IMG/VR virus record: IMGVR_UViG_3300032287_000883
Span: 1 to 64,000 of that record
From: a virus
Length of the DNA stretch: 64,000 nt
Reading direction: 5' to 3' (one strand)
In this document: positions 1 to 64,000 of the stretch, one piece after another
Layout of the letters: the number at the start of each line of letters is the position of its first letter
Position numbering within the stretch: the stretch's first letter is position 1
The notes under the pieces: model-generated
Databases searched by the model: none
What the model was told of the DNA's origin: nothing
The model's input: only the letters and a program-made list of their open reading frames with translations
Position numbers and translations under genes: made by a program

Positions 1-2817
1 CTGCGCGTTACCTACCGTCTCCAATACGTTCTTAGCCGTGTTATCAAAGATAGCGCCGTTGGTGTAGTTTAAGAGAAGCTGTGTGTTAGTGACTGCCGTT
101 GGTGGTGTAATTGGCGGCGCAAAGTTTTGTGTGTAAAGTGCTGTGCCTTTAATTAAACGCGAACCTGCCATATACCCAGTGAAAGGGCCACTATTGTTAG
201 ATACATACCAACCAGCGGTGTTTGACCAATTGGTTGTATCAGCCCCAGAAGTATCCAAAGCACCGTTGATAAACATCCTAGAAGTTCCAGACGAACGAGC
301 AATAACGCAGTAGTACCATTGCCCAGCCTTAAATGTGGTGTTTGAAGTTAAGATGGCACCAACAAACGCATTCCTGTATTGGAGTTTTCCAGAGCTATCT
401 ATATAAAATTGGGGCGTACCGTTTGCTAAGTTTTGATTCAATATGTTGTTGTCAGACGCTGGCAATGAAGTAGCGTAAATCCAAAAATCAACCGTAAAGT
501 CGCCTGTACCAAAAGCAAGGTTAGAACTGCTTGTTGTGTTTAAATAATCCCCCGTACCATCAAAGTACGCACTACCCCCTATCAGTGATGTGCTGTAGGC
601 AGAGTTCAATGTGGTTGTATCTACCTTCGCTGGGAATGGCGTAGGGGATGTTACTGGCTGTACGTTGCCGTTAGCCGTAATGGTGAAGTTGTTGGTGCTG
701 TTGTCAATGAACGTGCTGCTTTGGCATGTAAGCAAGCTAGTGTTCGTAATTGCCGTCAATGGCGCAGTAGGTGGCGTAAACGCAGCGGTATAAAGTGCTG
801 TGCCTTTTACCACACGGAAATTACTTACTACGCCGTTTAAATAATAAGGACTACCTGTACCTGTAAGATTACCAATGTAAAAGGTATCGGAAACAAAGGA
901 TTGCGAATTTGTGGCAGAACCAACAGAAATGCCGTTTTGATATAGCGTTAAAGTAGTACCGCTACGCACAAGCGCAACATGAACCCACGTATTGTTGCTA
1001 AAAGCAGTGGAAGAGTTAATTAGTCCTGATAAAGCACTTGCAACTTGAAACGTATTATTGCTATTACCTGTAGAAATACGCAAACCATTAGCTGTACTTA
1101 CATCTGCAACCGTTGAAAACAAAGTTCCGTACAGCGTAGTTACTGCGTTATTAAGCCAACATTCAATCGTAAAATCACCGGGCAAAGCGCAAGCTGTGCT
1201 AGTACCTGCAATGGTCAAAAAGTCGCTATTCCCATCAAACCAATTGCTATACGTCGTCGGCGTGATGTATGCAGGGACGAACGGGGAGAAGGCTTGGACG
1301 GATGGTGTTCCATTAACTGTAAGAGCAAAGTTATTGGCACTATCGTCTACAAAACGATTGTCTTGGCAAGTTAGTGTTTGGGTTCCAGTAGTTGCAATTA
1401 ACGGCACAGTGCTTGGAGTAAAATTGGACGTATATACGACGTTAGTAGAAATTCTAAAATTTGAAATATACCCAGCAAAATAAGAAGAACCGCCTCCACC
1501 ATTTTGGTGACCAATAAAATCTGTTCCTCTACTTCCTAAAGCACCAGTTAGAGTTCCTGTTCCAGCATTTACACCGTTAATATAAAACGTAACTGTACTC
1601 TGATTAATTGTTACCGCTACATGCGACCAAGTATTTAAAGAAACAGAACCAGTAGCTGTAATTGTTTGAGAAGCGCCTCTTGTAAATTGCAAAGCGCCAT
1701 TATAAAAACCAAAAGTTGCATACGTTCCGTTATTCCCCCACAAAGGATTGTGCGTATAACCTGAATTGCCGTTCCATGAAGTTGGGTACACCCACGCCTC
1801 AAAAGTGGCGAACATCGTAGATAAGTTACTAGTAAACAAAAAATTAGTTAACGATGTATTAGATAAGTAATCAGTTGTACCATTAAAAAAATTACTCCAC
1901 CCCGTCTGTGAGAAAGGCGTGAACGTACCTTGGGTTGTATTGCCATTCCTAGTAATCGTGAAGTTGTTCGTTGAGCTATCTAAGAACGTATTGTTCTGTG
2001 CAGCGTTAGTACCGTTACCATGCAGCATCAGCGTGGTCTGATTAAAGTACGGGTCGTAGATAGGCCATAGTCGGTTCTGTTGGTAATACGCAGATTCGTC
2101 TAACGTCCATACACCACCAGCCGCAGCACCAAGCGCGGGGTTGAATCCTGTGTATCCAGCAAACGGTGTGAAGTTGCTGACCTTAGCTCCGCTTACTGCG
2201 GTAATCGTAAATGGGCTGTTGCTGTTATCAATAATTGTTGGGCTTTGGCAAGTCAGCAGCTTAGTATCAGTTGTTGGAAATAGCTGGGTTGGTACATTTA
2301 TTGTTGTTGCTGTAGGGTCGTATGGAGTTGATCCAACAATTAACCGCGCATTTGAAATGTAACCTGTAAAAAATAAATTAGATGCGCTATTAAGATAACC
2401 AATAGAAGAACTAGAGCCAAAATTATCAGCTAAGGTTTGTGTGCCAGTGCTTGACCTAACGCCATTTAAAAATATAGTACATACATTGGATGCACCCCTA
2501 ACCGCCGCTACGTGATACCACGTATTAGCTGACATTGTTGGAACTGTAAATGTGTAAGCGGCAACCCCGTAATTATCTAGCGATATAGTTGTTGCGGAAG
2601 GTATCCGTACATTTAATCCTGTAGTGTTGGCGATACCAAGCAATGTTTTATCAGAAGCAATGTTTCCGGTGCAATAAAACCAGCACTCAAAGCTAAACTG
2701 ACTTGTAGCAATAGAGCTACCTGTCCAAGTCAAATAATCACTACTACCGTTCAACGCAACAGAGAACCCTGCTGGCGCACCAGCCGTTACGAACCCACCG
2801 GGATATTTGTCACTCAT
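1..2817 (-). CDS. Large LamG-domain tail adhesin, 3' end outside window
   Basis: The reading frame is open from an ATG at 2817 to the window edge, giving at least 939 residues with no stop. The start has an AAGGA ribosome-binding site. The N-terminus reads MSDKYPGGFVTAG, then come repeated concanavalin-like (LamG/laminin-G) blocks with patterns such as GSSDYLTWTG and FECWFY. Blocks are joined by linkers of the type SLLTCQS followed by VDNS.NNF. LamG domains on phage tails usually bind host surface glycans, so I infer a receptor-binding fibre or tail-surface protein. An internal part (about plus positions 1900-2140) closely resembles the N-terminus of the next gene upstream, suggesting a fusion of two adhesin modules. 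The LamG assignment is from pattern only; the full length is unknown. Confidence 0.8.
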   Translation of the reverse strand, partial: MSDKYPGGFVTAGAPAGFSVALNGSSDYLTWTGSSIATSQFSFECWFYCTGNIASDKTLLGIANTTGLNVRIPSATTISLDNYGVAAYTFTVPTMSANTWYHVAAVRGASNVCTIFLNGVRSSTGTQTLADNFGSSSSIGYLNSASNLFFTGYISNARLIVGSTPYDPTATTINVPTQLFPTTDTKLLTCQSPTIIDNSNSPFTITAVSGAKVSNFTPFAGYTGFNPALGAAAGGVWTLDESAYYQQNRLWPIYDPYFNQTTLMLHGNGTNAAQNNTFLDSSTNNFTITRNGNTTQGTFTPFSQTGWSNFFNGTTDYLSNTSLTNFLFTSNLSTMFATFEAWVYPTSWNGNSGYTHNPLWGNNGTYATFGFYNGALQFTRGASQTITATGSVSLNTWSHVAVTINQSTVTFYINGVNAGTGTLTGALGSRGTDFIGHQNGGGGSSYFAGYISNFRISTNVVYTSNFTPSTVPLIATTGTQTLTCQDNRFVDDSANNFALTVNGTPSVQAFSPFVPAYITPTTYSNWFDGNSDFLTIAGTSTACALPGDFTIECWLNNAVTTLYGTLFSTVADVSTANGLRISTGNSNNTFQVASALSGLINSSTAFSNNTWVHVALVRSGTTLTLYQNGISVGSATNSQSFVSDTFYIGNLTGTGSPYYLNGVVSNFRVVKGTALYTAAFTPPTAPLTAITNTSLLTCQSSTFIDNSTNNFTITANGNVQPVTSPTPFPAKVDTTTLNSAYSTSLIGGSAYFDGTGDYLNTTSSSNLAFGTGDFTVDFWIYATSLPASDNNILNQNLANGTPQFYIDSSGKLQYRNAFVGAILTSNTTFKAGQWYYCVIARSSGTSRMFINGALDTSGADTTNWSNTAGWYVSNNSGPFTGYMAGSRLIKGTALYTQNFAPPITPPTAVTNTQLLLNYTNGAIFDNTAKNVLETVGNAQ

Positions 2818-2826
2818 CGTATGTCC

Positions 2827-4890
2827 TTATTGTCTCGGTAAGGCCTGTTGTGGAGGCGTGAATGTGGTGAAGTAGCGGCATACACCCTTGGTGATGCGTA
2901 GGTCGTCTATGAAGCCAAACAATGTTTGTGTACCTGCCTCAGTAGCACCTACTGTAACGCAGTTAACTGCAGCAGAAGCTGAACTCCAGTAAATAGCACT
3001 AGAACTTGTAGTTGTTGTGCCGGCAATACCATTTAAGTACGGAGTAAAAACAGTCCCTGCCCTTACCAAAGCAATATGCTGCCAGACACCGATTCTATTA
3101 ACGCCAATATTTACCGCACTAGCTATATTCCATGTTGAATTATTTGATGAAAGGTAATAAATCCAATTACCAGTAGTTTCTAATGCGATATGAAAAGAAG
3201 CTCCACCATTTACTCCGCGCCCAATAAAAGTTTGTCTTGATGCGGAAGTTGAAGTTACGTACACCCAGCCTTCAATTGTGAAGTCTCCAGCACCAAAATC
3301 GTATATTGGACTATTTGGCATTATCAAATAATCCCCTGTACCATCAAATGCCATACTCCCACTGCCGTACTTCACAGGGTTTGTCGCTACCTGTGCGTTG
3401 CCTACTGTCTCTACTACGTTACCCATCTTGCCGTCGTATATACCAGCGTTGGTCATACTGGCAAGGAACTTTGTTCCTGAAACAGCAGTTAATGGTGCTG
3501 TTGGTACAGTAAGTGTTGTCGATGATGGAGTGTATACAGAACTTCCAACAACAAGGCGTGGGTATGCGATATACCCAGTACAATCTTGAGTCCCGTCTGG
3601 GTTAAGACCTACAACAAGACCTCTTGTGTTTGGTATAGATGTTGAATCTGTTTTTGTATTAACTCTTACGCCATTCAAATACAAAGACATAGTTGAACCG
3701 CTACGACAAACACAACCATGTGTCCATTGATTAGGAACTGGAGTGTACGAATAACTTATAGAATTTCCACCACCAGCGTAATAAAAAATAAAGTTTGATG
3801 AGTTGTATTGCAAAATCCAATCGTTAGCGCCACCACCCCACTGGCAAAACGGAGTTGCTGATGTTTGAGTAGATGTTTGGTAGTAAAACCATTCAATACA
3901 AAAATCACTTGTGCCAATAGCCAAATTTGCATTTGCACTTGTAGTTAAGCTGTCACCACTCCCATCAAAGTATCCAGACCCGCCTACTACGTCTGGCGTC
4001 CATTGCAGCGCAGGAGCAAAAGGGCCGAAGGCTTGGACGGATGGGGTTCCGTTACCTATACTCATAGCAAAGTTGTTGGCGCTATTATCTACAAACCTGT
4101 TGGATTGGCAGGTGAGTAAAGAAGTATTTGTAATAGCAGTCAACGGAGCGGTAGACGGCGTAAAGTTGCTTGTATATAGCGCAGTGCCGTTAAGAATGCG
4201 TAGGTTTGATAAATACCCCGGCATACCCACGTTGTATTGGTATCTAGCGCCAATATCAAGTTTGGATATGCTTGAGTAAGTCGAAGTGTCTGCAGCAGTA
4301 CCAACCGCTACCCCATTTAAATATATTGTACCGACGCCACCACTTCTTACGTAAGCTACATGGTTCCATGAAAAATATGGCATCCCTACCGTAGCGTTGA
4401 AATAAGTGTTGTCAGCTCTTGTCCAAAATAAAATATTCGGCTGACTACTTCCTGTCCAATTCCATGAAAACGCCCAATTACCACTGCCATTTCTAGTGTC
4501 TAAAATATACGCGTTTGACCCAGACCCAGAAGGGATAGCGTCCATGTACGCCCAGCACTCAACCGTAAAATCCCCTGTACCAAAAGCTACAGAAGCACCG
4601 GGGTTACAGTAAATGCCAAAACCGCTTGTATACGCACCAAAGTAATTCCCCCAATACCCCGGAGCCTGACTAAACGGCGAGAACGATCCTTGGGTAGTGT
4701 TACCGTTTCTCGTGATGAAAAAGTTGTTGGTGCTGCCGTCTAGGAAGGTCTGATTTTGTGAGCCGCTGCCTGTACCGTCTGCTTGCAACAGCAGAGTGGT
4801 GTTCTTGAAATTAGGGTCAGTTACCCATTGCTGATTAGACTGGGCTTGAGCTTGCGCTTCTAGCGTCCATACACCTTGGTATTGTGGCAT
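2827..4890 (-). CDS. LamG-domain tail adhesin (687 aa)
   Basis: This protein is built from about three LamG-like beta-sandwich blocks, roughly residues 55-240, 300-480 and 500-680. Each shows FDGTGDYL- or FDGSGDSL-type starts and FTVECW, FCIEWFYY or FTIEGW strands. A linker containing LLTCQSNRFVDNSANNF separates blocks one and two. The N-terminus (GVWTL, then FLDGSTNNFFITRNGNTTQG) recurs inside the neighbouring partial adhesin. The gene lies 9 bp upstream of that adhesin in the same late transcription unit. The probable role is glycan or receptor binding at the tail or capsid surface; the ligand cannot be read from sequence. Confidence 0.8.
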   Translation of the reverse strand: MPQYQGVWTLEAQAQAQSNQQWVTDPNFKNTTLLLQADGTGSGSQNQTFLDGSTNNFFITRNGNTTQGSFSPFSQAPGYWGNYFGAYTSGFGIYCNPGASVAFGTGDFTVECWAYMDAIPSGSGSNAYILDTRNGSGNWAFSWNWTGSSQPNILFWTRADNTYFNATVGMPYFSWNHVAYVRSGGVGTIYLNGVAVGTAADTSTYSSISKLDIGARYQYNVGMPGYLSNLRILNGTALYTSNFTPSTAPLTAITNTSLLTCQSNRFVDNSANNFAMSIGNGTPSVQAFGPFAPALQWTPDVVGGSGYFDGSGDSLTTSANANLAIGTSDFCIEWFYYQTSTQTSATPFCQWGGGANDWILQYNSSNFIFYYAGGGNSISYSYTPVPNQWTHGCVCRSGSTMSLYLNGVRVNTKTDSTSIPNTRGLVVGLNPDGTQDCTGYIAYPRLVVGSSVYTPSSTTLTVPTAPLTAVSGTKFLASMTNAGIYDGKMGNVVETVGNAQVATNPVKYGSGSMAFDGTGDYLIMPNSPIYDFGAGDFTIEGWVYVTSTSASRQTFIGRGVNGGASFHIALETTGNWIYYLSSNNSTWNIASAVNIGVNRIGVWQHIALVRAGTVFTPYLNGIAGTTTTSSSAIYWSSASAAVNCVTVGATEAGTQTLFGFIDDLRITKGVCRYFTTFTPPQQALPRQ

Positions 4891-4891
4891 T

Positions 4892-5347
4892 TTATAGCCC
4901 CGTTATTTGTTCTGAAGTCAATGCAGCCACATCGCTGCTGTTCAATGCAGGTAAGTCAGTTGAAGATAAATCAACCACCGCTTGTGACGTAATAGCGGCT
5001 TCTGGCTGCGTTTCTAACACGTTCAAATCCATCGTAGGTAAGCCAGCAGGAACTTCTTGCTGCACCACTACAGGAGCCACAAACACATTGTTTACTGCAT
5101 CATACGTGTCGCCAATACCTGCCAACTTGCCACGGAAGGTAGCGTTGTAGCTTGTCTGCTTCCAATTAGTATGACCGCCTGACCAAGCGGTTAGAAACGC
5201 AATACCCTTGTCTTCAGACTCAACCAGAGACACGACTACGTTGCCGTTCTCATCTACCGTATCTTTGCTAGTGACTAGCTCATGGTTGCTCAGTGCGTTG
5301 ACTTCTAGCACCACATTGTTGTCATCAAGCTTTGCAAAGTGCGCCAT
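4892..5347 (-). CDS. Conserved phage protein (MAHFAKLD family)
   Basis: I chose the ATG at 5347, giving 151 aa, because it has a GAGG ribosome-binding site and because the longer ORF would overlap the upstream gene. The start MAHFAKLDDNNVVLEV followed by KGIAFL and a TSYNA..R sequence is typical of a short protein I recognise from many marine and freshwater phage tail regions. Its function is not established to my knowledge. The C-terminal third is low in aromatic residues and rich in T, S, A and E. Its position between a glycine-rich fibre and a LamG adhesin suggests a tail accessory or virion protein. Confidence 0.75.
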   Translation of the reverse strand: MAHFAKLDDNNVVLEVNALSNHELVTSKDTVDENGNVVVSLVESEDKGIAFLTAWSGGHTNWKQTSYNATFRGKLAGIGDTYDAVNNVFVAPVVVQQEVPAGLPTMDLNVLETQPEAAITSQAVVDLSSTDLPALNSSDVAALTSEQITGL

Positions 5348-5354
5348 ATCAACC

Positions 5355-6182
5355 TCAGAATGTAATTGTTCCGTTGCCAGTGAATGTATATACGTAGTCA
5401 CTGCCAGCCATTGTAATTGTAGGTGAACCTGTGAATGAAGCTGCTGCTCTGCCGTTTCTAACGATGACTATGCCGCTACCGCCGTTACCGCCGTCACCCC
5501 CAGCGCCTCCGCCTCCGCCTCCCCCGCCGCCAGTATTTGCAGTTGCTGCACTTGCGTTTGAATTGGATGACCCTCCCGCCCCGCCGCCGCCGATACCTCC
5601 CGTACCAGCCGTTGCAAAGCCTCCGCCTCCGCCACCAGCGTAATAAACTTGTGAGCCAGTAATTGTACTTGGCGCTCCTGAGCCACCATTACCCGGATTT
5701 GGATTTGGTGTTATACCTGCGGAACCAGCCCCGCCACCGCCACCGCCACTATATGATGCTCCTGATCCGCTGCCGCCCGGATTGCCTTGCCCCGTAGTTC
5801 CAGTGCCACCAATAGTCCCAGAGTTTACTTGCCCACCACCGCCCGAGCCACCATTCCCACCAGTTGCAACATTCCCGCCGCCGGTGCTATTTCCGCCTTG
5901 ACCGCCGCCAATCGAAGTTACGCCAGTAAATACAGAATTTGATCCTGCTGTAGGATTTGTGGTTGTTGTGCCTGTTCCGCCAGCGCCAACAGTAATGGTG
6001 TACGTAGTACCAATCACATAACCAAAGGAGGTAAGCTGAAAACCACCCGCGCCGCCGCCGCCCCCGCCATCACCACCACCGCCACCACCGCCAGCAACAA
6101 CTAGCAGGTTAGCAGCAGACGTAGTGTAGGCAAGCGGATTAAACGTCGCCGTGACATAACCACCGGGATAACGAAGTCCCAT
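5355..6182 (-). CDS. Polyglycine-rich tail fibre or adhesin protein
   Basis: The protein has 275 aa and is dominated by glycine runs (for example residues 31-48, and many GGGG clusters to about residue 235). These are framed by an N-terminal MGLRYPGGYVTATFNPLAY and a beta-rich C-terminal tail ending FTGNGTITF. Polyglycine sandwiches of this kind occur in receptor-recognition tips of tail fibres, such as T4-type gp38 adhesins. The YPGG-(F/Y)-VTA N-terminus is shared with the partial LamG adhesin, which suggests a common attachment segment. The opposite strand carries proline-rich shadow frames only. Confidence 0.75.
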   Translation of the reverse strand: MGLRYPGGYVTATFNPLAYTTSAANLLVVAGGGGGGGDGGGGGGAGGFQLTSFGYVIGTTYTITVGAGGTGTTTTNPTAGSNSVFTGVTSIGGGQGGNSTGGGNVATGGNGGSGGGGQVNSGTIGGTGTTGQGNPGGSGSGASYSGGGGGGAGSAGITPNPNPGNGGSGAPSTITGSQVYYAGGGGGGFATAGTGGIGGGGAGGSSNSNASAATANTGGGGGGGGGAGGDGGNGGSGIVIVRNGRAAASFTGSPTITMAGSDYVYTFTGNGTITF

Positions 6183-6190
6183 GTTAGCCC

Positions 6191-6601
6191 TTACGAGGTG
6201 ATCTGTTCAAACGTCGCTGTGAATGTCAGCGCACTCGCAGTACCAGAATAAGCAGCAACAGACTGATTCTCAGTGATGTACACAGAGTTGGTCTTGTCGA
6301 TGATAATCAACGTCGCATTTGGCGGCACTGAAATCTGATACGCAGGATACGTAATCACAGTAGCTGAACCGAACGTACCATTGTTACCAATAGCAATCGT
6401 TGCAGTCACAGCACTTGAAGTCGTATTCGACGCAGTGATAGACGTAATACGGTTAACTGTACCCACCGCTGGTTTTAAGCCAGTAAGAGCAGTCGTGCCG
6501 TCATACGTCCAAGATGTCGTGGCAGTAGCTGCCGCCGAAGGGATAACGTAGCCGACGTTTCCGTAGATGCTGACTACGTTAACAATATTAGGGTTAGCCA
6601 T
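6191..6601 (-). CDS. Hypothetical virion protein
   Basis: This is a 136-aa protein rich in T, A, S, V and I with no charged clusters, starting MANPNIVNVVSIYGN. The alternating polar/apolar composition suggests an all-beta fold. It lies 9-12 bp from its neighbours within the fibre gene run, so a tail or fibre structural role is likely. I do not recognise a named family. Confidence 0.65.
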   Translation of the reverse strand: MANPNIVNVVSIYGNVGYVIPSAAATATTSWTYDGTTALTGLKPAVGTVNRITSITASNTTSSAVTATIAIGNNGTFGSATVITYPAYQISVPPNATLIIIDKTNSVYITENQSVAAYSGTASALTFTATFEQITS

Positions 6602-6612
6602 TTAATAACTCC

Positions 6613-7578
6613 TTAGAATCCGAAGATCATCGCCATAGCGATACTTTTACCTGTTGAAATACCACCAGACGCAGCAGCCCATGTAGGAACACCCGCAGTC
6701 AACGTCAAAACATTACCGTTTGTACCCGCTGCTAAAAATGTTGTAGCACCTGAGCCTGTTTGATAAGGCACCGAACCGTTTGCACCGCCAGCAATATTAG
6801 TTGCTGTAGTAGCCGTTGTTGCAGAACCCGCTGTAGTAGCAGAACCCACTGCCAATGTACTTTGCGCTACGTACTGAGGAGCCGATGCGCCAGCAGTTAA
6901 AACGTAGTTTGTGACACCTAGATTTAGCGTTGTAGTTGCACTTGTACCTGACTGATACACCAAAGAACCTGCCGCGCCGCCTGTGACGTTCGTTGCTGTA
7001 GTAGCTGTACCAACTGTAATGCCTGTCGGGTTAGACCACTGCGGGGCACTGCCCGTAGAAGACAACAAGAAACCGTTGGAGCCGATTGAGAGTTTGGTAA
7101 GCGTTGTGCCTGAAGCGTAGTAAGTTGTGTCACCCGCTGTAAACGTAGACTGCCCTGTACCACCGTTAGCAACAGGAAGAACGCCAGAGACGTTAGCCAG
7201 ATTAACTGTACCAACCGTTGACTTCAACGCGCCTGTAGTATCAAACGTACCATCGGTTGTCCATGTATCACCGACCTGCAAAGTGACTTTGGTTAAAATA
7301 CGAAGCGTACTAGCGTTGTTGTAGTAGATCGTTATAGTAACGGCGGCTGTATCGCAGTTCTCTATGTTGATGCTTTTGATAATACGACGGGTAGAAGCCG
7401 CAGGGGCGGCTACTAAAGTAACCGTAGATGCGCCGTTTAGCGCACCATCAGATGCGCCTTCAGTAAATGTTGCGCCGGTATTGTCTGAATATGCAGTAAC
7501 AAACCCCGGGTTAGTTGTAGTAGGCGTACCACTCATTACCGCTTGAATGGACTTCGATGTTGAGTCTAGGATAAGCAT
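6613..7578 (-). CDS. Tail fibre-like structural protein
   Basis: The protein has 321 aa. It starts MLILDSTSKSIQAVM and has a beta-rich first third. Near residue 130 it carries NVSGVLPVANGGTGQSTF, a motif common in phage tail fibre and collar-type proteins. The second half has low-complexity A/T/G repeats (GSATTAGSATTATTATN). It sits between other small virion genes in a tight co-directional series. A fibre or spike role is inferred from the motif and context. Confidence 0.65.
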   Translation of the reverse strand: MLILDSTSKSIQAVMSGTPTTTNPGFVTAYSDNTGATFTEGASDGALNGASTVTLVAAPAASTRRIIKSINIENCDTAAVTITIYYNNASTLRILTKVTLQVGDTWTTDGTFDTTGALKSTVGTVNLANVSGVLPVANGGTGQSTFTAGDTTYYASGTTLTKLSIGSNGFLLSSTGSAPQWSNPTGITVGTATTATNVTGGAAGSLVYQSGTSATTTLNLGVTNYVLTAGASAPQYVAQSTLAVGSATTAGSATTATTATNIAGGANGSVPYQTGSGATTFLAAGTNGNVLTLTAGVPTWAAASGGISTGKSIAMAMIFGF

Positions 7579-7587
7579 GTTTGCCCC

Positions 7588-7935
7588 TTAACTAAAAAAC
7601 CAAGCATAGGACTCTGCTTGCGGATTTGTTACTGCTTTTCCAGCAGGGTATGTTATGAATACGTCCTGAGTACCAGTACTAAAATTAACTGTGCTTCCAG
7701 AGTTACTAGAAGATAAAACTGTTGTTCTTGTCAGGGTGTTTACACCTGAGTATGTGCCGATACCAACTTCCCAATTAACCCCGCCTTGGTCTGCTATGGT
7801 GTAGAAGCACGTATCGCTAACTATCAACACTGCGCTAAATGGTTGGAATCCTGTAGCTGCGCCCAACAACGTAACCGCTCCGGTTCCGGGGGCTGACGCT
7901 GTTTCTTTTACGCGATCTGCTTGAACTAACGCCAT
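7588..7935 (-). CDS. Conserved small virion protein
   Basis: This 115-aa protein starts MALVQADRVKETASAPGTG. It continues with a beta-rich body containing FYTIADQGGVNWEVGIGTY and TLTRTTVLSSSN. I recognise this type of protein from many podophage-like genomes as an uncharacterised structural protein in fibre gene clusters. It is 10 bp from both neighbours. Function not known. Confidence 0.7.
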   Translation of the reverse strand: MALVQADRVKETASAPGTGAVTLLGAATGFQPFSAVLIVSDTCFYTIADQGGVNWEVGIGTYSGVNTLTRTTVLSSSNSGSTVNFSTGTQDVFITYPAGKAVTNPQAESYAWFFS

Positions 7936-7945
7936 AGTGGCACCT

Positions 7946-8929
7946 TTAAATCGTATTGATTAACACCCAATCGCCTTGCTCAGAAGTATTAATAGGCGTC
8001 CAATCTACATTGTACAAGTCACCTACCGAACCCCTAGCCGCTGCTCCTGCCAATGCTACGGAAATTACTTTGTTAACACTAGCCACTGCTGCTGCCGCTT
8101 GTACCCCAGTAAGTGCAACTGCAAAACCCGGAGCGATGGTTCCAACTGTACCTGCGGCTGCTACGCCTGTGACGGCTTTTATTTCCCCTGATGTCGGAGC
8201 TACTGTGCCAACATTACCGGTAGCAACTACCCCTGTTACTGAGTTGTTGTTAGTTGACTCCGTCAACATCGTACCTAAGTTACCGTACGCTACAACACCT
8301 GCGCCTTCAGTATAAGAAAGAACTGTACCAGCACTGCCTATAGCTTGGTTACCACTTAAAGCAGACGCAATAGCAGGTAACACCGTACCTCTAAACCCGC
8401 CAGCTTCTACGCCTGTTAATGTTTGGAAGTACGCATTAGAACCCGTAACACTTCCTATATTGCCTACCGCGTTAACCCCAGTAATACCAAGCGTTGTTGA
8501 CGTAGTTACAGTACCCGCGTTACCAGAAGCAGTAACTCCACTAATCGCGACAATACTGCCAGCCAACGTCGTAACCGTACCAACTGTACCTGTTGCAAAA
8601 ACTCCAGTAGCAGGCAAGTTCGGGCCGCTTGTACCTACAATAGTGCCAGCATAACCAAACGCTTCGTTATGAAACAGCGACGCAGAGTTCTCAGTAAAGG
8701 TACCAACCGTACCCGCACTTCCAGAAGCCGAAACCCCTGCTAAAGCCAGACTTGTAACTTGTGTAACATTTGCAACCGTACCAGTAGCACTTACCCCTGA
8801 TAACTCAGCAACAAAGTTTGGGGTTTCATTACCTACAAGACCACTGGCAGAAACCCCTGTCAGTTCAATTACAACGCCGCCGCTTAACGCGCTATACGGA
8901 GCGGCTGAATAGGGGTTAAAGCCGTACAT
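7946..8929 (-). CDS. Tandem-repeat virion protein (LTGV-A-G-VGTV repeats)
   Basis: The 327-aa protein consists almost entirely of about 13-14 degenerate repeats of roughly 20 residues. The core pattern is (A/E)L(T/S)GV.A.G..G(T/N)V, with examples ELTGVSASGLVGN, AVTGVAAAGTVGTI and ALTGVQAAAAVASV. Such a regular short beta-repeat suggests a fibrous or solenoid structure. A short non-repeat N-terminus (MYGFNPYSAAPYSAL) and a C-terminal cap with two Trp (DWTPINTSEQGDWVLI) frame it. The neighbours are virion genes, so a fibre or capsid-surface role is inferred. I do not recognise a named family. Confidence 0.7.
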   Translation of the reverse strand: MYGFNPYSAAPYSALSGGVVIELTGVSASGLVGNETPNFVAELSGVSATGTVANVTQVTSLALAGVSASGSAGTVGTFTENSASLFHNEAFGYAGTIVGTSGPNLPATGVFATGTVGTVTTLAGSIVAISGVTASGNAGTVTTSTTLGITGVNAVGNIGSVTGSNAYFQTLTGVEAGGFRGTVLPAIASALSGNQAIGSAGTVLSYTEGAGVVAYGNLGTMLTESTNNNSVTGVVATGNVGTVAPTSGEIKAVTGVAAAGTVGTIAPGFAVALTGVQAAAAVASVNKVISVALAGAAARGSVGDLYNVDWTPINTSEQGDWVLINTI

Positions 8930-8935
8930 GGTCTA

Positions 8936-9421
8936 TTAGGTAGTAGCCAAACGCAGCAGAGCAGTCGAAGTAGTATTAGAAGGCATAGTCAAAGTAAATG
9001 TACCTGACGTAACCGTCTGGGCAGTAAACGTGTGGGCGCTCACTGCTTTATTACTTTGGGTGCTGTTATAAATAAACACGCAATCAAACGACGAGAACGT
9101 CACAGGGCTACCAGCAGAACCGTAAACGATACTTGCTGATGGAGTCCAATAAGCCGTACCAGCCGTAGCTGACGAGTTTGACGATGCAGGAACCGTTCCG
9201 TTAGTAACAGTTACACCACCAGCCGTGTAGTTTGCACTGGTTACTTCGTTTGTAGCTGTGTAAGCCGTGGTCGCTGCGTTGATGGTAGCGGTTGTTAGAT
9301 ATAGCGCCGCTTTAAATGTATCTGCTGTTGTAACAGCGCGAACAGGAGCGGTGCCGAAATTGTGCGTTGCCGTCATGAGTTCAGCCATGAACGATGTGCA
9401 CATCGATTGAGTATTTGCCAT
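8936..9421 (-). CDS. Virion protein, TAGG family copy 1
   Basis: This 161-aa protein starts MANTQSMCTSFMAELMTATHNFG. It contains the core FKAALYLTTA...YTATNEVTSANYTAGGVTVTN, then a beta-rich section ending in TLTMPSNTTSTALLRLA. It is clearly paralogous to the protein at 9635-10051: the two share ALY, NE(V/I)T, YTAGG and a C-terminal MP-x-N-x-x-(S/T)TALLR or TALIRF ending. Structural function is inferred from position; the exact role is unknown. Confidence 0.7.
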   Translation of the reverse strand: MANTQSMCTSFMAELMTATHNFGTAPVRAVTTADTFKAALYLTTATINAATTAYTATNEVTSANYTAGGVTVTNGTVPASSNSSATAGTAYWTPSASIVYGSAGSPVTFSSFDCVFIYNSTQSNKAVSAHTFTAQTVTSGTFTLTMPSNTTSTALLRLATT

Positions 9422-9434
9422 TTTAGTCCTCTAC

Positions 9435-9626
9435 TTAAAAAGATGCGGCAACAGGCACGCCGCTTACATCGTACTTCTTCAACACCATGTCAACAGAACG
9501 ATGAACAAGTTCACCGTCCAACCAATATTCCACCCAACGGGTAGTTTCATTTTCTGTGTCAACTACACCTTCTTTTTTCTCCAGAAGGGAGTCATCCATT
9601 TCGCCTTTTGTTGTTTGAACCAGCAT
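9435..9626 (-). CDS. Small conserved phage protein (63 aa)
   Basis: This acidic small protein starts MLVQTTKGEMDDSLLEKKEGVVD and has a central WVEYWLDGELVHRSV segment. It lies between the two TAGG-family genes with short spacers. I have seen similar small proteins between structural genes in uncultured phage genomes; function unknown. Confidence 0.65.
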   Translation of the reverse strand: MLVQTTKGEMDDSLLEKKEGVVDTENETTRWVEYWLDGELVHRSVDMVLKKYDVSGVPVAASF

Positions 9627-9634
9627 GCAATCTC

Positions 9635-10051
9635 CTATGGAAAACGAATTAGTGCGGTTGTTGCTGAGTTAACAGGCATCTGAATAGTGAAATTAGTCAT
9701 CGTCTTATCTGAACCAAAATCTAATACCGCTACAGACGCGTTGCTTCTTGTTACATTATATATAAGAGCACCTCTTGCGGTAAGCTGCGAATTAGGCCAT
9801 ACCGCGTTAGCAAAATCTACAAACACTATGCCATCCGGTGAGGCGCTAATTGTCACTCCAGTTAACGCTATGCCACCGGCTGTGTATCCTGTACCTGTAA
9901 TCTCATTGATTGTTGTGTACACCGTTGTATCTGGGCCAATAGTAGAGAACGCCGTATACAACGCTATTTTTAACGAATCCGTTGCCAAGTTTTGCCCAGC
10001 CTGAATCATCTGCTGTTTGAAACTTGTGGTTAACCCTTGTTGAATAGCCAT
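9635..10051 (-). CDS. Virion protein, TAGG family copy 2
   Basis: This 138-aa paralogue of the 8936-9421 product starts MAIQQGLTTSFKQQMIQAGQNL. It shares ALYTAFST...NEITGTGYTAGGIALTG and ends MPVNSATTALIRFP. The stop of the upstream adaptor gene overlaps this start by one base (TAATG), indicating translational coupling. The family is common in phage tail and neck gene clusters, but I know of no proven function. Confidence 0.7.
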   Translation of the reverse strand: MAIQQGLTTSFKQQMIQAGQNLATDSLKIALYTAFSTIGPDTTVYTTINEITGTGYTAGGIALTGVTISASPDGIVFVDFANAVWPNSQLTARGALIYNVTRSNASVAVLDFGSDKTMTNFTIQMPVNSATTALIRFP

Positions 10052-10974
10052 TACGGATTAACCTCAATCTTAGCTTGACCATCCCGATAAGCATCGCCAC
10101 GCTCAAGTCCTGTACCCAGACGATTAAGCTGACCAAGCGCATCTTTAAATTTACCTTCGTAGTACGTCATCATATCTTGCTCGCCCTTCATAAATATGTA
10201 GGCTTCAACTAACGCGCCATACAAAAGTGCTGGTGAATAGTTGTCACCTAGCCATGAAGAACCATCTGGATTAATCAGCGTTTGGACGGGAACCGAGAAA
10301 CCCGAACCCGCACCAAGAATTGTCGTACTAGCCGTCAATGAATCCGCAACTGTATAGAACGAACCACCGCTACGCAAAGTCACTGCCGTAATTGAACCGC
10401 CCGAGACAATAATGTCTGCTGACGCACCAGAACCTGTACCACCTGTTAACGGCACACGATAGTAGCTGCCATTGGTATACCCTGATCCGCCAACAATACT
10501 ACCCAAAAGACGAATAATGCCTTGGACAATTGATACGGGGTAGTAGTAATAGTGCAATTCAATACTGTACTGAGAATCAGGGGTAGGAGCCATCATAAAA
10601 CTTAACTCGTTAGTGGCTCCCCTGTTTAATACTTCTGGGCCAAACAAAGCGTAATACTTAGGAATACCTGTGTCTGTCGGGCTAGGGTACGCAGCCCTTA
10701 AGAAATTAACATCTTTGTTTAGCAGGTATTCATAGCTGCCAGTTGCATCAATCACTGCCATTGAAAAGACTGCTAAGAAATCGGTAGGGCAACTAAGATA
10801 AGGGCTGTTAGGCTGAGAAGTACCAGTGACGTTTCTGCGCAGTGGCGGTATCTGAACGGTGTTGTATATCCGCTCTTCTGCCTGAGTAACAAAGACAGGG
10901 ATATTTGCTACGAACGTCTGTTCATAGTTTTGGGTGTAATCTTGTATCGTCTGCCAGAGTTCTGCGTAGTTCAT
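10051..10974 (-). CDS. Head-tail adaptor-like protein with inserted beta domain
   Basis: This 307-aa protein starts MNYAELWQTIQDYTQNYEQTF. The helical N-terminal part (IPVFVTQAEERIYN, residues 26-38) and the C-terminal helices (ALLYGALVEAYIFMKGE, 249-265) resemble phage connector/adaptor proteins that dock on the portal. Residues about 155-233 are different: Gly/Ser-rich beta repeats (GGSGYTNGSYYRVPLTGGTG and GAGSGFSVPV). This looks like a domain inserted between the strand HYYYYPV and the C-terminal helices. Adaptor function is inferred from architecture and from its place between capsid and tail genes. Confidence 0.65.
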   Translation of the reverse strand: MNYAELWQTIQDYTQNYEQTFVANIPVFVTQAEERIYNTVQIPPLRRNVTGTSQPNSPYLSCPTDFLAVFSMAVIDATGSYEYLLNKDVNFLRAAYPSPTDTGIPKYYALFGPEVLNRGATNELSFMMAPTPDSQYSIELHYYYYPVSIVQGIIRLLGSIVGGSGYTNGSYYRVPLTGGTGSGASADIIVSGGSITAVTLRSGGSFYTVADSLTASTTILGAGSGFSVPVQTLINPDGSSWLGDNYSPALLYGALVEAYIFMKGEQDMMTYYEGKFKDALGQLNRLGTGLERGDAYRDGQAKIEVNP

Positions 10975-11003
10975 TGTAAAGTTATTCCTAACCCACTGTT
11001 AAC

Positions 11004-11267
11004 TTAAGCCATAGGTCCACGACACATTGTGCCTTTGGTTGCAGCACCAGCACCGCGCATCTTGATACCGCTGGTCTTAGGCTCGCTAGTGTTACCTTTA
11101 CTAATGCCACCAACAGACATGTTTGCTTTATTCAATACATCGGTGCCGGTGGTGTACTTAGAGTCGGCTTGAACGCTAGACGCTTTGCCCTTCATGTCAT
11201 GCGGGGCAGCATACACAGCAGCTTGGCCTACTTCTTTACCTTTAACCTTCTGTGAAAACTTAGCCAT
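11004..11267 (-). CDS. Small basic virion-associated protein (87 aa)
   Basis: This Lys/Gly-rich protein starts MAKFSQKVKGKEVGQAAVYA and ends KTSGIKMRGAGAATKGTMC plus a few residues. The ending type is recurrent in uncultured marine and freshwater phage genomes. Its start overlaps the stop of the next upstream small gene by one base (TAATG). It is probably a small structural or DNA-associated protein; function unknown. Confidence 0.65.
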   Translation of the reverse strand: MAKFSQKVKGKEVGQAAVYAAPHDMKGKASSVQADSKYTTGTDVLNKANMSVGGISKGNTSEPKTSGIKMRGAGAATKGTMCRGPMA

Positions 11268-11419
11268 TATCGACCTCTCTGGTTGTTAGCACGCGCCATG
11301 TTGCGACCAACTTTACGCATAGCTTCGCCTGTGACGCCGCCTTTTTTCATGCCATGCATTTTCTTTTCGTGCTTACCTACTTCTTGGTCAGCGATTTTCT
11401 TAACTTCTTTCTTGTCCAT
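11267..11419 (-). CDS. Very small basic protein (50 aa)
   Basis: The frame runs from ATG at 11419 to TAA at 11267-11269 and has an AGGAG site 8-9 bases upstream. The translation begins MDKKEVKKIADQEVGKHEKK and continues with MHGMKKGG and GRNMARANNQRGR. The MKKGG pattern is shared with the other small Lys-rich proteins of this cluster. One-base overlap with the following gene supports it as real. Function unknown; a DNA-binding or packaged basic protein is possible. Confidence 0.7.
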   Translation of the reverse strand: MDKKEVKKIADQEVGKHEKKMHGMKKGGVTGEAMRKVGRNMARANNQRGR

Positions 11420-11427
11420 ATCTACTC

Positions 11428-11850
11428 CTATGTGATTGTCACACTACCCACCACGGGTTTTGACGTTAAATAGTTGGGTGTCAATCCCGCATCGTTTGCA
11501 CTTGCTCCGCCAACCGGATTCCAGCCCCATTGAAACACCCTACTACCACCTTCAGGGTAACCAGTTTCATTTATTGATGTACCGGTATTATTGGATGTTT
11601 GTAAGCCACTTTGCCCAGACTGGTAATAACTTAAATCTTTACGAGGTTCCCGAACAGCTTGTGGATCATTAACTGGATACAAACCCAAAGATAATTGCGG
11701 CTGATCCGGTTCCCAACAATTCTTACAAACTTTAATCGATACCTGTTTGGTTTTAATCGTCAGTTTGCGTAATTCTTTCAACATGTAGCGAAAACCACAG
11801 CGGTCGCACTCCGCAATACTATTCTTACCAGATGCGTACTTACTTCCCAT
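11428..11850 (-). CDS. Zinc-ribbon virion-region protein
   Basis: This 140-aa protein has an N-terminal CDRCGFRY (Cys14, Cys17) and KVCKNCWEPDQP (Cys42, Cys45) pair, a classic four-cysteine zinc ribbon. A Gly/Ser/Asn-rich tail without further cysteines follows. An AGGTGA ribosome-binding site precedes the ATG. It lies next to the adaptor gene at 11854-12597. Similar zinc-ribbon proteins sit beside adaptor genes in many uncultured phage genomes; function unknown. Confidence 0.7.
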   Translation of the reverse strand: MGSKYASGKNSIAECDRCGFRYMLKELRKLTIKTKQVSIKVCKNCWEPDQPQLSLGLYPVNDPQAVREPRKDLSYYQSGQSGLQTSNNTGTSINETGYPEGGSRVFQWGWNPVGGASANDAGLTPNYLTSKPVVGSVTIT

Positions 11851-11853
11851 ACA

Positions 11854-12597
11854 TCACCTGTAAAACAACGTACGGGGCACAAAACGATCCGGTGCCTTTT
11901 CGCGATCCTCCGCAGATGCAAAATCCCAAGCCTCGTCGTATTGCGCCTTCAATATAGCCATACGAGTAGGATCAACCCCTGACAACTTTATGGATAGCAT
12001 ATACGCGAGTCCGGCAACCAGAGCGTTTTGGAAACGGAACGGAATTCCTTCAACGTTCACACCTGTACCAGCATCTACTATACGGCGCATACGCCAGTAC
12101 ACAAAATAATAGTAAGGGGTTTGTACTGTTCCCTGATCTGGTGAAGGCCACACATTAATCTGTGGATATTGCGGGGTTGCACCAGCCAAATCTGTAGTCT
12201 GCCCAGAACGACGATTTACCCATACTTGAATAGGTCGTCCCTGAGTTAATTTGTTTGGAATGGTAGAGTAAGTTGAAACGCTAATTCGACTAATGTTTAT
12301 ATCGTTCTGATTAGCAGTTTCTCCGGGATAAGTACGAATAACATGCTCAAGAAGGTCCACGGTATCATTAGGTAGATCATAAGTAATTGTCCCTTGCACT
12401 AGTGGAATTTGACCTTGTTCAATAGTCCAAAGGTTAATCCCACGGTTTGCCCACTCAGTAATTAAAAAGTTCAAACTTCTGCGTGCTGTACGGAAATCAT
12501 AGCCAGAACGTAACTCGCGCCCACAACGCTCAAACGCCTCCTCCATCAACTCATTAAGAGTCGGATTAAACGCTGTTGTGCTTGTGGTTACCGCCAT
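11854..12597 (-). CDS. Head-tail connector / tail tubular-like protein
   Basis: This 247-aa protein has an N-terminal helical segment LNELMEEAFERCGRELRSGYD followed by ARRSLNFLITEWANRG. A beta-rich middle (YDLPNDTVDLLEHVIR) and a C-terminal helical part (FQNALVAGLAYMLSIKLSG) follow. The pattern matches podophage adaptor proteins such as T7 gp11 or P22 gp4-type connectors, which extend the portal toward the tail. TAATG overlap with the upstream gene suggests coupling. Assignment is by architecture and context. Confidence 0.65.
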   Translation of the reverse strand: MAVTTSTTAFNPTLNELMEEAFERCGRELRSGYDFRTARRSLNFLITEWANRGINLWTIEQGQIPLVQGTITYDLPNDTVDLLEHVIRTYPGETANQNDINISRISVSTYSTIPNKLTQGRPIQVWVNRRSGQTTDLAGATPQYPQINVWPSPDQGTVQTPYYYFVYWRMRRIVDAGTGVNVEGIPFRFQNALVAGLAYMLSIKLSGVDPTRMAILKAQYDEAWDFASAEDREKAPDRFVPRTLFYR

Positions 12598-12851
12598 TAC
12601 TTCCTCGCCATTCTCATGTTATCGACCAAGTTTGGGTAAGGTCTACCTGCAGCTTTTGCAGCAGACTTTGCCGCTGACTTCTTAGCAGAGCTTAACTTCT
12701 TTGGTTTACCTAACTTCTTTGGACGTGGCTTATCCCATACCTCACCACCCTTTGCATACTGAGTGAAGTCAGTATCATCCCGACGAGCTTTATTTTTCCC
12801 GTCGGGCATTTTGGACGGGCTAATATCTCCCATACCGCGTGACGCCATCAT
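12597..12851 (-). CDS. Small Lys-rich protein (84 aa)
   Basis: I place the start at the ATG at 12851, which overlaps the upstream stop (TAATG) and has an AAGGCGG site about 9 bases upstream; a TTG six bases earlier is less likely. The C-terminal half is very basic (KPRPKKLGKPKKLSSAKKSA). No known domain is visible. It belongs to a run of six small basic proteins between capsid and adaptor genes. Confidence 0.65.
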   Translation of the reverse strand: MMASRGMGDISPSKMPDGKNKARRDDTDFTQYAKGGEVWDKPRPKKLGKPKKLSSAKKSAAKSAAKAAGRPYPNLVDNMRMARK

Positions 12852-13288
12852 TAGCAATACCCGCCTTTGCTCATCTTCTTGTTGCCAGCCATGACAACCA
12901 TTTTGCCTTTGGTTTTGCCTTTAGTAGCAACACCATCACGGCTAGGAGCCGCAGTCTTAACAGCGCCCATTGAGGTCATGCCGCCATTAGCCATCTTTTT
13001 CATAGGCTTGTCGCCCGCTTTTTTCTTCATCATTGCCATAAAACCTGCATTCTTTTTCATTGCCATGCCTCCTTTTTTCATACCCATAGAATCTGAAATT
13101 GCTTCTTTCTTCTTTTCATCAAGTTCTTCTGACTGTGTTTTTTTCTTTAATGATATTGGCATGGTAGTTCCTTTAGGTTTAGTAAACTCTTTACCCACAC
13201 TCTGCGGCACACCGGCCTTCTTAGCAAACGCAGGGTTGTGGGCTACCGCCTGCATAAACCGTTCTTGCTTTTTAGATACAGTAGGCAT
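12851..13288 (-). CDS. Lys/Met-rich conserved phage protein (145 aa)
   Basis: The N-terminus MPTVSKKQERFMQAVAHNP is a recurrent start in uncultured phage genomes. It weakly resembles the short DUF3008-type motif (MPxxSxxQxRxM). The rest is a Met/Lys/Gly-rich low-complexity region (GMKKGGMAMKKNAGFMAMMKKK) repeated with variation. The charge suggests nucleic-acid contact; packaging with DNA is a guess. The gene abuts its neighbours with 1-2 bp spacing. Confidence 0.65.
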   Translation of the reverse strand: MPTVSKKQERFMQAVAHNPAFAKKAGVPQSVGKEFTKPKGTTMPISLKKKTQSEELDEKKKEAISDSMGMKKGGMAMKKNAGFMAMMKKKAGDKPMKKMANGGMTSMGAVKTAAPSRDGVATKGKTKGKMVVMAGNKKMSKGGYC

Positions 13289-13289
13289 A

Positions 13290-13478
13290 TTAGACCTTTA
13301 TGATCCAACCTTTGCCCATGACAAACCCAACCGCCAAAATACCAATAACAATTAGAAATTTGTCCACGACAGTTTTGCCTACCTTTTTATAAAACTCAGA
13401 AGATAGTTCTTCTAGCGCAATCTTTGCCGCTTCTTTGGCGATTAGTCTTTCGCGATCTGTTAGTTCAATATCAGACAT
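13290..13478 (-). CDS. Small single-span membrane protein (62 aa)
   Basis: I chose ATG 13478 because GGAAG lies 9 bases upstream and the earlier possible start overlaps the upstream gene. The protein is MSDIELTDRERLIAKEAAK, then an amphipathic stretch, then one clear membrane span (FLIVIGILAVGFVMG, about residues 42-56) and a basic tail. An amphipathic N-terminus plus one span would fit a holin-like or membrane-anchored accessory protein. There is no direct evidence for lysis function. Confidence 0.6.
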   Translation of the reverse strand: MSDIELTDRERLIAKEAAKIALEELSSEFYKKVGKTVVDKFLIVIGILAVGFVMGKGWIIKV

Positions 13479-13480
13479 GA

Positions 13481-13735
13481 TTAACACTTCCACGCTCTCA
13501 ATGATTTATTAATACGGCTATTCGGATCGTTCGCGGTTTTGGGTGAAGTGAGCTTCTTTTTCATCCCTTTCATACGCGCACAGAAGGAGTCCCGTCTTGA
13601 ACCGCCTTCCGGTTGGGGGGCTTTTAACCCCGGCTTCCCCGGATTGGCTTTGTTGTAAGAGGCTCGGCCTTTGGCGTTTAGACCGCCCTTCTCGGACTTT
13701 CCTTCTTTCCTCTGCCATGCTGGGGTCTTAGCCAT
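13481..13735 (-). CDS. Small basic protein (84 aa, KGGLNAKGRASY type)
   Basis: This protein starts MAKTPAWQRKEGKSEKGG and contains LNAKGRASYNKANPGKPG, RRDSFCARMKGMKKK and a C-terminal SLRAWKC. I recognise this pattern from a widespread small phage protein (possibly the DUF6321 family, from memory). The two Cys (SFCARM and terminal KC) are characteristic. It overlaps the upstream gene by 8 bp. Function unknown; the strong positive charge suggests nucleic-acid binding. Confidence 0.7.
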   Translation of the reverse strand: MAKTPAWQRKEGKSEKGGLNAKGRASYNKANPGKPGLKAPQPEGGSRRDSFCARMKGMKKKLTSPKTANDPNSRINKSLRAWKC

Positions 13736-14009
13736 AAAACACCGTTACTTTTGCCGATGCTGGTAGCGTTACATGTACATCCGTTGTAAACAAAATACCT
13801 TCACCGGGGATTGGCAAACCAATAGGTTGTGTACCGGTTCCAATATTAAAGCGCAGTCGAATAGTGCCAGAAGCACCACCATCCCGAAAAATAATGTCCC
13901 CGGCTGTTCCGCCAGAAATGCATTGATAGCCTTTTAAGCGAGTGCGCTCAGACACTATAGTGCCTGTAGCCTCTATATGTGCCGATTTAACGTCATATTG
14001 CATCGCCAT
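13728..14009 (-). CDS. Small beta-rich virion protein (93 aa)
   Basis: The start MAMQYDVKSAHIEATG has a strong GGGAGG ribosome-binding site. The body alternates beta strands (GDIIFRDGGASGTIRLRFN, VTLPASAKVTVFYG). It resembles small head-decoration or head-completion proteins found just downstream of capsid genes, but no motif decides this. Confidence 0.6.
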   Translation of the reverse strand: MAMQYDVKSAHIEATGTIVSERTRLKGYQCISGGTAGDIIFRDGGASGTIRLRFNIGTGTQPIGLPIPGEGILFTTDVHVTLPASAKVTVFYG

Positions 14010-14022
14010 GATGCCTCCCTAA

Positions 14023-14526
14023 TTAGTTTTGAGTCGAAGTAGGGTTAGCGTTGCCGTTAGAGTCACGAACAATGTATTCAACCGTAACAGTAATCGTGCC
14101 AGCAGTAGCATCAGCCGTAGCTGCGGTAAAGGTGCCGTAAACAAGCGCATCAGTTGTACCGATGCTGTCGTAAAGACCTGAAGTAGCTGCTGCGATGGTA
14201 GCTGGAGAAGTTTGAACTGCCGAAGTACCGGTGTTAACCGAAGCCATGTACAAGTTAGCTGTACCGCTGCTACCGATAGTAACGCCGCAGTTAGTCGCGC
14301 CGGTCAAAGCTACGTTAACTTCAAGACCAAAACGAACGATCTTAGCGCCAGCAGGGAGCACAAACATCAGTTGCGCTGTAGGGCTTGCCAAAATGGCAGA
14401 AGTGGGGGCTGTGTAGGTCTGGGCAACGATAGTTGCGCCCATATTACGAATGGTACCGGCAGTAGTGCCAGTGGTGTTCTTAACGGTGCCCAAGAGCCAA
14501 GGGCCAAGGTGAGTAGCGAAACCCAT
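14023..14526 (-). CDS. Virion protein downstream of capsid gene (167 aa)
   Basis: The protein starts MGFATHLGPWLLGTVKNTTG. It has an all-beta composition with a C-terminal TITVTVEYIVRDSNGNANPT. It is the first gene after the capsid terminator and so may be expressed separately or by readthrough. A role as a head decoration or capsid-associated protein is plausible by position only. Confidence 0.6.
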   Translation of the reverse strand: MGFATHLGPWLLGTVKNTTGTTAGTIRNMGATIVAQTYTAPTSAILASPTAQLMFVLPAGAKIVRFGLEVNVALTGATNCGVTIGSSGTANLYMASVNTGTSAVQTSPATIAAATSGLYDSIGTTDALVYGTFTAATADATAGTITVTVEYIVRDSNGNANPTSTQN

Positions 14527-14635
14527 AATAAATTGTCCTCACATGCGAGTTAAGTGCGTCGATTTGCATGTAACAGGCCGGGAGCCATTCAACGCACCGG
14601 TTTCCCGGAATACTGCTTTTATAGCATATAAAACT

Positions 14636-14666
14636 AAAAAAGGGGAGCGTAAGCCCCCCCTTTTTA
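14636..14666 (-). terminator. Rho-independent terminator after major capsid gene
   Basis: Directly after the capsid gene stop, the minus strand reads a C/G-rich stem (GGGG-x-GC pairing with GC-x-CCCC around a four-base loop) flanked by A5 and T6 tracts. One internal mismatch is present. The T run makes it effective mainly in the minus direction. It would boost capsid mRNA stability and reduce downstream expression. Confidence 0.75.
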
Positions 14667-15575
14667 TTAAGCGCCCTGCGAGCCGTACATGCCCAATGGG
14701 TCAGACCAACCAAACGAATAACGCTCACGAGACTTGTAACGTACGTTACCAGTATCAAAATCGCCGTCCATTGATTGAGCCAAAGGCGAACGAATAAAGT
14801 GCTTCATGCCGTTTGGAACGTCAGTGGTCAGGAACCATGCGTTTGTATCGGTCAAGAAGTGGTTAATCGTATAGCCTTCAGGGATCGAACCATTGTTCTT
14901 CAATGCGTTGATGTCGTTATCGTTAGTGCCGACGCGGAGTTCGGTTTCTAACAAACGAGTTGCAACGAACTGGAGAGGTGGTGGAACAATCAGCTTACGT
15001 GGTTTAGCAGCGATCAACAGGCCACGTTCATCCGTCCAAGCAGCAATCTGAATAACAGCGTTTTCCAACGATGTTTCATTCAAATCAGTAGGAGTTGAAG
15101 GGATGTTGCTGTTGGTACCACCGTTTACTAGAGGATGCGAAGCTGAGAACAAAGCCACACCATCACCACCGGGGTAGGATGCTGAGAAGCCATTGTTGAT
15201 AACAGAAGCAGCTTTAACTTGTTTTGTATACGCCATAGCACGAGCCAAGCCTTTGGTATAACGAGCCGACAAAGAGTCGTACAAGTTATCTTCGATTGCC
15301 TCTTCTGTTAAGGAGAAGCCCAAAGCAATGGTTTCGTGGTTGTAGCGAGCAGTCCAAGTTTCCTGCGCGTTGTCATAAGCAATTGCGCTACCCTCGTTTT
15401 TAACAGGGGCGGCACTAAAGCCAGACAGCTTGGTTTCCTCTTCGAACGAACGCTCGGAAGTCTCTGTTTCATAGATTTCTTTGTGCTCTTCGCCGTAACG
15501 AGCATACTCCAAACCGAACAAAGCGTTCAGGCCGGGGAGCAGTTCTTTCAATAGTTGTGCGCGTGAAATAGCCAT
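14667..15575 (-). CDS. Major capsid protein (HK97-fold, gpT-like)
   Basis: The protein has 302 aa and starts MAISRAQLLKELLPGLNALFG. An E-rich N-terminal region (YGEEHKEIYETETSERSFEEE) resembles the extended arm of Mu gpT-type capsid proteins. The central region (LYDSLSARYTKGLARAMAYTKQVKAASVINNGF) and the P-domain-like SASHPLVNGGTNSN match major head subunits of this family. It is followed by a terminator, as expected for a highly expressed gene, and is preceded by virion and scaffold genes. I am confident of the role, less so of the exact family. Confidence 0.85.
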   Translation of the reverse strand: MAISRAQLLKELLPGLNALFGLEYARYGEEHKEIYETETSERSFEEETKLSGFSAAPVKNEGSAIAYDNAQETWTARYNHETIALGFSLTEEAIEDNLYDSLSARYTKGLARAMAYTKQVKAASVINNGFSASYPGGDGVALFSASHPLVNGGTNSNIPSTPTDLNETSLENAVIQIAAWTDERGLLIAAKPRKLIVPPPLQFVATRLLETELRVGTNDNDINALKNNGSIPEGYTINHFLTDTNAWFLTTDVPNGMKHFIRSPLAQSMDGDFDTGNVRYKSRERYSFGWSDPLGMYGSQGA

Positions 15576-15585
15576 GTCTTACTCC

Positions 15586-16413
15586 TTAAGCACCAGTGGC
15601 AGAATAGTAGCCATGCAGACTTTGGTTCAACTTAACCAAAACTTCTGGGTACTGGGTGAATACGATTGTTGAGCTTGCAACAAATGCGGTTGCAGGAGGC
15701 TGATTCAACACAACAGAAGTTGCGCCAGCAGCCGCCGCTGTATCAACAAATGAACCTGAAGCAATGATCTGACCATTAGCTGCAATTGAAGCAACGTCTG
15801 TTCCGACAGGAAGTGCGAAAGGCAACGCTGAAACAGTGATTGTGTTGGTAGAGATACTTGCGTATGTTGCACTACCTAAACTAACAGCGGTATCAGGAAC
15901 AACGCCAATTACACGTAGTGGCAGAGTTGTGGTTACTGGGGTGTCAACAGGAGCCAAAACAGCATTTGCTGAATTGCCAGTGTTAGTGTTACCAGTGTTG
16001 TTAATAGCGCTGACGTTGCAACCAACGATTGCATTTGAGGCAGAGGCCACAACCGTGCCAGAAGAACAAACAACAGCTTTAAACACTGCGTCTGGATCAT
16101 CTGATACGTACGCTTCACAGTCACCAGCCAAAGTGCCGCCGGGCCAGTATTGAGCGAACTGCTTTTGCTTAGTTACTGGGTTGGTGTATGTGCAGCCCAA
16201 GAAAATACCAACGGTTTGGTTCAGAGTTGTGCCAGTAGTTACTGAAGCACGCTCTAAACGACCACGAGATAGAACAACAAAATCGCCATAGAAAATGTCG
16301 GTTGCATAACCGTAAATGATGGGGTACATGCGGGTAGAACCTGCAAATACTTGACCACCAATCAAATTCACTGGCTGTAGGCCGTAAGGGGCCGATACGA
16401 CAGGATAAGCCAT
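15586..16413 (-). CDS. Capsid-associated virion protein (275 aa)
   Basis: ATG 16413 was chosen because TGGAGC precedes it; an upstream in-frame TTG at 16425 is weaker. The protein starts MAYPVVSAPYGLQPVNLIGG and has RMYPI and YGDFVV near the N-terminus. Its long beta-rich C-terminal half contains repeated Thr/Val/Ala segments. Proteins with this start commonly lie just upstream of the capsid gene in uncultured phages. Decoration or minor capsid function is inferred. Confidence 0.65.
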   Translation of the reverse strand: MAYPVVSAPYGLQPVNLIGGQVFAGSTRMYPIIYGYATDIFYGDFVVLSRGRLERASVTTGTTLNQTVGIFLGCTYTNPVTKQKQFAQYWPGGTLAGDCEAYVSDDPDAVFKAVVCSSGTVVASASNAIVGCNVSAINNTGNTNTGNSANAVLAPVDTPVTTTLPLRVIGVVPDTAVSLGSATYASISTNTITVSALPFALPVGTDVASIAANGQIIASGSFVDTAAAAGATSVVLNQPPATAFVASSTIVFTQYPEVLVKLNQSLHGYYSATGA

Positions 16414-16432
16414 AATTTGCTCCAAAAATTAG

Positions 16433-16882
16433 TTATTTACCTTTACCAAAGGATGTCGAAGATTTTCGCTCATTAAAGAGTGGCATCCTCGGATCGTTTT
16501 GTCGCATAAGGTTGTTATCTACAGACTCAATCTGCCCTTCGGACTGCTTCTGGTAGTACGAATTACGCTGTGATACCAATTCCTCTGGGGACTTACAGAG
16601 TAACAACCCACCAACCTCGATGTTGTCCTTAAAGCGACTATTCGGGTCGATTAACAGTTGAAATTTTGGCTGTTCTTCAATCCTGACTGGCTCCCATCCC
16701 TCTCGCAATTTGGCGGAAAGGTTACGTGGGTCAGCGTTGTTCAGGGTTGAAACACGAATCCATCTGTACGCGAAACCGGGTTGCTTGTCTGGTTCAGGGA
16801 GAAGCTCAGGTGGTGTCCACTGCTTAGGACGTTCCTGCACGGCACGAGTTTGTAGTTCACGACTAAGTTTGTTTTCAGCCAT
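16433..16882 (-). CDS. Conserved head-region protein (149 aa)
   Basis: The polar protein starts MAENKLSRELQTRAVQERPK and contains FAYRWIRVSTLNNADPRN, LREGWEPVR and IEVGGLLLCKSPEELVSQRN, ending Ser/Lys-rich. It overlaps the scaffold gene by 8 bp. Similar proteins occur between scaffold and capsid genes in marine podophages and pelagiphages. Function unknown; an assembly factor is plausible. Confidence 0.7.
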   Translation of the reverse strand: MAENKLSRELQTRAVQERPKQWTPPELLPEPDKQPGFAYRWIRVSTLNNADPRNLSAKLREGWEPVRIEEQPKFQLLIDPNSRFKDNIEVGGLLLCKSPEELVSQRNSYYQKQSEGQIESVDNNLMRQNDPRMPLFNERKSSTSFGKGK

Positions 16883-17831
16883 TGTTGGCCTCCATTTTCA
16901 TAAGTTCACGGGCGTACTGTTCTGGGCTAAGTCCCAGACGTTTAGCGATGCTCAACTGCGATTGCTTAAGCACGATTTTTTTGGAACCAGTGCTACGGGT
17001 CGCAGGAGCGACTACCGTGGATGGTCTATCTGTGCGTCCAGCAGGTTTATTTCCCGCTTCAGACGTTTTATCTTGGAAGTAGTCCGGGAAGCGTTGACGC
17101 ATGGTGCCATCAATCTTCTGCCAATACTCGTCGGTGGACGTGTAGGTTTGACCGTGCTGTTTGACTAGTTTTTGGTGTAGACCAAGTGCTAGACTAGTCA
17201 TCTCCTCGTCTTGACCGAACCATGTATTGCGCTCTTGCCACGCAACAGCCCGTGGGTCAGGACGAGCCACTTGGGCTTCTGACTGGGGTTGTACCTCATT
17301 TTCGTTATATTGTAAAGAGGGAACGAATTCTTTTGCTTTCTGCAATTTATAGTTTGCATCGTTCAACTTGCGTTGCGCTTCTAGCAATCTTTCAGAATCA
17401 CCATCTTCGTACGCAGATTTATATGCCTTTTCAGCAACATTTAACTCCAGTTCGGCGGCACTCTTATATGTATCTAGGTAAGTGCGCTCACCTTCGCTGA
17501 GTCTAGTTTTGAGATTCTTGTTTTCTTCTAAGATTCTCTTGGCAAGGTCTTCCGCAGCTTGACGCTCTCGTAGGGCTTGGTCTTTCTCCCGACGCTCGTC
17601 ATGCCATACCTTCTTCATTTGCTTTAGACGAGTTTTAACTTTCTCGGAGTAATCCTCCAACTCGTCTTGGTCTAGTTCTTGAACTATCTCCTTGGGGAGG
17701 GGTTCACGATTACGATCTTCTGGTGGGGTATCGTCCTCGATTTCAAAATCAAAGTCGTCTTTAGCTGCTTCCGCTTTCCCACCTGATTTAAGTTCTTGCT
17801 CATCAGGGAATTCAAACTCTTTCATTTCCAT
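16875..17831 (-). CDS. Capsid scaffolding protein
   Basis: This 318-aa protein is highly charged. It has an acidic N-terminus (residues 20-60, DDFDFEIEDDTPPEDRN), a long heptad-like coiled coil (about 65-195, rich in K/E/R/L/A) and a basic C-terminus (GSKKIVLKQSQLSIAKRLGL). This is the usual architecture of phage scaffolds, whose C-terminal basic helix contacts the capsid protein. Its location between the portal and capsid genes fits. Confidence 0.75.
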   Translation of the reverse strand: MEMKEFEFPDEQELKSGGKAEAAKDDFDFEIEDDTPPEDRNREPLPKEIVQELDQDELEDYSEKVKTRLKQMKKVWHDERREKDQALRERQAAEDLAKRILEENKNLKTRLSEGERTYLDTYKSAAELELNVAEKAYKSAYEDGDSERLLEAQRKLNDANYKLQKAKEFVPSLQYNENEVQPQSEAQVARPDPRAVAWQERNTWFGQDEEMTSLALGLHQKLVKQHGQTYTSTDEYWQKIDGTMRQRFPDYFQDKTSEAGNKPAGRTDRPSTVVAPATRSTGSKKIVLKQSQLSIAKRLGLSPEQYARELMKMEANNG

Positions 17832-17840
17832 ACCACCTCC

Positions 17841-18233
17841 TTATGCGCGGCTAATGCCACGAGGGTCTTGGACAACTGCGTCAACAGTGTCTTCGTTAAT
17901 TATGCGAAACTCTTTACCGTGGATTTTTAAACGCGATCCACTATTAGGACGAGTAACAATAAAGTCCCCCGGCTTACACCACGGGCCAGTTGGATATCGT
18001 TCCTTGTCTGTATAGCAGTCGGGACCTAACGCCACGACAAAAAATACCGTTGCTAACACTTCTTCATAGTGCATAGTAGAACCGGCTTTTGCTAAACCGT
18101 TTTCGTACTTGTCATCAATTTCAGGAATAGCAACCAGAATTTTGTACCCACTAGGTGCAGGTAGTTGTCTGGCTTTTTCTTCCGCTGTTTGTGGTACTTC
18201 ACCGTCTTCCGTTGCGATTACTATGTCAGTCAT
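17841..18233 (-). CDS. GroES-like co-chaperonin
   Basis: I start at ATG 18233 (130 aa; TGGAG 10 bases upstream, 8-bp overlap with the previous gene). From residue 29 the sequence follows the GroES fold: GYKILVAIPE, a flexible section where the mobile loop should be (about 45-60), VFFVVALGPDCY (63-74), CKPGDFIV (86-93) and LKIHGKEFRIINEDTVDAVV (102-121). Phage GroES homologues such as T4 gp31 work with host GroEL to fold the capsid protein. The position between portal and scaffold/capsid genes supports this. The first 28 residues are an unusual extension, and the mobile-loop region is divergent. Confidence 0.75.
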   Translation of the reverse strand: MTDIVIATEDGEVPQTAEEKARQLPAPSGYKILVAIPEIDDKYENGLAKAGSTMHYEEVLATVFFVVALGPDCYTDKERYPTGPWCKPGDFIVTRPNSGSRLKIHGKEFRIINEDTVDAVVQDPRGISRA

Positions 18234-18423
18234 CGTCGTTGCGCTCCATTTGGTCTGCAAGGTCTAATATGAAACCTTCTGCGATGGATAGACCCCGAAT
18301 CTCCCCGCATATTGCACGATACTCTGTGTAATCCTTTGCAGTGCCGTCACTCACAGCGTGAGCTAACTGCGCCTGTTTTTCATTAATTCTGTCTCTAATA
18401 ATTGTCAGAGTTTTGTCCATCAT
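18226..18423 (-). CDS. Small conserved head-region protein (65 aa)
   Basis: This alpha-helical protein starts MMDKTLTIIRDRINEKQAQL and ends ILDLADQMERNDDD. Its start overlaps the portal stop (TGATG). Similar short proteins follow portal genes in many uncultured phages. The function is unknown; a portal or assembly accessory is possible. Confidence 0.65.
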   Translation of the reverse strand: MMDKTLTIIRDRINEKQAQLAHAVSDGTAKDYTEYRAICGEIRGLSIAEGFILDLADQMERNDDD

Positions 18424-20903
18424 TTACCTTTTGTCGGTTTTTCTGGCTGTGGTTTGTTAGCTTGCTCACGTTGATACTGCATTTGGTCACGTTCTTTTGC
18501 AGTTTGTGCACCTATACGAATACCTTCTAGGCGTTGTTTAGCGTCCAATTCCGCTTTGTCTTTGGCTGTTTTAGCGCCCAACTGTGCGCCAGCAATTTCT
18601 TTCTGCGATGCGATGCGCTCTCTTTCAACTTCGATTTGCTTAACTTTAGTAACGGCATCCACTGAAAGTTTCTGCTTCTTAAGGTCAAGCTCACCCTGTT
18701 TAATCTCCAATTCTTTCTGTTGCATCTGAACAATCGGGTCTTGGGCCGTTTGTTGTGCTTGTTGTTGCGCAGCTTCAGTTTGATTTTTCTGCAGTAACTT
18801 AGCCGCTGCCATAGCCATCATGCTAGCGATTTGGTTCTCTACATCTTGTGGGATAGTTTCATCATCTTTGTTTTGTGGCAGTGGTACACCAACCATCTCT
18901 TCGATTTGCTTGCGATACTCAAACGCAACGTGCTCGTTTATATGCGCCAGCATTGCAGCCATCAGTTGCTGTGCTTGAGGGTTTTGCCCAATAATTGCCG
19001 CAATCTTTGGGTCTTGCATCGCAAACATATGCACTTGGATATGCGCTTGGTGATCCTGATACGCAAACGCTTTGACTGGTTTCATGTTCAACACAGCCAT
19101 GTTCTCTGCTACAGGGTCTTTCGGTTTCTGATCTTCGGCGCTTGGTATTAGCTTGCCGATGTTCTTAATACCTAAGACTTCCAACATCTGACGGTTCAAC
19201 TCAACCATGTCGTAGATTTGTGGCGATGCTTGCGCCATCTGCATCACAGCTTGGTACTGGACAACTTTCTGCGACATAGTTGCCGCGTTAGGGTCTGATA
19301 CTGGGATGACATCTACGTTTGCATAGTCTTGCTGGCGTGCGCGACGTGGGCCTTCTTCTGGCTCGTAGTTGTATTCCGTAGGAGCGTAAGCAGCGATGAT
19401 GTTCTTTAAGAGTTTAAACTCTTGTTTCATCGCAAAGTGGATGCGTGCTTGTACTGCGCTCATCACTTTTAACTGCCGCTCAAGTAGCGCCAGAGTTGTG
19501 CCTACTGGTGCTTGAGCAGACATATCGCTAACTTGTAAGTCAGCAGCAGAAGCAAAGCGCCTTCCCTCGTCTACTATCTGATCCATCAAGCCTTTTAATA
19601 CTTGGCTCGGTTCCTTGTATGGTAGGGGGAGTATGTTATCTCGTATGGTGCCAGACGCTACATCGACATCTCGCCACTCTCCCGGAGAGATAGGCGTGTC
19701 ATCACCCTTAGTGCGCATGCCTTTGGTTTTTAAACCACCGGGTAGATTAGATAGCGTACCTGCGTCTACAAGTTGGCGAAGGATAGAAGTACCACTCTTA
19801 GCGTATGCACCGATTAAGTGGATCAAGCCAAAGTAGTAGAAACCAAAGCCGGGGATATAGCCATAGTGCACAAAGTGAGTACGCTTCTGATATGTCTTAT
19901 CGTCAGGTTCCCAATTACGGCGAATAGCCAGAATATTTTTAGTGCCCTTCTCTATAGTGACGATATAAGGAAGCGCGATACCATCCTCATGCTCGTAACC
20001 CGGCAGGTCTAACTCAACCTGCATCTCCAAGAGCTTGAAGCGATCATCTGCAGTAGCACGAAAGCCCATCTTCTCGGCTATCTTTTTCTCTACATCATCT
20101 AGTGCATTAACTGGATCGCCCAAGTCAATGTCACGATAGAAGCCTGCAACCATCAACTTCTTCAGGTCGTTCTCAGATTTACGCATCACATGAGTAACGC
20201 GTTCTGCGGTCTGCAAATCTTCAGAGCCATACGGAACAATAACGTCCTCGGCTGGCACAAAGATAGATGCTTGACGTTCTCTATTTGGATCGTAGTACAC
20301 CTTCTTGAACGCATTACCTGAAAGTCCCAAGCCCCACAACATACGCTCATGCTCACTACGATATTCAGTCATCACTTCCGTGAGCTGATAGTTCATATCA
20401 GCTTGGACTCGTTCAGCCGCTTCTTTCTTTTTTGGAGTTTCTTTGCCAATGATTTGCGTTTTAACCGGACCAGAAGCCGGGAAAGTCGCCATGATTGTTT
20501 CGGATTGGAATTTAACCAGTGCTTCAGATAACAACGGATGGTATACGCCACAAGCACCCTCCCACGGTTCGCTACGTTCTTCGAGCTTCATGCCTAACAA
20601 CTCAAGACCGTCCACGTACGTTTGCATCCAGTCTTTGCGACTAGCTACGTCATCATCATAATCAGAGAGAAGCTCGGCGGCTAAACCCTGCAATGCATCT
20701 TCACTGATCTCTTCAGCAAGGTTATCGTTAAACTCATCATCTTCTTCTTTGCCCGGCTCTATCTCAATCTCAAGATCGCCCGTGCGCATGGTTACGCTTT
20801 CTGGGTCTTCAATCTCAATCTCTAACTCCGGTTCTGCTCCACCCTGCATACCCATAGGGTCTAAGCCCATCGGAGCTTGGTTTAGTGCTTTATCAATAGC
20901 CAT
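18420..20903 (-). CDS. Portal protein
   Basis: The 827-aa protein begins with an acidic segment (residues 25-70). The portal core follows: ASRKDWMQTYVDGLELLG, EPWEGACGVYHPLLSEALVKFQSETI, ERMLWGLGLSGNAFKKVYYDP and FVPAEDVIVPYG. This is typical of the P22-like or podovirus-type portal proteins found in uncultured phages. The C-terminal 150 residues are a long Q/K/E-rich coiled coil (KELEIKQGELDLKKQKLSVD). It follows terL by 9 bp, the usual order. It would form the dodecameric DNA entry ring at a capsid vertex. Confidence 0.88.
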   Translation of the reverse strand: MAIDKALNQAPMGLDPMGMQGGAEPELEIEIEDPESVTMRTGDLEIEIEPGKEEDDEFNDNLAEEISEDALQGLAAELLSDYDDDVASRKDWMQTYVDGLELLGMKLEERSEPWEGACGVYHPLLSEALVKFQSETIMATFPASGPVKTQIIGKETPKKKEAAERVQADMNYQLTEVMTEYRSEHERMLWGLGLSGNAFKKVYYDPNRERQASIFVPAEDVIVPYGSEDLQTAERVTHVMRKSENDLKKLMVAGFYRDIDLGDPVNALDDVEKKIAEKMGFRATADDRFKLLEMQVELDLPGYEHEDGIALPYIVTIEKGTKNILAIRRNWEPDDKTYQKRTHFVHYGYIPGFGFYYFGLIHLIGAYAKSGTSILRQLVDAGTLSNLPGGLKTKGMRTKGDDTPISPGEWRDVDVASGTIRDNILPLPYKEPSQVLKGLMDQIVDEGRRFASAADLQVSDMSAQAPVGTTLALLERQLKVMSAVQARIHFAMKQEFKLLKNIIAAYAPTEYNYEPEEGPRRARQQDYANVDVIPVSDPNAATMSQKVVQYQAVMQMAQASPQIYDMVELNRQMLEVLGIKNIGKLIPSAEDQKPKDPVAENMAVLNMKPVKAFAYQDHQAHIQVHMFAMQDPKIAAIIGQNPQAQQLMAAMLAHINEHVAFEYRKQIEEMVGVPLPQNKDDETIPQDVENQIASMMAMAAAKLLQKNQTEAAQQQAQQTAQDPIVQMQQKELEIKQGELDLKKQKLSVDAVTKVKQIEVERERIASQKEIAGAQLGAKTAKDKAELDAKQRLEGIRIGAQTAKERDQMQYQREQANKPQPEKPTKGK

Positions 20904-20912
20904 GATTTATCC

Positions 20913-22424
20913 TTAATAATAGGGACGTTTGCGCCTAAACTCAGGCACTTCTTCAGGCTCATCCAATAATGTACGGATGTAGCCACCTCGTCTGAAACGC
21001 ATCATTGCAAGGGACACAGAGTCAACATAGTCGTCATGCTCCCCGCCGGGGAACGATGCCACCTCGTCTACAACTTCCTCTGCCCATTGTGTGTTGGGTA
21101 CCCAAACCCGTCCGGATGCGAACAGATCAGCGACCGCATTCAATCTTGAAATTTTGTCGTTACCTTTGCTTGGTGTGAACTCTTGGACAGGTATACCCAT
21201 CGCCCTCATCTCGTAGATGAGGGGGGCACCTGATGCCTTTTTCTCCACAATGATGGAGTCGGGGTCCCACTCTTTGTATTCCTCGATGGCTTTCTTTTTA
21301 AGCGATGGGAATTCAAGTCGATCACGGAAGGCGTTGAGGAGGATGATGTTGGCTTGGTTGACACCCGTATCGTCCTCCTGATAAAAAACTCCCCACGTCG
21401 TACACGCGCTGTAGTCAGCACGGGTAGATTTCTCAAACGCAGTATCCCACGACTGGAGCACAAATTCACAGTGTGGGGGAGATTCTTCTTCCCATATTTT
21501 CCACCATTCCCTCTTTACTATTGCCGCAGATTCCGAGGTCGGGTTCTGCATATACTGCGCCATCCACTTCTGGTTGGGTAGTTCTTCCTTCAACGCCATC
21601 AGTTCTTTTAACGACCAGAACTCAGGCCACAGTGGTTTGCCACTCGGTAGGATCGCAGGGAACTCAATCACCTCCCAGTCATCTCCACCTCTCTGGGACG
21701 CCGCTTTTATAACTTGCCCTGTCAAATCTTTTTTTGACCAACGGGTCATAACTATAATAATGCTGCCACCCGGTTGCAGACGCTGACGCGGGCCTGACGT
21801 ATACCACTCGTAGACCTTGTCGTAGATTTCTGGGTTCACCTCGGCTAGTGCAGCCTCTTGTTCTGAGTGCGGGTCGTCAATAATTAGTACGTCAGCACCC
21901 TTACCAGTAACTGCTCCTCCTACACCAATAGCAAAGTAGTCACCACCTGCGGAAGTATTCCATCGTCCTGCCGCTTGAGAGTCGGCACGCAGTGATGTAT
22001 CGGGGAAAATTTCGTGAAATATCTCAGAATCCACCAAATTTCGGACTTTTCGACCAAAACCTACCGCTAATTCAGCAGTGTGGGACGTTTGGATGACCTT
22101 TTTGTGCGGAAACTTACCTAAAAACCACGCTGGAAGCAGGTAACTAGCGAATTCTGACTTGGTATGGCGGGGTGGCATGTTAATAATGAGCCTTTTGCAC
22201 TCGCCACGCGCCACTTTCTCAAATGCCTTTGCCATTCTGGAGTGGTGCGCCCCATTAATAAAGTGAGGCCATACTTTATGGACAAAATCCATGAAGTTGT
22301 TTGCTGCATTCTCTCGTTTCTGTATTACCTCATGCTCTTCTAGGGAAGCATAGAGGTCACGAAGCTGCGCTTCCGGTAAATTTGGTAGTGCTTTTAAGAG
22401 ATTTTGCAGCTCTTGGGCGTTCAC
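20913..22424 (-). CDS. terL: Terminase large subunit
   Basis: The 503-aa protein has the packaging ATPase motifs: a divergent Walker A (MPPRHTKSE, 83-91), Walker B VLIIDDP (179-185) and coupling motif VMTRW (225-229). The nuclease domain shows SWDTA (Asp327), IIVEKKASG (Glu394) and GEHDDYVDS (Asp464/465). The translation start is GTG at 22424, overlapping the terS stop by four bases (GTGA). Walker A lacks the usual GxGKT and uses the PPRHTKS form seen in many phage terminases. It cuts and pumps DNA into the prohead through the portal. Confidence 0.93.
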   Translation of the reverse strand: MNAQELQNLLKALPNLPEAQLRDLYASLEEHEVIQKRENAANNFMDFVHKVWPHFINGAHHSRMAKAFEKVARGECKRLIINMPPRHTKSEFASYLLPAWFLGKFPHKKVIQTSHTAELAVGFGRKVRNLVDSEIFHEIFPDTSLRADSQAAGRWNTSAGGDYFAIGVGGAVTGKGADVLIIDDPHSEQEAALAEVNPEIYDKVYEWYTSGPRQRLQPGGSIIIVMTRWSKKDLTGQVIKAASQRGGDDWEVIEFPAILPSGKPLWPEFWSLKELMALKEELPNQKWMAQYMQNPTSESAAIVKREWWKIWEEESPPHCEFVLQSWDTAFEKSTRADYSACTTWGVFYQEDDTGVNQANIILLNAFRDRLEFPSLKKKAIEEYKEWDPDSIIVEKKASGAPLIYEMRAMGIPVQEFTPSKGNDKISRLNAVADLFASGRVWVPNTQWAEEVVDEVASFPGGEHDDYVDSVSLAMMRFRRGGYIRTLLDEPEEVPEFRRKRPYY

Positions 22425-23125
22425 AACGGCTCCCCGTTGTCTTCCGCTGTCTTATTTAATATCTCTAATGTGTCGATTTCTTGTGCATATTCCGGCTCAT
22501 CTGCACATTTTTCATCATTTTCTGTGCATATCTTGGCTTCTAGCAGCCCCAATTCCTCTTCTACTGAGGTTTTTTCGGGGGAGATGTCAATAATGTTGTT
22601 TTGCTGGGCAGCTAGCAAACGATTAATCTTGTCCGTAATAGCCGTTTTTAGATCGTCTGAAGTGCGGTGAGTAATAGTAACTTCGGACTTTTCTGTAAAA
22701 GCACCAACATCGGATAGCTTTCCCAGAAGCTCAATAGCTTTTAATTCGTAGCGGGCGTCGCCGCAGGAGGATATTTCAAGGAGGCGGTTGGTTATATATG
22801 TCCGTGCTTGGGTAGCATCTAGGACTACACGCTGGTCATACTCATTAAGTAGAGCCGACAACTTCAAGGCTACGTTACCTTGATACAGAGCAGCGGGATT
22901 GTATTGATCAGAAGCCGTTTTGTGTTTCTGCTTATCAACCTGCTTGAATAAGTCGTGGGCTAACTTCTCATCCTCTTCCGTCATTTCGAAAGGCATGCCA
23001 AGTTCTGCCATGAGCGCTGCCGTACCAGCAGCTACACGAGCGTTATCCTGCAGGGTCGCGCCGAATTCATCGCCCAAATCTTTGGGGACGGGCACGCCAT
23101 CTGTAGGTTGTATATGAATTGTCAT
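22421..23125 (-). CDS. terS: Terminase small subunit (putative)
   Basis: I start at ATG 23125, giving 234 aa (MTIHIQPTDGVPVPKDLGDE) with AAGGC upstream. The much longer open frame to 23593 has unlikely composition and crosses G-tracts and a terminator. The central part (YNPAALYQGNVALKLSALLN, RYELKAIELLGKLSDVGAFTEKSEVTIT) matches proteins annotated as small terminase in marine podophages, with helical DNA-binding and oligomerisation segments. An acidic tail ends the protein. Its 4-bp overlap with terL supports the assignment. Confidence 0.75.
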   Translation of the reverse strand: MTIHIQPTDGVPVPKDLGDEFGATLQDNARVAAGTAALMAELGMPFEMTEEDEKLAHDLFKQVDKQKHKTASDQYNPAALYQGNVALKLSALLNEYDQRVVLDATQARTYITNRLLEISSCGDARYELKAIELLGKLSDVGAFTEKSEVTITHRTSDDLKTAITDKINRLLAAQQNNIIDISPEKTSVEEELGLLEAKICTENDEKCADEPEYAQEIDTLEILNKTAEDNGEPL

Positions 23126-23459
23126 GTTCTGCCTTGTCTGGGAGACAGATAAATAAGTGCTGGTACTCACCGCCCGGGCAAAACGTATCTCCGCGTTTCC
23201 ACCATATCGGCTTTCCCAACGACGCGAAATATAACACATCTTTTCAAAAAATATATACCCCCCGGGGGGTTGCGATTTGAAAAGGCAAGGGGGGGCCTTT
23301 CTATATATTAGTATGTGAAGATATGTTGTTATTTTTGTATGGGGGGGGGGCATTTTAAAATTTGCTCTTGTAATGAGTAAAACACGGTGTAGATGGCGCG
23401 ATAGGGTGGTAATCAAAATTTTGGGGGGTGGGTACTGGGTGGGGTCGGCGGTCTGGGCG
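23126..23459. other. Non-coding G/C-tract region upstream of terS
   Basis: No convincing gene lies here. The stretch carries a perfect C6G6 palindrome (23258-23269), a G7 run (23289-23295), a G10 homopolymer (23341-23350) and a G-quadruplex-type motif (23423-23444: G6-T-G3-TACT-G3-T-G4). Next to terS, such a region is a candidate for the packaging start site (pac/cos) or the late-operon leader. I found no convincing sigma-70 promoter in it. Confidence 0.5.
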
Positions 23460-23485
23460 AAAAAAAACCCGCCAGATCGGCGGGT
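23460..23485 (-). terminator. Rho-independent terminator of paralogue A unit
   Basis: A perfect 7-bp stem (ACCCGCC with GGCGGGT, 5-base loop) is followed on the minus strand by eight T residues. It lies 22 bp after the stop of the gene at 23508-24149, separating that unit from terS. Confidence 0.85.
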
Positions 23486-23507
23486 CAAGGTGTTGCTGAG
23501 GATTTGC

Positions 23508-24149
23508 TTAGAGTTTATCGGTTGGTATCGCTTCAACCAACATGTCGAGAATTGTTTGAAGTAGATCAAGGTCGGTGCATTTACCCGCTTCAATCTTTAC
23601 CGCTCCGCGAAGGGTTTTTAGTTCTTCCCCATGTTCTTTGTTCTCGGCGGATTGTTTCACTTTCAAAACCTTATCAAGTTCTTTGACTTGTTTTGCTGCT
23701 TCCTTGTTAGTGGGATTCTTGGCTAGCGTTTGATATGCTGCTTCCATCTGAGCGCGGATCATGGTCGGCGTCAAGTCTCCATGCTTTGCAAGTATCTCGA
23801 CGGTTTTCTTTTCGCGTTCAATCCGCTTTTTCTCGGCTGCAACTGATACCGCTTTCGGTTTAACCAGACCAAATAACTCGTCAAGTAAACCCGCAAAACG
23901 ATTCCATGCCTTGTCGGCTGCGTTTCCGGTATTGTCTGGATTTGCTTCAACGTAACCTGATACCCAACTAACCCGACCTGCTTCCCACTGATCGAATGTA
24001 GGATTTGTCCCTAGCATGCTAGCATATCCTTTCGCTGTCTCCAGATTAGCTAACTGATTACGTGCGAATTGAAAACCCGCGTCTCTTGCTGTTAATACCT
24101 GATCGGCTGATAATGCGGAGACTTGCTCCGCTATGATTTGCTTTTCCAT
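23508..24149 (-). CDS. Unknown protein, paralogue A of a tandem pair (213 aa)
   Basis: I do not recognise a family. The protein is largely alpha-helical and charged. Residues about 45-95 contain NPTFDQWEAGRVSWVSGYVEANP and DKAWNRFAGLLDELFGLVKPKA. A K/E-rich helix (EKKRIEREKKTVEILAKHGD) and RAQMEAAYQTLAKNPTNKEA follow, then AKQVKELDKVLKVK. The same blocks occur in the same order in the gene at 24421-24993, so the two are duplicates. It has its own predicted promoter (24218-24246), a dyad between promoter and start, an AGGAG ribosome-binding site and a strong terminator. This implies an independently regulated single-gene unit placed between late and early operons. Confidence 0.75.
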   Translation of the reverse strand: MEKQIIAEQVSALSADQVLTARDAGFQFARNQLANLETAKGYASMLGTNPTFDQWEAGRVSWVSGYVEANPDNTGNAADKAWNRFAGLLDELFGLVKPKAVSVAAEKKRIEREKKTVEILAKHGDLTPTMIRAQMEAAYQTLAKNPTNKEAAKQVKELDKVLKVKQSAENKEHGEELKTLRGAVKIEAGKCTDLDLLQTILDMLVEAIPTDKL

Positions 24150-24190
24150 CTTTATTTCTCCTGAGTTGATCGACCGGTCTGGTCTGACTC

Positions 24191-24207
24191 AATGACCCTA
24201 CGTCATT
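24191..24207 (-). promoter_or_regulatory. Operator-like dyad AATGAC-N5-GTCATT
   Basis: Perfect 6-bp inverted repeat around CCTAC. It lies at about +5 to +21 of the transcript from the promoter at 24218-24246. The same TGAC-N5-GTCA core recurs at seven other sites in 25.2-33.6 kb. Protein operator or RNA hairpin are both possible. Confidence 0.55.
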
Positions 24208-24217
24208 AAGTTCTATG

Positions 24218-24246
24218 ATTATCGCGTTTTCCTACGCTAATAGCAA
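24218..24246 (-). promoter_or_regulatory. Sigma-70-like promoter for paralogue A
   Basis: On the minus strand: TTGCTA, 17-bp spacer, GATAAT. The predicted start is near 24211, leaving a leader of about 62 nt. The paralogue B promoter shares the block CGTAGGAAAA within the spacer. Confidence 0.65.
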
Positions 24247-24329
24247 GAAATATTTAAATTATTTTTTGTTGTCATTTTGTCTTTTTTGGGATTTAGGTTT
24301 TCGCTATCAACCCAGCCAAACTGATAGAT

Positions 24330-24363
24330 TTTGGGCAGGGAACGGTCATTCCAACGCATTAGC
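24330..24363. repeat. 34-bp direct repeat, copy 1
   Basis: Matches 25127-25160 with one mismatch. It starts with TTTGGGCAGGGAACGGTCAT and includes a GGAA-N6-TTCC inverted repeat. It lies upstream of the paralogue A promoter; the second copy has the same position relative to paralogue B. Confidence 0.9.
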
Positions 24364-24375
24364 CACTTTTGGGCA

Positions 24376-24404
24376 ATAAAAAACCCCGCTGATTAGGCGG
24401 GGTT
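24376..24404 (-). terminator. Rho-independent terminator of paralogue B unit
   Basis: A perfect 8-bp stem (AACCCCGC with GCGGGGTT, 7-base loop) is followed on the minus strand by a T-rich tract. It ends the transcript of the gene at 24421-24993, 17 bp after its stop. Confidence 0.85.
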
Positions 24405-24420
24405 GGTTGGTCGGGGTTTA

Positions 24421-24993
24421 TTACTGGTATTGAATCAATACTTCAATTACTCGTTCTAAACACTCAATACTTGTACAAGCTTTGATCTCGGCTATCGCTT
24501 CGTTGCGTAGTTCCTTGATCTCGTCACGCTCGGCTTTCTCGGTGTCGCGGGTTTTGATCTTCAATACCTTCGCCAGTTCAGCGGCTTGGGCTTTCGCTAC
24601 CTTGCTATCAGGATTTTTGGCTAGTGTTTGATAGCAAGCCTCAATCTGTGAGCGTAATACAGTTGCGGTTGCGTCAGCGTACTTGGTGATTAACTTATCC
24701 TCTTTCTCTTTACGCTCGGCGGCTTTTTTGATAGCGCCTTCACTTGTGGCTTTTGGTACTACGACACCGAATCGTTCTACCAGTCTATCTTTGAACCGCT
24801 TAAACGCTTGGTCGGATGCATCGCCTTTCGCCTGTGGTTTGACGAATACATAACCGTTGATGAATTCGACCCGAGCGGCTTGCCACGTTTCATAGGTTGG
24901 CTCGGTTCCTACTTCGCGAGCAAAAACTTCAAGGGATTCAACCGCATCAATCTCACTACGAGCGAACATTTCGCCTGATTTACTTGCACTCAT
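24421..24993 (-). CDS. Unknown protein, paralogue B of a tandem pair (190 aa)
   Basis: Shares block order with the 23508-24149 product: TEPTYETWQAARVEFINGYV, QAFKRFKDRLVERFGVVVPK, a K/E-rich helix, RSQIEACYQTLAKNPDSK and ELAKVLKIK. The C-terminus ends in a short helix with two Cys (IKACTSIECLERVIEVL). No enzyme motif is visible. It has its own promoter (25045-25074), an ACTAGGAGAAA-type ribosome-binding site and a terminator. I infer gene duplication including the upstream control sequence. Function unknown. Confidence 0.75.
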   Translation of the reverse strand: MSASKSGEMFARSEIDAVESLEVFAREVGTEPTYETWQAARVEFINGYVFVKPQAKGDASDQAFKRFKDRLVERFGVVVPKATSEGAIKKAAERKEKEDKLITKYADATATVLRSQIEACYQTLAKNPDSKVAKAQAAELAKVLKIKTRDTEKAERDEIKELRNEAIAEIKACTSIECLERVIEVLIQYQ

Positions 24994-25044
24994 TTATTTC
25001 TCCTAGTTAAGACATAACGACCCGATGTCATTACGTCAGAATCA

Positions 25045-25074
25045 ATACTATTATTTTCCTACGATAATATCCAA
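25045..25074 (-). promoter_or_regulatory. Sigma-70-like promoter for paralogue B
   Basis: On the minus strand: TTGGAT, 18-bp spacer, TAGTAT. A near-dyad (AACGAC-N5-GTCATT, 25016-25032, one mismatch) lies just after the predicted start, the same arrangement as for paralogue A. The -10 match is moderate. Confidence 0.5.
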
Positions 25075-25126
25075 TTGATTGTATCTATGGCTTTTGATAT
25101 TGCAATAGTGAGAGTGTCCTTGCTTT

Positions 25127-25160
25127 TTTGGGCAGGGAACGGTCATTCCAACGCGTTAGC
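25127..25160. repeat. 34-bp direct repeat, copy 2
   Basis: Differs from 24330-24363 at one base (A to G in ACGCRTTAGC). It lies upstream of the paralogue B promoter and downstream of the HNH gene. Parts of it recur separately at 33579-33596 and, inverted, at 33977-33990. Confidence 0.9.
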
Positions 25161-25197
25161 TACTAATTGGGGAGAAGGCACGGGAGAGTTCCCTACG

Positions 25198-25219
25198 CGA
25201 CATTTTGACATCGTGTCAG
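25198..25219. promoter_or_regulatory. TGAC-N5-GTCA dyad at HNH gene 3' end
   Basis: TGACATCGTGTCA at 25206-25218 includes the HNH stop codon. Together with the preceding CGACA the 22-bp element matches the leader elements at 27824 and 29103 at about 18 of 22 positions. Confidence 0.5.
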
Positions 25220-25518
25220 TCTGTCTTGTTGTCTAGGATATTCAAAAGCATGGCTCGTTCAACATCTAATTGTTTGAGGCGGCTTTCAGCGTAGGTAGTT
25301 GCAGATCGCTTACCCTTTCTAAAATTACATTGGGCACAAGCTACAACTAAATTAGATACCACAAACTCACCCCCTTCGGCTTCAGGATGAACATGGTCAA
25401 GATGGAGGCTTCGCCCCCTAAGACTCTTCTTACCGCAATATTGGCAGGTGCGCTTGTCCCGCTTAGTTACTTCGGCTCGGATTAACTCCAGCCTAAGGCG
25501 CTCAGGTATGAATGGCAT
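25216..25518 (-). CDS. HNH endonuclease
   Basis: I start at ATG 25518 with AAAGGACG upstream (100 aa; MPFIPERLRLELIRAEVTKR). The domain has CQYCGKKS, then LHLDHVHPEAEGGEF, then NLVVACAQCNFRKGKRS: two CxxC pairs forming a zinc site around the HNH core (His-Asp-His, Asn). Such nucleases are either terminase-associated or free-standing homing-type enzymes. It lies beside the control region and faces away from the early operon, not next to terL. Which role applies cannot be told. Confidence 0.85.
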   Translation of the reverse strand: MPFIPERLRLELIRAEVTKRDKRTCQYCGKKSLRGRSLHLDHVHPEAEGGEFVVSNLVVACAQCNFRKGKRSATTYAESRLKQLDVERAMLLNILDNKTD

Positions 25519-25590
25519 ACGCGTCCTTTTAGTTAAGCTGCAACGCAGCTTAAGTTTTTTATTTAAACTTGTCAAGCACTTTTTTACCCT

Positions 25591-25644
25591 ATTGTTCGAA
25601 AAACCCAAAAATATAGAACATTACAATGAAATTTTCGAACATTA
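25591..25644. repeat. Composite GAACA repeat, copy 1
   Basis: Starts ATTGTTCGAAAAACCC, contains AGAACATTAC and ends TTTTCGAACATTA. It lies about 70 bp upstream of the HNH start. See the second copy at 25954-26007, offset by 363 bp. Confidence 0.8.
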
Positions 25645-25953
25645 TAAAATGCAGCTAACCCATTGATTACATTGAACTTTGTCCTAAAATGTTATCAAAA
25701 TTTTGTTAATTGTTCTGAAATGTTCTAATGTTCCGGCATTTTTCAGTATGTACGGATTTTTTATTTCGAACGCGCTCATCGGCAAGTGTCGTTCTAAAAG
25801 CATACAAATTTTTTAGCTCCGCTCTCTCTATCTTTAAAACATAGAACATTAGGTACATTACGTACAATCCGCATAAACATTGGGTTCTATTGTTCTATTA
25901 TTTCTTTTTGACAAGGAACAATAGGTACATTTTCGAACAATAGCAAAAAGTCA

Positions 25954-26007
25954 ATTGTTCTAAAAAACCAAAAATACAGAACATTACCCCGCTATTTTCG
26001 AACAATA
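25954..26007. repeat. Composite GAACA repeat, copy 2
   Basis: Starts ATTGTTCTAAAAAACC, contains AGAACATTAC and ends TTTTCGAACAATA. Internal spacing is identical to copy 1. It lies about 160 bp upstream of the main early promoter. Confidence 0.8.
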
Positions 26008-26168
26008 GCAAAAACGACAACACGCATATTGCAGGCTCATGTAGCTCACTACAACCCTTCTCGATACACTAAAAGCAAAGTGGTTAAGTTCCGCGCAAGT
26101 TGCCACCCCTGCCACCCTAAACTAAAAAGTTTTGCAATATACAAGGGCTTTAGAAGTAGGACAATCAC

Positions 26169-26197
26169 TTGACATTGTATAGTTTCTATGTTATAAT
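26169..26197 (+). promoter_or_regulatory. Strong sigma-70 promoter of early operon
   Basis: TTGACA, exactly 17 bp, TATAAT: a full consensus match. Transcription should start near 26204, 53 nt before the first start codon. It implies early transcription by unmodified host RNA polymerase. Confidence 0.92.
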
Positions 26198-26232
26198 AGA
26201 GGGGTTAGTGGGACTTCGCCCCTAACGTAACC

Positions 26233-26254
26233 ACGACAATCTGACGGAGGGTCA
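26233..26254 (+). promoter_or_regulatory. Dyad with Shine-Dalgarno in the loop
   Basis: TGAC-GGAGG-GTCA (26242-26254) places the ribosome-binding GGAGG in the loop between inverted arms, right before the first early gene. The preceding ACGACAA is shared with the elements at 27824 and 29103. A protein or RNA fold here could control translation. Confidence 0.55.
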
Positions 26255-26256
26255 AC

Positions 26257-26439
26257 ATGTCTATTAATTACATCTCTTACTTGCAACGTATCGTAGATAA
26301 CCCCGCAACGCCCCGCGTCGAGTACATGAGGGCATGGGAAGAACTACAGCACTTACTTATTGCACAAGGCAGAGTTCTACTCGCTGCCGATAAGTACCAC
26401 AAGAACAATGACAAGCTGACAGGTGGTCAGGATGTCTAA
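26257..26439 (+). CDS. First early gene, hypothetical (60 aa)
   Basis: The small protein starts MSINYISYLQRIVDNPATPR and is mostly helical, ending NDKLTGGQDV. It has a GGAGG site 6-7 bases upstream. Being first behind the strongest promoter, it may act early on the host or regulate the phage, but no motif is visible. The end of the gene carries another TGAC-N5-GTCA dyad (26417-26429). Confidence 0.7.
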   Translation: MSINYISYLQRIVDNPATPRVEYMRAWEELQHLLIAQGRVLLAADKYHKNNDKLTGGQDV

Positions 26440-26587
26440 ACAAAAGAAGAAGCTACGACCAAGCGTAGGCAGATGCCGAATCTGCTTGGTCAACAGCGTA
26501 GGTAAAAAACGACTTGCGTATGGTCACACCGTATGCGTCACATGCACCAAGAAGCACAACATTGAGGAGATATCAAATGAGCAATGA
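26432..26587 (+). CDS. Small zinc-ribbon protein (51 aa)
   Basis: ATG 26432 overlaps the previous gene by 8 bp, TGA at 26585-26587. The translation starts MSKQKKKLRPSVGRCRICLV and has CRIC (Cys15, Cys18) and CVTC (Cys35, Cys38): a four-Cys zinc ribbon with a basic N-terminus. It is a likely nucleic-acid- or protein-binding early protein; target unknown. Confidence 0.65.
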   Translation: MSKQKKKLRPSVGRCRICLVNSVGKKRLAYGHTVCVTCTKKHNIEEISNEQ

Positions 26588-26789
26588 AGATGCACGGTAT
26601 TTGTGCGTTGTATGTGGTGGGTACATCGACCATGCGAGATACGCTCTTGGTTACAAGCTATGCAAACCATGCGGGGAAGCTGCAGCCAAGCAGGTCAAGC
26701 ATTGCATCGCACCGCTGAACAAGTCCAACTACTACTACATTAGTAGTATGGAAACACTAAAACAACTCAACCCAAAGAGGACAACATGA
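26577..26789 (+). CDS. DksA-like zinc-finger small protein (70 aa)
   Basis: I start at ATG 26577 (GAGGAG upstream), giving MSNEDARYLCVVCGGYIDHA. Two Cys pairs, CVVC (Cys10, Cys13) and CKPC, flank an IDHARYALGYKL segment. This arrangement resembles the C4 zinc finger of DksA/TraR proteins (CxxCG..I..R..A...C..C), which bind RNA polymerase. The similarity is short and may be only structural. It overlaps both neighbours. Confidence 0.65.
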   Translation: MSNEDARYLCVVCGGYIDHARYALGYKLCKPCGEAAAKQVKHCIAPLNKSNYYYISSMETLKQLNPKRTT

Positions 26790-27025
26790 AAGGGATAAAC
26801 GTAGATATGCGCGTACTGAAAATCAACGACAGCTATCAGAGCATGTTAGGCAACATCTTGCGGCTTATTGCACATCCAGAAACAACGCCGGAGCAACTGC
26901 AGAACGCGAGGGAGATGCTTATCGATGCCAACACCACGCTGAGAAACCTGCAGTTGGACTTGTTCACCGTAGGTTATGACTTTGATATCGTCAAGGGCAT
27001 AACAAGTAACAGGAGGATGAGATGA
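26786..27025 (+). CDS. Hypothetical early protein (79 aa)
   Basis: Overlaps the previous stop (ATGA). The helical protein starts MKGINVDMRVLKINDSYQSM and contains IAHPETTPEQLQNAREMLID. No known family. Confidence 0.65.
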   Translation: MKGINVDMRVLKINDSYQSMLGNILRLIAHPETTPEQLQNAREMLIDANTTLRNLQLDLFTVGYDFDIVKGITSNRRMR

Positions 27026-27192
27026 AGCCACGCAAAAAGTATAGAGGGATAGTGGTGGTCAGGTATTACCAAACAGTCGAGGTAGAAGCTGAGTCCGAAG
27101 ATAAAGCGCGAGAGCTTATGTATGACGAGTTCCATATGAATAAATGCACAGACCAAGACAGCGAAATATACGATTTTTGGGAGGTGGTATGA
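27022..27192 (+). CDS. Hypothetical small early protein (56 aa)
   Basis: ATG 27022 overlaps the upstream gene by four bases, with AGGAGG at 27011-27016 as ribosome-binding site; TGA ends at 27192. The translation starts MKPRKKYRGIVVVRYYQTVE and continues with VEAESEDKARELM. This is a beta-beta-alpha pattern (VEAESEDKARE...) seen in many small phage proteins of unknown function. It overlaps the next gene (ATGA). Confidence 0.65.
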   Translation: MKPRKKYRGIVVVRYYQTVEVEAESEDKARELMYDEFHMNKCTDQDSEIYDFWEVV

Positions 27193-27377
27193 ATCAGGTC
27201 TGGTATGTGTGGGGCGAGAACGATAAGAACGACAGCTATTACCCAACGTTCTTTGATACGAAGCTAGCAGCAGAGAGATACGCACGCATCCTATTCCCTG
27301 ACGAGGATGTATACAAGCGGGATGCGCGTGTCTATTACCGAGATGTTCTAACAATGTCTGACTTAAACGGAGGGTGA
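27189..27377 (+). CDS. Hypothetical early protein (62 aa)
   Basis: ATG 27189 overlaps the previous stop (ATGA). The protein starts MNQVWYVWGENDKNDSYYPT, then FDTKLAAERYARILFPDEDV. A small alpha/beta protein, no recognised family. Confidence 0.65.
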   Translation: MNQVWYVWGENDKNDSYYPTFFDTKLAAERYARILFPDEDVYKRDARVYYRDVLTMSDLNGG

Positions 27378-27378
27378 G

Positions 27379-27537
27379 ATGAACAACGACAACATTTTTA
27401 CAGTAGCAACGACGATAGTCGCTTGCGTAATGGTGGCATGGGGTCTGGACACAGACGGACGATACCTGCAACAGGCAACGCTTGTGATCGCAGGTGCAAT
27501 AGTTGGTATTTTATTAAACGAAGGAGGAAAGCAATGA
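27379..27537 (+). CDS. Small membrane protein (52 aa)
   Basis: ATG 27379 with GGAGGGTGAG upstream. The sequence starts MNNDNIFTVATTIVACVMVA and shows two hydrophobic segments (about residues 7-22 and 34-46) around a charged WGLDTDGRY loop. The function is unknown. Early position argues against a lysis role. Confidence 0.65.
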   Translation: MNNDNIFTVATTIVACVMVAWGLDTDGRYLQQATLVIAGAIVGILLNEGGKQ

Positions 27538-27629
27538 ACGACTATGAAAAGGTGGCGATGCTTGCCGCAATTATGGGTGGACTGTTGGGCACAGTCTTTG
27601 GTTTGATCTTAGCCTATTGGGTGATCTGA
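27534..27629 (+). CDS. Tiny membrane protein (31 aa)
   Basis: ATG 27534 overlaps the previous stop (ATGA), AGGAGG upstream. The sequence MNDYEKVAMLAAIMGGLLGT continues into one membrane span ending AYWVI. Such mini-proteins could target host membrane components; this is inference. Confidence 0.6.
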   Translation: MNDYEKVAMLAAIMGGLLGTVFGLILAYWVI

Positions 27630-27835
27630 TGGGTACAAAAGGAAACGCACACAAGCTGCGTAAGCAAGTTGATATCGACAGGGCACGCGAGAGCGACGCT
27701 CTGTTGTATGGGTTCTTTGGTAAGAAAGCCGAGCCGGTAATCGAAGTGCAGAAACGCTTGAACCAACAACTGCGTGCGCGTGAATTTAATAACATGACAG
27801 CAGAGATAAACGAAATAAACGCAACGACAAACTGA
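27629..27835 (+). CDS. Hypothetical charged early protein (68 aa)
   Basis: ATG 27629 overlaps the previous stop (TGATG). The protein starts MGTKGNAHKLRKQVDIDRAR and has ALLYGFFGKKAEPVIEVQKR, then a helix. No recognised family. Confidence 0.65.
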   Translation: MGTKGNAHKLRKQVDIDRARESDALLYGFFGKKAEPVIEVQKRLNQQLRAREFNNMTAEINEINATTN

Positions 27836-27847
27836 CATGGTGTCAGT
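27824..27847 (+). promoter_or_regulatory. Leader element with ACTGACA-TGG-TGTCAGT dyad
   Basis: A perfect 7-bp inverted repeat, preceded by ACGACAA, in the gap before the gene at 27871. The element and its flanks to about 27863 match 29103-29142 closely. It could be an operator, an RNA processing hairpin or a regulator-binding leader. Confidence 0.6.
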
Positions 27848-27870
27848 AAGTCACAATTAGGAGAAGCATC

Positions 27871-28122
27871 ATGGGTACATGGAGTGAAGAAATAGCAGGA
27901 GTAGAAGCAGTAGACCAAATGAAAGAAGTTGTTGAGTTGGCAGGTAACTTGCAATCTTCCTTGTTTGCTACCAAAGACAGCCTTGAGGAGGCATACACCT
28001 ATGCGTATGAAATCATCAACGCATTACCGCCTGAACATCGAGCCGGAGTCATTACTGGTGTGCAGGTTCTTATCAACACAATCGCTGAAGAAATTAAGCG
28101 CAAAGCGGAGGGTAGAGTATGA
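27871..28122 (+). CDS. Hypothetical early protein (83 aa)
   Basis: The helical acidic protein starts MGTWSEEIAGVEAVDQMKEV and contains YAYEIINALPPEHRAGVITG. It follows the dyad element and a TTAGGAGAA ribosome-binding site, and overlaps the next gene by 4 bp. Function unknown. Confidence 0.65.
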   Translation: MGTWSEEIAGVEAVDQMKEVVELAGNLQSSLFATKDSLEEAYTYAYEIINALPPEHRAGVITGVQVLINTIAEEIKRKAEGRV

Positions 28123-29102
28123 CTTTATATACAGGAGACCAACTGCCAAGACTTAATTCGTATGAAGAAGCTCTGGCTTGGTATCACACAAGGGAACCGT
28201 ACAAGAGGGGGCGTAGCAAAGGCTTGCGTCCGCTTGGTGATAACCGTCGATACGACCGCAGTCTTATTTCGTTGGATACCAACAGCGAAGGACAGAACAT
28301 TGTCGTGTGTACGTTTCATAGCACACCAGTAGTTATGTTCTGCGAGGACGGTAGCGTGCTGATGATGCACGATGGGCACGAGACTATATCTACGATGGAC
28401 TTCATCAATGCCATTTTGTATACGAGATTTAGAGTACCGCCTAATAATAATCTTGTGAATGTGCATGTAGCGCAGAAGTGGTCAGGGATTACCAGACGGC
28501 GGGGGAAGCTGTATTTCTCTGATGGGCATGGCAAAGACCACAGGTTTGAGTCCGTACTAAAACTTAGTGATACGAACGAAGTAACAGGTACAGCTACAGA
28601 AAGTGCATGGACATTGAACAAGGAACGTATGGGGAAACTCAGGAAGCATTACGCCGAGTTCACCGAGTACCTAACTTACTATGCACAGATGATAGGTGAG
28701 ACAAGGATAGCGGCTGTGATCACTGCAGTTGAGCCGTTGGGAACGACGGTAACTGAGATACGGTGGTCGGAGGACAGACATCTTAAGTCTAGGAAATTGT
28801 TCTTTATGGAGTTACATAACGCGATGCAAGCAACTGGGGAAGATAAGTATGGCGCGTTCCTACTGTTAGCCGAGCAGGTGTTAGTAAATGCATCACAAAA
28901 AGTCTATGACTACAAGATGCAACAGTACAGGTATGCATGCACGCCTAGCAAAGCGAGAGATCACTTCTATGATCTGTGCCGCTTCTACTATGCGAAGAGC
29001 TTGTTTACTAGAGAGGTAGTACCACAAGGCAAGATCGTGCTAGACGATAGCATGAAGTTTTTGAAATACGGTTCGGGTGAAGCTTTACCTTTTGAAGTAT
29101 GA
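28119..29102 (+). CDS. Hypothetical early protein (327 aa)
   Basis: I do not recognise a family. The N-terminal half is beta-rich (IVVCTFHSTPVVMFCEDGSV, KLYFSDGHGKDHRFESVL), as in a DNA- or ligand-binding barrel. The C-terminal half is helical with many aromatic residues (FLLLAEQVLVNASQKVYDYK, FYDLCRFYYAKSLF). It overlaps the upstream gene (ATGA) and is separated from the MoxR-type ATPase by a dyad-containing leader, so it may belong to the same functional cassette. Confidence 0.7.
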   Translation: MTLYTGDQLPRLNSYEEALAWYHTREPYKRGRSKGLRPLGDNRRYDRSLISLDTNSEGQNIVVCTFHSTPVVMFCEDGSVLMMHDGHETISTMDFINAILYTRFRVPPNNNLVNVHVAQKWSGITRRRGKLYFSDGHGKDHRFESVLKLSDTNEVTGTATESAWTLNKERMGKLRKHYAEFTEYLTYYAQMIGETRIAAVITAVEPLGTTVTEIRWSEDRHLKSRKLFFMELHNAMQATGEDKYGAFLLLAEQVLVNASQKVYDYKMQQYRYACTPSKARDHFYDLCRFYYAKSLFTREVVPQGKIVLDDSMKFLKYGSGEALPFEV

Positions 29103-29125
29103 ACGACAACCTGACATGGTGTCAG
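29103..29125 (+). promoter_or_regulatory. Leader element with CTGACATGGTGTCAG dyad
   Basis: Near copy of 27824-27846 placed before the ATPase gene, with the same trailing TAAGT and AACTAGGAGAA ribosome-binding context. The stop codon of the preceding gene overlaps its beginning. Confidence 0.6.
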
Positions 29126-29151
29126 TAAGTCTATAACTAGGAGAAACAAAA

Positions 29152-30213
29152 ATGGAAATTCGTATGAACGTAGAAGTATCCCTTGCTGAAGCAGAAGAAC
29201 TTATCCTTGCCGTTGGTAATGAGAACGCAGTACACCTTGTAGGTGAACCCGGAATCGGTAAAACAGCCATGTATGAAAGACTAGTAGCAAGAACTGGTTA
29301 TCGTGGTGTGTATATCGACACGCCTAATACCGAGCTAGGTGACATCGGTATCCCTATGCCGAACCATGAGACCAAGACAACATCGCTGTATCCGAACGAG
29401 TTCTGGGGTTTCCATAAGCAAGAGCCGCTGATGATCTTCATCGACGAGTTCAGTAAGCCAAGCAGCCAAGCAGTACAGAACATGTTGCATCCGTTGTTGA
29501 ACGAGCGTCGCATTGGTGGCATGAAGTTACATCCTGATAGCATCGTAGTGACTGCGGGTAACAATATGTCCGATGGTGTAGGCGACATGCTGAAAGGTCA
29601 TTCGATTAGTCGTATGACTATTACTCCCGTACGCAAACCATATTGGGATGAGTATGTGGATTACGGTACTCGCGTTGGGTTTGCTCCCGAGTTGTTGGCT
29701 TTCGTACGTCAGTATCCACAAGTCATGGCGTCTTACAAAGACCCAACACAGAAGGAGAACAACTACATCTACAACCCAAAGACACCGCAGAACTCTTACT
29801 TCTGCCCACGTTCAGGTCATCGTGCTAGCAACATATTGAAGAAGCGCCACATGATTACGCGAGGTGCATTGGTGGCATCGTTGTGCGGCACGATTGGTGA
29901 GTCAGCAGCGCGTGACTTGATTGCGTATGTCGAAGTATCAGACAAGCTGCCAACATGGGATGAGGTTATCCGTGACCCGAAGGGTGCGAGTGTACCTACC
30001 AACGCAGCAGCGTTATGCATCATGGCGTATGGCGCAGTACAGAAGATTGATCGCGGCAACATCAGCGCATGGTTCGAGTATCTGAAACGTACACCGAAAG
30101 AGTTGCAGTCTGTGTTCTGTGTTACCACAAGTAAGAACGAGGACAAGAAGAACATCTTGATGACGAGTTCATCGTTCGTCAACTGGATGCGTGAGAACCA
30201 ATATTTATTCTAG
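29152..30213 (+). CDS. MoxR-type AAA+ ATPase
   Basis: The 353-aa protein has Walker A GEPGIGKT (31-38), Walker B LMIFIDEF (93-100), sensor-1 VVTAGNN (132-138) and a probable arginine finger SISRM (Arg154). This spacing is typical of MoxR/CbbQ-like AAA+ proteins. They work as chaperone-like remodelling machines with VWA-domain partners. Here a VWA/metallopeptidase gene follows after one small gene, as in MoxR-VWA, RavA-ViaA and CbbQ-CbbO systems. Substrate unknown. The start has an ACTAGGAGAAA ribosome-binding site. Confidence 0.85.
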   Translation: MEIRMNVEVSLAEAEELILAVGNENAVHLVGEPGIGKTAMYERLVARTGYRGVYIDTPNTELGDIGIPMPNHETKTTSLYPNEFWGFHKQEPLMIFIDEFSKPSSQAVQNMLHPLLNERRIGGMKLHPDSIVVTAGNNMSDGVGDMLKGHSISRMTITPVRKPYWDEYVDYGTRVGFAPELLAFVRQYPQVMASYKDPTQKENNYIYNPKTPQNSYFCPRSGHRASNILKKRHMITRGALVASLCGTIGESAARDLIAYVEVSDKLPTWDEVIRDPKGASVPTNAAALCIMAYGAVQKIDRGNISAWFEYLKRTPKELQSVFCVTTSKNEDKKNILMTSSSFVNWMRENQYLF

Positions 30214-30222
30214 GAGAAAGTT

Positions 30223-30459
30223 ATGGAAGATAACGATTCGAAAGTAGTTCACGACTTAATCGACAAGATAGGTAACGTGATTGATGGGGCCAACATGGGG
30301 CATGTTATCCCTGCCCTTATCTATTTGTTAGCTACATCACAGAGTAACGAGATCATGTCAGAGGAACATTTTGTTAAGAGCGTAGCAGAGGATTTGCTCA
30401 ACTGGTTCGTTACATTTAAGAAAGCCGAAGCGACAGGAGGTTCAGAATGGCTACAGTAA
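30223..30459 (+). CDS. Small acidic protein in ATPase-VWA cassette (78 aa)
   Basis: Starts MEDNDSKVVHDLIDKIGNVI and is all-helical with a hydrophobic centre (VIPALIYLLATSQ). It has a CTAGGAGAAAG site and overlaps the VWA gene by 13 bp. Possibly an accessory subunit of the ATPase-VWA pair; no family recognised. Confidence 0.65.
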   Translation: MEDNDSKVVHDLIDKIGNVIDGANMGHVIPALIYLLATSQSNEIMSEEHFVKSVAEDLLNWFVTFKKAEATGGSEWLQ

Positions 30460-31721
30460 AACTATCCGCAGAGAAGCGGGTTGAACGTGCCCATGCACAG
30501 CTAATGAGAAACAAAGATTTCTGTTTGTTCTCAGGTGTGTTCATGGTGGGTAAGGTATCGGTTAGCGATAGCGTACCAACTGCAGTAACTAACGGTAGGG
30601 ACGTGACGTATGGTCGCGCCTTTGTTGATTCCCTAGATGACAAGCAACTTGCCTTTGTCGTGGTACACGAAGCTATGCACAAAGCCTACCGTCATTTGTC
30701 GGTATGGAAAGGTATAGCTAGAGAGAACCCACGCCTAGCCAACGCAGCTATGGACTTTGTTATTAACTTACAGATCGTAGACTCCGACCCGAATGGTCAG
30801 GTAGTTACTATGCCACGCGACGCCGAAGGTAAGATGATCGGTTTGCTAGACGAGAAGTATCGTGACATGGATACCAAGCAAGTTTACGAGCTACTCAAGA
30901 AGGAGTGTGAGGGTGGCGACAGAGGCGGCGATGGTGGACAAACTGACGGTGGGTCAGGAAGTCCTACGAGTGGTAAGCAAGGCAATGGCAAACACAATGA
31001 TCATGGTAGTGGCGGAGAGAATTTTGACGAACATGATTGGGAAGGTGCTAATGAATTATCTAAAGCCGATGAGGATGAGCTAACTCAGGAGATCGACAAC
31101 GCGTTACGTGAGGGGGCTATTCTAGCAGGGAAAATGAAGGGCAACGTTCCACGCGGTATTGACGAGCTACTACATCCCCGAGTTGATTGGAAAGAAGCAT
31201 TGCGTATGTACGTCAAGGCAAGCGTACGTGGTGGTGACAAATCAACATGGCGTAGACCTAACCGTAGGTTCCTTGGTATGGACATCATCATGCCTAGTTC
31301 TATATCAGAGAGGGCAGGGACGATTGCTGTGGGCGTTGATCTATCAGGTTCTATCGGTGCTATGGCAGCGCAGTTCATGGGTGAGGTTCAATCTATATGC
31401 CTTGACGTTGCGCCTGAGATAGTTGAACTACTGTATTGGGATAGCCACGTAACAAACCACGAAACTTATCGTGATGCAGAAGTAGCTAACCTTATTAACA
31501 GCACGAAGCCCAAAGGTGGTGGTGGTACACAACCAGAGTGTGTGCCTATCTATCTCGAAGCCAAGAGCATTACGCCACAGTGCATCATCATGCTAACCGA
31601 TGGTGAGTTCTATGGTGATGGGTGGAAAGAGTGGAGTCGTGTATCTGCACCTGTGTTGTGGTGTGTGGTGGGTAACAAAGACTTTGTGCCGCAGTATGGT
31701 CAATCTATTTATGTAGGGTAA
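30447..31721 (+). CDS. Metallopeptidase-like plus VWA domain protein
   Basis: The 424-aa protein has an N-terminal zincin motif VVHEAMHKAYRH (His74, Glu75, His78). This is the arrangement of DUF2201-type putative metallopeptidases. A Gly/Asp/Ser-rich linker spans about 155-200. From about 290 a VWA domain follows with a complete metal-ion adhesion site: DLSGS (Asp298, Ser300, Ser302), Thr361 in GGGGTQP and Asp385 in LTDGE. In bacteria such proteins partner MoxR-type ATPases. An AGGAGG site precedes the start. The target is unknown; host-protein remodelling or virion assembly are possible roles. Confidence 0.85.
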   Translation: MATVKLSAEKRVERAHAQLMRNKDFCLFSGVFMVGKVSVSDSVPTAVTNGRDVTYGRAFVDSLDDKQLAFVVVHEAMHKAYRHLSVWKGIARENPRLANAAMDFVINLQIVDSDPNGQVVTMPRDAEGKMIGLLDEKYRDMDTKQVYELLKKECEGGDRGGDGGQTDGGSGSPTSGKQGNGKHNDHGSGGENFDEHDWEGANELSKADEDELTQEIDNALREGAILAGKMKGNVPRGIDELLHPRVDWKEALRMYVKASVRGGDKSTWRRPNRRFLGMDIIMPSSISERAGTIAVGVDLSGSIGAMAAQFMGEVQSICLDVAPEIVELLYWDSHVTNHETYRDAEVANLINSTKPKGGGGTQPECVPIYLEAKSITPQCIIMLTDGEFYGDGWKEWSRVSAPVLWCVVGNKDFVPQYGQSIYVG

Positions 31722-31734
31722 GGAGAAAATAAAA

Positions 31735-32625
31735 ATGAACGCTATAACGGAAACCCCTAAGTTTGAAACCTTTGGTATTGCATCGTCATCGTTGCTTATC
31801 GAGCTTAGTATATCTTGCTGGACTGCTAGGAAACTGGACAAGAAGGTAGGCATGGAAGTGGATGCTTCCAAGAACACTAAGGTGAAAGCAGGTAACTACC
31901 ATAAGCACCTGTTAGCAGGTAGCCCCGCGCTTGAAGCGGTGGTTAAGTATGCAGCGCAAACACGCTTGTGGAATAACTTGAACACTATGCCGTGGTCAGA
32001 CAACGGACAACGCATCGTGACAGCCGAGCATTTCTTCAATGGGTTCAAGTCGCAGATGGATGTGCATAAGAATAGCTTTGATGAACTGACTGCTAATTTC
32101 CTACAACAATACCCAACGCTAATATCTGCGGCGGCTTTTCAATTGGGTGATCTGTTTGATCGAGAGGAGTATCCCGATGTGGAGGAGATCGCGCATAAGT
32201 TTCGCTTTCACTATTCTGTTAGCCCTGTGCCGACAGCAGGAGACTTCCGCATTGACATCAACGAGCAAGCCAAAGCCGAGCTTGCTAATCAGTACGCCGA
32301 GCATTTCAATCAGCGTCTTGATGGAGCCATGCGTGACATATGGGGTAGGTTGCATGAATGTCTTACGCACATGAGCGACAGACTGACAGATAGTCAGGAT
32401 GGGAAGCGTAGGATATTCCACGATACGATGCTATCAAATGCGGATAGTCTGGTGGATTTGTTAGGTCGTCTCAATGTAACGAACGACCCCAAGTTGGAAG
32501 ATGCGCGTACGCAGTTACGTAGAGCGATAAGCAATGTAGAAACCGATGATCTCAAGGAACGCGAAGAAGTACGTTCTGAAGTTAAAGAGAAAGTCGATAG
32601 TATCTTAGCTAAATTTGATTGGTAA
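31735..32625 (+). CDS. Third member of ATPase-VWA cassette (possible DUF3150)
   Basis: A 296-aa mostly helical protein, starting MNAITETPKFETFGIASSSL. It has TARKLDKKVGMEVDASKNTK near residue 30 and a coiled-coil-like C-terminus. In plasmids and integrative elements, CbbQ-like ATPase and CobT-like VWA genes are often accompanied by a DUF3150 gene of similar length and K-x-E start pattern. I suggest membership, from memory and context only. An AAGGAGAAAA site precedes the ATG; an internal TGAC-N5-GTCA dyad lies at 32384-32396. Confidence 0.65.
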   Translation: MNAITETPKFETFGIASSSLLIELSISCWTARKLDKKVGMEVDASKNTKVKAGNYHKHLLAGSPALEAVVKYAAQTRLWNNLNTMPWSDNGQRIVTAEHFFNGFKSQMDVHKNSFDELTANFLQQYPTLISAAAFQLGDLFDREEYPDVEEIAHKFRFHYSVSPVPTAGDFRIDINEQAKAELANQYAEHFNQRLDGAMRDIWGRLHECLTHMSDRLTDSQDGKRRIFHDTMLSNADSLVDLLGRLNVTNDPKLEDARTQLRRAISNVETDDLKEREEVRSEVKEKVDSILAKFDW

Positions 32626-32635
32626 GGGAGACAAC

Positions 32636-33499
32636 ATGCAAGTAAATAGAATACCTAATCACCATGATCTTCCATTGTATGCACCGTTGGAGGAGATACT
32701 CACTAAGTTGTATCTCAAGATACCAAGACTTAATTTTTTATCGAGAGACGCAGGGTTCATGAACGGCGAGCCTAACAGTATATGCGGGGTCGTTGTGTAC
32801 AACGGCAACGAGAAAGTGGGCGAGATTAACGTAGAGTGGAAGATGCATAGAGGTGGTGACTATAGCAATGTATATACCGTATATTCGCCACGTATTAAGA
32901 ACCGTATATCGCCACGCAATTCTAAGGTAAGTAAGATATATGCTGAAGCATTGAAGGTAGCGGTGAAGATATTTTCTGCGACATCCTCTACGGCTGAAGT
33001 TATTGCCCATGTTAAACAGAAGATGAATACAGAGATAGGTGGCGTGCGATACAACGCAGTACGTCAAACCGAAAGGATAGGTGAAGAGTATCTTATTCCA
33101 CTAATGGACTTTGTTATGGCAACACATAGAGGGGAGATGCCAACCCTTGGTGCGGGGTTGAATAAGCTTGTAGCTCAACCCAACTTAGATAAGATGCTAA
33201 ACACAGCGAGGATTGCTGCAGTTGTTGATAACGATTTTAAATCAGGCAGCGGTGTTGTCATACGAGAGGAGCGAGACGGTACACTAACAAGTATTGAACT
33301 AGATACAAAGCTGTTTGATGATGCGCGTGTACGTAGTCTTAAGGATACGTATGCTTTACCAGAGTTGTATCAGACTAAGCTAGCTATGCTCCGTATATTA
33401 GAACATAGCCAACCAGTAGAATCTATCGGTGTTAAGTTTTCAATTGAGAATACCAATTGGTATTACTTAACAGGCGGTGAGATAATCATAACCAGTTAA
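32636..33499 (+). CDS. Hypothetical protein ending the early operon (287 aa)
   Basis: I start at ATG 32636 (AAGGGAG upstream), giving MQVNRIPNHHDLPLYAPLEE. The N-terminal half has alternating strands (GVVVYNGNEKVGEINVEWKM), the C-terminal half mixed helices and strands. No recognised family. It is the last gene before the terminator at 33528, so it likely belongs to the same cassette as the ATPase and VWA genes. Confidence 0.65.
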   Translation: MQVNRIPNHHDLPLYAPLEEILTKLYLKIPRLNFLSRDAGFMNGEPNSICGVVVYNGNEKVGEINVEWKMHRGGDYSNVYTVYSPRIKNRISPRNSKVSKIYAEALKVAVKIFSATSSTAEVIAHVKQKMNTEIGGVRYNAVRQTERIGEEYLIPLMDFVMATHRGEMPTLGAGLNKLVAQPNLDKMLNTARIAAVVDNDFKSGSGVVIREERDGTLTSIELDTKLFDDARVRSLKDTYALPELYQTKLAMLRILEHSQPVESIGVKFSIENTNWYYLTGGEIIITS

Positions 33500-33527
33500 C
33501 GTTCAGCAACGATAACTTCCGTTTTTA

Positions 33528-33567
33528 GGGGACAAGTTGACGGCATGTCAGTTTGTCCCCTTTTTTT
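33528..33567 (+). terminator. Strong terminator of early operon
   Basis: A 14-bp stem (GGGGACAAGTTGAC with GTCAGTTTGTCCCC, two wobble pairs) around a GGCAT loop is followed by seven T residues. The inner part is a TGAC-N5-GTCA dyad. Confidence 0.92.
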
Positions 33568-33615
33568 ATCTATCAATAATTCCAACGCGATAGCTAAAAT
33601 AAATAGCAAAAGCTA

Positions 33616-33645
33616 TTGCACCCCTCCTCATTTCCATTCTATACT
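33616..33645 (+). promoter_or_regulatory. Sigma-70-like promoter of replication operon
   Basis: TTGCAC, 18 bp, TATACT, ending 31 bp upstream of the VRR-NUC start and just after the early terminator. Start site near 33652. It would give the replication operon separate timing. Confidence 0.6.
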
Positions 33646-33675
33646 GAGTCCACTTGTATCTACAGCGAGAGTGGA

Positions 33676-33966
33676 ATGTCTACCCCCGAAGGCAAAGTTA
33701 AAACCAAAGTTCGCGCTGAGTTAATGCGGCGTAGCGTTTACCATTTCATGCCCGCTACTGGTGGGTATGGTCGTAGCGGTGTCCCTGATATCGTAGGTTG
33801 TTACCGAGGACATTTCTTTGCGATAGAAACAAAAGCGGGGAACAATAAACCCACTGCGTTACAAGAGCGAGAACTCAAACAAATACGCGATGCTGGTGGC
33901 ATAGCCTTTGTTATCAACGAAACTAATATAGATGAATTGGTAGCGTGGTTGGACACGCTGCCGTGA
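33676..33966 (+). CDS. VRR-NUC domain nuclease
   Basis: I start at ATG 33676 (96 aa; MSTPEGKVKTKVRAELMRRS). The VRR-NUC core is complete: Glu5, GVPDIVG (Asp38), FFAIETKAG (Glu51, Lys53) and Gln63, then GGIAFVINE. These PD-(D/E)XK nucleases process branched or single-stranded DNA, for example Holliday junctions. It leads the replication operon, fitting a role in recombination or junction resolution before packaging. Confidence 0.88.
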   Translation: MSTPEGKVKTKVRAELMRRSVYHFMPATGGYGRSGVPDIVGCYRGHFFAIETKAGNNKPTALQERELKQIRDAGGIAFVINETNIDELVAWLDTLP

Positions 33967-34000
33967 TGACCGATTCAATGACCGTTCCCTAGGAGAAACT

Positions 34001-34450
34001 GTGAGAAAACTAATACAAAAAACTACGTACAAATTATGCAGCACCGAAGTCAAGATGTTGATCGACAAACTTGAAGAACATAGAGATGACTTAGGGCTTA
34101 GTGTCTTATCAAATAGGTTATCGCCTTCGCATGGCTTTATGCATATAGCCCGTGCCGGAAAGTTTACTTTTATGGAGAGTATTGCCTTAGCCTCTAAGCT
34201 AAATGAAATACACAGGGCAGCTACTAAGTTTTCTATAGTTGAAGCTGTCTTTCAATCTAAAGAAGAGAAAGAAATTCGCAACCGTGCGCAGTACAAGTCT
34301 CAGATGCCTAGTAAGATCATAGGTACTCAACATATAGTAGAGCAAGCAAAGGGGCTACTCGAAAAAGAATTGGCTAAAAGTTATAACAAACAGCTCAACG
34401 ATCACATCAACGTTCACGTAGAAAGAGCGTGTAAGGATGGGTTGCTATGA
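34001..34450 (+). CDS. Hypothetical protein upstream of polymerase (149 aa)
   Basis: Starts with GTG at 34001, directed by CTAGGAGAAACT. The protein is MRKLIQKTTYKLCSTEVKML at its start. The region SNRLSPSHGFMHIARAGKFTFMESIALASKLNE could be a helical DNA-binding segment. C-terminal helices are charged. The upstream sequence (33977-33990) repeats part of the 34-bp element. Function unknown. Confidence 0.65.
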   Translation: MRKLIQKTTYKLCSTEVKMLIDKLEEHRDDLGLSVLSNRLSPSHGFMHIARAGKFTFMESIALASKLNEIHRAATKFSIVEAVFQSKEEKEIRNRAQYKSQMPSKIIGTQHIVEQAKGLLEKELAKSYNKQLNDHINVHVERACKDGLL

Positions 34451-34463
34451 ACGGAAGACGGTA

Positions 34464-36323
34464 ATGAACATAATCACAATTGATTTCGAGACGTACTACG
34501 ATCAAGAGTTTAGCTTATCAAAGTTAACTACTGAGGAATACGTTCGCGATGATCGCTTTGAAGTTATCGGTGTAGCAGTCAAAGTTGGTGACAATGATAC
34601 CGAATGGTTTAGCGGTGACTTTGATAGTACCAAGAAGTTCCTGATGCAATACGATTGGACTACTCACCTTGTTCTTGCACACAACATGCTATTCGATGGC
34701 GCGATTATGTCGTGGAGGTTTGGTATCAAACCATTAGGTTGGCTTGATACGTTAGCTATGGCGCGTGCTATTGACGGTATAGAAGTTGGGAACAGCTTGG
34801 CAAAACTTGCAGATCGTTACGCGTTAGGCACTAAAGGCACTGAAGTTATTGCAGCGAAGGGGATGCGCCGTAAGGATTTTAAGTCGGAGCAGTTAGAACA
34901 GTACGGCAATTACTGTATCAATGATGTTGAGATTACCTACAAACTATTTCACGCACTTGGGGAAGGTATCAATAAGAAAGAATTAAAACTGATTGATTTG
35001 ACCCTTAGCATGTTTATCGAGCCGACGCTAGAGTTAAATCTGCCATTGCTTGAGCAGCATCTAATTGATGTGGTTGAGCGTAAAGAAAAACTTATTGCCG
35101 AAGCAAATTCAGATAGAGAAACATTACTATCCAATCCTAAGTTTGCGGAACGCTTGCAGCAGCTTGGGGTTATACCGCCAATGAAAATTAGCCCCACTAC
35201 AGGCAAAGAAACGTTGGCACTTGCTAAGAGTGATGAAGGGTTCAAAGCATTAGCCGAACATCCTGATGAACGAGTGCAAGCATTAGTCGCTGCGCGGTTG
35301 GGAACTAAGTCTACATTGGAAGAGACAAGGACACAGCGGCTCATCGACATCGCAAAGCGGGGCAAGATGCCAGTCCCACTACGCTACTACGCAGCGCACA
35401 CAGGTCGTTGGGGCGGCGATGATAAGTTAAACCTACAAAACTTACCGAGCCGTGGCAAAGACAAGAACACACTAAAGACAGCGATATGCCCTCCGCAAGG
35501 ATACGTGATGATTGATGCCGACTCTGCACAGATCGAAGCAAGGATTATTGCTTGGCTATCAGGACAGAAAGATTTAGTCGTAGCCTTTGAAGAAGGTCGT
35601 GATGTGTACAAGATTATGGCGGGAAAGATTTATCGTAAATCGACAGATGACGTTTCAGAAGAAGAGCGGTTTGTAGGTAAGACCACAATTCTCGGTGCGG
35701 GTTACGGCATGGGTGCGGTGAAGTTTCAGATGCAGTTGAGTACGTTTGGCGTGTACATCCCCTTAGATTTTTGCAAGAAGATTTTAAATACCTACCGAGA
35801 AGAGTTTGGGCACATACCTAGGTTGTGGGATCAGGCGGGTAGTTGCATAGAGTTGTTAGCGCGGGGAGATATAAGGGCTGCACCGTTCGGCGTTCAACCA
35901 GATGCTACGTACTTTATGCCGGGGGTTGGGTTTGATATGCCAAGCGGTATCCCGCAAAAATATCCGGGGATTAGGATTAGTGGACAGACAGCAGATGTTT
36001 TTCGTCACACACTTGAGATTATCTACGATACAAGAAAAGGCCCAAATCGAATCTATGGCGGTAAGGTAGTAGAGAACATTTGTCAGGGACTTGCACGGTG
36101 CGTGATAGGTGAACAGATGTTAAAGATTGCGCAGCGGTACAAGGTGGTGCTAACCGTTCATGATGCTGTGGCTTGTATTGCACCGATAGCAGAAGCTGAA
36201 GAAGCAGCGCGTTATGTACAAGAGTGTATGCGTTGGAGACCTAAGTGGGCGGAGACATTGCCATTGAACTGTGAAGTAAAAATGGGTGACAGCTATGGCG
36301 GCGCTAAAAAATGGAAGGGGTAG
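34464..36323 (+). CDS. polA: Family A DNA polymerase with 3'-5' exonuclease
   Basis: I start at ATG 34464 (MNIITIDFETYYDQEFSLSK; GGAAG upstream), giving 619 aa. The N-terminal exonuclease has DFETYY (Asp7, Glu9). The polymerase domain has motif A ADSAQIEAR (Asp353), motif B RFVGKTTILGAGYGMG (Arg402, Lys406) and motif C VHDAV (His566, Asp567). The residue matching Phe762 of E. coli Pol I is Leu410. There is no 5'-3' exonuclease domain, as usual for phage replicases. It is the replicative polymerase together with the primase-helicase at 43647-46490. Confidence 0.95.
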   Translation: MNIITIDFETYYDQEFSLSKLTTEEYVRDDRFEVIGVAVKVGDNDTEWFSGDFDSTKKFLMQYDWTTHLVLAHNMLFDGAIMSWRFGIKPLGWLDTLAMARAIDGIEVGNSLAKLADRYALGTKGTEVIAAKGMRRKDFKSEQLEQYGNYCINDVEITYKLFHALGEGINKKELKLIDLTLSMFIEPTLELNLPLLEQHLIDVVERKEKLIAEANSDRETLLSNPKFAERLQQLGVIPPMKISPTTGKETLALAKSDEGFKALAEHPDERVQALVAARLGTKSTLEETRTQRLIDIAKRGKMPVPLRYYAAHTGRWGGDDKLNLQNLPSRGKDKNTLKTAICPPQGYVMIDADSAQIEARIIAWLSGQKDLVVAFEEGRDVYKIMAGKIYRKSTDDVSEEERFVGKTTILGAGYGMGAVKFQMQLSTFGVYIPLDFCKKILNTYREEFGHIPRLWDQAGSCIELLARGDIRAAPFGVQPDATYFMPGVGFDMPSGIPQKYPGIRISGQTADVFRHTLEIIYDTRKGPNRIYGGKVVENICQGLARCVIGEQMLKIAQRYKVVLTVHDAVACIAPIAEAEEAARYVQECMRWRPKWAETLPLNCEVKMGDSYGGAKKWKG

Positions 36324-36325
36324 AA

Positions 36326-36559
36326 ATGACTAAAGACGACATTACCAGAATGGCGAAGGAAGCTGGGTTTGAAAGAACAAAAATGCATAAAGCACTTGAG
36401 CGCTTCGCCACCATAGTCGCAGAAGAAGAGCGAGAAGCGTGTGCAAAGGTGTGTGAGGCAATTGCTCAGGAAATGTATGACCAAGGCGAAGGCCCAACTG
36501 GATATATTTCGTGGGTTGCTGATTGCCACTTACGCATTCGCGCAAGGGGTCATAAATGA
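36326..36559 (+). CDS. Small phage protein, ERFA-EREACAK family copy 1 (77 aa)
   Basis: I start at ATG 36326. The protein starts MTKDDITRMAKEAGFERTKM, then has ERFATIVAEEEREACAKVC and a C-terminal IRARGHK. This family is common in phages and prophages of Burkholderiales. The EREACAK helix and RARG tail are hallmarks; function unknown. A paralogue lies at 36765-36971. Confidence 0.75.
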   Translation: MTKDDITRMAKEAGFERTKMHKALERFATIVAEEEREACAKVCEAIAQEMYDQGEGPTGYISWVADCHLRIRARGHK

Positions 36560-36768
36560 ACTTCGAAAATTTTATTATTAGCAAAGTCATCAAAGGTGAA
36601 GAAGCTACTATTAGTTTGGGATTGCTTGAAGATAGATATCCACCAGAAGTTCCGGCTATGCTTGCCATACGTGATTGGGCTGAAGGAGTTTGTAAACGTG
36701 TTGGTTGTGAAGCATCGATTCACATGCCTAGCAACGTAGTTACTTTTTATCCAAAGGTGATGCGATGA
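36556..36768 (+). CDS. Hypothetical protein (70 aa)
   Basis: Overlaps the previous gene (ATGA). Starts MNFENFIISKVIKGEEATIS, has an alpha/beta composition. No recognised family. Confidence 0.65.
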   Translation: MNFENFIISKVIKGEEATISLGLLEDRYPPEVPAMLAIRDWAEGVCKRVGCEASIHMPSNVVTFYPKVMR

Positions 36769-36971
36769 CTAATGAAGACATTATCCGCATGGCGCGTGAG
36801 GCTGGTCTTTGTGACGATGATGGATATTCTTACACCGGCAATATGCCCGATATTGAACGCTTTGCAGCCTTAGTCGCAGCAGCAGAGCGCGAAGCGTGTG
36901 CGAAGTTTGCTTACGAAGTTACATCTTATGAGGGTATCGCTGACGCTATCCGCGCAAGGGGGCAGTCATGA
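36765..36971 (+). CDS. Small phage protein, ERFA-EREACAK family copy 2 (68 aa)
   Basis: Starts MTNEDIIRMAREAGLCDDDG and has ERFAALVAAAEREACAK and IRARGQS, clearly homologous to the 36326-36559 product. ATGA overlap with the previous gene. Function unknown. Confidence 0.75.
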   Translation: MTNEDIIRMAREAGLCDDDGYSYTGNMPDIERFAALVAAAEREACAKFAYEVTSYEGIADAIRARGQS

Positions 36972-37231
36972 AAAAGAAAGTGGGTGAAGACGCCGCACGA
37001 CATTGGATTAGAGGTATGCGTTCATTAGCTAACAACATACCCATCAGTCCGTTTCATTTAGCCGCAGCCGACGATATGGAGTCGTTGTTAGAAGAGGTGT
37101 TGGTATACCGTAAGTTAGTTCTTGATGATGGGGTATTGCGTCAGTTAATAGATGCAGGAGCGTTGACATCTGACCCGAAGGGGTTGAAAAGAATGAACAA
37201 AGAAGCTGAGAAGAATGGGGAGGAGTTATAA
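36968..37231 (+). CDS. Hypothetical protein (87 aa)
   Basis: ATGA overlap with the previous gene. The helical protein starts MKKKVGEDAARHWIRGMRSL and contains DDMESLLEEVLVYRKLV. No recognised family. Confidence 0.65.
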   Translation: MKKKVGEDAARHWIRGMRSLANNIPISPFHLAAADDMESLLEEVLVYRKLVLDDGVLRQLIDAGALTSDPKGLKRMNKEAEKNGEEL

Positions 37232-37414
37232 ATGAAAAAATCTGAAATATTAGCCGTTGCGTTCTACATAACCATAGCCATGTTTTCTTTGTACTACTGC
37301 GTAAAGGTTATTTCAGGAGAGCCGCAGATCATGTGTGGCGTGGCAGAGATTAGTCCAGACTTCAGCGCAGCAGACCGCATGAGGTGCAGACAAATAAGAG
37401 GGCATAAGTTATGA
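37232..37414 (+). CDS. Small membrane protein (60 aa)
   Basis: Starts MKKSEILAVAFYITIAMFSL: one N-terminal membrane span (about 7-26), then a tail CGVAEISPDFSAADRMRCRQ. A tail of this type recurs in phages of Burkholderiales. GGGGAGGAG precedes it. Function unknown. Confidence 0.7.
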   Translation: MKKSEILAVAFYITIAMFSLYYCVKVISGEPQIMCGVAEISPDFSAADRMRCRQIRGHKL

Positions 37415-37809
37415 GTGATTACGACATACACAGTTGCGGGTATTACTGCAATAGACCTGCTTGCATTGAGGTGCAGCGTAATGAGTTAAGAGATAAATTG
37501 TTTTCAGATCAAGCGGTAAAGACATACTCAGGTGGCAAGCCGAACTATACGCAGCCTATAGAGCAGGAGCCGGTGGCGTACATAGATGTTGAAACGCGCA
37601 CTCTGTCATGGGCAAAACTTACGCGATGGAATACGCCAACAACAGTGAAGATGGACAAGGTTCCGTTGTACACCGCACCGCCAAAGAAAGAGTGGGTGGA
37701 TTTGACGGATGATGAGATGCTAATGATTTATGCGCAACCTCATGAAGGTTTTAAATATAGTCTTGGTCGTATGATACAAGCCAAGCTGAAGGAGAAGAAC
37801 AATGGATAA
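37411..37809 (+). CDS. Conserved phage protein with N-terminal Cys motif (132 aa)
   Basis: Starts MSDYDIHSCGYYCNRPACIE, a Cys-rich N-terminus (C-x3-C-x4-C), then QRNELRDKL and a C-terminal VPLYTAPPKKEWVDLTDDEM. The VPLYTAPP segment is a mobile module found in many small phage proteins. ATGA overlap. Function unknown. Confidence 0.7.
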   Translation: MSDYDIHSCGYYCNRPACIEVQRNELRDKLFSDQAVKTYSGGKPNYTQPIEQEPVAYIDVETRTLSWAKLTRWNTPTTVKMDKVPLYTAPPKKEWVDLTDDEMLMIYAQPHEGFKYSLGRMIQAKLKEKNNG

Positions 37810-37999
37810 AGTGATGAAAGCATTTCCAAATAACAGAAGCGAAGGCATGGACTTGCGTGATTATTTTGCGGCTAAGGCTATGCAGGTTCTTTTGGCTGAG
37901 AAAGATGACGCGGGTACAGTTTTATGGGAGCCAACGGGGGCGGCTGAATATTCTTACGAGGTAGCAGACGCAATGATGGAAGCGCGGGAAGAAAAATGA
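37802..37999 (+). CDS. Hypothetical phage protein (65 aa)
   Basis: Starts MDKVMKAFPNNRSEGMDLRD. The GMDLRDYFAAKAMQ segment is common in small proteins of phages and prophages. Overlaps both neighbours by 4-8 bp. Function unknown. Confidence 0.7.
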   Translation: MDKVMKAFPNNRSEGMDLRDYFAAKAMQVLLAEKDDAGTVLWEPTGAAEYSYEVADAMMEAREEK

Positions 38000-38664
38000 A
38001 GTACACATGGTCGTACTCTAGCATCTCTCTATTTACGCAATGCCCACGTAAGTATCATCGACTGCGTATCGTAAAGGATATTGTTGAACCGCCGCAAGAT
38101 CATCTTATCTATGGCACTGCGGTGCACAAAGCTGCAGAAAAATATATTCGTGATGACGAGCCAATTCCGCCGAAGTTCAAGCAGTTCCAAAAACAGCTAG
38201 ATGCGATGAAAGCGTTGAAGGGAGAAAAATATTGCGAATATGAAATGGGGTTGAAAAAAGATTTTACTCCGTGTAAGTTTAATGATCCGGAAGTCTGGGC
38301 AAGAGGCATTGTTGATTTGTTGGTAATAAACGGCGACAAAGCTAGGATTATTGATTACAAAACAAGTAAGAGTAGTCAGTACGCGGATACGAAACAACTA
38401 GAGTTGCTTGCACTACTAACGTTCAAGCATTTTCCAGAGGTAAAAACTATCAAGGCTGGGCTGCTATTCCTCGTTGTAGAAGACTTGGTGCCAAGGGAAT
38501 ATCAGAGTGAAATCCAATCGACTGCATGGGTTAAATGGATTAACGATGTGCAACAGTTGGAAGCGGCGATGAGCACCGAAGTTTGGAACCCTAAACCTAA
38601 CTTCACCTGCCGCAAGTTTTGCGCAGTCAAAGACTGTGAGCATAACGGTAGAAGTCAATATTAG
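37996..38664 (+). CDS. Cas4/RecB-like PD-(D/E)XK exonuclease
   Basis: The 222-aa protein starts MKYTWSYSSISLFTQCPRKY. It has the RecB-family nuclease motifs: YGTAVHKAAEKY (His44), GIVDLLV (Asp107), IIDYKTSKS (Asp120, Lys122) and QLELLALLTF (motif QxxxY-like). One N-terminal Cys16 plus Cys205, Cys209 and Cys214 match the iron-sulfur layout of Cas4/AddB-type nucleases. There is no CRISPR array in the window. It likely resects DNA ends in recombination or host DNA degradation. Confidence 0.85.
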   Translation: MKYTWSYSSISLFTQCPRKYHRLRIVKDIVEPPQDHLIYGTAVHKAAEKYIRDDEPIPPKFKQFQKQLDAMKALKGEKYCEYEMGLKKDFTPCKFNDPEVWARGIVDLLVINGDKARIIDYKTSKSSQYADTKQLELLALLTFKHFPEVKTIKAGLLFLVVEDLVPREYQSEIQSTAWVKWINDVQQLEAAMSTEVWNPKPNFTCRKFCAVKDCEHNGRSQY

Positions 38665-38673
38665 GAGGTAAGT

Positions 38674-38856
38674 ATGTTACGTGATGGAAAATTTATAAAA
38701 GAGGAACACCCTAAGATTGGGGCGTTCTATGTGCCGCAGTTTAAATTAGACACCCATACACCCGAAGAGAGATTCGTACAGAGTCTTTTATTAGGATATG
38801 AAGAAGAAAAAGAATCTTTCCTATCAAAATTCTTTGGGTTTATGTTACGCGTGTAG
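38674..38856 (+). CDS. Hypothetical protein (60 aa)
   Basis: Starts MLRDGKFIKEEHPKIGAFYV, preceded by TTAGGAGGTA. Short, charged, with helical C-terminus SFLSKFFGFMLRV. Function unknown. Confidence 0.65.
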   Translation: MLRDGKFIKEEHPKIGAFYVPQFKLDTHTPEERFVQSLLLGYEEEKESFLSKFFGFMLRV

Positions 38857-38882
38857 TGGTATAAAAACTAGGAGAAATAACT

Positions 38883-40043
38883 ATGTATTACGTCAAACGA
38901 TTTATGTCGTATGTGCTAGGGTTGTTTAGCCCCAAATACGAACCAATTGATAAGCCAGTTGTAAAAGAGAAGAATCCACGAAAGAAGCGTACGCCGTTCT
39001 ACGTGTCTAAAGTTGATGGTAAGTCGGTGTCGTTTTCAGAATCCTTTTCTGAACTGCTGGCGAATTTAAAGCATATGTTTGGGGTGATAGAACTTCCTAC
39101 GTCACTATCGTGGATACCTGCCGACGAGAGGGTTGGGTTTACAAGATTAGGTATCTATATCCCCCATCCGTGGGAGATGACCATGATTAGTGATGATAAA
39201 GACGTAGTAGTAGAAAACATGGATTCTATGCCGACGATGATGGCAGTGGCATTTCCCCATGAAGATACTGAAGAAAGTGTATCCCCACAGGTATTTTACG
39301 CTTTGAAGTTGTCAAGACTACCGTTAGGCGTAGAGCCATTGCCGGGGCACCCATACAGGTTTGGGGAAGTGGTTAAGTTAGACGGCAAACTAATGTGGCT
39401 TGTCATGTATGTAGTTATTGATAAGTACACAGGTAAAGTGTCCATATGTCGAGAGCAGCGACAAGAGATAGTTGGGATAAAAAATAGACCGCGTAGTGAG
39501 CGAGACCGCACCCACTACAACAAGAAGTGGAACGGCAACCCCGCAATGATGCATGTGCATGAGATGGAGAATAAAGACTTGCGCAAGGTGCAACACCATT
39601 ACAAGATAATCTTTAAAAATGTATTCGATTGGTGGACACAGCGTAAAGACGAAAGCTGGAACGTATCTGTAAAGCGGGGTAAGCAACGACTAGTGTTCTC
39701 CCTAGACCGGATGGACACAAAGAAATACTTTGCCGACCGAGACCTAACTATTCGTGCAGCAAATGGACAACGCAAAAAGATTATCCATTATGTAAGTCAG
39801 CATGAACGCATTGTAAAAGATAAGAAAATTACCATTAAAGAACATCTACGTGGCCTTAACAAGTTCACATGGAACGGATATGATTGTGTGGTAACAGCCC
39901 CTAAGTTCTCCCGCCTGAGTACCGTGATATTTGATCTCCCCCCACAGGAAGAGGAAGATTTAATGAATGAAGAAGTGAAAATGGTTGGGATGACAAAGCT
40001 AGTTGACCTTTTAGCGAAACAAGAAGATTTGAAGTGGAAATAA
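38883..40043 (+). CDS. Hypothetical protein (386 aa)
   Basis: Starts MYYVKRFMSYVLGLFSPKYE with an ACTAGGAGAAA ribosome-binding site. It is basic, and I see no known domain. The central part (KLMWLVMYVVIDKYTGKVSI) and the later HYKIIFKNVFDWWTQRKDE suggest a mixed fold. Its location among replication and nuclease genes suggests a nucleic-acid role. The end overlaps the next start (TAATG). Confidence 0.65.
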   Translation: MYYVKRFMSYVLGLFSPKYEPIDKPVVKEKNPRKKRTPFYVSKVDGKSVSFSESFSELLANLKHMFGVIELPTSLSWIPADERVGFTRLGIYIPHPWEMTMISDDKDVVVENMDSMPTMMAVAFPHEDTEESVSPQVFYALKLSRLPLGVEPLPGHPYRFGEVVKLDGKLMWLVMYVVIDKYTGKVSICREQRQEIVGIKNRPRSERDRTHYNKKWNGNPAMMHVHEMENKDLRKVQHHYKIIFKNVFDWWTQRKDESWNVSVKRGKQRLVFSLDRMDTKKYFADRDLTIRAANGQRKKIIHYVSQHERIVKDKKITIKEHLRGLNKFTWNGYDCVVTAPKFSRLSTVIFDLPPQEEEDLMNEEVKMVGMTKLVDLLAKQEDLKWK

Positions 40044-40219
40044 TGGATACTAAATTTTGTACTGCATGCCAAGCAACACGCCCTACCGAGGGCGGCATGA
40101 CAAGGAAAACTGGAAAGATTAACCGGTGGGTTTGCAAAGTATGCCAAGAGCGTAAAAATGTAAGCCCATATTTATCTGCATCGCGTAGACAAGGAGCCGA
40201 TGATGCCGTACGTAAATAA
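40043..40219 (+). CDS. Small zinc-ribbon protein (58 aa)
   Basis: I start at ATG 40043, overlapping the previous stop (TAATG). The sequence starts MDTKFCTACQATRPTEGGMT and has a second pair CKVC after a basic loop, forming a four-Cys zinc ribbon. The next gene encodes an HNH nuclease, and short zinc ribbons often precede such genes. Confidence 0.7.
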   Translation: MDTKFCTACQATRPTEGGMTRKTGKINRWVCKVCQERKNVSPYLSASRRQGADDAVRK

Positions 40220-40478
40220 ACCACGCCCATACAAACATGAGTACGAAACGTATGACGGTACAGAGAAGGTAAAGAAGAAACGCGCCGAACGTAATAAAGC
40301 ACGGCGCATCATGATGGAAGCAGGTAAGGTGCATAAGGGTGACGGTAAAGACGTTGACCACAAAGTACCGTTGTCTAAAGGCGGTAAGACTACGAAAGGT
40401 AACTTGCGCGTTAAGACTGCAAGTGACAATCGTTCATATCCACGAAAGTCAGACCATACCGTAAAGAAGAATATTTAA
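40200..40478 (+). CDS. HNH endonuclease (small)
   Basis: The 92-aa basic protein starts MMPYVNKPRPYKHEYETYDG. Core: KKRAERNKARRIMM, DVDHKVPLSKGGKTTKGNLR (His-Asp-His type, Asn) and SDNRSYPRKSDH. ATG 40200 or 40203 both lie after AAGGAGCC. This phage HNH type is common beside helicase genes. It probably nicks DNA; biological role unknown. Confidence 0.8.
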   Translation: MMPYVNKPRPYKHEYETYDGTEKVKKKRAERNKARRIMMEAGKVHKGDGKDVDHKVPLSKGGKTTKGNLRVKTASDNRSYPRKSDHTVKKNI

Positions 40479-42032
40479 ATGCAAATAGTCGATAATAAGT
40501 TGTTGGTAGTGCGCACCAAATGGCCTAGCCGTATTACCGAAACTGTTAAGCGCAGTAAGGTAGTAGCGCAGCAAGGAGATGTTAGTGAAGTAGTGGTGTT
40601 TTGGGGTTTGGATGAAGCGCGTACATTAAGTAAAGTAGGCATACGCAAAGTTCCTTCTCCAATACTGAGAGACTATAACTGGCCCGGCTTGTACGCACCG
40701 ATGTCACATCAGAAAGACACAGCGTCTTTCATGACAGTCAACCAACGTGCGTTCTGCTTTAACGAGCAAGGTACAGGTAAAACCGCGTCGGCTATTTGGG
40801 CGTCTGATTATCTGCTTGAGCAAGGTAAGATAAACCGCGTACTTATTATCTGCCCTCTATCAATCATGCAGTCTGCATGGCAAGCCGACCTATTTAAGTT
40901 TGCTGTACACCGTAGCGTGGACGTTGCTTATGGTGACCGTTCTAAAAGAAAAGCAATCATCAACGGCGTTGCCGAGTACGTCATCATTAATTTTGATGGC
41001 CTCGACATCGTGAAAGACGAGATTAAAAAAGGCGGCTTTGATCTAGTCATTGTTGATGAAGCTAATGCGTACAAGAACCATCGCACTAAGCGTTTTAAAG
41101 CTCTGAAAGAAATAACATCTTCAAAGACATGGATGTGGATGATGACTGGAACTCCTGCAGCACAATCACCATTGGATGCATATGGGCTAGCAAAAATGTG
41201 TGTGCCTGAACGTGCCCCTCTTATGTATACCGCGTTCCGAGATAGCGTAATGACGCAGTTAACTAGGTTCATATGGGTGCCAAAGACTAGCTCTGAACAA
41301 ACGGTACATAGGTTGCTACAGCCAGCAATTCGATACACCAAAGCTGAGTGTCTTGACTTGCCTGATGTTACGCACGTATCACGCTTTGTCCCTATGTCAC
41401 CGCAGCAGGTTAAGTATTACAAACAACTTAAAAAAGATATGCTGATCAGTGCAGCAGGGGAAGATATATCTGCCGTAAACGCCGCAGCAAATTTCACTAA
41501 GTTGTTACAGATAGCAGGAGGCGCGGTCTACACCGACAATGGTAGCGTAGTGGAGTTTGACGTATCTGATCGACTAAATGCAATGTTAGAAGTCATTGAA
41601 GAAGCGACAGCAAAAGTTTTAGTATTTGTGCCATTCACACATACGATAGCCATAATTAAAGATTTTTTAGCAAAACAAAAAGTTACTTGCGAAGTAATTA
41701 ACGGCGAAGTGCCGGTGCATAAACGTACTGAGATATTTAAAAAGTTTCAAGAAGAGACAGACCCAAAAGTATTACTCATTCAACCACAAGCCGCTGCGCA
41801 TGGAGTTACGTTGACCGCTGCAAATGTTGTCATCTGGTACGCTCCAATAACATCCATTGAGTATTACCTACAAGCAAATGCGCGGGTACATAGACAAGGG
41901 CAGAAGAACCCTGTTACTGTAGTGCATATAGAAGGCAGTCCTGTAGAGACAAAACTTTACGCGGCGCTGCAAGATAAACTTGGTTACCACACCAAGATAA
42001 TCGATTTATACAAGAACGAAATAAGCGAATAG
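40479..42032 (+). CDS. SNF2-type superfamily 2 helicase
   Basis: The 517-aa protein has motif I NEQGTGKTASA (Gly98-Thr102), motif II VIVDEAN (Asp193-Glu194), motif III MTGTPA, motif V-type LLIQPQAAAHGVTLTAA and motif VI QANARVHRQGQKN. These identify an SNF2-like (superfamily 2) ATPase with two RecA folds and no visible extra domain. In phages such proteins act in replication or recombination. The final gene before a promoter at 42036. Confidence 0.9.
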   Translation: MQIVDNKLLVVRTKWPSRITETVKRSKVVAQQGDVSEVVVFWGLDEARTLSKVGIRKVPSPILRDYNWPGLYAPMSHQKDTASFMTVNQRAFCFNEQGTGKTASAIWASDYLLEQGKINRVLIICPLSIMQSAWQADLFKFAVHRSVDVAYGDRSKRKAIINGVAEYVIINFDGLDIVKDEIKKGGFDLVIVDEANAYKNHRTKRFKALKEITSSKTWMWMMTGTPAAQSPLDAYGLAKMCVPERAPLMYTAFRDSVMTQLTRFIWVPKTSSEQTVHRLLQPAIRYTKAECLDLPDVTHVSRFVPMSPQQVKYYKQLKKDMLISAAGEDISAVNAAANFTKLLQIAGGAVYTDNGSVVEFDVSDRLNAMLEVIEEATAKVLVFVPFTHTIAIIKDFLAKQKVTCEVINGEVPVHKRTEIFKKFQEETDPKVLLIQPQAAAHGVTLTAANVVIWYAPITSIEYYLQANARVHRQGQKNPVTVVHIEGSPVETKLYAALQDKLGYHTKIIDLYKNEISE

Positions 42033-42035
42033 TTC

Positions 42036-42065
42036 TTGACACTGTAAAGAAGTATGGTAGTATAA
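42036..42065 (+). promoter_or_regulatory. Probable sigma-70 promoter before SSB-primase genes
   Basis: TTGACA followed by an AT-rich -10 region (GTATAA or TAGTAT, 16-18 bp spacing), 35 bp before the start at 42100. Strong -35, moderate -10. Confidence 0.55.
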
Positions 42066-42099
42066 GAAATCGGCTTTTGCCGAACACTAGGAGAAACCA

Positions 42100-42495
42100 A
42101 TGGCAACTGATCTACCTATCGATAAAATTATCGAGACGTATGTAAAAATACGTGATAAAAAAGAAGAGCTTTATCGCGCATACAAAAGCAACACCGCTGA
42201 TCTTGAAGAACAAATGGCAGTGCTGAAACACAAGCTGCTTGAATTGTCTAAAGAGACTGGCGCTACCACTTTTTCTACCCCCGATTACACCGCATACCGT
42301 ACAGTCAAAAATCGTTATTGGACTAACGATTGGGAAAGCTTTTACGGCTTTATGCAAGAACATGCGGCTATGGGGCTTTTAGAAAAACGTATTCACCAAA
42401 CAAACATGAAAGATTTCATGGAGGGTAATCCAGAACTGCACCCTCCCGGATTGCATGTAGACAGTGAATACGAGTTCACCATCAAACATAAATAA
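42100..42495 (+). CDS. Conserved replication-region protein (131 aa)
   Basis: Starts MATDLPIDKIIETYVKIRDK, followed by a coiled-coil (YKSNTADLEEQMAVLKHKLL) and the core VKNRYWTNDWESFYGFM and LLEKRIHQTNMKDFMEGNPE. I recognise this pattern from many marine and freshwater phages, where it precedes an SSB-like gene. The role may be in replication or recombination; unproven. Confidence 0.75.
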   Translation: MATDLPIDKIIETYVKIRDKKEELYRAYKSNTADLEEQMAVLKHKLLELSKETGATTFSTPDYTAYRTVKNRYWTNDWESFYGFMQEHAAMGLLEKRIHQTNMKDFMEGNPELHPPGLHVDSEYEFTIKHK

Positions 42496-42508
42496 CTAGG
42501 AGAAATAA

Positions 42509-43378
42509 ATGAGTGATCTTACTCTGTTTCAATCAAACAATCTGCCCGACTACTTAAAAGACGTTGAGCTTGATGACTTAACTAAATCGCTTGCTGGTAA
42601 TACTTCTACTAAGCGCATCTCTATTCGTGGTGGCGTATTTCGCCTCATGGTATCTGGTGAGGAAGTAGCTAAGAACGAAAACCGTGCAATGAACGTCGTT
42701 ATTGTTAACGGTGGTCGCGACATCGCTCGTCAATTCTATGCCGGTAAATACGTAGCTGGTGAGACTGCTGCACCTGATTGCTGGTCAAATGACGGTAAGC
42801 GTCCTGATGCAAGCATTGAAAGCCCACAATACACATCATGCGAAGGTTGCCCACAGAACATTAAAGGTTCTGGTAATGGTGACTCACGCGCTTGCCGATT
42901 CCAACAACGTCTAGCTGTTTTGTTGGCTGATGATATTGAAGGTGACGTATACCAGTTGGCGTTAGCAGCTACTTCTATCTTTGGTCGTGGCGATGCCGAC
43001 AAGATGCCTTTCCAACAGTACGCTAAATACGTTGGTTCGCAAGGTAAGAATATCAATACGCTCATAACAGAGATGCGTCTGGACTCCGACTCGGATACTC
43101 CTAAGTTGACCTTCAAGCCAGTTAAGTTCTTGACCCGCGAACAATGGGAGATTGCTCGTGAAAAAGGTGACAGCCCTGCAGCTAAAGCGGCGATTACGCA
43201 GACCCCTGCGACTACTGATGGTGCTAAACGAAAAGCGTTGGCGAAACCTGAAGCCAAGGTTGAGGTCGAAGCTGAGGAAGTTAGTGAGCCGACAAAGCGT
43301 ACGACGAAGAAGAACGCGGAACCTGCTGCGAAGAAGGACTTTGTGGATGTGATCAATAGCTGGTCAACTGATGACTAA
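42509..43378 (+). CDS. Putative ssDNA-binding protein
   Basis: The 289-aa protein has a beta-rich N-terminal part (RISIRGGVFRLMVSG), four Cys (Cys91, Cys111 and Cys114 in CEGC, Cys129) that could bind metal, a basic linker and an acidic aromatic C-terminal tail (DFVDVINSWSTDD). Such an acidic tail is typical of replication ssDNA-binding proteins, which use it to recruit partners. It lies between the coiled-coil protein and the primase-helicase. The assignment is by architecture and context. Confidence 0.65.
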   Translation: MSDLTLFQSNNLPDYLKDVELDDLTKSLAGNTSTKRISIRGGVFRLMVSGEEVAKNENRAMNVVIVNGGRDIARQFYAGKYVAGETAAPDCWSNDGKRPDASIESPQYTSCEGCPQNIKGSGNGDSRACRFQQRLAVLLADDIEGDVYQLALAATSIFGRGDADKMPFQQYAKYVGSQGKNINTLITEMRLDSDSDTPKLTFKPVKFLTREQWEIAREKGDSPAAKAAITQTPATTDGAKRKALAKPEAKVEVEAEEVSEPTKRTTKKNAEPAAKKDFVDVINSWSTDD

Positions 43379-43380
43379 TC

Positions 43381-43623
43381 ATGGACAACCGTGGTTACGC
43401 TTCAAGAATCACCAAAGCGAACTTAGCGGCTAGTGTGGAAAGCCCCGGTGTAGCGCTGGGGCGCTTCTGCATTACCAAAGAAATTCCAGTATCAGATGTA
43501 GCAGAATATTTTGGCGTTAGTAGGATGACTATCTACAAATGGTTTGTAGGCGAATGGGTACCTCGCAAATCTAACGCTGAAAAGATATGGGACATGCTGA
43601 AACGAGCTAAGTTCTCCCTATAA
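43381..43623 (+). CDS. Helix-turn-helix DNA-binding protein (80 aa)
   Basis: Starts MDNRGYASRITKANLAASVE. Residues 37-56 (VSDVAEYFGVSRMTIYKWFV) form a clear helix-turn-helix. The remainder is basic. It may be a transcription regulator or a small replication initiator accessory. It is the only obvious HTH protein in the window and hence a candidate for binding one of the repeated operator elements. Confidence 0.75.
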   Translation: MDNRGYASRITKANLAASVESPGVALGRFCITKEIPVSDVAEYFGVSRMTIYKWFVGEWVPRKSNAEKIWDMLKRAKFSL

Positions 43624-43646
43624 CCTCGGCATTGGCGGCGATAAAA

Positions 43647-46490
43647 ATGGCAAAGACAGACTTGTTGTCCGCTGTACTCTCCGATGAAGGATGGTACTGC
43701 GTAGTGGGTCTAAAGAAGACCGGAATGCCGAAGCAAGTATTCGTGCAAACTCTGGGGGAAGTTGATCAGGAAATAGATGATTTACTAGCAAAGAACTATG
43801 ACGTTTACTTTGCTTGTTCTAAGTACGAAATAAATAGCACTCGCACGACCGACAACGTCAAGAACATCAAAGCGTTCTGGTTGGATATTGACTGCGGCGA
43901 AGGCAAGCCATACGCGTCACAAGGAGATGGAGTACAAGCACTTAAACATTTTTGTGCTGATCTCGGCTTACCTAAACCAACGTTAGTTAATTCAGGTCGT
44001 GGGGTGCATGTTTATTGGGCGCTCAAGGAGCCTATCACTCGGCAACAATGGAAGCCAGTTGCTGACAGGTTAAAGATAATTTGCCACGAACGTGGACTCC
44101 ATGCAGACCCTGCTCGTACTGCTGATGCGGCTTCTATTCTTCGCATACCCGAAACATTTAATACAAAAAGCGACCCTCCGTTAGATGTAGTCTTGATGTG
44201 TATTGGCACTGAGACTATTTACGAGGAATTTAAAAACATCGTAGGCATACTTGAAGAAGCTCCTGAGTATGCTCACACTCAGATTAACGAGTTAACAAAA
44301 TCGTTGATGGGTAATAAGCAATCTCGATTCTCGACCATTATGATGAAGGTTGAGAAAGATAACGCTTGCCCTCAGTTAGCTTCAGCAGTTGCAGATCAAG
44401 AGACTTTAGAAGAGCCTCGATGGAGAGCCGCGTTATCTATAGCCGCACATTGTGTGGATATGGAAAAGGCTGTGCATGACATATCGTTTAAGCATCCTGA
44501 GTATTCAGAGTCGGGAGCTTTAAACAAAGCATCGAGGATAAAAGGGCCATACACTTGCGACGCGTTTAGCAAGATCAACCCTGACGGCTGTAATAATTGT
44601 CCGAATAAAGGCAAGATCACATCTCCTATTGTGCTTGGGCAGGAAATTGTAGCGGCAGAACCAGAAGATAACGTCGTGCAGTTTACCGCAGCCGACGCGA
44701 TTAAGCCGGTGACTTACACCATACCAGAATACCCGTACCCATATTTTCGCGGTAAGACGGGTGGTGTGTACAAGAAAGCAGACGACGAAGATGAAGACGA
44801 AGCCGTGCTTATTTATGAGCATGACCTCTACGTAGTAAAACGTATGAAAGACCCTCAGCATGGTGAAGTTGTCTGGATGCGATTGCACACTCCCAAAGAT
44901 GGTGTGCGAGAGTTTGCACTTCCGGCGGTTGACTTGCTGACCACAGAAAAGCTACGAGAAAAACTGGCGTGGTTTGGCGTTATCGCGATGAAAAAACAGA
45001 TGGACACGATCATGGCTTACATCGTCAGATTTACAAAAGAACTGCAATGCAGAGAAGGAGCAGACATTATGCGTACTCAGTTCGGGTGGACTGATAGTAA
45101 TCGTTCATTCGTTATAGGAGATACCGAGATATGCGCTGATGGTGACCGCTATAGTCCCCCATCAAGTTACACTGCGCCCCTTGCTGATTATTTTATTCCT
45201 GTAGGTTCGTTGGAAGAATGGAAGAAGGTAATCAGCGTGTATGACATGCCGGGGCTTGAGCCTATGGCGTTTGGGTTTTTTACCGGTTTCGGCGCACCGT
45301 TACTGAAACACTTAAACCTCAAAGGTGCCCTGATCAACATGATCAACAACCAATCAGGCACGGGTAAAACCACGGCGATCAAAGCGATGCATAGCATCTA
45401 TGGGCACCCAGAAGAAGTGATGTTGATTCAGCGGGATACCATGAACGTCAAGCTACATAGGCTAGGGGTAATGAACAATTTACCACTTGGTTGTGACGAG
45501 CTTACTAAGATGACTCCAGAGGATTTCTCTGACCTGTCATACGCTGCTTCGCAGGGTAGGGGTAGAGCTAGGATGAAGTCTAGTGAAAACGCCGAGCGTA
45601 ATAACTTCGCTAGATGGGAAACAATCCTCTTATGTTCTTCAAATGCTTCTGCTGTAGATAAGCTGAAGTCCTTAAAGGCAACGGCAGACGGTGAGTTGAT
45701 GCGTGTTATCGAGTACAGCATTCCTGAGACTAAGGTAATGACGAAAGAGGAAGCCGACGAAATCTTCCCTAAGTTGTACACCAACTACGGACATGCTGGG
45801 CGTATCTACCTCCGTGATCTGGTTTGTAACCTTGAAGAACGTATCAGGGAAATAAAAGACATACAGCTTCTTATCGACCGCAAAGTCGGCTTTACAAACC
45901 GAGAGCGTTTCTGGTCAGGCGTGGCAGCTTGCAATATTGCCGGTGCTATGTTTGCACGTAGACTTGGTTTGATAGACATCGATGTTGGCAGAGTGTTCAA
46001 GTGGTTAGTTAAAGAGTTCACTCAGATGCGTCAGGAGATTAAGCCCCCTGCATCTAGCTATGCTAGCGTAGTAGGAGAGTATTGGAACGAACAGCGCCAG
46101 AATACTTTGGTTATTAACGACGAGATAGATAAACGCACGGGGGTCGAGTTACTGCCGATTCTGGAGCCGCGAGGGGAGTTGACGGTGCGTATGGAACCGG
46201 ATACTCAGAAGCTCTTTATCATCTCTAAGAAGTTCCGCGAGTATTGTTCGAAGAACCAGATAACATTAAAGGATGTTTTGAACGCGTTGGCATCGGAAGG
46301 AGTTTACGTCGGTGCTATCAAAAAACGGATGTCTAAAGGCACAAAGCTATCAAGCACCCCGCCAGTAGATACTTATGTTTTTGATTGCTCCCGTGGCGAT
46401 TTCCTTGATCCTGATACATACATCGATGCGGCGAAAGCCGAAAACGTTGCAGATGGTGAGGCATTAGCCACCGGCACTGATGGTCATTGA
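43647..46490 (+). CDS. Primase-helicase (AEP primase plus DUF927-like ATPase)
   Basis: I start at ATG 43647 (947 aa). The N-terminal half has archaeo-eukaryotic primase signatures: AFWLDIDCG (Asp80, Asp82) and GRGVHVYWAL (His121). A Cys-containing linker region follows (CNNCPNKGK). The C-terminal half is a helicase-like ATPase with NNQSGTGKTT (Walker A, 571-575) and a downstream CDELTKM acidic motif, as in DUF927 proteins. Such fusions prime and unwind DNA in phages and plasmids. With PolA and the ssDNA-binding-like protein it forms the replisome core. Confidence 0.88.
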   Translation: MAKTDLLSAVLSDEGWYCVVGLKKTGMPKQVFVQTLGEVDQEIDDLLAKNYDVYFACSKYEINSTRTTDNVKNIKAFWLDIDCGEGKPYASQGDGVQALKHFCADLGLPKPTLVNSGRGVHVYWALKEPITRQQWKPVADRLKIICHERGLHADPARTADAASILRIPETFNTKSDPPLDVVLMCIGTETIYEEFKNIVGILEEAPEYAHTQINELTKSLMGNKQSRFSTIMMKVEKDNACPQLASAVADQETLEEPRWRAALSIAAHCVDMEKAVHDISFKHPEYSESGALNKASRIKGPYTCDAFSKINPDGCNNCPNKGKITSPIVLGQEIVAAEPEDNVVQFTAADAIKPVTYTIPEYPYPYFRGKTGGVYKKADDEDEDEAVLIYEHDLYVVKRMKDPQHGEVVWMRLHTPKDGVREFALPAVDLLTTEKLREKLAWFGVIAMKKQMDTIMAYIVRFTKELQCREGADIMRTQFGWTDSNRSFVIGDTEICADGDRYSPPSSYTAPLADYFIPVGSLEEWKKVISVYDMPGLEPMAFGFFTGFGAPLLKHLNLKGALINMINNQSGTGKTTAIKAMHSIYGHPEEVMLIQRDTMNVKLHRLGVMNNLPLGCDELTKMTPEDFSDLSYAASQGRGRARMKSSENAERNNFARWETILLCSSNASAVDKLKSLKATADGELMRVIEYSIPETKVMTKEEADEIFPKLYTNYGHAGRIYLRDLVCNLEERIREIKDIQLLIDRKVGFTNRERFWSGVAACNIAGAMFARRLGLIDIDVGRVFKWLVKEFTQMRQEIKPPASSYASVVGEYWNEQRQNTLVINDEIDKRTGVELLPILEPRGELTVRMEPDTQKLFIISKKFREYCSKNQITLKDVLNALASEGVYVGAIKKRMSKGTKLSSTPPVDTYVFDCSRGDFLDPDTYIDAAKAENVADGEALATGTDGH

Positions 46491-46677
46491 TGGGGTTAGC
46501 TACAATGTGAATTGGAGGAAGTTCCCGATAGGGGCTTCCTTTTTTATCCCTTGCATACATGCACAGCAAGCCAGAGAAGATGTGAGAGCCGTTGCTCGCC
46601 GACTTGGATTTAAAGTAATTAGTAAAGTTGTAATCGAAGAAGGTATTCGAGGCTTGCGAGTTTGGAGAATTAAGTAG
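46480..46677 (+). CDS. Conserved small phage protein (65 aa)
   Basis: ATG 46480 overlaps the primase stop. The sequence starts MVIDGVSYNVNWRKFPIGAS and contains FFIPCIHAQQAREDVRAVAR and a C-terminal GLRVWRIK. Similar proteins close replication operons in other phages. Function unknown. Confidence 0.7.
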   Translation: MVIDGVSYNVNWRKFPIGASFFIPCIHAQQAREDVRAVARRLGFKVISKVVIEEGIRGLRVWRIK

Positions 46678-46762
46678 TATGATGGGCACTCAACGTTTTT
46701 TTCACGTTGTTTCTCCTGTGTTACCCTCTTGGCATTCTTCTCGCTTGGCTAAGAGGCTTTAT

Positions 46763-46798
46763 ACCCCCGGCATCCCCTCTTCGCCGGGGGTCTTTTTT
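46763..46798 (+). terminator. Terminator of replication operon
   Basis: A 9-bp perfect stem (ACCCCCGGC with GCCGGGGGT) is followed by CTTTTTT on the plus strand. It overlaps the stop of the convergent giant gene. Another hairpin (46722-46754) with 6-9 bp stem lies just upstream. Confidence 0.88.
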
Positions 46799-49700
46799 AG
46801 TCCTCGTCTTCAGCAAACTCACCCATCTCCGACACTTCACTACGCAGTTTCTTGGTAATGTCCGCACCGAAAGCTTCTGTTTCAGCAGCGCGAGTAGCTC
46901 TCTTCTTAAATGACTCTCTGATTTTTTTAGGGGTGATAGCTAGGCCGGGGTGCTTTGAACTAAAGTCACTTGCCCGTTCAAGAGCATCATCAAACGCTTC
47001 AGAATTATCACGCTCCATCCATAGCCGGTTCATGATTGCGTTGCGTTCGTCCAAAATCTTTTGCTCTTTAAGTTTCATCGCAATAGCGGCTTTTTGTTTT
47101 TGGGCTAGGCGTTCAGGCTGAAGGCCGATTGCTTGCATAGCTAATTCTGTGGCTGTAAAGTCATCCAGTACCACATCGCCACCCTTGGTGGTTGCCCCCT
47201 CTTTACCCATACGTACAGCGGACATGGGTTTAGCTACAATCGCTGGCATCGCCGTTTCAATTGCACGCGAATACTGACCTTCTTTTGCAAGTTGATATAC
47301 CTCGGTGCCCCGTAAGCCAAGCCCAACAACCGGCCCTGCGTTAGCTATTATTGATTCGATGAAACTTTCACGGGCATCAGGAGAGTAACGACCATCTCTC
47401 CACAGAAGGGCTTTAGGGTCTAAGCTAATACGATCTGATATAGCCATACCCATAGCTGAAGGTACACCACGGGAAACAACTTCTCCAGCGGTACGACCAA
47501 CTTTTTCTGCGGTCTCTGGTTTCACACCTGCATTGGCAAGCATACCACCAAGGTATCCGCCAAATTCGGTTTCCATATAGTTATAGAACCAAGTTTCCCA
47601 ATTAAAATAGTCATCGTCATCATCACCAGCAAACATCTTGACGAGAGTGCCAATAACCAAAGAGAAGTATGGCATTGCAGCCTGACCACCTAGGACAGCG
47701 GTCATACCAAGAATACCCGCAAGCCGACGACGAGCTTCTTTGCCAAGCGCCTTTTGCTGGGCTTCAACTTCTTCTACCCGTTGGGCAATAATTTGGTCTT
47801 TGTTAGGAGCGGTTTTAAGTTCCGCTTCCAACATGTTTTTATACTGCTCAATTTCTTCTTTATTAAAAGGTCTAACCGCGTAATCTAAATTCCGCCCAAG
47901 AGCGTACATCGCCAAGATTGGGTATTGTTTAAATTTCAAAAGCACCATACCGGCTGGATGTGCAAAAACACGCCCCTTCATCTGCCGAGAGAAGTCACCT
48001 AAAGTAAGTGCCGCTACCCGCGTAGCTTCTTCAATAGCAAGCTCAAACGCTTGGTTTGGTGTGTTCTTTATTTTATTTCCGTTAGCGTCCCGCAAGAAGA
48101 CTCCACGTAATCCTTCCATACCCGGTTGGCGCTGATACTCATTTAATAGTTTTTCGTACGCTAGTTCAAACGTAGTCATCAAAACAATTTCACGGTTCAT
48201 GCGTTCAGATTGGTGGAACAACCCGGACATGGTTTTCTTAACCATTGCACCCACGCCTGTATATAGCTGCGATGGGCGGTCTCCTAGATTCATAACGTCG
48301 TTGGTTATGGATATATCAATCTGTCCGCTGTCGATAAACCGATCCGCTGCACGACGTAGTAACGGAGAAAGATTTGCACCCTCCACAATGGAAGGGAAAT
48401 GCACTCCTACAACCGTGCCATTTTTAATAGGACTAAAGACGCGTTTAGGTACCGTACCAAGATACACACCTAAGTTCTTCACAAGCAACGTATTTGCTTT
48501 GAGGTATCCATACGACCCGCCAAGATACGGCATAGCTAATTGCACTGCGCCAAGCGTATTAAGTATTGCCGTAAACGGAGCCGATAACATATAGTAAAAC
48601 GTAAGCTCTGAGGCTTTACCCGCTACCTGTGCAGCAAGGCTTGTATCCTCGTTGCTCATAATACTAGGCACGCGTTTCTCTACTTCGTTAATAAAGTCTC
48701 TGTGCATAGCTGCTTGGTCAGCATTCAGCATCTTAGCCTGTTCGGCGCTATCAATCTCGCTTCGTGCGTTGTTTAAGTTCTGCAAGAACTTTTCCGCAAA
48801 CATAAACCGAGACTGCTGATACGCACTATGCACCGCAGTAGTAGCGAATACACGAAGCATGTCTGAACTAGCACCTTGAATTGCTTTACGGTTGATAAAC
48901 ATCTTCCGCATGCTTTGCTGTGGGAGTAGCACGTATACAAGCTGATTCAAGCTATCCTGCAACTGTTCTTTTAAGTCGGCAGTATCTGTAGCAGAAATCG
49001 AATCTACTAACTCTTGCACATCTTTCAATACCTGAGTAGTACCTACGTTTCGGCTGTAAAGCTCAGAGATGCCGTTACCTTTACGGATAGATTCGCCAAG
49101 CTGTTTTTGTTTAACATTTCCTCTTGCCAGTTCTTTCTGCCTACGATTCATAGCAACGTTGCGTGCAAGTGAACTTTCAAATGTATAAAACTCTTTGAAG
49201 TTACCCGAACCGACTTGGAACCAGTAGTTACCAAAACGACGTAGTGGAAAATACGGCTTGACTAATTTATCTGGGCCAAATTGCTCATCAATCTTTTTAA
49301 TTAGTTTTGCGCGTTCAACAGGGTCTTGAATAGCTGCCGCCCTACGCTTCATTTCGCGCACCATCTCATTAACGGAGTTAGCGTAGAAGTTGCGAACGCG
49401 CCGATAAATATCTTTATACTCAGGTTTAAGCGCGTTCCAAGCTCTTTGCATTTCGGGGTTTAACGTACCCGGTTGTGCGGTGTCTGGATCAACGCCTCGT
49501 ATCGTCGCTTCCATCATGATGCGACCCATCAACTGAGATTGAGCAAAGTTCTTATTCTGTAACTTAACCCAATCGGCGGTAATCTGCGAAGCGACGTTTA
49601 ATTTCTTAGCGCGGTATGCAACCATGTCACGGATAGTTGTAAGTGCGCCAGTAAGCTGAGTAAATTTAGTACGAGTTAAATCTTCAAGCTGCGTTAGGTT

Positions 49701-52700
49701 AAGTACAGGAAGGGTTACTTCCCGCAACATAGTGCTCTTTGAATCCCACACCGCAGGGCCAATAATCTTTATTGCTGTTTTCCACTCCATGCGACCTGCA
49801 TAAGCATCCTTCATAGTCTGCAGGATTGAGCTTTGCTGGCTCTCTGCATCGCGATAGCTAGTAGGAGTAGATATAGGGCCACGTACGCGTCTACCGCGCT
49901 TCTTACCTTGAGCAAAGTCTGGGCCTGAAGGTTTAGTTTCTTGGTATCGAGTGGCAGTAAATAACTTCTCAGCTTCCGTCATTGCACGACTAGCAAGGTT
50001 ATTAAACCCAACAAGTTTGAAGATAGCGTTAACAAACCTAGCTAAAAGCCCAGATTCTCCAGAGTAATTTGCCGCTGCTGGGTATGGAATCTTCTTTAAT
50101 TCTTTAGCAAACTCAGGGTTAGTAAACAGTTCAGCAATAAATTCTTTTACGTTGCGAAACCCGTAGTGGTTAACCTTTATATTATCTTTAGCAAGGTTAT
50201 AAAGTTTTTCTAGTTCATTCCGTGCAGCAAGTTGTTCAGGTGTAAGCTGAGATGGGTTTGCCTGTAGTAATGAAACCGTAGCTGCGTGAACTACTTCATG
50301 TAAGAATACTCTATTACCAATACCCCGAATTTTTTTGCTATTTAAGGTAATAGTGTCGAATATATTAAAGTACGCGCCCGGTATATTATTGATGTTAGAC
50401 ATCTGTTCATACACAATACTTACGTCTTTAATTTCATTAGCAATCGGCCCAAGACCTTTAACAAAAGTTGCATACTGACCAGCACCAAGCTGCAGTCTAA
50501 GAATAATTAACCCAGAAGCTACTCTCCCTATATTTGCAGGGTTGCGGTAGTCATAAAAGTATTGTGCATATATCTTGGGGCTAGCGGTCTCCACATAACT
50601 CATAATCCGACTGATTTGTGGGCCTACAAGTCTATCAATCGCTTTCTGTGCAATCTGTGCAGTATTATCAAAGCCGATAGTAGTTTGTAAGTTAAGCGCC
50701 AAAAGTTTTGTAGCTAGTTCTCCATAGAACCCAGTCATACCCTTAGAGAGTATTTTTAATGCACCGTTGAGGTCGTTGTTCTTTATAGCCTCTACTACAG
50801 AAGGATGTAAGTCTCCGGCCCTATTAAACTGCTCTTGAAGTTTTTTCTCTTCTGCACTGATTTCGGTTTCTGCCGTAGTCCAACCTTTGTTGGGGTTTAT
50901 ATTTGGGAATACTATGTTCTCGCCGTCCATCAACATTTCACGACTTACAAACGTACCATCCCCACGCAACACGGCATTTAGTCCACGGATGATAGGGTCA
51001 TCACTTGGTAGCGCAAAAACTTCTTTTAGTTTCTGTACAAGTTCTTTCAGGTACTGCATGACCCTACGGAATCTATTTTGGTAGGCTACACCGTACCTAC
51101 CGGCGATAATATTAGAGCCAGTAACCGCCCAAAACTCTGAAGGGTTCATTAATGCGTAAAGCGCACGAGGTACTTCACCTCGTAAAATCATATTTAGCGC
51201 CCTGTTAAATGCGGATGCATCCTGAGTGGCATTAGCTTCTGCAACAACATGGAGGTAATTTAATATATTTTCTTGGCGTACAACTTCCTCACGTAACTCT
51301 CTTAGTTTACTTTCAGCCTCAATACGTTTATTAATATCGGGGTGACTTAAGTTTTTGGTTTGCTTTTCTATTTCAGCATTAGCTTTATTACGCTTTTGCT
51401 CTGCTTCTTTTGTAGTAACCTCAAGTCTTACGCGCCATTCATTTCGTATTAGCTTACGTAAATTGTCAGGGAGCATCCTTTCCATATGGTGCAGTATTTC
51501 ATGCACTGCTGTAAGGTCGTCCATCTCCCTATACACACCGTTTCTATCGCGAACCAAGAATAGGTTTATGAGGCGTTGTGTTCGTTGGTATATACCGTCA
51601 GCGCTATCGGCAATAGAACCTCTAGTATTAGTTGGCTCGGCAATAGATATAGCTAAATCCGCAGCCATTGCACGGTTCTGCGTAAGGAACCAGATTGCCA
51701 TATCAGCCATCTGTGGGGATATTTTCCCTTGCCTAGCTGCGTCTTCCAACGCTTTGACAACCCTACCAAATCCACGCTCTCTTGGTAAATTAGACCTAGT
51801 GGCGCTACGCATTGCGCGTTGTTCAGCAAGACGTTCCGTAAGTTTATTCATCTCACGGGTGTACTCAAAATAGGTTATTGCACCGTCATTCCACAGTTGG
51901 TTGATACGGTTAACCCCATGTTGATTTTGCGGAACCATGTCCGCAAGAGAAACGTCTACCTGCGATAAACGACGTGCAAGATTAGGTAGTATGTCTTTAT
52001 CCTGTATATCAGCAGATGTATCTTCAGTATCAACCGACTCTAAAACTCCTTTAGCTTTAAGTTCGGCTTGCCCTAACTTAATATATGCTTCTTGTCTTCT
52101 CTGCGCTAACGCATTTCTTTCTTCAGCAGACGCTGCCGAAAAGTACGCATTATTTGCGGCTTCAACTTCTTGTCTAGCAGCAACTACTTCAGGGTTCTTT
52201 GCTAACTCTGCATCTTCTCGTGTTTTTGTTTCGGCGGTTCTAGCGTCCATTAATTTTTTCTCAGACGCAACCCAATCCCAATGCGCTTCTATGCGCTGCT
52301 GTTCTAGCTCTTCATACTTTTTACGGGCAGGGGAGTTCTTTGCCGGGATGCGACCAGCCTTAGTCAAAAGCGCTTTTTGCTGTTCTACAATATTTCTTAC
52401 TGCATCGTGTCGAGCAAGTTCTTCTTGTTCAAGCGCGGCTATATCTACGCCGCCTCTTACTTTTTCCTCATCCAATACTTCTTCTGCGACTGGTGTTGCA
52501 TTAGCCCTAGCTTCTTTTACAAGTTCGTTTAAATCATTAAATATTTGCGTTGCTTCTTCTACTTTATATATAGATTCTCTAAGTCTAACTCCTACCTCAT
52601 CTAATTTTTGCTTTGCTTCTTCAAATGCCTGATACGCAGATGCCTGTTCTTCTTCTGGAGTATTTTCAGTAAGCGAATTAAATCTTTTTTCGGCGGCTTG

Positions 52701-54428
52701 GTATTCTGTCCATGCAGAACCGCCTTCTGCCATTACATCATCTTGTAGTTGCTGCGCCTGTAAAAGCGAATCATAAGCAGTATCTCCTTGCGCTTCTAAT
52801 TCCGCTAATGTACTTGGCTGCGCTCCTGCTCCAGCTTCAGGTTGATCAGCAGGAACTCCAGATACATCCAGTCCTCCGGTAGTAGGTGTTGCAGCGGCTC
52901 CGGTATCGGTTCCTCCAGCGGGTTGTTCTGCACCAGTATCAGAAACGCCAGCGACATCAGCTCCGGACTCAGCTCCAATACCTGCGTTCTGCTCTGCAAG
53001 GTAATCATTAAATGCTCCTAGAAGCTCCTGCTCGTTTGCGGGGCGACCAAGTTCTGCATACAACTGACGCTGTACACCTTCTACTTCTTGTTTAGTAAGA
53101 CTGTCTAACGTACGTGCAGTGGGACCTTCAGGTGGTGCGGCTTCCTCTCGATCTGCAAGTGCGTCGAGGTCACGGATTGCTTGACCTTCACGAGTATTCG
53201 TTTCGGCTACATTTTTCTTAGCTGCTACTGCTCGCGTGCCTTCTATCGTAGCGGACATACCAAGACCGCCAATAGCTTCTGATAACGCAGAATCAACTAC
53301 ACGTATAATGTTTTCTTTAGTGAACGCATCGCCAGTCTGTTCACCAAGCATACGCTCGGCGTTGATCATCACAGTCTCTTGCAGACCACCAGTTAAGAAT
53401 TCACTAGCACCGCTCTTAGCTGCAACCTTTGGAAGTGCGTTTAAAATTTCTCTACGAGTTTGCTGGCGTAATTCTCCAGACAAGATACGTTTAGCGATGT
53501 CGGCTTCAGGGCCAAGAACCGCGTCAAATAATCCACTAACAGTAGCCGCAGTTAACGTAACGTCTTTTGTATCACGGACGTATTTAGCAATTGCAGCGAC
53601 ACGTTTTTCTGGATCAGGTTCTTTCTGTACTTGCTTAGTAATATACTCAACACGATCTTGCGTAGCAGGGCCAAGCTCCATACCGATGCTAGTACCAACA
53701 ACACCGGGAGTTCTAGCTAATAGACCGGAAGCAATTACTGGCGCCCACTGTGGGATAGCCTCGCCAAGTTTACTTGCAACGTAACTACCAGTATCTCCGA
53801 GTCCACCAATTTCCGTAAACTTATCTATTCGAGGGGCATAAGGCTCGGCTTGTTTTTTGATCTGTTCACTATAAGCAATTGCTTCGCCAAACTTTTGAGA
53901 CTTGTCTTGAAGTTCGGTCTGCATTTCGTCACGTAATTTCTTACGGTCTTCTGGGGATGCATTTAGATAATTTTGTGCTAGACCAATAGAACGTAAAACT
54001 TCTCCGGGGCCTTTTCTTCCTTTTTCTAACCCCAGTGTGCTTGTTATGTCCTCGGCAATATCTCTCTTTACCCCAAGGAAATTATTGATTTCTTTCTTAG
54101 ACTTGAGTTCCCCAGCATCGATCTTGTCGAATGCAGTAAGCGCTGTATCTGGTACGTCCATACCAAGCGCGTAGTACCGCTGCTGTAATCCAGCAGGGAT
54201 ATTTTGTAAGTTGATTCCTCCACGCACAATCCCTTTAGGTAGCTCCCATAAATTAGATGGTTCTACAGGAGGCTCCGCAGCTTTCTGATCAGCGAACGGG
54301 TTTGTTATTAGCGGCTGTTGTGCTTGGGCAAAAGGGTCAATGATCCCTGTAGGAGCTTTAGGGGCAAAAGGGTCAATGATGCTACTCTCTGCCCTTCTCT
54401 GAGGCGCAAAGGGATCAATGATTGCCAT
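46797..54428 (-). CDS. Giant PLxRFG-type virion protein with two zincin motifs
   Basis: The 2543-aa protein has a ribosome-binding GGAAG near ATG 54428. Order: repeated IIDPFAP-type motif (1-46), hydrophobic/helical part (210-390), Gly/Ala/Thr linker (about 490-550), long coiled coil (550-800), a zincin motif AVHEILHHMERM (His976, Glu977, His980), a second zincin motif FLHEVVHAAT (His1377, Glu1378, His1381), and YFPLRRFG at 1726-1733, the PLxRFG signature. Hydrophobic segments lie near 1940-1980 and 2235-2265. Near 2266 comes GDDDDDYFNWETWF. This type is known in freshwater and marine phages as a giant, probably internal, virion or ejection protein. It has no RNA-polymerase motifs that I can see. 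Confidence 0.85.
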   Translation of the reverse strand: MAIIDPFAPQRRAESSIIDPFAPKAPTGIIDPFAQAQQPLITNPFADQKAAEPPVEPSNLWELPKGIVRGGINLQNIPAGLQQRYYALGMDVPDTALTAFDKIDAGELKSKKEINNFLGVKRDIAEDITSTLGLEKGRKGPGEVLRSIGLAQNYLNASPEDRKKLRDEMQTELQDKSQKFGEAIAYSEQIKKQAEPYAPRIDKFTEIGGLGDTGSYVASKLGEAIPQWAPVIASGLLARTPGVVGTSIGMELGPATQDRVEYITKQVQKEPDPEKRVAAIAKYVRDTKDVTLTAATVSGLFDAVLGPEADIAKRILSGELRQQTRREILNALPKVAAKSGASEFLTGGLQETVMINAERMLGEQTGDAFTKENIIRVVDSALSEAIGGLGMSATIEGTRAVAAKKNVAETNTREGQAIRDLDALADREEAAPPEGPTARTLDSLTKQEVEGVQRQLYAELGRPANEQELLGAFNDYLAEQNAGIGAESGADVAGVSDTGAEQPAGGTDTGAAATPTTGGLDVSGVPADQPEAGAGAQPSTLAELEAQGDTAYDSLLQAQQLQDDVMAEGGSAWTEYQAAEKRFNSLTENTPEEEQASAYQAFEEAKQKLDEVGVRLRESIYKVEEATQIFNDLNELVKEARANATPVAEEVLDEEKVRGGVDIAALEQEELARHDAVRNIVEQQKALLTKAGRIPAKNSPARKKYEELEQQRIEAHWDWVASEKKLMDARTAETKTREDAELAKNPEVVAARQEVEAANNAYFSAASAEERNALAQRRQEAYIKLGQAELKAKGVLESVDTEDTSADIQDKDILPNLARRLSQVDVSLADMVPQNQHGVNRINQLWNDGAITYFEYTREMNKLTERLAEQRAMRSATRSNLPRERGFGRVVKALEDAARQGKISPQMADMAIWFLTQNRAMAADLAISIAEPTNTRGSIADSADGIYQRTQRLINLFLVRDRNGVYREMDDLTAVHEILHHMERMLPDNLRKLIRNEWRVRLEVTTKEAEQKRNKANAEIEKQTKNLSHPDINKRIEAESKLRELREEVVRQENILNYLHVVAEANATQDASAFNRALNMILRGEVPRALYALMNPSEFWAVTGSNIIAGRYGVAYQNRFRRVMQYLKELVQKLKEVFALPSDDPIIRGLNAVLRGDGTFVSREMLMDGENIVFPNINPNKGWTTAETEISAEEKKLQEQFNRAGDLHPSVVEAIKNNDLNGALKILSKGMTGFYGELATKLLALNLQTTIGFDNTAQIAQKAIDRLVGPQISRIMSYVETASPKIYAQYFYDYRNPANIGRVASGLIILRLQLGAGQYATFVKGLGPIANEIKDVSIVYEQMSNINNIPGAYFNIFDTITLNSKKIRGIGNRVFLHEVVHAATVSLLQANPSQLTPEQLAARNELEKLYNLAKDNIKVNHYGFRNVKEFIAELFTNPEFAKELKKIPYPAAANYSGESGLLARFVNAIFKLVGFNNLASRAMTEAEKLFTATRYQETKPSGPDFAQGKKRGRRVRGPISTPTSYRDAESQQSSILQTMKDAYAGRMEWKTAIKIIGPAVWDSKSTMLREVTLPVLNLTQLEDLTRTKFTQLTGALTTIRDMVAYRAKKLNVASQITADWVKLQNKNFAQSQLMGRIMMEATIRGVDPDTAQPGTLNPEMQRAWNALKPEYKDIYRRVRNFYANSVNEMVREMKRRAAAIQDPVERAKLIKKIDEQFGPDKLVKPYFPLRRFGNYWFQVGSGNFKEFYTFESSLARNVAMNRRQKELARGNVKQKQLGESIRKGNGISELYSRNVGTTQVLKDVQELVDSISATDTADLKEQLQDSLNQLVYVLLPQQSMRKMFINRKAIQGASSDMLRVFATTAVHSAYQQSRFMFAEKFLQNLNNARSEIDSAEQAKMLNADQAAMHRDFINEVEKRVPSIMSNEDTSLAAQVAGKASELTFYYMLSAPFTAILNTLGAVQLAMPYLGGSYGYLKANTLLVKNLGVYLGTVPKRVFSPIKNGTVVGVHFPSIVEGANLSPLLRRAADRFIDSGQIDISITNDVMNLGDRPSQLYTGVGAMVKKTMSGLFHQSERMNREIVLMTTFELAYEKLLNEYQRQPGMEGLRGVFLRDANGNKIKNTPNQAFELAIEEATRVAALTLGDFSRQMKGRVFAHPAGMVLLKFKQYPILAMYALGRNLDYAVRPFNKEEIEQYKNMLEAELKTAPNKDQIIAQRVEEVEAQQKALGKEARRRLAGILGMTAVLGGQAAMPYFSLVIGTLVKMFAGDDDDDYFNWETWFYNYMETEFGGYLGGMLANAGVKPETAEKVGRTAGEVVSRGVPSAMGMAISDRISLDPKALLWRDGRYSPDARESFIESIIANAGPVVGLGLRGTEVYQLAKEGQYSRAIETAMPAIVAKPMSAVRMGKEGATTKGGDVVLDDFTATELAMQAIGLQPERLAQKQKAAIAMKLKEQKILDERNAIMNRLWMERDNSEAFDDALERASDFSSKHPGLAITPKKIRESFKKRATRAAETEAFGADITKKLRSEVSEMGEFAEDED

Positions 54429-54430
54429 AA

Positions 54431-56230
54431 TTATCTTCCGTAATTTTGAGTGTAGTAGGCTCTTAGCTCTTCATCAGTTGCGTTAGGATTAGCTTTTTTA
54501 GCTGCAGCCATCCATTCATCTATTGAAGGCGGCCTAGTTCTTGGTAATTTATCTCCCTCAGAACCACCGGCACCTACACGAAGATTCTCATACCCTGCAT
54601 AAAACTCTTGTAATTTACTTTCAAATACAGCTTCTTTACGCTTCGTCAATTCTTTTTGAGCGTCAACATCACCTTTAGAAGCTTTATCTTTAAGAGCTTT
54701 AATGTCTTTGTTAATCAATGACATATTAGCCCACTCATCATCAGCGCGTTTCTGTATCTGTGAAGTGGCATTAAGTAGCGCATTCTTAACATCTGGTCTA
54801 GGGTGAGTCATCGCTGTAACTGCTTCCAACCTAGCTTTAAATGTTGACCCCGGCATTGAGGAAAGCATCTCTGGACTATTAGCCATCTTGAATGCGTCAG
54901 GCATACCTTGTTGACGTAGTTTCTCTAAAGCCTGATAGCCAGCAGTGTAAACACCCGCAACACGAAGGGCAGATGCATTGTTCATACCAGTAGCTTCAAG
55001 CTGTCCTGCTATTTGCTTCTCAATCCCTTTAAGGTGAGATACGGCTTGTGTCTCTGTTGTAAATTCGGCGGTCTTTGCCGAAGTAATAGAATTATTAAGT
55101 GCGGTGGTTGCACTTGCAAGTGTCTTTTCAGCATCGGCTTTACGATCTTCGGCTTTCTCAACCCTAGCATATGCCGACTTAGATTTATCTATCTTGTAGT
55201 TATTCTCGGCTGTATCCACCGCCATCTCAGCGCGAGTAAGTTCTCTCTCGGCTTTCTTAATATCTTTAAGATCAGAAGCCAATGTTTGAATCGCGGGTGC
55301 CGCGCCCTTACCAATATTAATCGCCGCATATGGGGATTCTCCACCCCAAATACCTAAACCAGCTTGGAGGATAGCCATATTCTTAGCTTCCTCGCGATCA
55401 AGTTTTAATTGCTCACGGTCTTTCTCAATCAGTTGTTTTTGCTCTGGGTATATATTCTTGACCCCAGCTAGCTTCTCCATTTGTTCTTGTGCTTCAAAAG
55501 CTTGCTCTGGCGTTTTTACTGTTGGTACAGTTATTAACTTTTTAGCTTCTTGTGCAGCAAGTGTCAAATTAGCAGTTGGGTCAGGGCGTGGTAGCCCAAA
55601 CGCATTTAAGTTAGGATTAGCAGGTGCTGTGGGTTTAACAAATACTGGAGAAATCTGATTTGCTTCAGTCGGCCCTTTACGCATTACGCCGGGTAGTCCA
55701 ACGGTATTTTGGTAGGTGTAATAAGCTTGTGCATCAGGGAATCCCAAAGCTCTAGCTTGCGCATCGGTCACGCTACCAACTACGCTGCCGTCAGTGCCAG
55801 CATATCCCGGCACATCTCCGCCATCACCAAACGCAACGATACCGCCACCAGCCATACTGTAATTGCCTACGTCACCAGCAGGAAGTCCTTCTACGCCCGC
55901 AGGGGCTTGCGCCATTTGAGTTGGTTGGGGCTGAGGCTGCTGCTGTTGTGGAGGCGCAGGAGGACGAAGTTGTTGTCCTTGCATACCTAACTGAGTACCC
56001 GCCATAGTGCCAGTACCCGAACCCTGAACGCCGAACGTGTCTTGCGCTAATGTGGTCTGTTGTTTCTGTTCGTCCATTGCTGCATTACGCATGCGGTCGA
56101 TAAATAACCCTGCCATCAACCCAACAGTAGGGTGGACTACGTTCATACGTATGGCGTCTGCAATCTTTTGTTTATTGCCACCGTACTTTAAAGCAATCTT
56201 TTCGGGGGACGCGAGTGATAAATCTTCCAT
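54431..56230 (-). CDS. Internal virion protein candidate (599 aa)
   Basis: Starts MEDLSLASPEKIALKYGGNK. It has a Pro/Gln-rich segment (residues 88-105), NYSMAGGGIVAFGDGGDVPG (about 122-141), a motif frequent in uncultured phage structural proteins, and long charged helices (about 260-400). It is 2 bp from the giant gene. Tail-tip or ejection function is inferred from size, coiled coils and position. Confidence 0.7.
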   Translation of the reverse strand: MEDLSLASPEKIALKYGGNKQKIADAIRMNVVHPTVGLMAGLFIDRMRNAAMDEQKQQTTLAQDTFGVQGSGTGTMAGTQLGMQGQQLRPPAPPQQQQPQPQPTQMAQAPAGVEGLPAGDVGNYSMAGGGIVAFGDGGDVPGYAGTDGSVVGSVTDAQARALGFPDAQAYYTYQNTVGLPGVMRKGPTEANQISPVFVKPTAPANPNLNAFGLPRPDPTANLTLAAQEAKKLITVPTVKTPEQAFEAQEQMEKLAGVKNIYPEQKQLIEKDREQLKLDREEAKNMAILQAGLGIWGGESPYAAINIGKGAAPAIQTLASDLKDIKKAERELTRAEMAVDTAENNYKIDKSKSAYARVEKAEDRKADAEKTLASATTALNNSITSAKTAEFTTETQAVSHLKGIEKQIAGQLEATGMNNASALRVAGVYTAGYQALEKLRQQGMPDAFKMANSPEMLSSMPGSTFKARLEAVTAMTHPRPDVKNALLNATSQIQKRADDEWANMSLINKDIKALKDKASKGDVDAQKELTKRKEAVFESKLQEFYAGYENLRVGAGGSEGDKLPRTRPPSIDEWMAAAKKANPNATDEELRAYYTQNYGR

Positions 56231-57238
56231 TTAACCCTCCAATTTCTTCATTGCTATACCCATCAGGCCACCGTCTTTTGCACCAAACGCTTTATACGCG
56301 CCGTATGCAGTTAACCCGGCTCCTGTTAATTGCGAAGTTAATGAAGGTGGCGCTTGGTACATGTTTTGTACCGATTGTGTTCCGGGCATACCGTGATAAA
56401 TATCCGATAGCCAAGTAAGTTGCTTTTGATTCCAGCCACGTTGATCCAAAAAGTCTTGGTATGCTTGAGAAAGTTTTTGTTGTTCCAGAGATTGCTGCTG
56501 CTGACCTGCCGCTGCACGAGCTTGCATGCCAGCTTGTTGTTGACCAAACTGAGTCTGGCCTAACTGACCTAATGTATTAGCAGCTTGCAGACCTTGACCA
56601 TACCCTTGCAGACCTAATGTTGCACCGAACTGTTGTGCCTGTTGTGCGTTCTGAAAAGCATTCTGCATACCAGTACCATAAATTTGATTTTGCAACGTGC
56701 CAAGATTACGTTGACGTTCCGCTTCTTGTAGACCAAAACGAGAGCCACCAAACGCACCGGCTCTAGTTGCTTGCCCTATATTCTGCAATCCTGAAATGTC
56801 AGACTGCCGACGAGCTTCTTCTAACTGCGGGTTTAATGCGCCTTGTATATAAGGCGACATATACGACTGAATAGCGTTGGGGTTAGTCGCCATATTCTGA
56901 TAGTTACGCCCGGCCTGTAATGAGCCAAGACCAGCCATACCAGCTAGCTGCGTACCAGTCCCTATCTGTTGTGCAGGGCCAAGATTAGCGGCTTCTTGAA
57001 ACGCTTGCTGCTGCATCGGATCAAATCCAGCAATGCGCTCCCCACCGTAAGGTATATATGGGGCATTAGCAATAGCTTCCGCTTGACCTGCAAGACGCTC
57101 CATGTTGGGCTGCAGGTACTTAGGGACACTAGTTTGCGTTACGTTCTGTTGAGTTGGAGGAGCACTTCCGCCACCACCACCACCCATATAAAAAGTAAAC
57201 CACTCAGGGGTAAAAAAGTATTTTAAGAACTTAAGCAT
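56231..57238 (-). CDS. Gln/Gly-rich internal virion protein candidate (335 aa)
   Basis: Start ATG 57238 has AAGGAGC 8 bases upstream. After a short hydrophobic N-terminus (MLKFLKYFFTPEWFTFYMGG) comes a Gly/Pro/Gln-rich helical protein with RAGAFGGSRFGLQEAE, a pattern typical of podophage internal virion proteins. It overlaps the upstream gene by 8 bp. An ejection or internal core role is likely. Confidence 0.7.
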   Translation of the reverse strand: MLKFLKYFFTPEWFTFYMGGGGGGSAPPTQQNVTQTSVPKYLQPNMERLAGQAEAIANAPYIPYGGERIAGFDPMQQQAFQEAANLGPAQQIGTGTQLAGMAGLGSLQAGRNYQNMATNPNAIQSYMSPYIQGALNPQLEEARRQSDISGLQNIGQATRAGAFGGSRFGLQEAERQRNLGTLQNQIYGTGMQNAFQNAQQAQQFGATLGLQGYGQGLQAANTLGQLGQTQFGQQQAGMQARAAAGQQQQSLEQQKLSQAYQDFLDQRGWNQKQLTWLSDIYHGMPGTQSVQNMYQAPPSLTSQLTGAGLTAYGAYKAFGAKDGGLMGIAMKKLEG

Positions 57239-57677
57239 TTAAGTGCTCCTTACGGTATTCATTAAAACGTTCGGGCATCATTTCTTTCCAAACGTCTGGC
57301 ATATATTCAGCAGCTTTATCCGGCCCCACGCATACGTACACCATGTATGCCACAATATTTCCTGCGGCATAACGCAACCCGTGCGCTATTTCTACCCCGT
57401 GCTCGTCTTTGGTATTCTCAAACTTATTAGCCGTCTGGTATGCGGACACTACTGTTATCCACATTGGCATAATATCGCGCTGGATGGCTTGATAAAATGG
57501 GTTTAAAGGTAAGTAAACAAGGCACATTAAAAACGCATTATTTATACCCCGTTCAGTTACTTCTTTATCTTTATCAACCAAATCATCCCATATATGCGCA
57601 AGGTCGCCCAGCATACGATACACAATTAGTGCATCTTGATTACCGCCAAACCATTCAAGTTTGCCTTCGTCGTTCAT
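57231..57677 (-). CDS. Conserved phage protein (148 aa)
   Basis: Starts MNDEGKLEWFGGNQDALIVY, then DLAHIWDDLVDKDKEVTERG and LPLNPFYQAIQRDIMPMWIT. This helical protein type is conserved among tail/internal genes of uncultured podophages. It overlaps its neighbours by 4-8 bp. Function unknown. Confidence 0.7.
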   Translation of the reverse strand: MNDEGKLEWFGGNQDALIVYRMLGDLAHIWDDLVDKDKEVTERGINNAFLMCLVYLPLNPFYQAIQRDIMPMWITVVSAYQTANKFENTKDEHGVEIAHGLRYAAGNIVAYMVYVCVGPDKAAEYMPDVWKEMMPERFNEYRKEHLNA

Positions 57678-59824
57678 GCTGGTAAGTACTTATCTGCTCT
57701 GCTATTAACAGCTACTCTATTTTTACCAGTAGATTTTTTTCTAGCTTTCTGCACTCTGTCCATCATTGCATACAACTTACGAGCACCAGCTTCGGTGGAG
57801 CCGTTGCCAATTTCTGACACAATCCGGGCGGGTATAACGAATTCGCCATCAGCAAGACGAGCGGGCTGACGGTTACCAATAGAAGCAGGAATAGAATCAC
57901 TGACACCATCACCGGGACCTTTGAGCAATCGTCCGCCATCTGAGTAACCTCCCAAACTATATCCAGCAATACCACCAGAAGCCATATTTTGCTGTCCGCG
58001 CATGCCAGCTAATTCCTGATTCATATAATCATAAAACCCACCCAATCCCAGTTGCTGTTCAGGCGTTTGATAAGCTGGAATATTTATTGGTGCCCGAGCA
58101 ATTTGTTGGACTCCCGCAGGTTGCGTAGGCTGTCCCATTGTTTGCCCCACAGGTGTGCCTATACCGCCTGTAACTACAGGAACAAAAGGTTCTGGTGTTT
58201 GTACTTTAGGTTGGGTCTGTATGCCGTAAGGATTATAGTTACCATAACTAGTGCTACTTAAACCACCGGAATTGCCCATCTGTGCCGCTTGTTGCGCGGC
58301 TTCATATGTAGGGTCAGACAATTGAGTAAACCGCTGGGTTATCGGATCATAACTATATTTATACCCGCCAGCTTCTCCCGCTGCACCACCATCGGCAAAC
58401 TTCTGCTCGCCTGTGTATTGATCAACTGGTACGTCGCCTGATGGGGCGATCATGTTCGTTACTTGTGGGCGTTGCACGTTGGGGTTGCTGTAAATGTCCG
58501 TTTGGTAGTTTGCCTGTGGGTAGCCAAGATTTTCACCAACAGCATTCATAGCCGCCATAGTTTCTATAGGCCCACCAACAGCCAAGCTTGTTAGACCACC
58601 ATTAGCTGCACGGTATATAGGAAGCGCTTCTAAGCCACCCGAAAAATAACTACGCTCTGCAGTAGACCCGCCGCTGTATGGCGTGTAATAAGATACGTTT
58701 GGGTTAATCGTGCGTGTAGATTTATAGGGGCGAACGTATTGCGGCTCCTCTTTTATTTTCATAGGTTTCGGCTTCATCATGTTGTAAGCCAATAACCCAG
58801 CACCAGCCGTCAAATAAGGATGCTCATTCGCGTAGTCTTTTATGTTCTGCCAATTTGGTTTAGCAAAAAGGCGTTTAGTATCTTCCCACGATCCCCCAGT
58901 CATATTGCCGCGTACAGTAGTAAGCTTGGCATCGGGGTTTGCACGGGATAATGGGTCTTCAGCAGCATCGACTTTCGTTGCGTCGTCTACTACATTTGGT
59001 TTGACTAGTTCAAAGTCTTGAGCTGTTTTATTTCGGGTTTGGTCAAGGAATGAATTAGTAGCAGGAGCTTTTTCAAGTGCCGCTCTCTCCGCATCCATTT
59101 TATCAAGATATTTTCGCGTATCTTCTTGGAACCTCGCGTTAACTCTATCAACAGCTTCTGGCGAAAGGGTACCGTCTGCTGGCTTAATAACATTCGATGC
59201 AACAGGGGTAGGAGCCGCAGTTATGCTTTCTACTGGTACAGTATCTGGGCGCGTAAGTGTTATTTGTGGTGCATTTGGGTCAAACGAATACGGATTAAAC
59301 GGTTTAGGCTGTATTGCGTCTAATATTCCTTGACTAGGATTTATATTTTGGAGCGCATCAACTGTCGGCGTAATCTGTGTTGCCGCGTCAGTTACAGGAG
59401 AAATAGGCGCTCGTTGTATTGCTTTTACTACATCCCCACCCCAAGTCGGTGCAGCGGCTTCAACCGCAGGAGTTTGTAAACCCGACAAATAATTAGACGC
59501 ATTAAACCCAGAGGCTATCCCAGTAGGAGCCGTTGGAATCGTTACAGGAGGAGCAATAGCTTGTGACGCTCCATTATTCAATAAACTATTAATGCCACTG
59601 CCAACGTTGTAGAGATTAGACCCAAGGTTCATGCCATTAGCAAGCGCCATATTACTAGCAATTGCTGCAGTAGTTCCCGCTTGCACCCCGGTTGCCATCA
59701 AGGTCGCACCCGCCATAGTGCCAGTACTAGTACCCGCCGACGCAATAGCAGCCGCCGTAGCTGGGTCGTTATATAACCGGATACCATCACGGCTATAACC
59801 ATTGAATTTATTTGGAATTCTCAT
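57674..59824 (-). CDS. Large virion protein with DGEFVIPA C-terminal motif (716 aa)
   Basis: Starts MRIPNKFNGYSRDGIRLYND. Ala/Gly/Thr-rich N-terminal region, Pro-rich middle and a C-terminal conserved end: ARLADGEFVIPARIVSEIGN, GSTEAGARKLYAMMDRVQKA. This C-terminal signature is widespread in phage tail and internal proteins. Probable role: tail or internal virion component. Confidence 0.7.
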   Translation of the reverse strand: MRIPNKFNGYSRDGIRLYNDPATAAAIASAGTSTGTMAGATLMATGVQAGTTAAIASNMALANGMNLGSNLYNVGSGINSLLNNGASQAIAPPVTIPTAPTGIASGFNASNYLSGLQTPAVEAAAPTWGGDVVKAIQRAPISPVTDAATQITPTVDALQNINPSQGILDAIQPKPFNPYSFDPNAPQITLTRPDTVPVESITAAPTPVASNVIKPADGTLSPEAVDRVNARFQEDTRKYLDKMDAERAALEKAPATNSFLDQTRNKTAQDFELVKPNVVDDATKVDAAEDPLSRANPDAKLTTVRGNMTGGSWEDTKRLFAKPNWQNIKDYANEHPYLTAGAGLLAYNMMKPKPMKIKEEPQYVRPYKSTRTINPNVSYYTPYSGGSTAERSYFSGGLEALPIYRAANGGLTSLAVGGPIETMAAMNAVGENLGYPQANYQTDIYSNPNVQRPQVTNMIAPSGDVPVDQYTGEQKFADGGAAGEAGGYKYSYDPITQRFTQLSDPTYEAAQQAAQMGNSGGLSSTSYGNYNPYGIQTQPKVQTPEPFVPVVTGGIGTPVGQTMGQPTQPAGVQQIARAPINIPAYQTPEQQLGLGGFYDYMNQELAGMRGQQNMASGGIAGYSLGGYSDGGRLLKGPGDGVSDSIPASIGNRQPARLADGEFVIPARIVSEIGNGSTEAGARKLYAMMDRVQKARKKSTGKNRVAVNSRADKYLPA

Positions 59825-60198
59825 GCGTAGTTACTCCTGTCGCAGCGAAGCAGTATTTTACCGTCATGTGCGCTTAATTTAACGAATCCTAACCTTTCGC
59901 AGAACCGTAGTCCAGCTTGGTTTTCTTCACGTACTTGAGTTACGGCGTAGCCGTATTTATCTATTACACCACCGAGGATGGTCCGAATATACGCCCGAAT
60001 AGACCCAATTGGCTTAACCCCGTATCCTACATGAATCTCGTTATTTTTTACTAACACACCACCTATAACTTGCCCTAATTCGGTCAAGGGTATAACTTCC
60101 CAATCTTTTACTGCCTCTATATACTCAACCAGCCCGATTGTTAAGCGATGCTTTACAGACTCATACACCATAATTAAGGCGCGGTCTTGGGGGGTCAT
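59821..60198 (-). CDS. GNAT acetyltransferase-like protein
   Basis: The 125-aa protein starts MTPQDRALIMVYESVKHRLT. The C-terminal block VREENQAGLRFCERLGFVKL (residues 89-108) is the classic GNAT motif for the acetyl-CoA-binding fold. T7-type internal virion protein gp13 also has a related fold. Position next to virion genes fits a structural, possibly non-catalytic, role. ATGA overlap with the next gene. Confidence 0.7.
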   Translation of the reverse strand: MTPQDRALIMVYESVKHRLTIGLVEYIEAVKDWEVIPLTELGQVIGGVLVKNNEIHVGYGVKPIGSIRAYIRTILGGVIDKYGYAVTQVREENQAGLRFCERLGFVKLSAHDGKILLRCDRSNYA

Positions 60199-60524
60199 GG
60201 CGCTATCTTTACGACATACGTCGCCGTGTCGTAGTACAAATCCCCCGTACGCAGCCTACCTGCAGCTAAGTCAGCTTGTGTTGGCAAACTTATACGACGT
60301 GCTCCAGTAACCGCATTAAGTTCGCTAAAGTTGTACCCAGAGATAACTTCTTCCACCCCACTTATGGGGCTTAGTATGCGTTGTGTAGAACCTGCGCTTG
60401 GGCCGGGGTTGTCTAGTTGCGAAAAGTACAAACGCAAAATAGTGTTTAACTGATCCTGATATTTTTGGTCGTATTGGATTGGGGCCAGTGGCAGCGTGGG
60501 GAATTTGGTTGTACCCGTAGACAT
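60195..60524 (-). CDS. Small virion protein (109 aa)
   Basis: I start at ATG 60524, overlapping the upstream stop (TGATG). The sequence starts MSTGTTKFPTLPLAPIQYDQ, then QLNTILRLYFSQLDNPGPSA and a C-terminal GDLYYDTATYVVKIAP. The C-terminal block resembles a tail fibre or tail protein tip segment. Function unknown. Confidence 0.65.
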   Translation of the reverse strand: MSTGTTKFPTLPLAPIQYDQKYQDQLNTILRLYFSQLDNPGPSAGSTQRILSPISGVEEVISGYNFSELNAVTGARRISLPTQADLAAGRLRTGDLYYDTATYVVKIAP

Positions 60525-62665
60525 CAACGTCTCCCGTCAGGTCTGACATTAATTCGCGGTGTGCCTAACTGCCATTGCGTACCCAACGTATCGCATTGAA
60601 CTTTAAACGCCATCTGCCTACCACGGATGCGGGTGTTCACCAATTGCGTAAACTGCTGTACGTTGTACGTACTACGCGATGCATACGAAACGGTTGACGC
60701 TACTACTGGCGCGTTTGATGTGCCGTAGTTAGCACCGGGGTTTTGACGTGGGCGCACAGTAAAACTAACTGAAGGAAAACCCGGCGCCGCTGTGTTTGAC
60801 CCATCAAACGTAATATCTGGCACGATCTGCCATACAAACCCGTAGTTGTGCCCATCACCAATATCAAAGTCAGACGACTGAATAAACGACTCTATCGGTG
60901 AAGGTGGGTTAGTAGTGCCGTCATCAACTGCTGCTTCGTGAAACACAATCAAATTATTAAGCGTAGCCGCCTGTGGGAACTGACGTAGTGGGCTATCTAA
61001 CCAAGCTGTGCGATCCATCGTGCCGTAATACCACACGCGATCAAGGTAGTTAAATATCACATAGCGATCAATCGCATCAGAATTAGCGGAGCAATAGAAC
61101 CACCACACTTCGCTGTAACCTTCGTTTGTACCAGCAAGAAACTGGAACGACTGATCTATATTTATATCGTCGAACACAAACTGACGTAAGGAGCAAGGTA
61201 AGGTTTCTACACGACCAGAATAAATATAGAACTTATCTGTACCCATCCAGTAAGTCACACCGTTAGCCGTTGCCATAGCGTTAGGTGAAATGAGGGAGAT
61301 GTTATCCGACAGTAAGTTAAAGCCCCAAACATAAGGAGGCCCCAGATACTGCATAGAATACACGGTGGAATCTGTCCACACTAAAATCTCTTGACGAGTC
61401 TGAAGCGCACCAACAATAAATGAACCGTGCGACAAACGGTAGCTACCTGCTTGGTTTGTAACTGCTGGCAACCAATCAGTGTAATCTTCTTGTACTGACC
61501 AACGAATTAACATCGGGTCAAACGTACTGGCAGGGGTATCAAACGAATACGACGTAGCGCCAAACGCTATACAAATACGCGTAGCATCCGACACCATAAT
61601 CTGATTAGTCTGTACTGGAACTTCAGAGCCTGTGACAACAGCCCCGCGTGTAGCAAAGTCAGGCGTACCCGCACCGCCCGGTGCCCAGTAATAAATAGCA
61701 CCACCACGAGGAGAGAATAAAAGAACCTCACCAAAGTTAGCTTGGCTCCATAAACGTAATTGCAAGCCAATGCCTGTAGACGCTCCGGTGTAGCCTGAAC
61801 CCCATGTACCGCGTGACCAAGGGCCAGCGCCCCAACCTGTACCAACTTGATATATCTCCAAACCCGCGTCAAGTTCGTATTCAGCTTTAACCGCCGCACC
61901 GCCGCCTGTAGTGGCTGCTGTAGAGTATACGTACTGCCCTGTGCTTAGGTCTGTTACGGTTATTACGTATGTTGTGCCAGACAGGTACTGCATTTGGAAA
62001 CTTGGTACATGCGTAGACGCATTGGTGTTCATTATTGTGGACGTAAACACATTAAATGTAGTTACGTTGCTGTAGTCCACAAAACTATTATTCTCAACTA
62101 CTTTTGCGGCGTCCGTTACTATTAACGTAGCGCAACCAACTGCCGCCCCAGTATTATGTGTAGCCGCTGTAGTGCCGTTAACGCCACGAGTTAGCCCTGT
62201 TAATGTACTGCCCGATACAGCGGCATAGATCATTTCTTCTGAATCAATCTTTATGCGCCCACCAATGGTAGGAAAGGTTGAGGTGCTAGTTAGCGTAATG
62301 GTTGTCGCTGTAGCAGTAATGCCGCCGTTAAGTGTAGAGTAGGCCGTAGCAAACGGGTTGTTTCCCATTGGGTTAACGGTAGTTGTAATCGGCGTGATGT
62401 CGTAGTAGGTACCGCCGTTCTCTACGTAGAACTTTAAGTGTGTGCCAACGCCAAGTAAGTTGTAGCCCTTTAGCGTAATCCAATTCCACAATGAACGGCA
62501 CGTACCCAAAAAGGTTGTATACGTAATTGCAGACCACCCACCAATTTTTTCAGGGTAGCCTGAACGAAAACGCACTTTATCGCACTCAAACCAACCACCT
62601 TCGTTGGCAAGCGTTGTACCTTCTCGATTAACGCCGGGTCTAAACTGTAATTTCTGCAAGGGCAT
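60524..62665 (-). CDS. Tail tubular / phage stabilisation-like protein (713 aa)
   Basis: Starts MPLQKLQFRPGVNREGTTLA and has NEGGWFECDKVRFRSGYPEK, a signature I recognise from many uncultured podophages, where the protein is annotated as structural (P22 gp10-like). Mostly beta strands follow. A Thr/Gly-rich segment about 108-170 (STLNGGITATATTITLTSTS, then SEEMIYAAVSGSTLTGLTRG) looks like an inserted module. It is probably part of the tail tube or hub. Confidence 0.75.
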   Translation of the reverse strand: MPLQKLQFRPGVNREGTTLANEGGWFECDKVRFRSGYPEKIGGWSAITYTTFLGTCRSLWNWITLKGYNLLGVGTHLKFYVENGGTYYDITPITTTVNPMGNNPFATAYSTLNGGITATATTITLTSTSTFPTIGGRIKIDSEEMIYAAVSGSTLTGLTRGVNGTTAATHNTGAAVGCATLIVTDAAKVVENNSFVDYSNVTTFNVFTSTIMNTNASTHVPSFQMQYLSGTTYVITVTDLSTGQYVYSTAATTGGGAAVKAEYELDAGLEIYQVGTGWGAGPWSRGTWGSGYTGASTGIGLQLRLWSQANFGEVLLFSPRGGAIYYWAPGGAGTPDFATRGAVVTGSEVPVQTNQIMVSDATRICIAFGATSYSFDTPASTFDPMLIRWSVQEDYTDWLPAVTNQAGSYRLSHGSFIVGALQTRQEILVWTDSTVYSMQYLGPPYVWGFNLLSDNISLISPNAMATANGVTYWMGTDKFYIYSGRVETLPCSLRQFVFDDINIDQSFQFLAGTNEGYSEVWWFYCSANSDAIDRYVIFNYLDRVWYYGTMDRTAWLDSPLRQFPQAATLNNLIVFHEAAVDDGTTNPPSPIESFIQSSDFDIGDGHNYGFVWQIVPDITFDGSNTAAPGFPSVSFTVRPRQNPGANYGTSNAPVVASTVSYASRSTYNVQQFTQLVNTRIRGRQMAFKVQCDTLGTQWQLGTPRINVRPDGRR

Positions 62666-62675
62666 TTACTGCTCC

Positions 62676-63656
62676 TTAGAGTTTCATAATGTAGCAAAGT
62701 GCAAAGTACGGAGGCAGGTTTGCGTTTGTTGCACTTGAACCGTTTGAAGAAGTAGTGCCTGAGAATCCGTGGTTGTGTCCGCCAGCATCTCCTGTTTGTT
62801 TAGTTCCGGATGGGTTTCTATTTTCAAATGCCCCACTTCCTCCCGAGCTAGTAGAACTACCCGGTATTGAGTGGTTGTGATCTCCAACACTGTCTGTGTT
62901 TCCACTAAATGTGTGGTTATGGCTAACCAAGGTTGCATCTGCACTACCGCCTGTTGCATTAACAGCATACGTAGACCCTGCGCCTACTACAAATCTAGAG
63001 CGTAAATCTGGAGTGCCTCCAGAACCATTACATAAAGCCCAGCCAGCAGGAATTGAACCTACCGAGCCGTTCCACATAATAATGCCGCCGGATGGGAACG
63101 AAGAACCCGCAATATTCTGAACAAACGCGGTCGTAGCAAACTTAGTGCTGTTGTCTCCCCCTGCTGGGGTAACACCTGTTGCCGTACCAGCAACTGAAAA
63201 ATTACCACCCACTGCCAACGCGCCGCTAATGTAATTGGTTTGATCAACAATGTTGGTACCGTCGCAGCGCACTAGCATGGACGTGGAAGTCGGCACCGTA
63301 ATGCCCGAACCTGCCGCTGTGGTGTTGCCTGATACCGTACTTGCGTAGAGTGTGCAGGTGTAGGTTGCGCTTGTGTTTCTAACAACGTAGAGCTTTGGAA
63401 CAGGTGGCACGTAGACAAAGTAGTTTGATCCAGCCACCGTGTTTAATACGAGGGTCGAGCACCGTGCTTGATCTTCTGCCCCGTTAAATACCGTTAGAGC
63501 CTGTGCAGCGGAGGAAGTTGTTACCGTAGCCGCCCCAGCAATGGCGTCTTCTATAAGAGTGCCGAGGTTCAAATTGGTGATGGTGCCCCACGTTCCTGAC
63601 TTCTCGCCGTTGGCGATTAGCTCTAGTCGTAGGTCGGGTGAGTAGGTACTTGCCAT
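62676..63656 (-). CDS. Tail collar domain fibre protein
   Basis: The 326-aa protein starts MASTYSPDLRLELIANGEKS. The tail collar domain is at about 188-228 (PSGGIIMWNGSVGSIPAGW, then LCNGSGGTPDLRSRFVVGAG). His-x-His motifs (HNH at 246-248, HNH at 260-262, and GHNHG later) fit a trimeric fibre that binds metal ions. It lies next to the lysozyme gene and the 713-aa protein. Confidence 0.85.
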   Translation of the reverse strand: MASTYSPDLRLELIANGEKSGTWGTITNLNLGTLIEDAIAGAATVTTSSAAQALTVFNGAEDQARCSTLVLNTVAGSNYFVYVPPVPKLYVVRNTSATYTCTLYASTVSGNTTAAGSGITVPTSTSMLVRCDGTNIVDQTNYISGALAVGGNFSVAGTATGVTPAGGDNSTKFATTAFVQNIAGSSFPSGGIIMWNGSVGSIPAGWALCNGSGGTPDLRSRFVVGAGSTYAVNATGGSADATLVSHNHTFSGNTDSVGDHNHSIPGSSTSSGGSGAFENRNPSGTKQTGDAGGHNHGFSGTTSSNGSSATNANLPPYFALCYIMKL

Positions 63657-63657
63657 G

Positions 63658-64000
63658 TTAGTTTCCTAAATAGATTGCGCGTTCATCGTTGCGCCTGTTC
63701 ACTAAACCTTTGAGCACTTTGCCCCCGGCCTTGGTGTACTTCAAGAATTCTTCGGCAGCGCCTTCGTAGTCGCCCCGGTTATGCTTCTGTCGCAGCGTGC
63801 TGCGTTGCAACGTCCCCAAGCCTACGTTAAAACTGAAACTGACCAGACTGTCCAGCCAAGCTTGGCGAGTACCAGCACTAGGACAATATCTAAGAACTCC
63901 GCGTTCAAACCTCTCAAGGTCTTTTGCAAGTATGGCATCCACTTCTTCCGTTGTAAATACACGGTTCCAGCCTTCTGGGCAAGGCAAACTTAATCTGTCT
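63658..64000 (-). CDS. Lysozyme (endolysin), 5' end outside window
   Basis: The frame is open to the window end. Visible part: TTEEVDAILAKDLERFERGV, SLVSFSFNVGLGTLQRSTLR, EFLKYTKAGGKVLKGLVNRR. This is the C-terminal part of a T4-type (GH24) lysozyme, which degrades host peptidoglycan. The catalytic Glu segment would lie beyond the edge. A TTG at 63987 is an ORF start by default only; the true start is outside. Confidence 0.85.
   Translation of the reverse strand, partial: DRLSLPCPEGWNRVFTTEEVDAILAKDLERFERGVLRYCPSAGTRQAWLDSLVSFSFNVGLGTLQRSTLRQKHNRGDYEGAAEEFLKYTKAGGKVLKGLVNRRNDERAIYLGN

Follow-up and report, generated by a model that had tools for sequence, protein, structure and literature searches.

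A lineage-specific set of palindromic sites along the early operon of an uncultivated phage group, and its candidate repressor family

In the early transcripts of phage lambda the nut/boxB elements, each a short stem with a 5-nt loop, act as RNA. The repressors of Cluster A mycobacteriophages (gp71 of L5, gp69 of Bxb1) recognize DNA, namely many copies of one site, the stoperator, distributed over the whole genome (PMC3029335, PMC6550527, PMC9283540). These phages are temperate, their asymmetric stoperators are 13-14 bp long and number 20-30 per genome, and each is bound by a repressor monomer that uses two DNA-binding domains (PMC3029335, PMC6550527, PMC9283540). In the temperate prophage SPbeta a 15-bp repeated element, SPBRE, is bound in promoter regions by the master repressor MrpR, which has a tyrosine-recombinase fold (PMC10516654).

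An earlier note on the 64-kb stretch of viral DNA analysed here (the window) had listed eight exact TGAC-N5-GTCA dyads, where about one is expected by chance, and had interpreted them as a dedicated regulator-binding site set restricted to 24.2-33.6 kb. A pattern scan recovered all eight at their coordinates and added a ninth, inside the DUF2201 gene (30944-30956), that had been overlooked. The chance estimate was sound: dinucleotide shuffles contain 0.80 such dyads on average and 3 at most, and none of 100 reached nine. The restriction also held, since all nine lie within 24.2-33.6 kb and the whole 65.6-kb record holds none beyond these nine; a backward-read control pattern gave 2 matches in that record. 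Among the spacings of TGAC and GTCA, N5 is by far the most enriched (9 sites versus 0-1 for nearly all others). Rfam and tRNA scans of the DNA returned no matches. In comparison with relatives the 13-mer proved to be the core of a longer, two-part palindrome of 27 bp, GACAwnCTGAC-N5-GTCAGnwTGTC, with GACA/TGTC as outer arms. The features of the control region and early operon are as follows.

24186-24212, minus strand: putative operator in the gene A leader; exact core 24193-24205, predicted -10 about 6 nt before it on that strand
25011-25037, minus strand: degenerate putative operator in the gene B leader; core 25018-25030, 4 of 18 mismatches in the 27-mer
25199-25225, no strand assigned: putative operator in the divergent control region; equivalents in the relatives L008 and L010-L012
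26169-26197, plus strand: predicted strong sigma-70-type promoter of the early operon; TTGACA-17-TATAAT with TG before the -10, 12 of 12 matches
26235-26261, plus strand: putative operator about 40 nt past the -10 of the early promoter, over the ribosome-binding site of the first ORF; also in L007 and L009
26410-26436, plus strand: putative operator that covers the second small ORF's ribosome-binding site; same place in L006-L008
27826-27852, plus strand: putative operator in the leader of the 83-aa ORF 27871-28122; from the exact site scan and relatives
29105-29131, plus strand: putative operator in the leader of the MoxR ATPase gene; from the exact site scan and relatives
30937-30963, plus strand: putative operator inside the DUF2201 gene, in a variable Gly-rich linker; exact core 30944-30956, 20 contigs
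32377-32403, plus strand: putative operator inside ORF 31735-32625; 6 contigs
33531-33557, plus strand: putative operator that makes up the terminator hairpin of the operon (33527-33561, followed by a T run)
23508-24149, minus strand: gene A, 213 aa, proposed repressor of the A/B family; covariation with the dyad
24421-24993, minus strand: gene B, 190 aa, proposed repressor of the A/B family; covariation with the dyad, all-helical model
29152-30213, plus strand: MoxR-type AAA ATPase, core gene; probe used to find relatives
30447-31721, plus strand: DUF2201 metallopeptidase/VWA-like protein, core gene with putative operator
31735-32625, plus strand: conserved ORF with putative operator inside; no Pfam match, tentatively called DUF3150-like from its gene neighbourhood

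Relatives were collected via the MoxR gene. In 2.9 million viral contigs the long-form pattern matched 83 stretches, many of them from multi-site contigs, and the fetched loci contain 270 distinct sites (at most 4 of 18 mismatches), with permuted-arm control patterns giving 1-5 matches in a subset of these loci. Sites are present in 24 of 24 whole records, typically 7-11 in each, where the reversed control pattern gave none, and in those whole records that were listed in full they lie almost entirely inside one block. The isolated terminase-related phages 023Pt_psg01, HTVC027P, HTVC023P, DSL-LC04 and Pag-Yong1 contain no such sites in 50 kb of each. Relative to transcription the spacer is strand-asymmetric (first base A in 67%, last base T in 29%) and the arms are symmetric, an asymmetry unexplained by a plain symmetric dimer.

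Phages with a MoxR about 53-88% identical to that of the window show the same placements, as the proposal of a dedicated site set had anticipated for related phages. The MoxR-leader site was found in 26 contigs (those within DUF2201 and ORF 31735-32625 in the 20 and 6 given above), and the terminator-stem site after ORF 32615-33499 in most of a class of 30; further recurring places are the ribosome-binding sites of the first small genes and the leaders of the paralogues A and B. The near match at 25018-25030, already noticed from the sequence, is a real member of the set, because relatives have a canonical or near-canonical site there (L007:4146, L008:4350, L009:4672), with a -10 ending 7-8 nt before it. 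Several relatives have a predicted -10 in their A/B leaders that stops 5-8 nt short of the site, which therefore begins at about the transcription start. The description of sites as lying just downstream of promoters thus applies directly to the A and B leaders and not to the strong rightward promoter, where the first site follows some 40 nt past the -10.

Equivalent positions are kept in dozens of contigs, and whole sets switch their sequence together, which strongly favours the reading as a dedicated set of regulator-binding sites. The relatives L010-L012 have no TGAC dyads and instead 7-8 TTAC-N5-GTAA dyads at equivalent places, a switch that is concerted across the whole site set. A broader MoxR profile brought in 79 loci, and a de novo dyad search found an enriched dyad in 49 of 72, usually in 5-13 copies and with the layout unchanged. 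Since the strict Poisson dyad score is unreliable in very GC-rich sequence (Pag-Yong1 control), block shuffles were used for comparison; none of 45 block-shuffled loci reached the threshold passed by the 49 real ones. The inner dyads comprise GCGAC, GTGTC, TCGAC, CCGAC, TCGAA, GTTAC, CTTAG, ACCCT, GTACG, CATTG and others, the outer modules are GGACA, GAACA, GGAA, TCACA or ACTT, and most dyad classes have palindromes of at least 27 bp. Of 48 relatives, which cover many dyad classes, 39 have a site at most 400 nt upstream of the MoxR start, usually at 34-62 nt. More distant relatives that share the operon have unrelated dyads, of roughly 20 specificities.

We propose, with a probability of about 0.68, that the dyads are DNA operators of an autoregulated phage repressor system of the A/B family, placed stoperator-like along the early operon. 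The paralogues A and B had been named before as possible regulators, and coevolution of their family with the dyad sequence now argues for them. Partial Mantel tests compared dyad distance with the distance of each conserved early-region protein, MoxR distance being controlled. For A/B the partial correlation was r = 0.65 (0 of 999 permutations), a value to which linkage adds, A/B sitting in the control region, and which stems from pairs that are not independent; leaving out the GTGTC class gave 0.58 and leaving out the CTGAC/TTAC class 0.65 (0 of 999 in both cases). The overall values for DUF2201, ORF 31735, g28119 and g32615 were 0.26, 0.04, -0.07 and 0.02, respectively, so that among the proteins tested the A/B family alone tracks the dyad sequence consistently. 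At equal MoxR identity, A/B proteins are 64-83% identical in pairs of phages with the same dyad and 16-42% in pairs with different dyads.

A natural swap is found in the pair L175/L176. Their MoxR proteins are 92%, the conserved ORFs 90% and the DUF2201 proteins 80% identical (core genes and left-flank gene together 77-92%), whereas A/B identity reaches no more than 24% and the dyads, GGACAAAGTGTCA versus TCACAAATCGAAA, are different at every site found. An operator lies near the 5' end of 30 of 38 A/B genes. The AlphaFold2 model of gene B is all-helical (mean pLDDT 89.6) and had no fold match in PDB or BFVD; searches with A/B gave no convincing Pfam or PHROG family match and no recognised DNA-binding domain. 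Partial, weak PDB profile matches of A/B (cholera toxin B, designed helical proteins) were taken as chance. Sequence libraries yielded only weak scattered matches to A/B, g28119 and g32615, and a tblastn search of the phage collection none to B, g28119 and g32615. The A/B profile search found no member in the dyad-bearing phages G024, G029, G034 and G038, which may be due to divergence or incomplete records. G019 shares the TGAC dyad, yet its A/B protein is only about 25% identical to B of the window. From these comparisons A and B are probably repressors that bind the dyads.

Another phage protein, with A/B merely linked to the true regulator, is an unlikely source of the recognition. The candidates are g28119, g32615 and the 80-aa helix-turn-helix product of 43381-43623, which the earlier note had suggested as regulator and whose family was found in 13 of 15 diverse relatives and, among the near-complete dyad phages examined, in every one. 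Its recognition helix VS[RK]xT[IV]YxW, however, is nearly constant across phages with TGAC, GCGAC, GTGTC, TCGAC, CGAA and ACCCT dyads, which speaks against this product. Although one subset of 14 phages shows a correlation between g28119 and the dyad (r = 0.51), the overall partial correlation of g28119, like that of g32615, is near zero as given above; its identity of 39% in L175/L176 is nearly matched by same-dyad pairs (39-69%, median 42%). The left-hand neighbour of A/B is also conserved in the swap, as are the core genes beginning with MoxR. The structure model of g32615 had no fold match, and the idea from the gene order of Pag-Yong1 that g32615 is a relative of AcrVA2 was dropped for want of any similarity.

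We consider it rather improbable that the dyads act as RNA hairpins, be it as translational operators or as nut-like antitermination elements bound by a phage RNA-binding protein, an action on RNA having also been considered in the earlier note. All sites lie within transcribed regions, some over ribosome-binding sites and one as the terminator hairpin itself, and A occupies the first loop position in 67% of the sites on the transcribed strand. An RNA stem should, however, favour G.U pairs and compensatory changes, and in two independent site sets G.U did not exceed A.C and compensated changes were very few, which argues for DNA rather than RNA: the stem deviations in 249 sites, read in transcribed orientation, were 26 G.U, 22 A.C and 130 others, and those in 277 sites of 39 other phages were 41 G.U, 39 A.C and 78 others, with 5 compensated. 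The deviations are mostly confined to one arm. In three related contigs the mixed arms CTTAC..GTCAG and CTGAC..GTAAG cannot pair, yet have a valid half-site on each side. Within one phage the arms are constant while the loop varies, and the 2-nt spacers are unpaired in most sites.

A role as structural or replication sites (centromere, packaging, nucleoid) would fit the clustering of many copies in a single block and the iteron-like region nearby; the dyads, however, follow the early transcription units, end at the operon terminator, cover the A/B promoter starts and do not occur elsewhere in the genome, which makes such a role very improbable. Least probable is that the phage recruited the sites of a host transcription factor, for although two-part palindromes are generally typical of bacterial regulators, close phages carry unrelated dyads, and the 27-bp motif has only 4 scattered single matches in 84,980 bacterial and archaeal genomes (GTDB), and is therefore a phage motif and not a host motif.

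If A and B are indeed the repressors of these operators, the system could work as follows. An A/B dimer would probably bind each operator, a palindrome of 27-33 bp whose half-sites consist of an outer GACA and an inner CTGAC part. The leftward promoters of A and B would have the operator over the transcription start, which implies autoregulation. The remaining operators are spread over the rightward early operon (leaders, ribosome-binding sites, the interior of two genes, the terminator), where the bound protein, by analogy with the stoperators, would block elongating RNA polymerase and thus shut the early operon segment by segment. That A/B represses rather than activates is assumed from the position of the sites. 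At the level of sequence comparison this scheme builds on the existence of the site set, the constancy of its positions, the joint change of whole sets, the absent RNA-stem signature and the tracking by A/B, from which we infer the binding of A/B to the dyads, the block of elongation and its timing.

In 16 long records, which are possibly incomplete, no match to PF00589 or PF00239 was found; with neither a tyrosine nor a serine integrase in them, classical lysogeny is not evident. The likeliest uses of the system are early-gene shut-off or the exclusion of related phages. More tentatively, and as a possibility that we rate below even odds, these phages could form an apparently non-integrating family built around undescribed, fast-diversifying A/B repressors, in which interchangeable outer and inner half-site modules generate many specificities and thereby immunity groups without integration. 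Such groups would then mean the exclusion of superinfecting phages, or a dormant state that is neither integrated nor lysogenic. In the literature searched, which excluded preprints and most subscription papers, no published account of the motif or of the A/B family was found. A function as repressor is the probable assignment for this unannotated phage protein family, and with dozens of natural protein/operator pairs and a near-perfect natural swap the recognition code and the evolution of immunity types become directly testable.

Like the Cluster A stoperators, the dyads are many copies of one site, located at promoters and away from them, and each lineage has its own consensus, the distances between site motifs following those between repressors (here the r of 0.65 for A/B). 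Stoperators are oriented, with a strand bias relative to transcription; here the arms are symmetric and the spacer is strand-biased. Unlike the stoperators, which lack dyad symmetry within their 13-14 bp, the sites are palindromes of 27-33 bp with two-part half-sites, and there are usually 5-13 of them, in the early region only, rather than 20-30 per genome. The Cluster A repressor is a helix-turn-helix protein, whereas the candidate A/B has no domain recognised by Pfam, PHROG, PDB or fold searches, and the Cluster A phages are temperate, with integrase or parABS, whereas no integrase was detected here in the 16 long records. With SPBRE and MrpR the system shares a repeated element in the promoter regions of one phage and one master repressor (here a candidate), but the A/B model has no PDB fold match and these phages have no Phage_integrase domain. 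With lambda nut/boxB it shares a stem and a 5-nt loop, but the signature of an RNA stem (G.U, compensation), which was looked for, was not found. The network is stoperator-like, yet three features set it apart from the stoperators: symmetric sites, no recognised repressor domain and no detected integrase. Networks of operators extending into an operon are familiar above all from a single group of temperate mycobacteriophages; in the broad group of uncultivated aquatic phages described here, where no integrase was detected, a palindromic version recurs. Its candidate repressor is a different, unannotated protein, and its specificities number roughly 20.

Protein-coding features of the window considered here include:
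25216-25608, HNH endonuclease ORF
28119-29102, universal, fast-evolving early-operon protein
32615-33499, universal, fast-evolving early-operon protein
43381-43623, HTH protein of 80 aa

Iteron-like repeats (ATTGTTCGAAAA, ATAGAACATTA and TTTTCGAACAATAG) at 25589-26014 separate the divergent transcription units, and this segment is a candidate replication origin. The element GGGCAGGGAACGGTCATTCCAACGC is found in near-identical copies at 24333-24364 and 25130-25159, 5′ of the paralogous genes A and B, the proposed repressors; one portion, ATGACCGTTCCCTA, is seen again near 33979, as well as in a relative's locus (L014), where it adjoins an operator. Among the fetched loci the HNH endonuclease ORF is present only in L005, a locus near-identical to the window's; the stop codon of the ORF overlaps an operator.

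Neither early-operon protein could be assigned to a family, and the product of 32615-33499 gave a confident alpha/beta structure model, for which no fold match was found. Elsewhere, the 2543-aa protein encoded at 46797-54428 has a DarB-like antirestriction match.

Two contigs (L078, 3300036770_001875; L086, 3300042987_000557) carry a variant dyad, CTGAG..CTCAG with outer arms GAC/TGTC, immediately 3′ of strong -10 boxes. In G036 (locus L238), a phage with CTTAG dyads, the HTH match at C1:34057-34284 holds one in-frame TAG codon, which may stem from recoding or from an error in sequencing.

The TGAC-N5-GTCA dyad is probably not the target of the 80-aa HTH protein. This protein is nearly universal in the phage group, has a nearly constant recognition helix and shows a weak likeness to SpoIIID.
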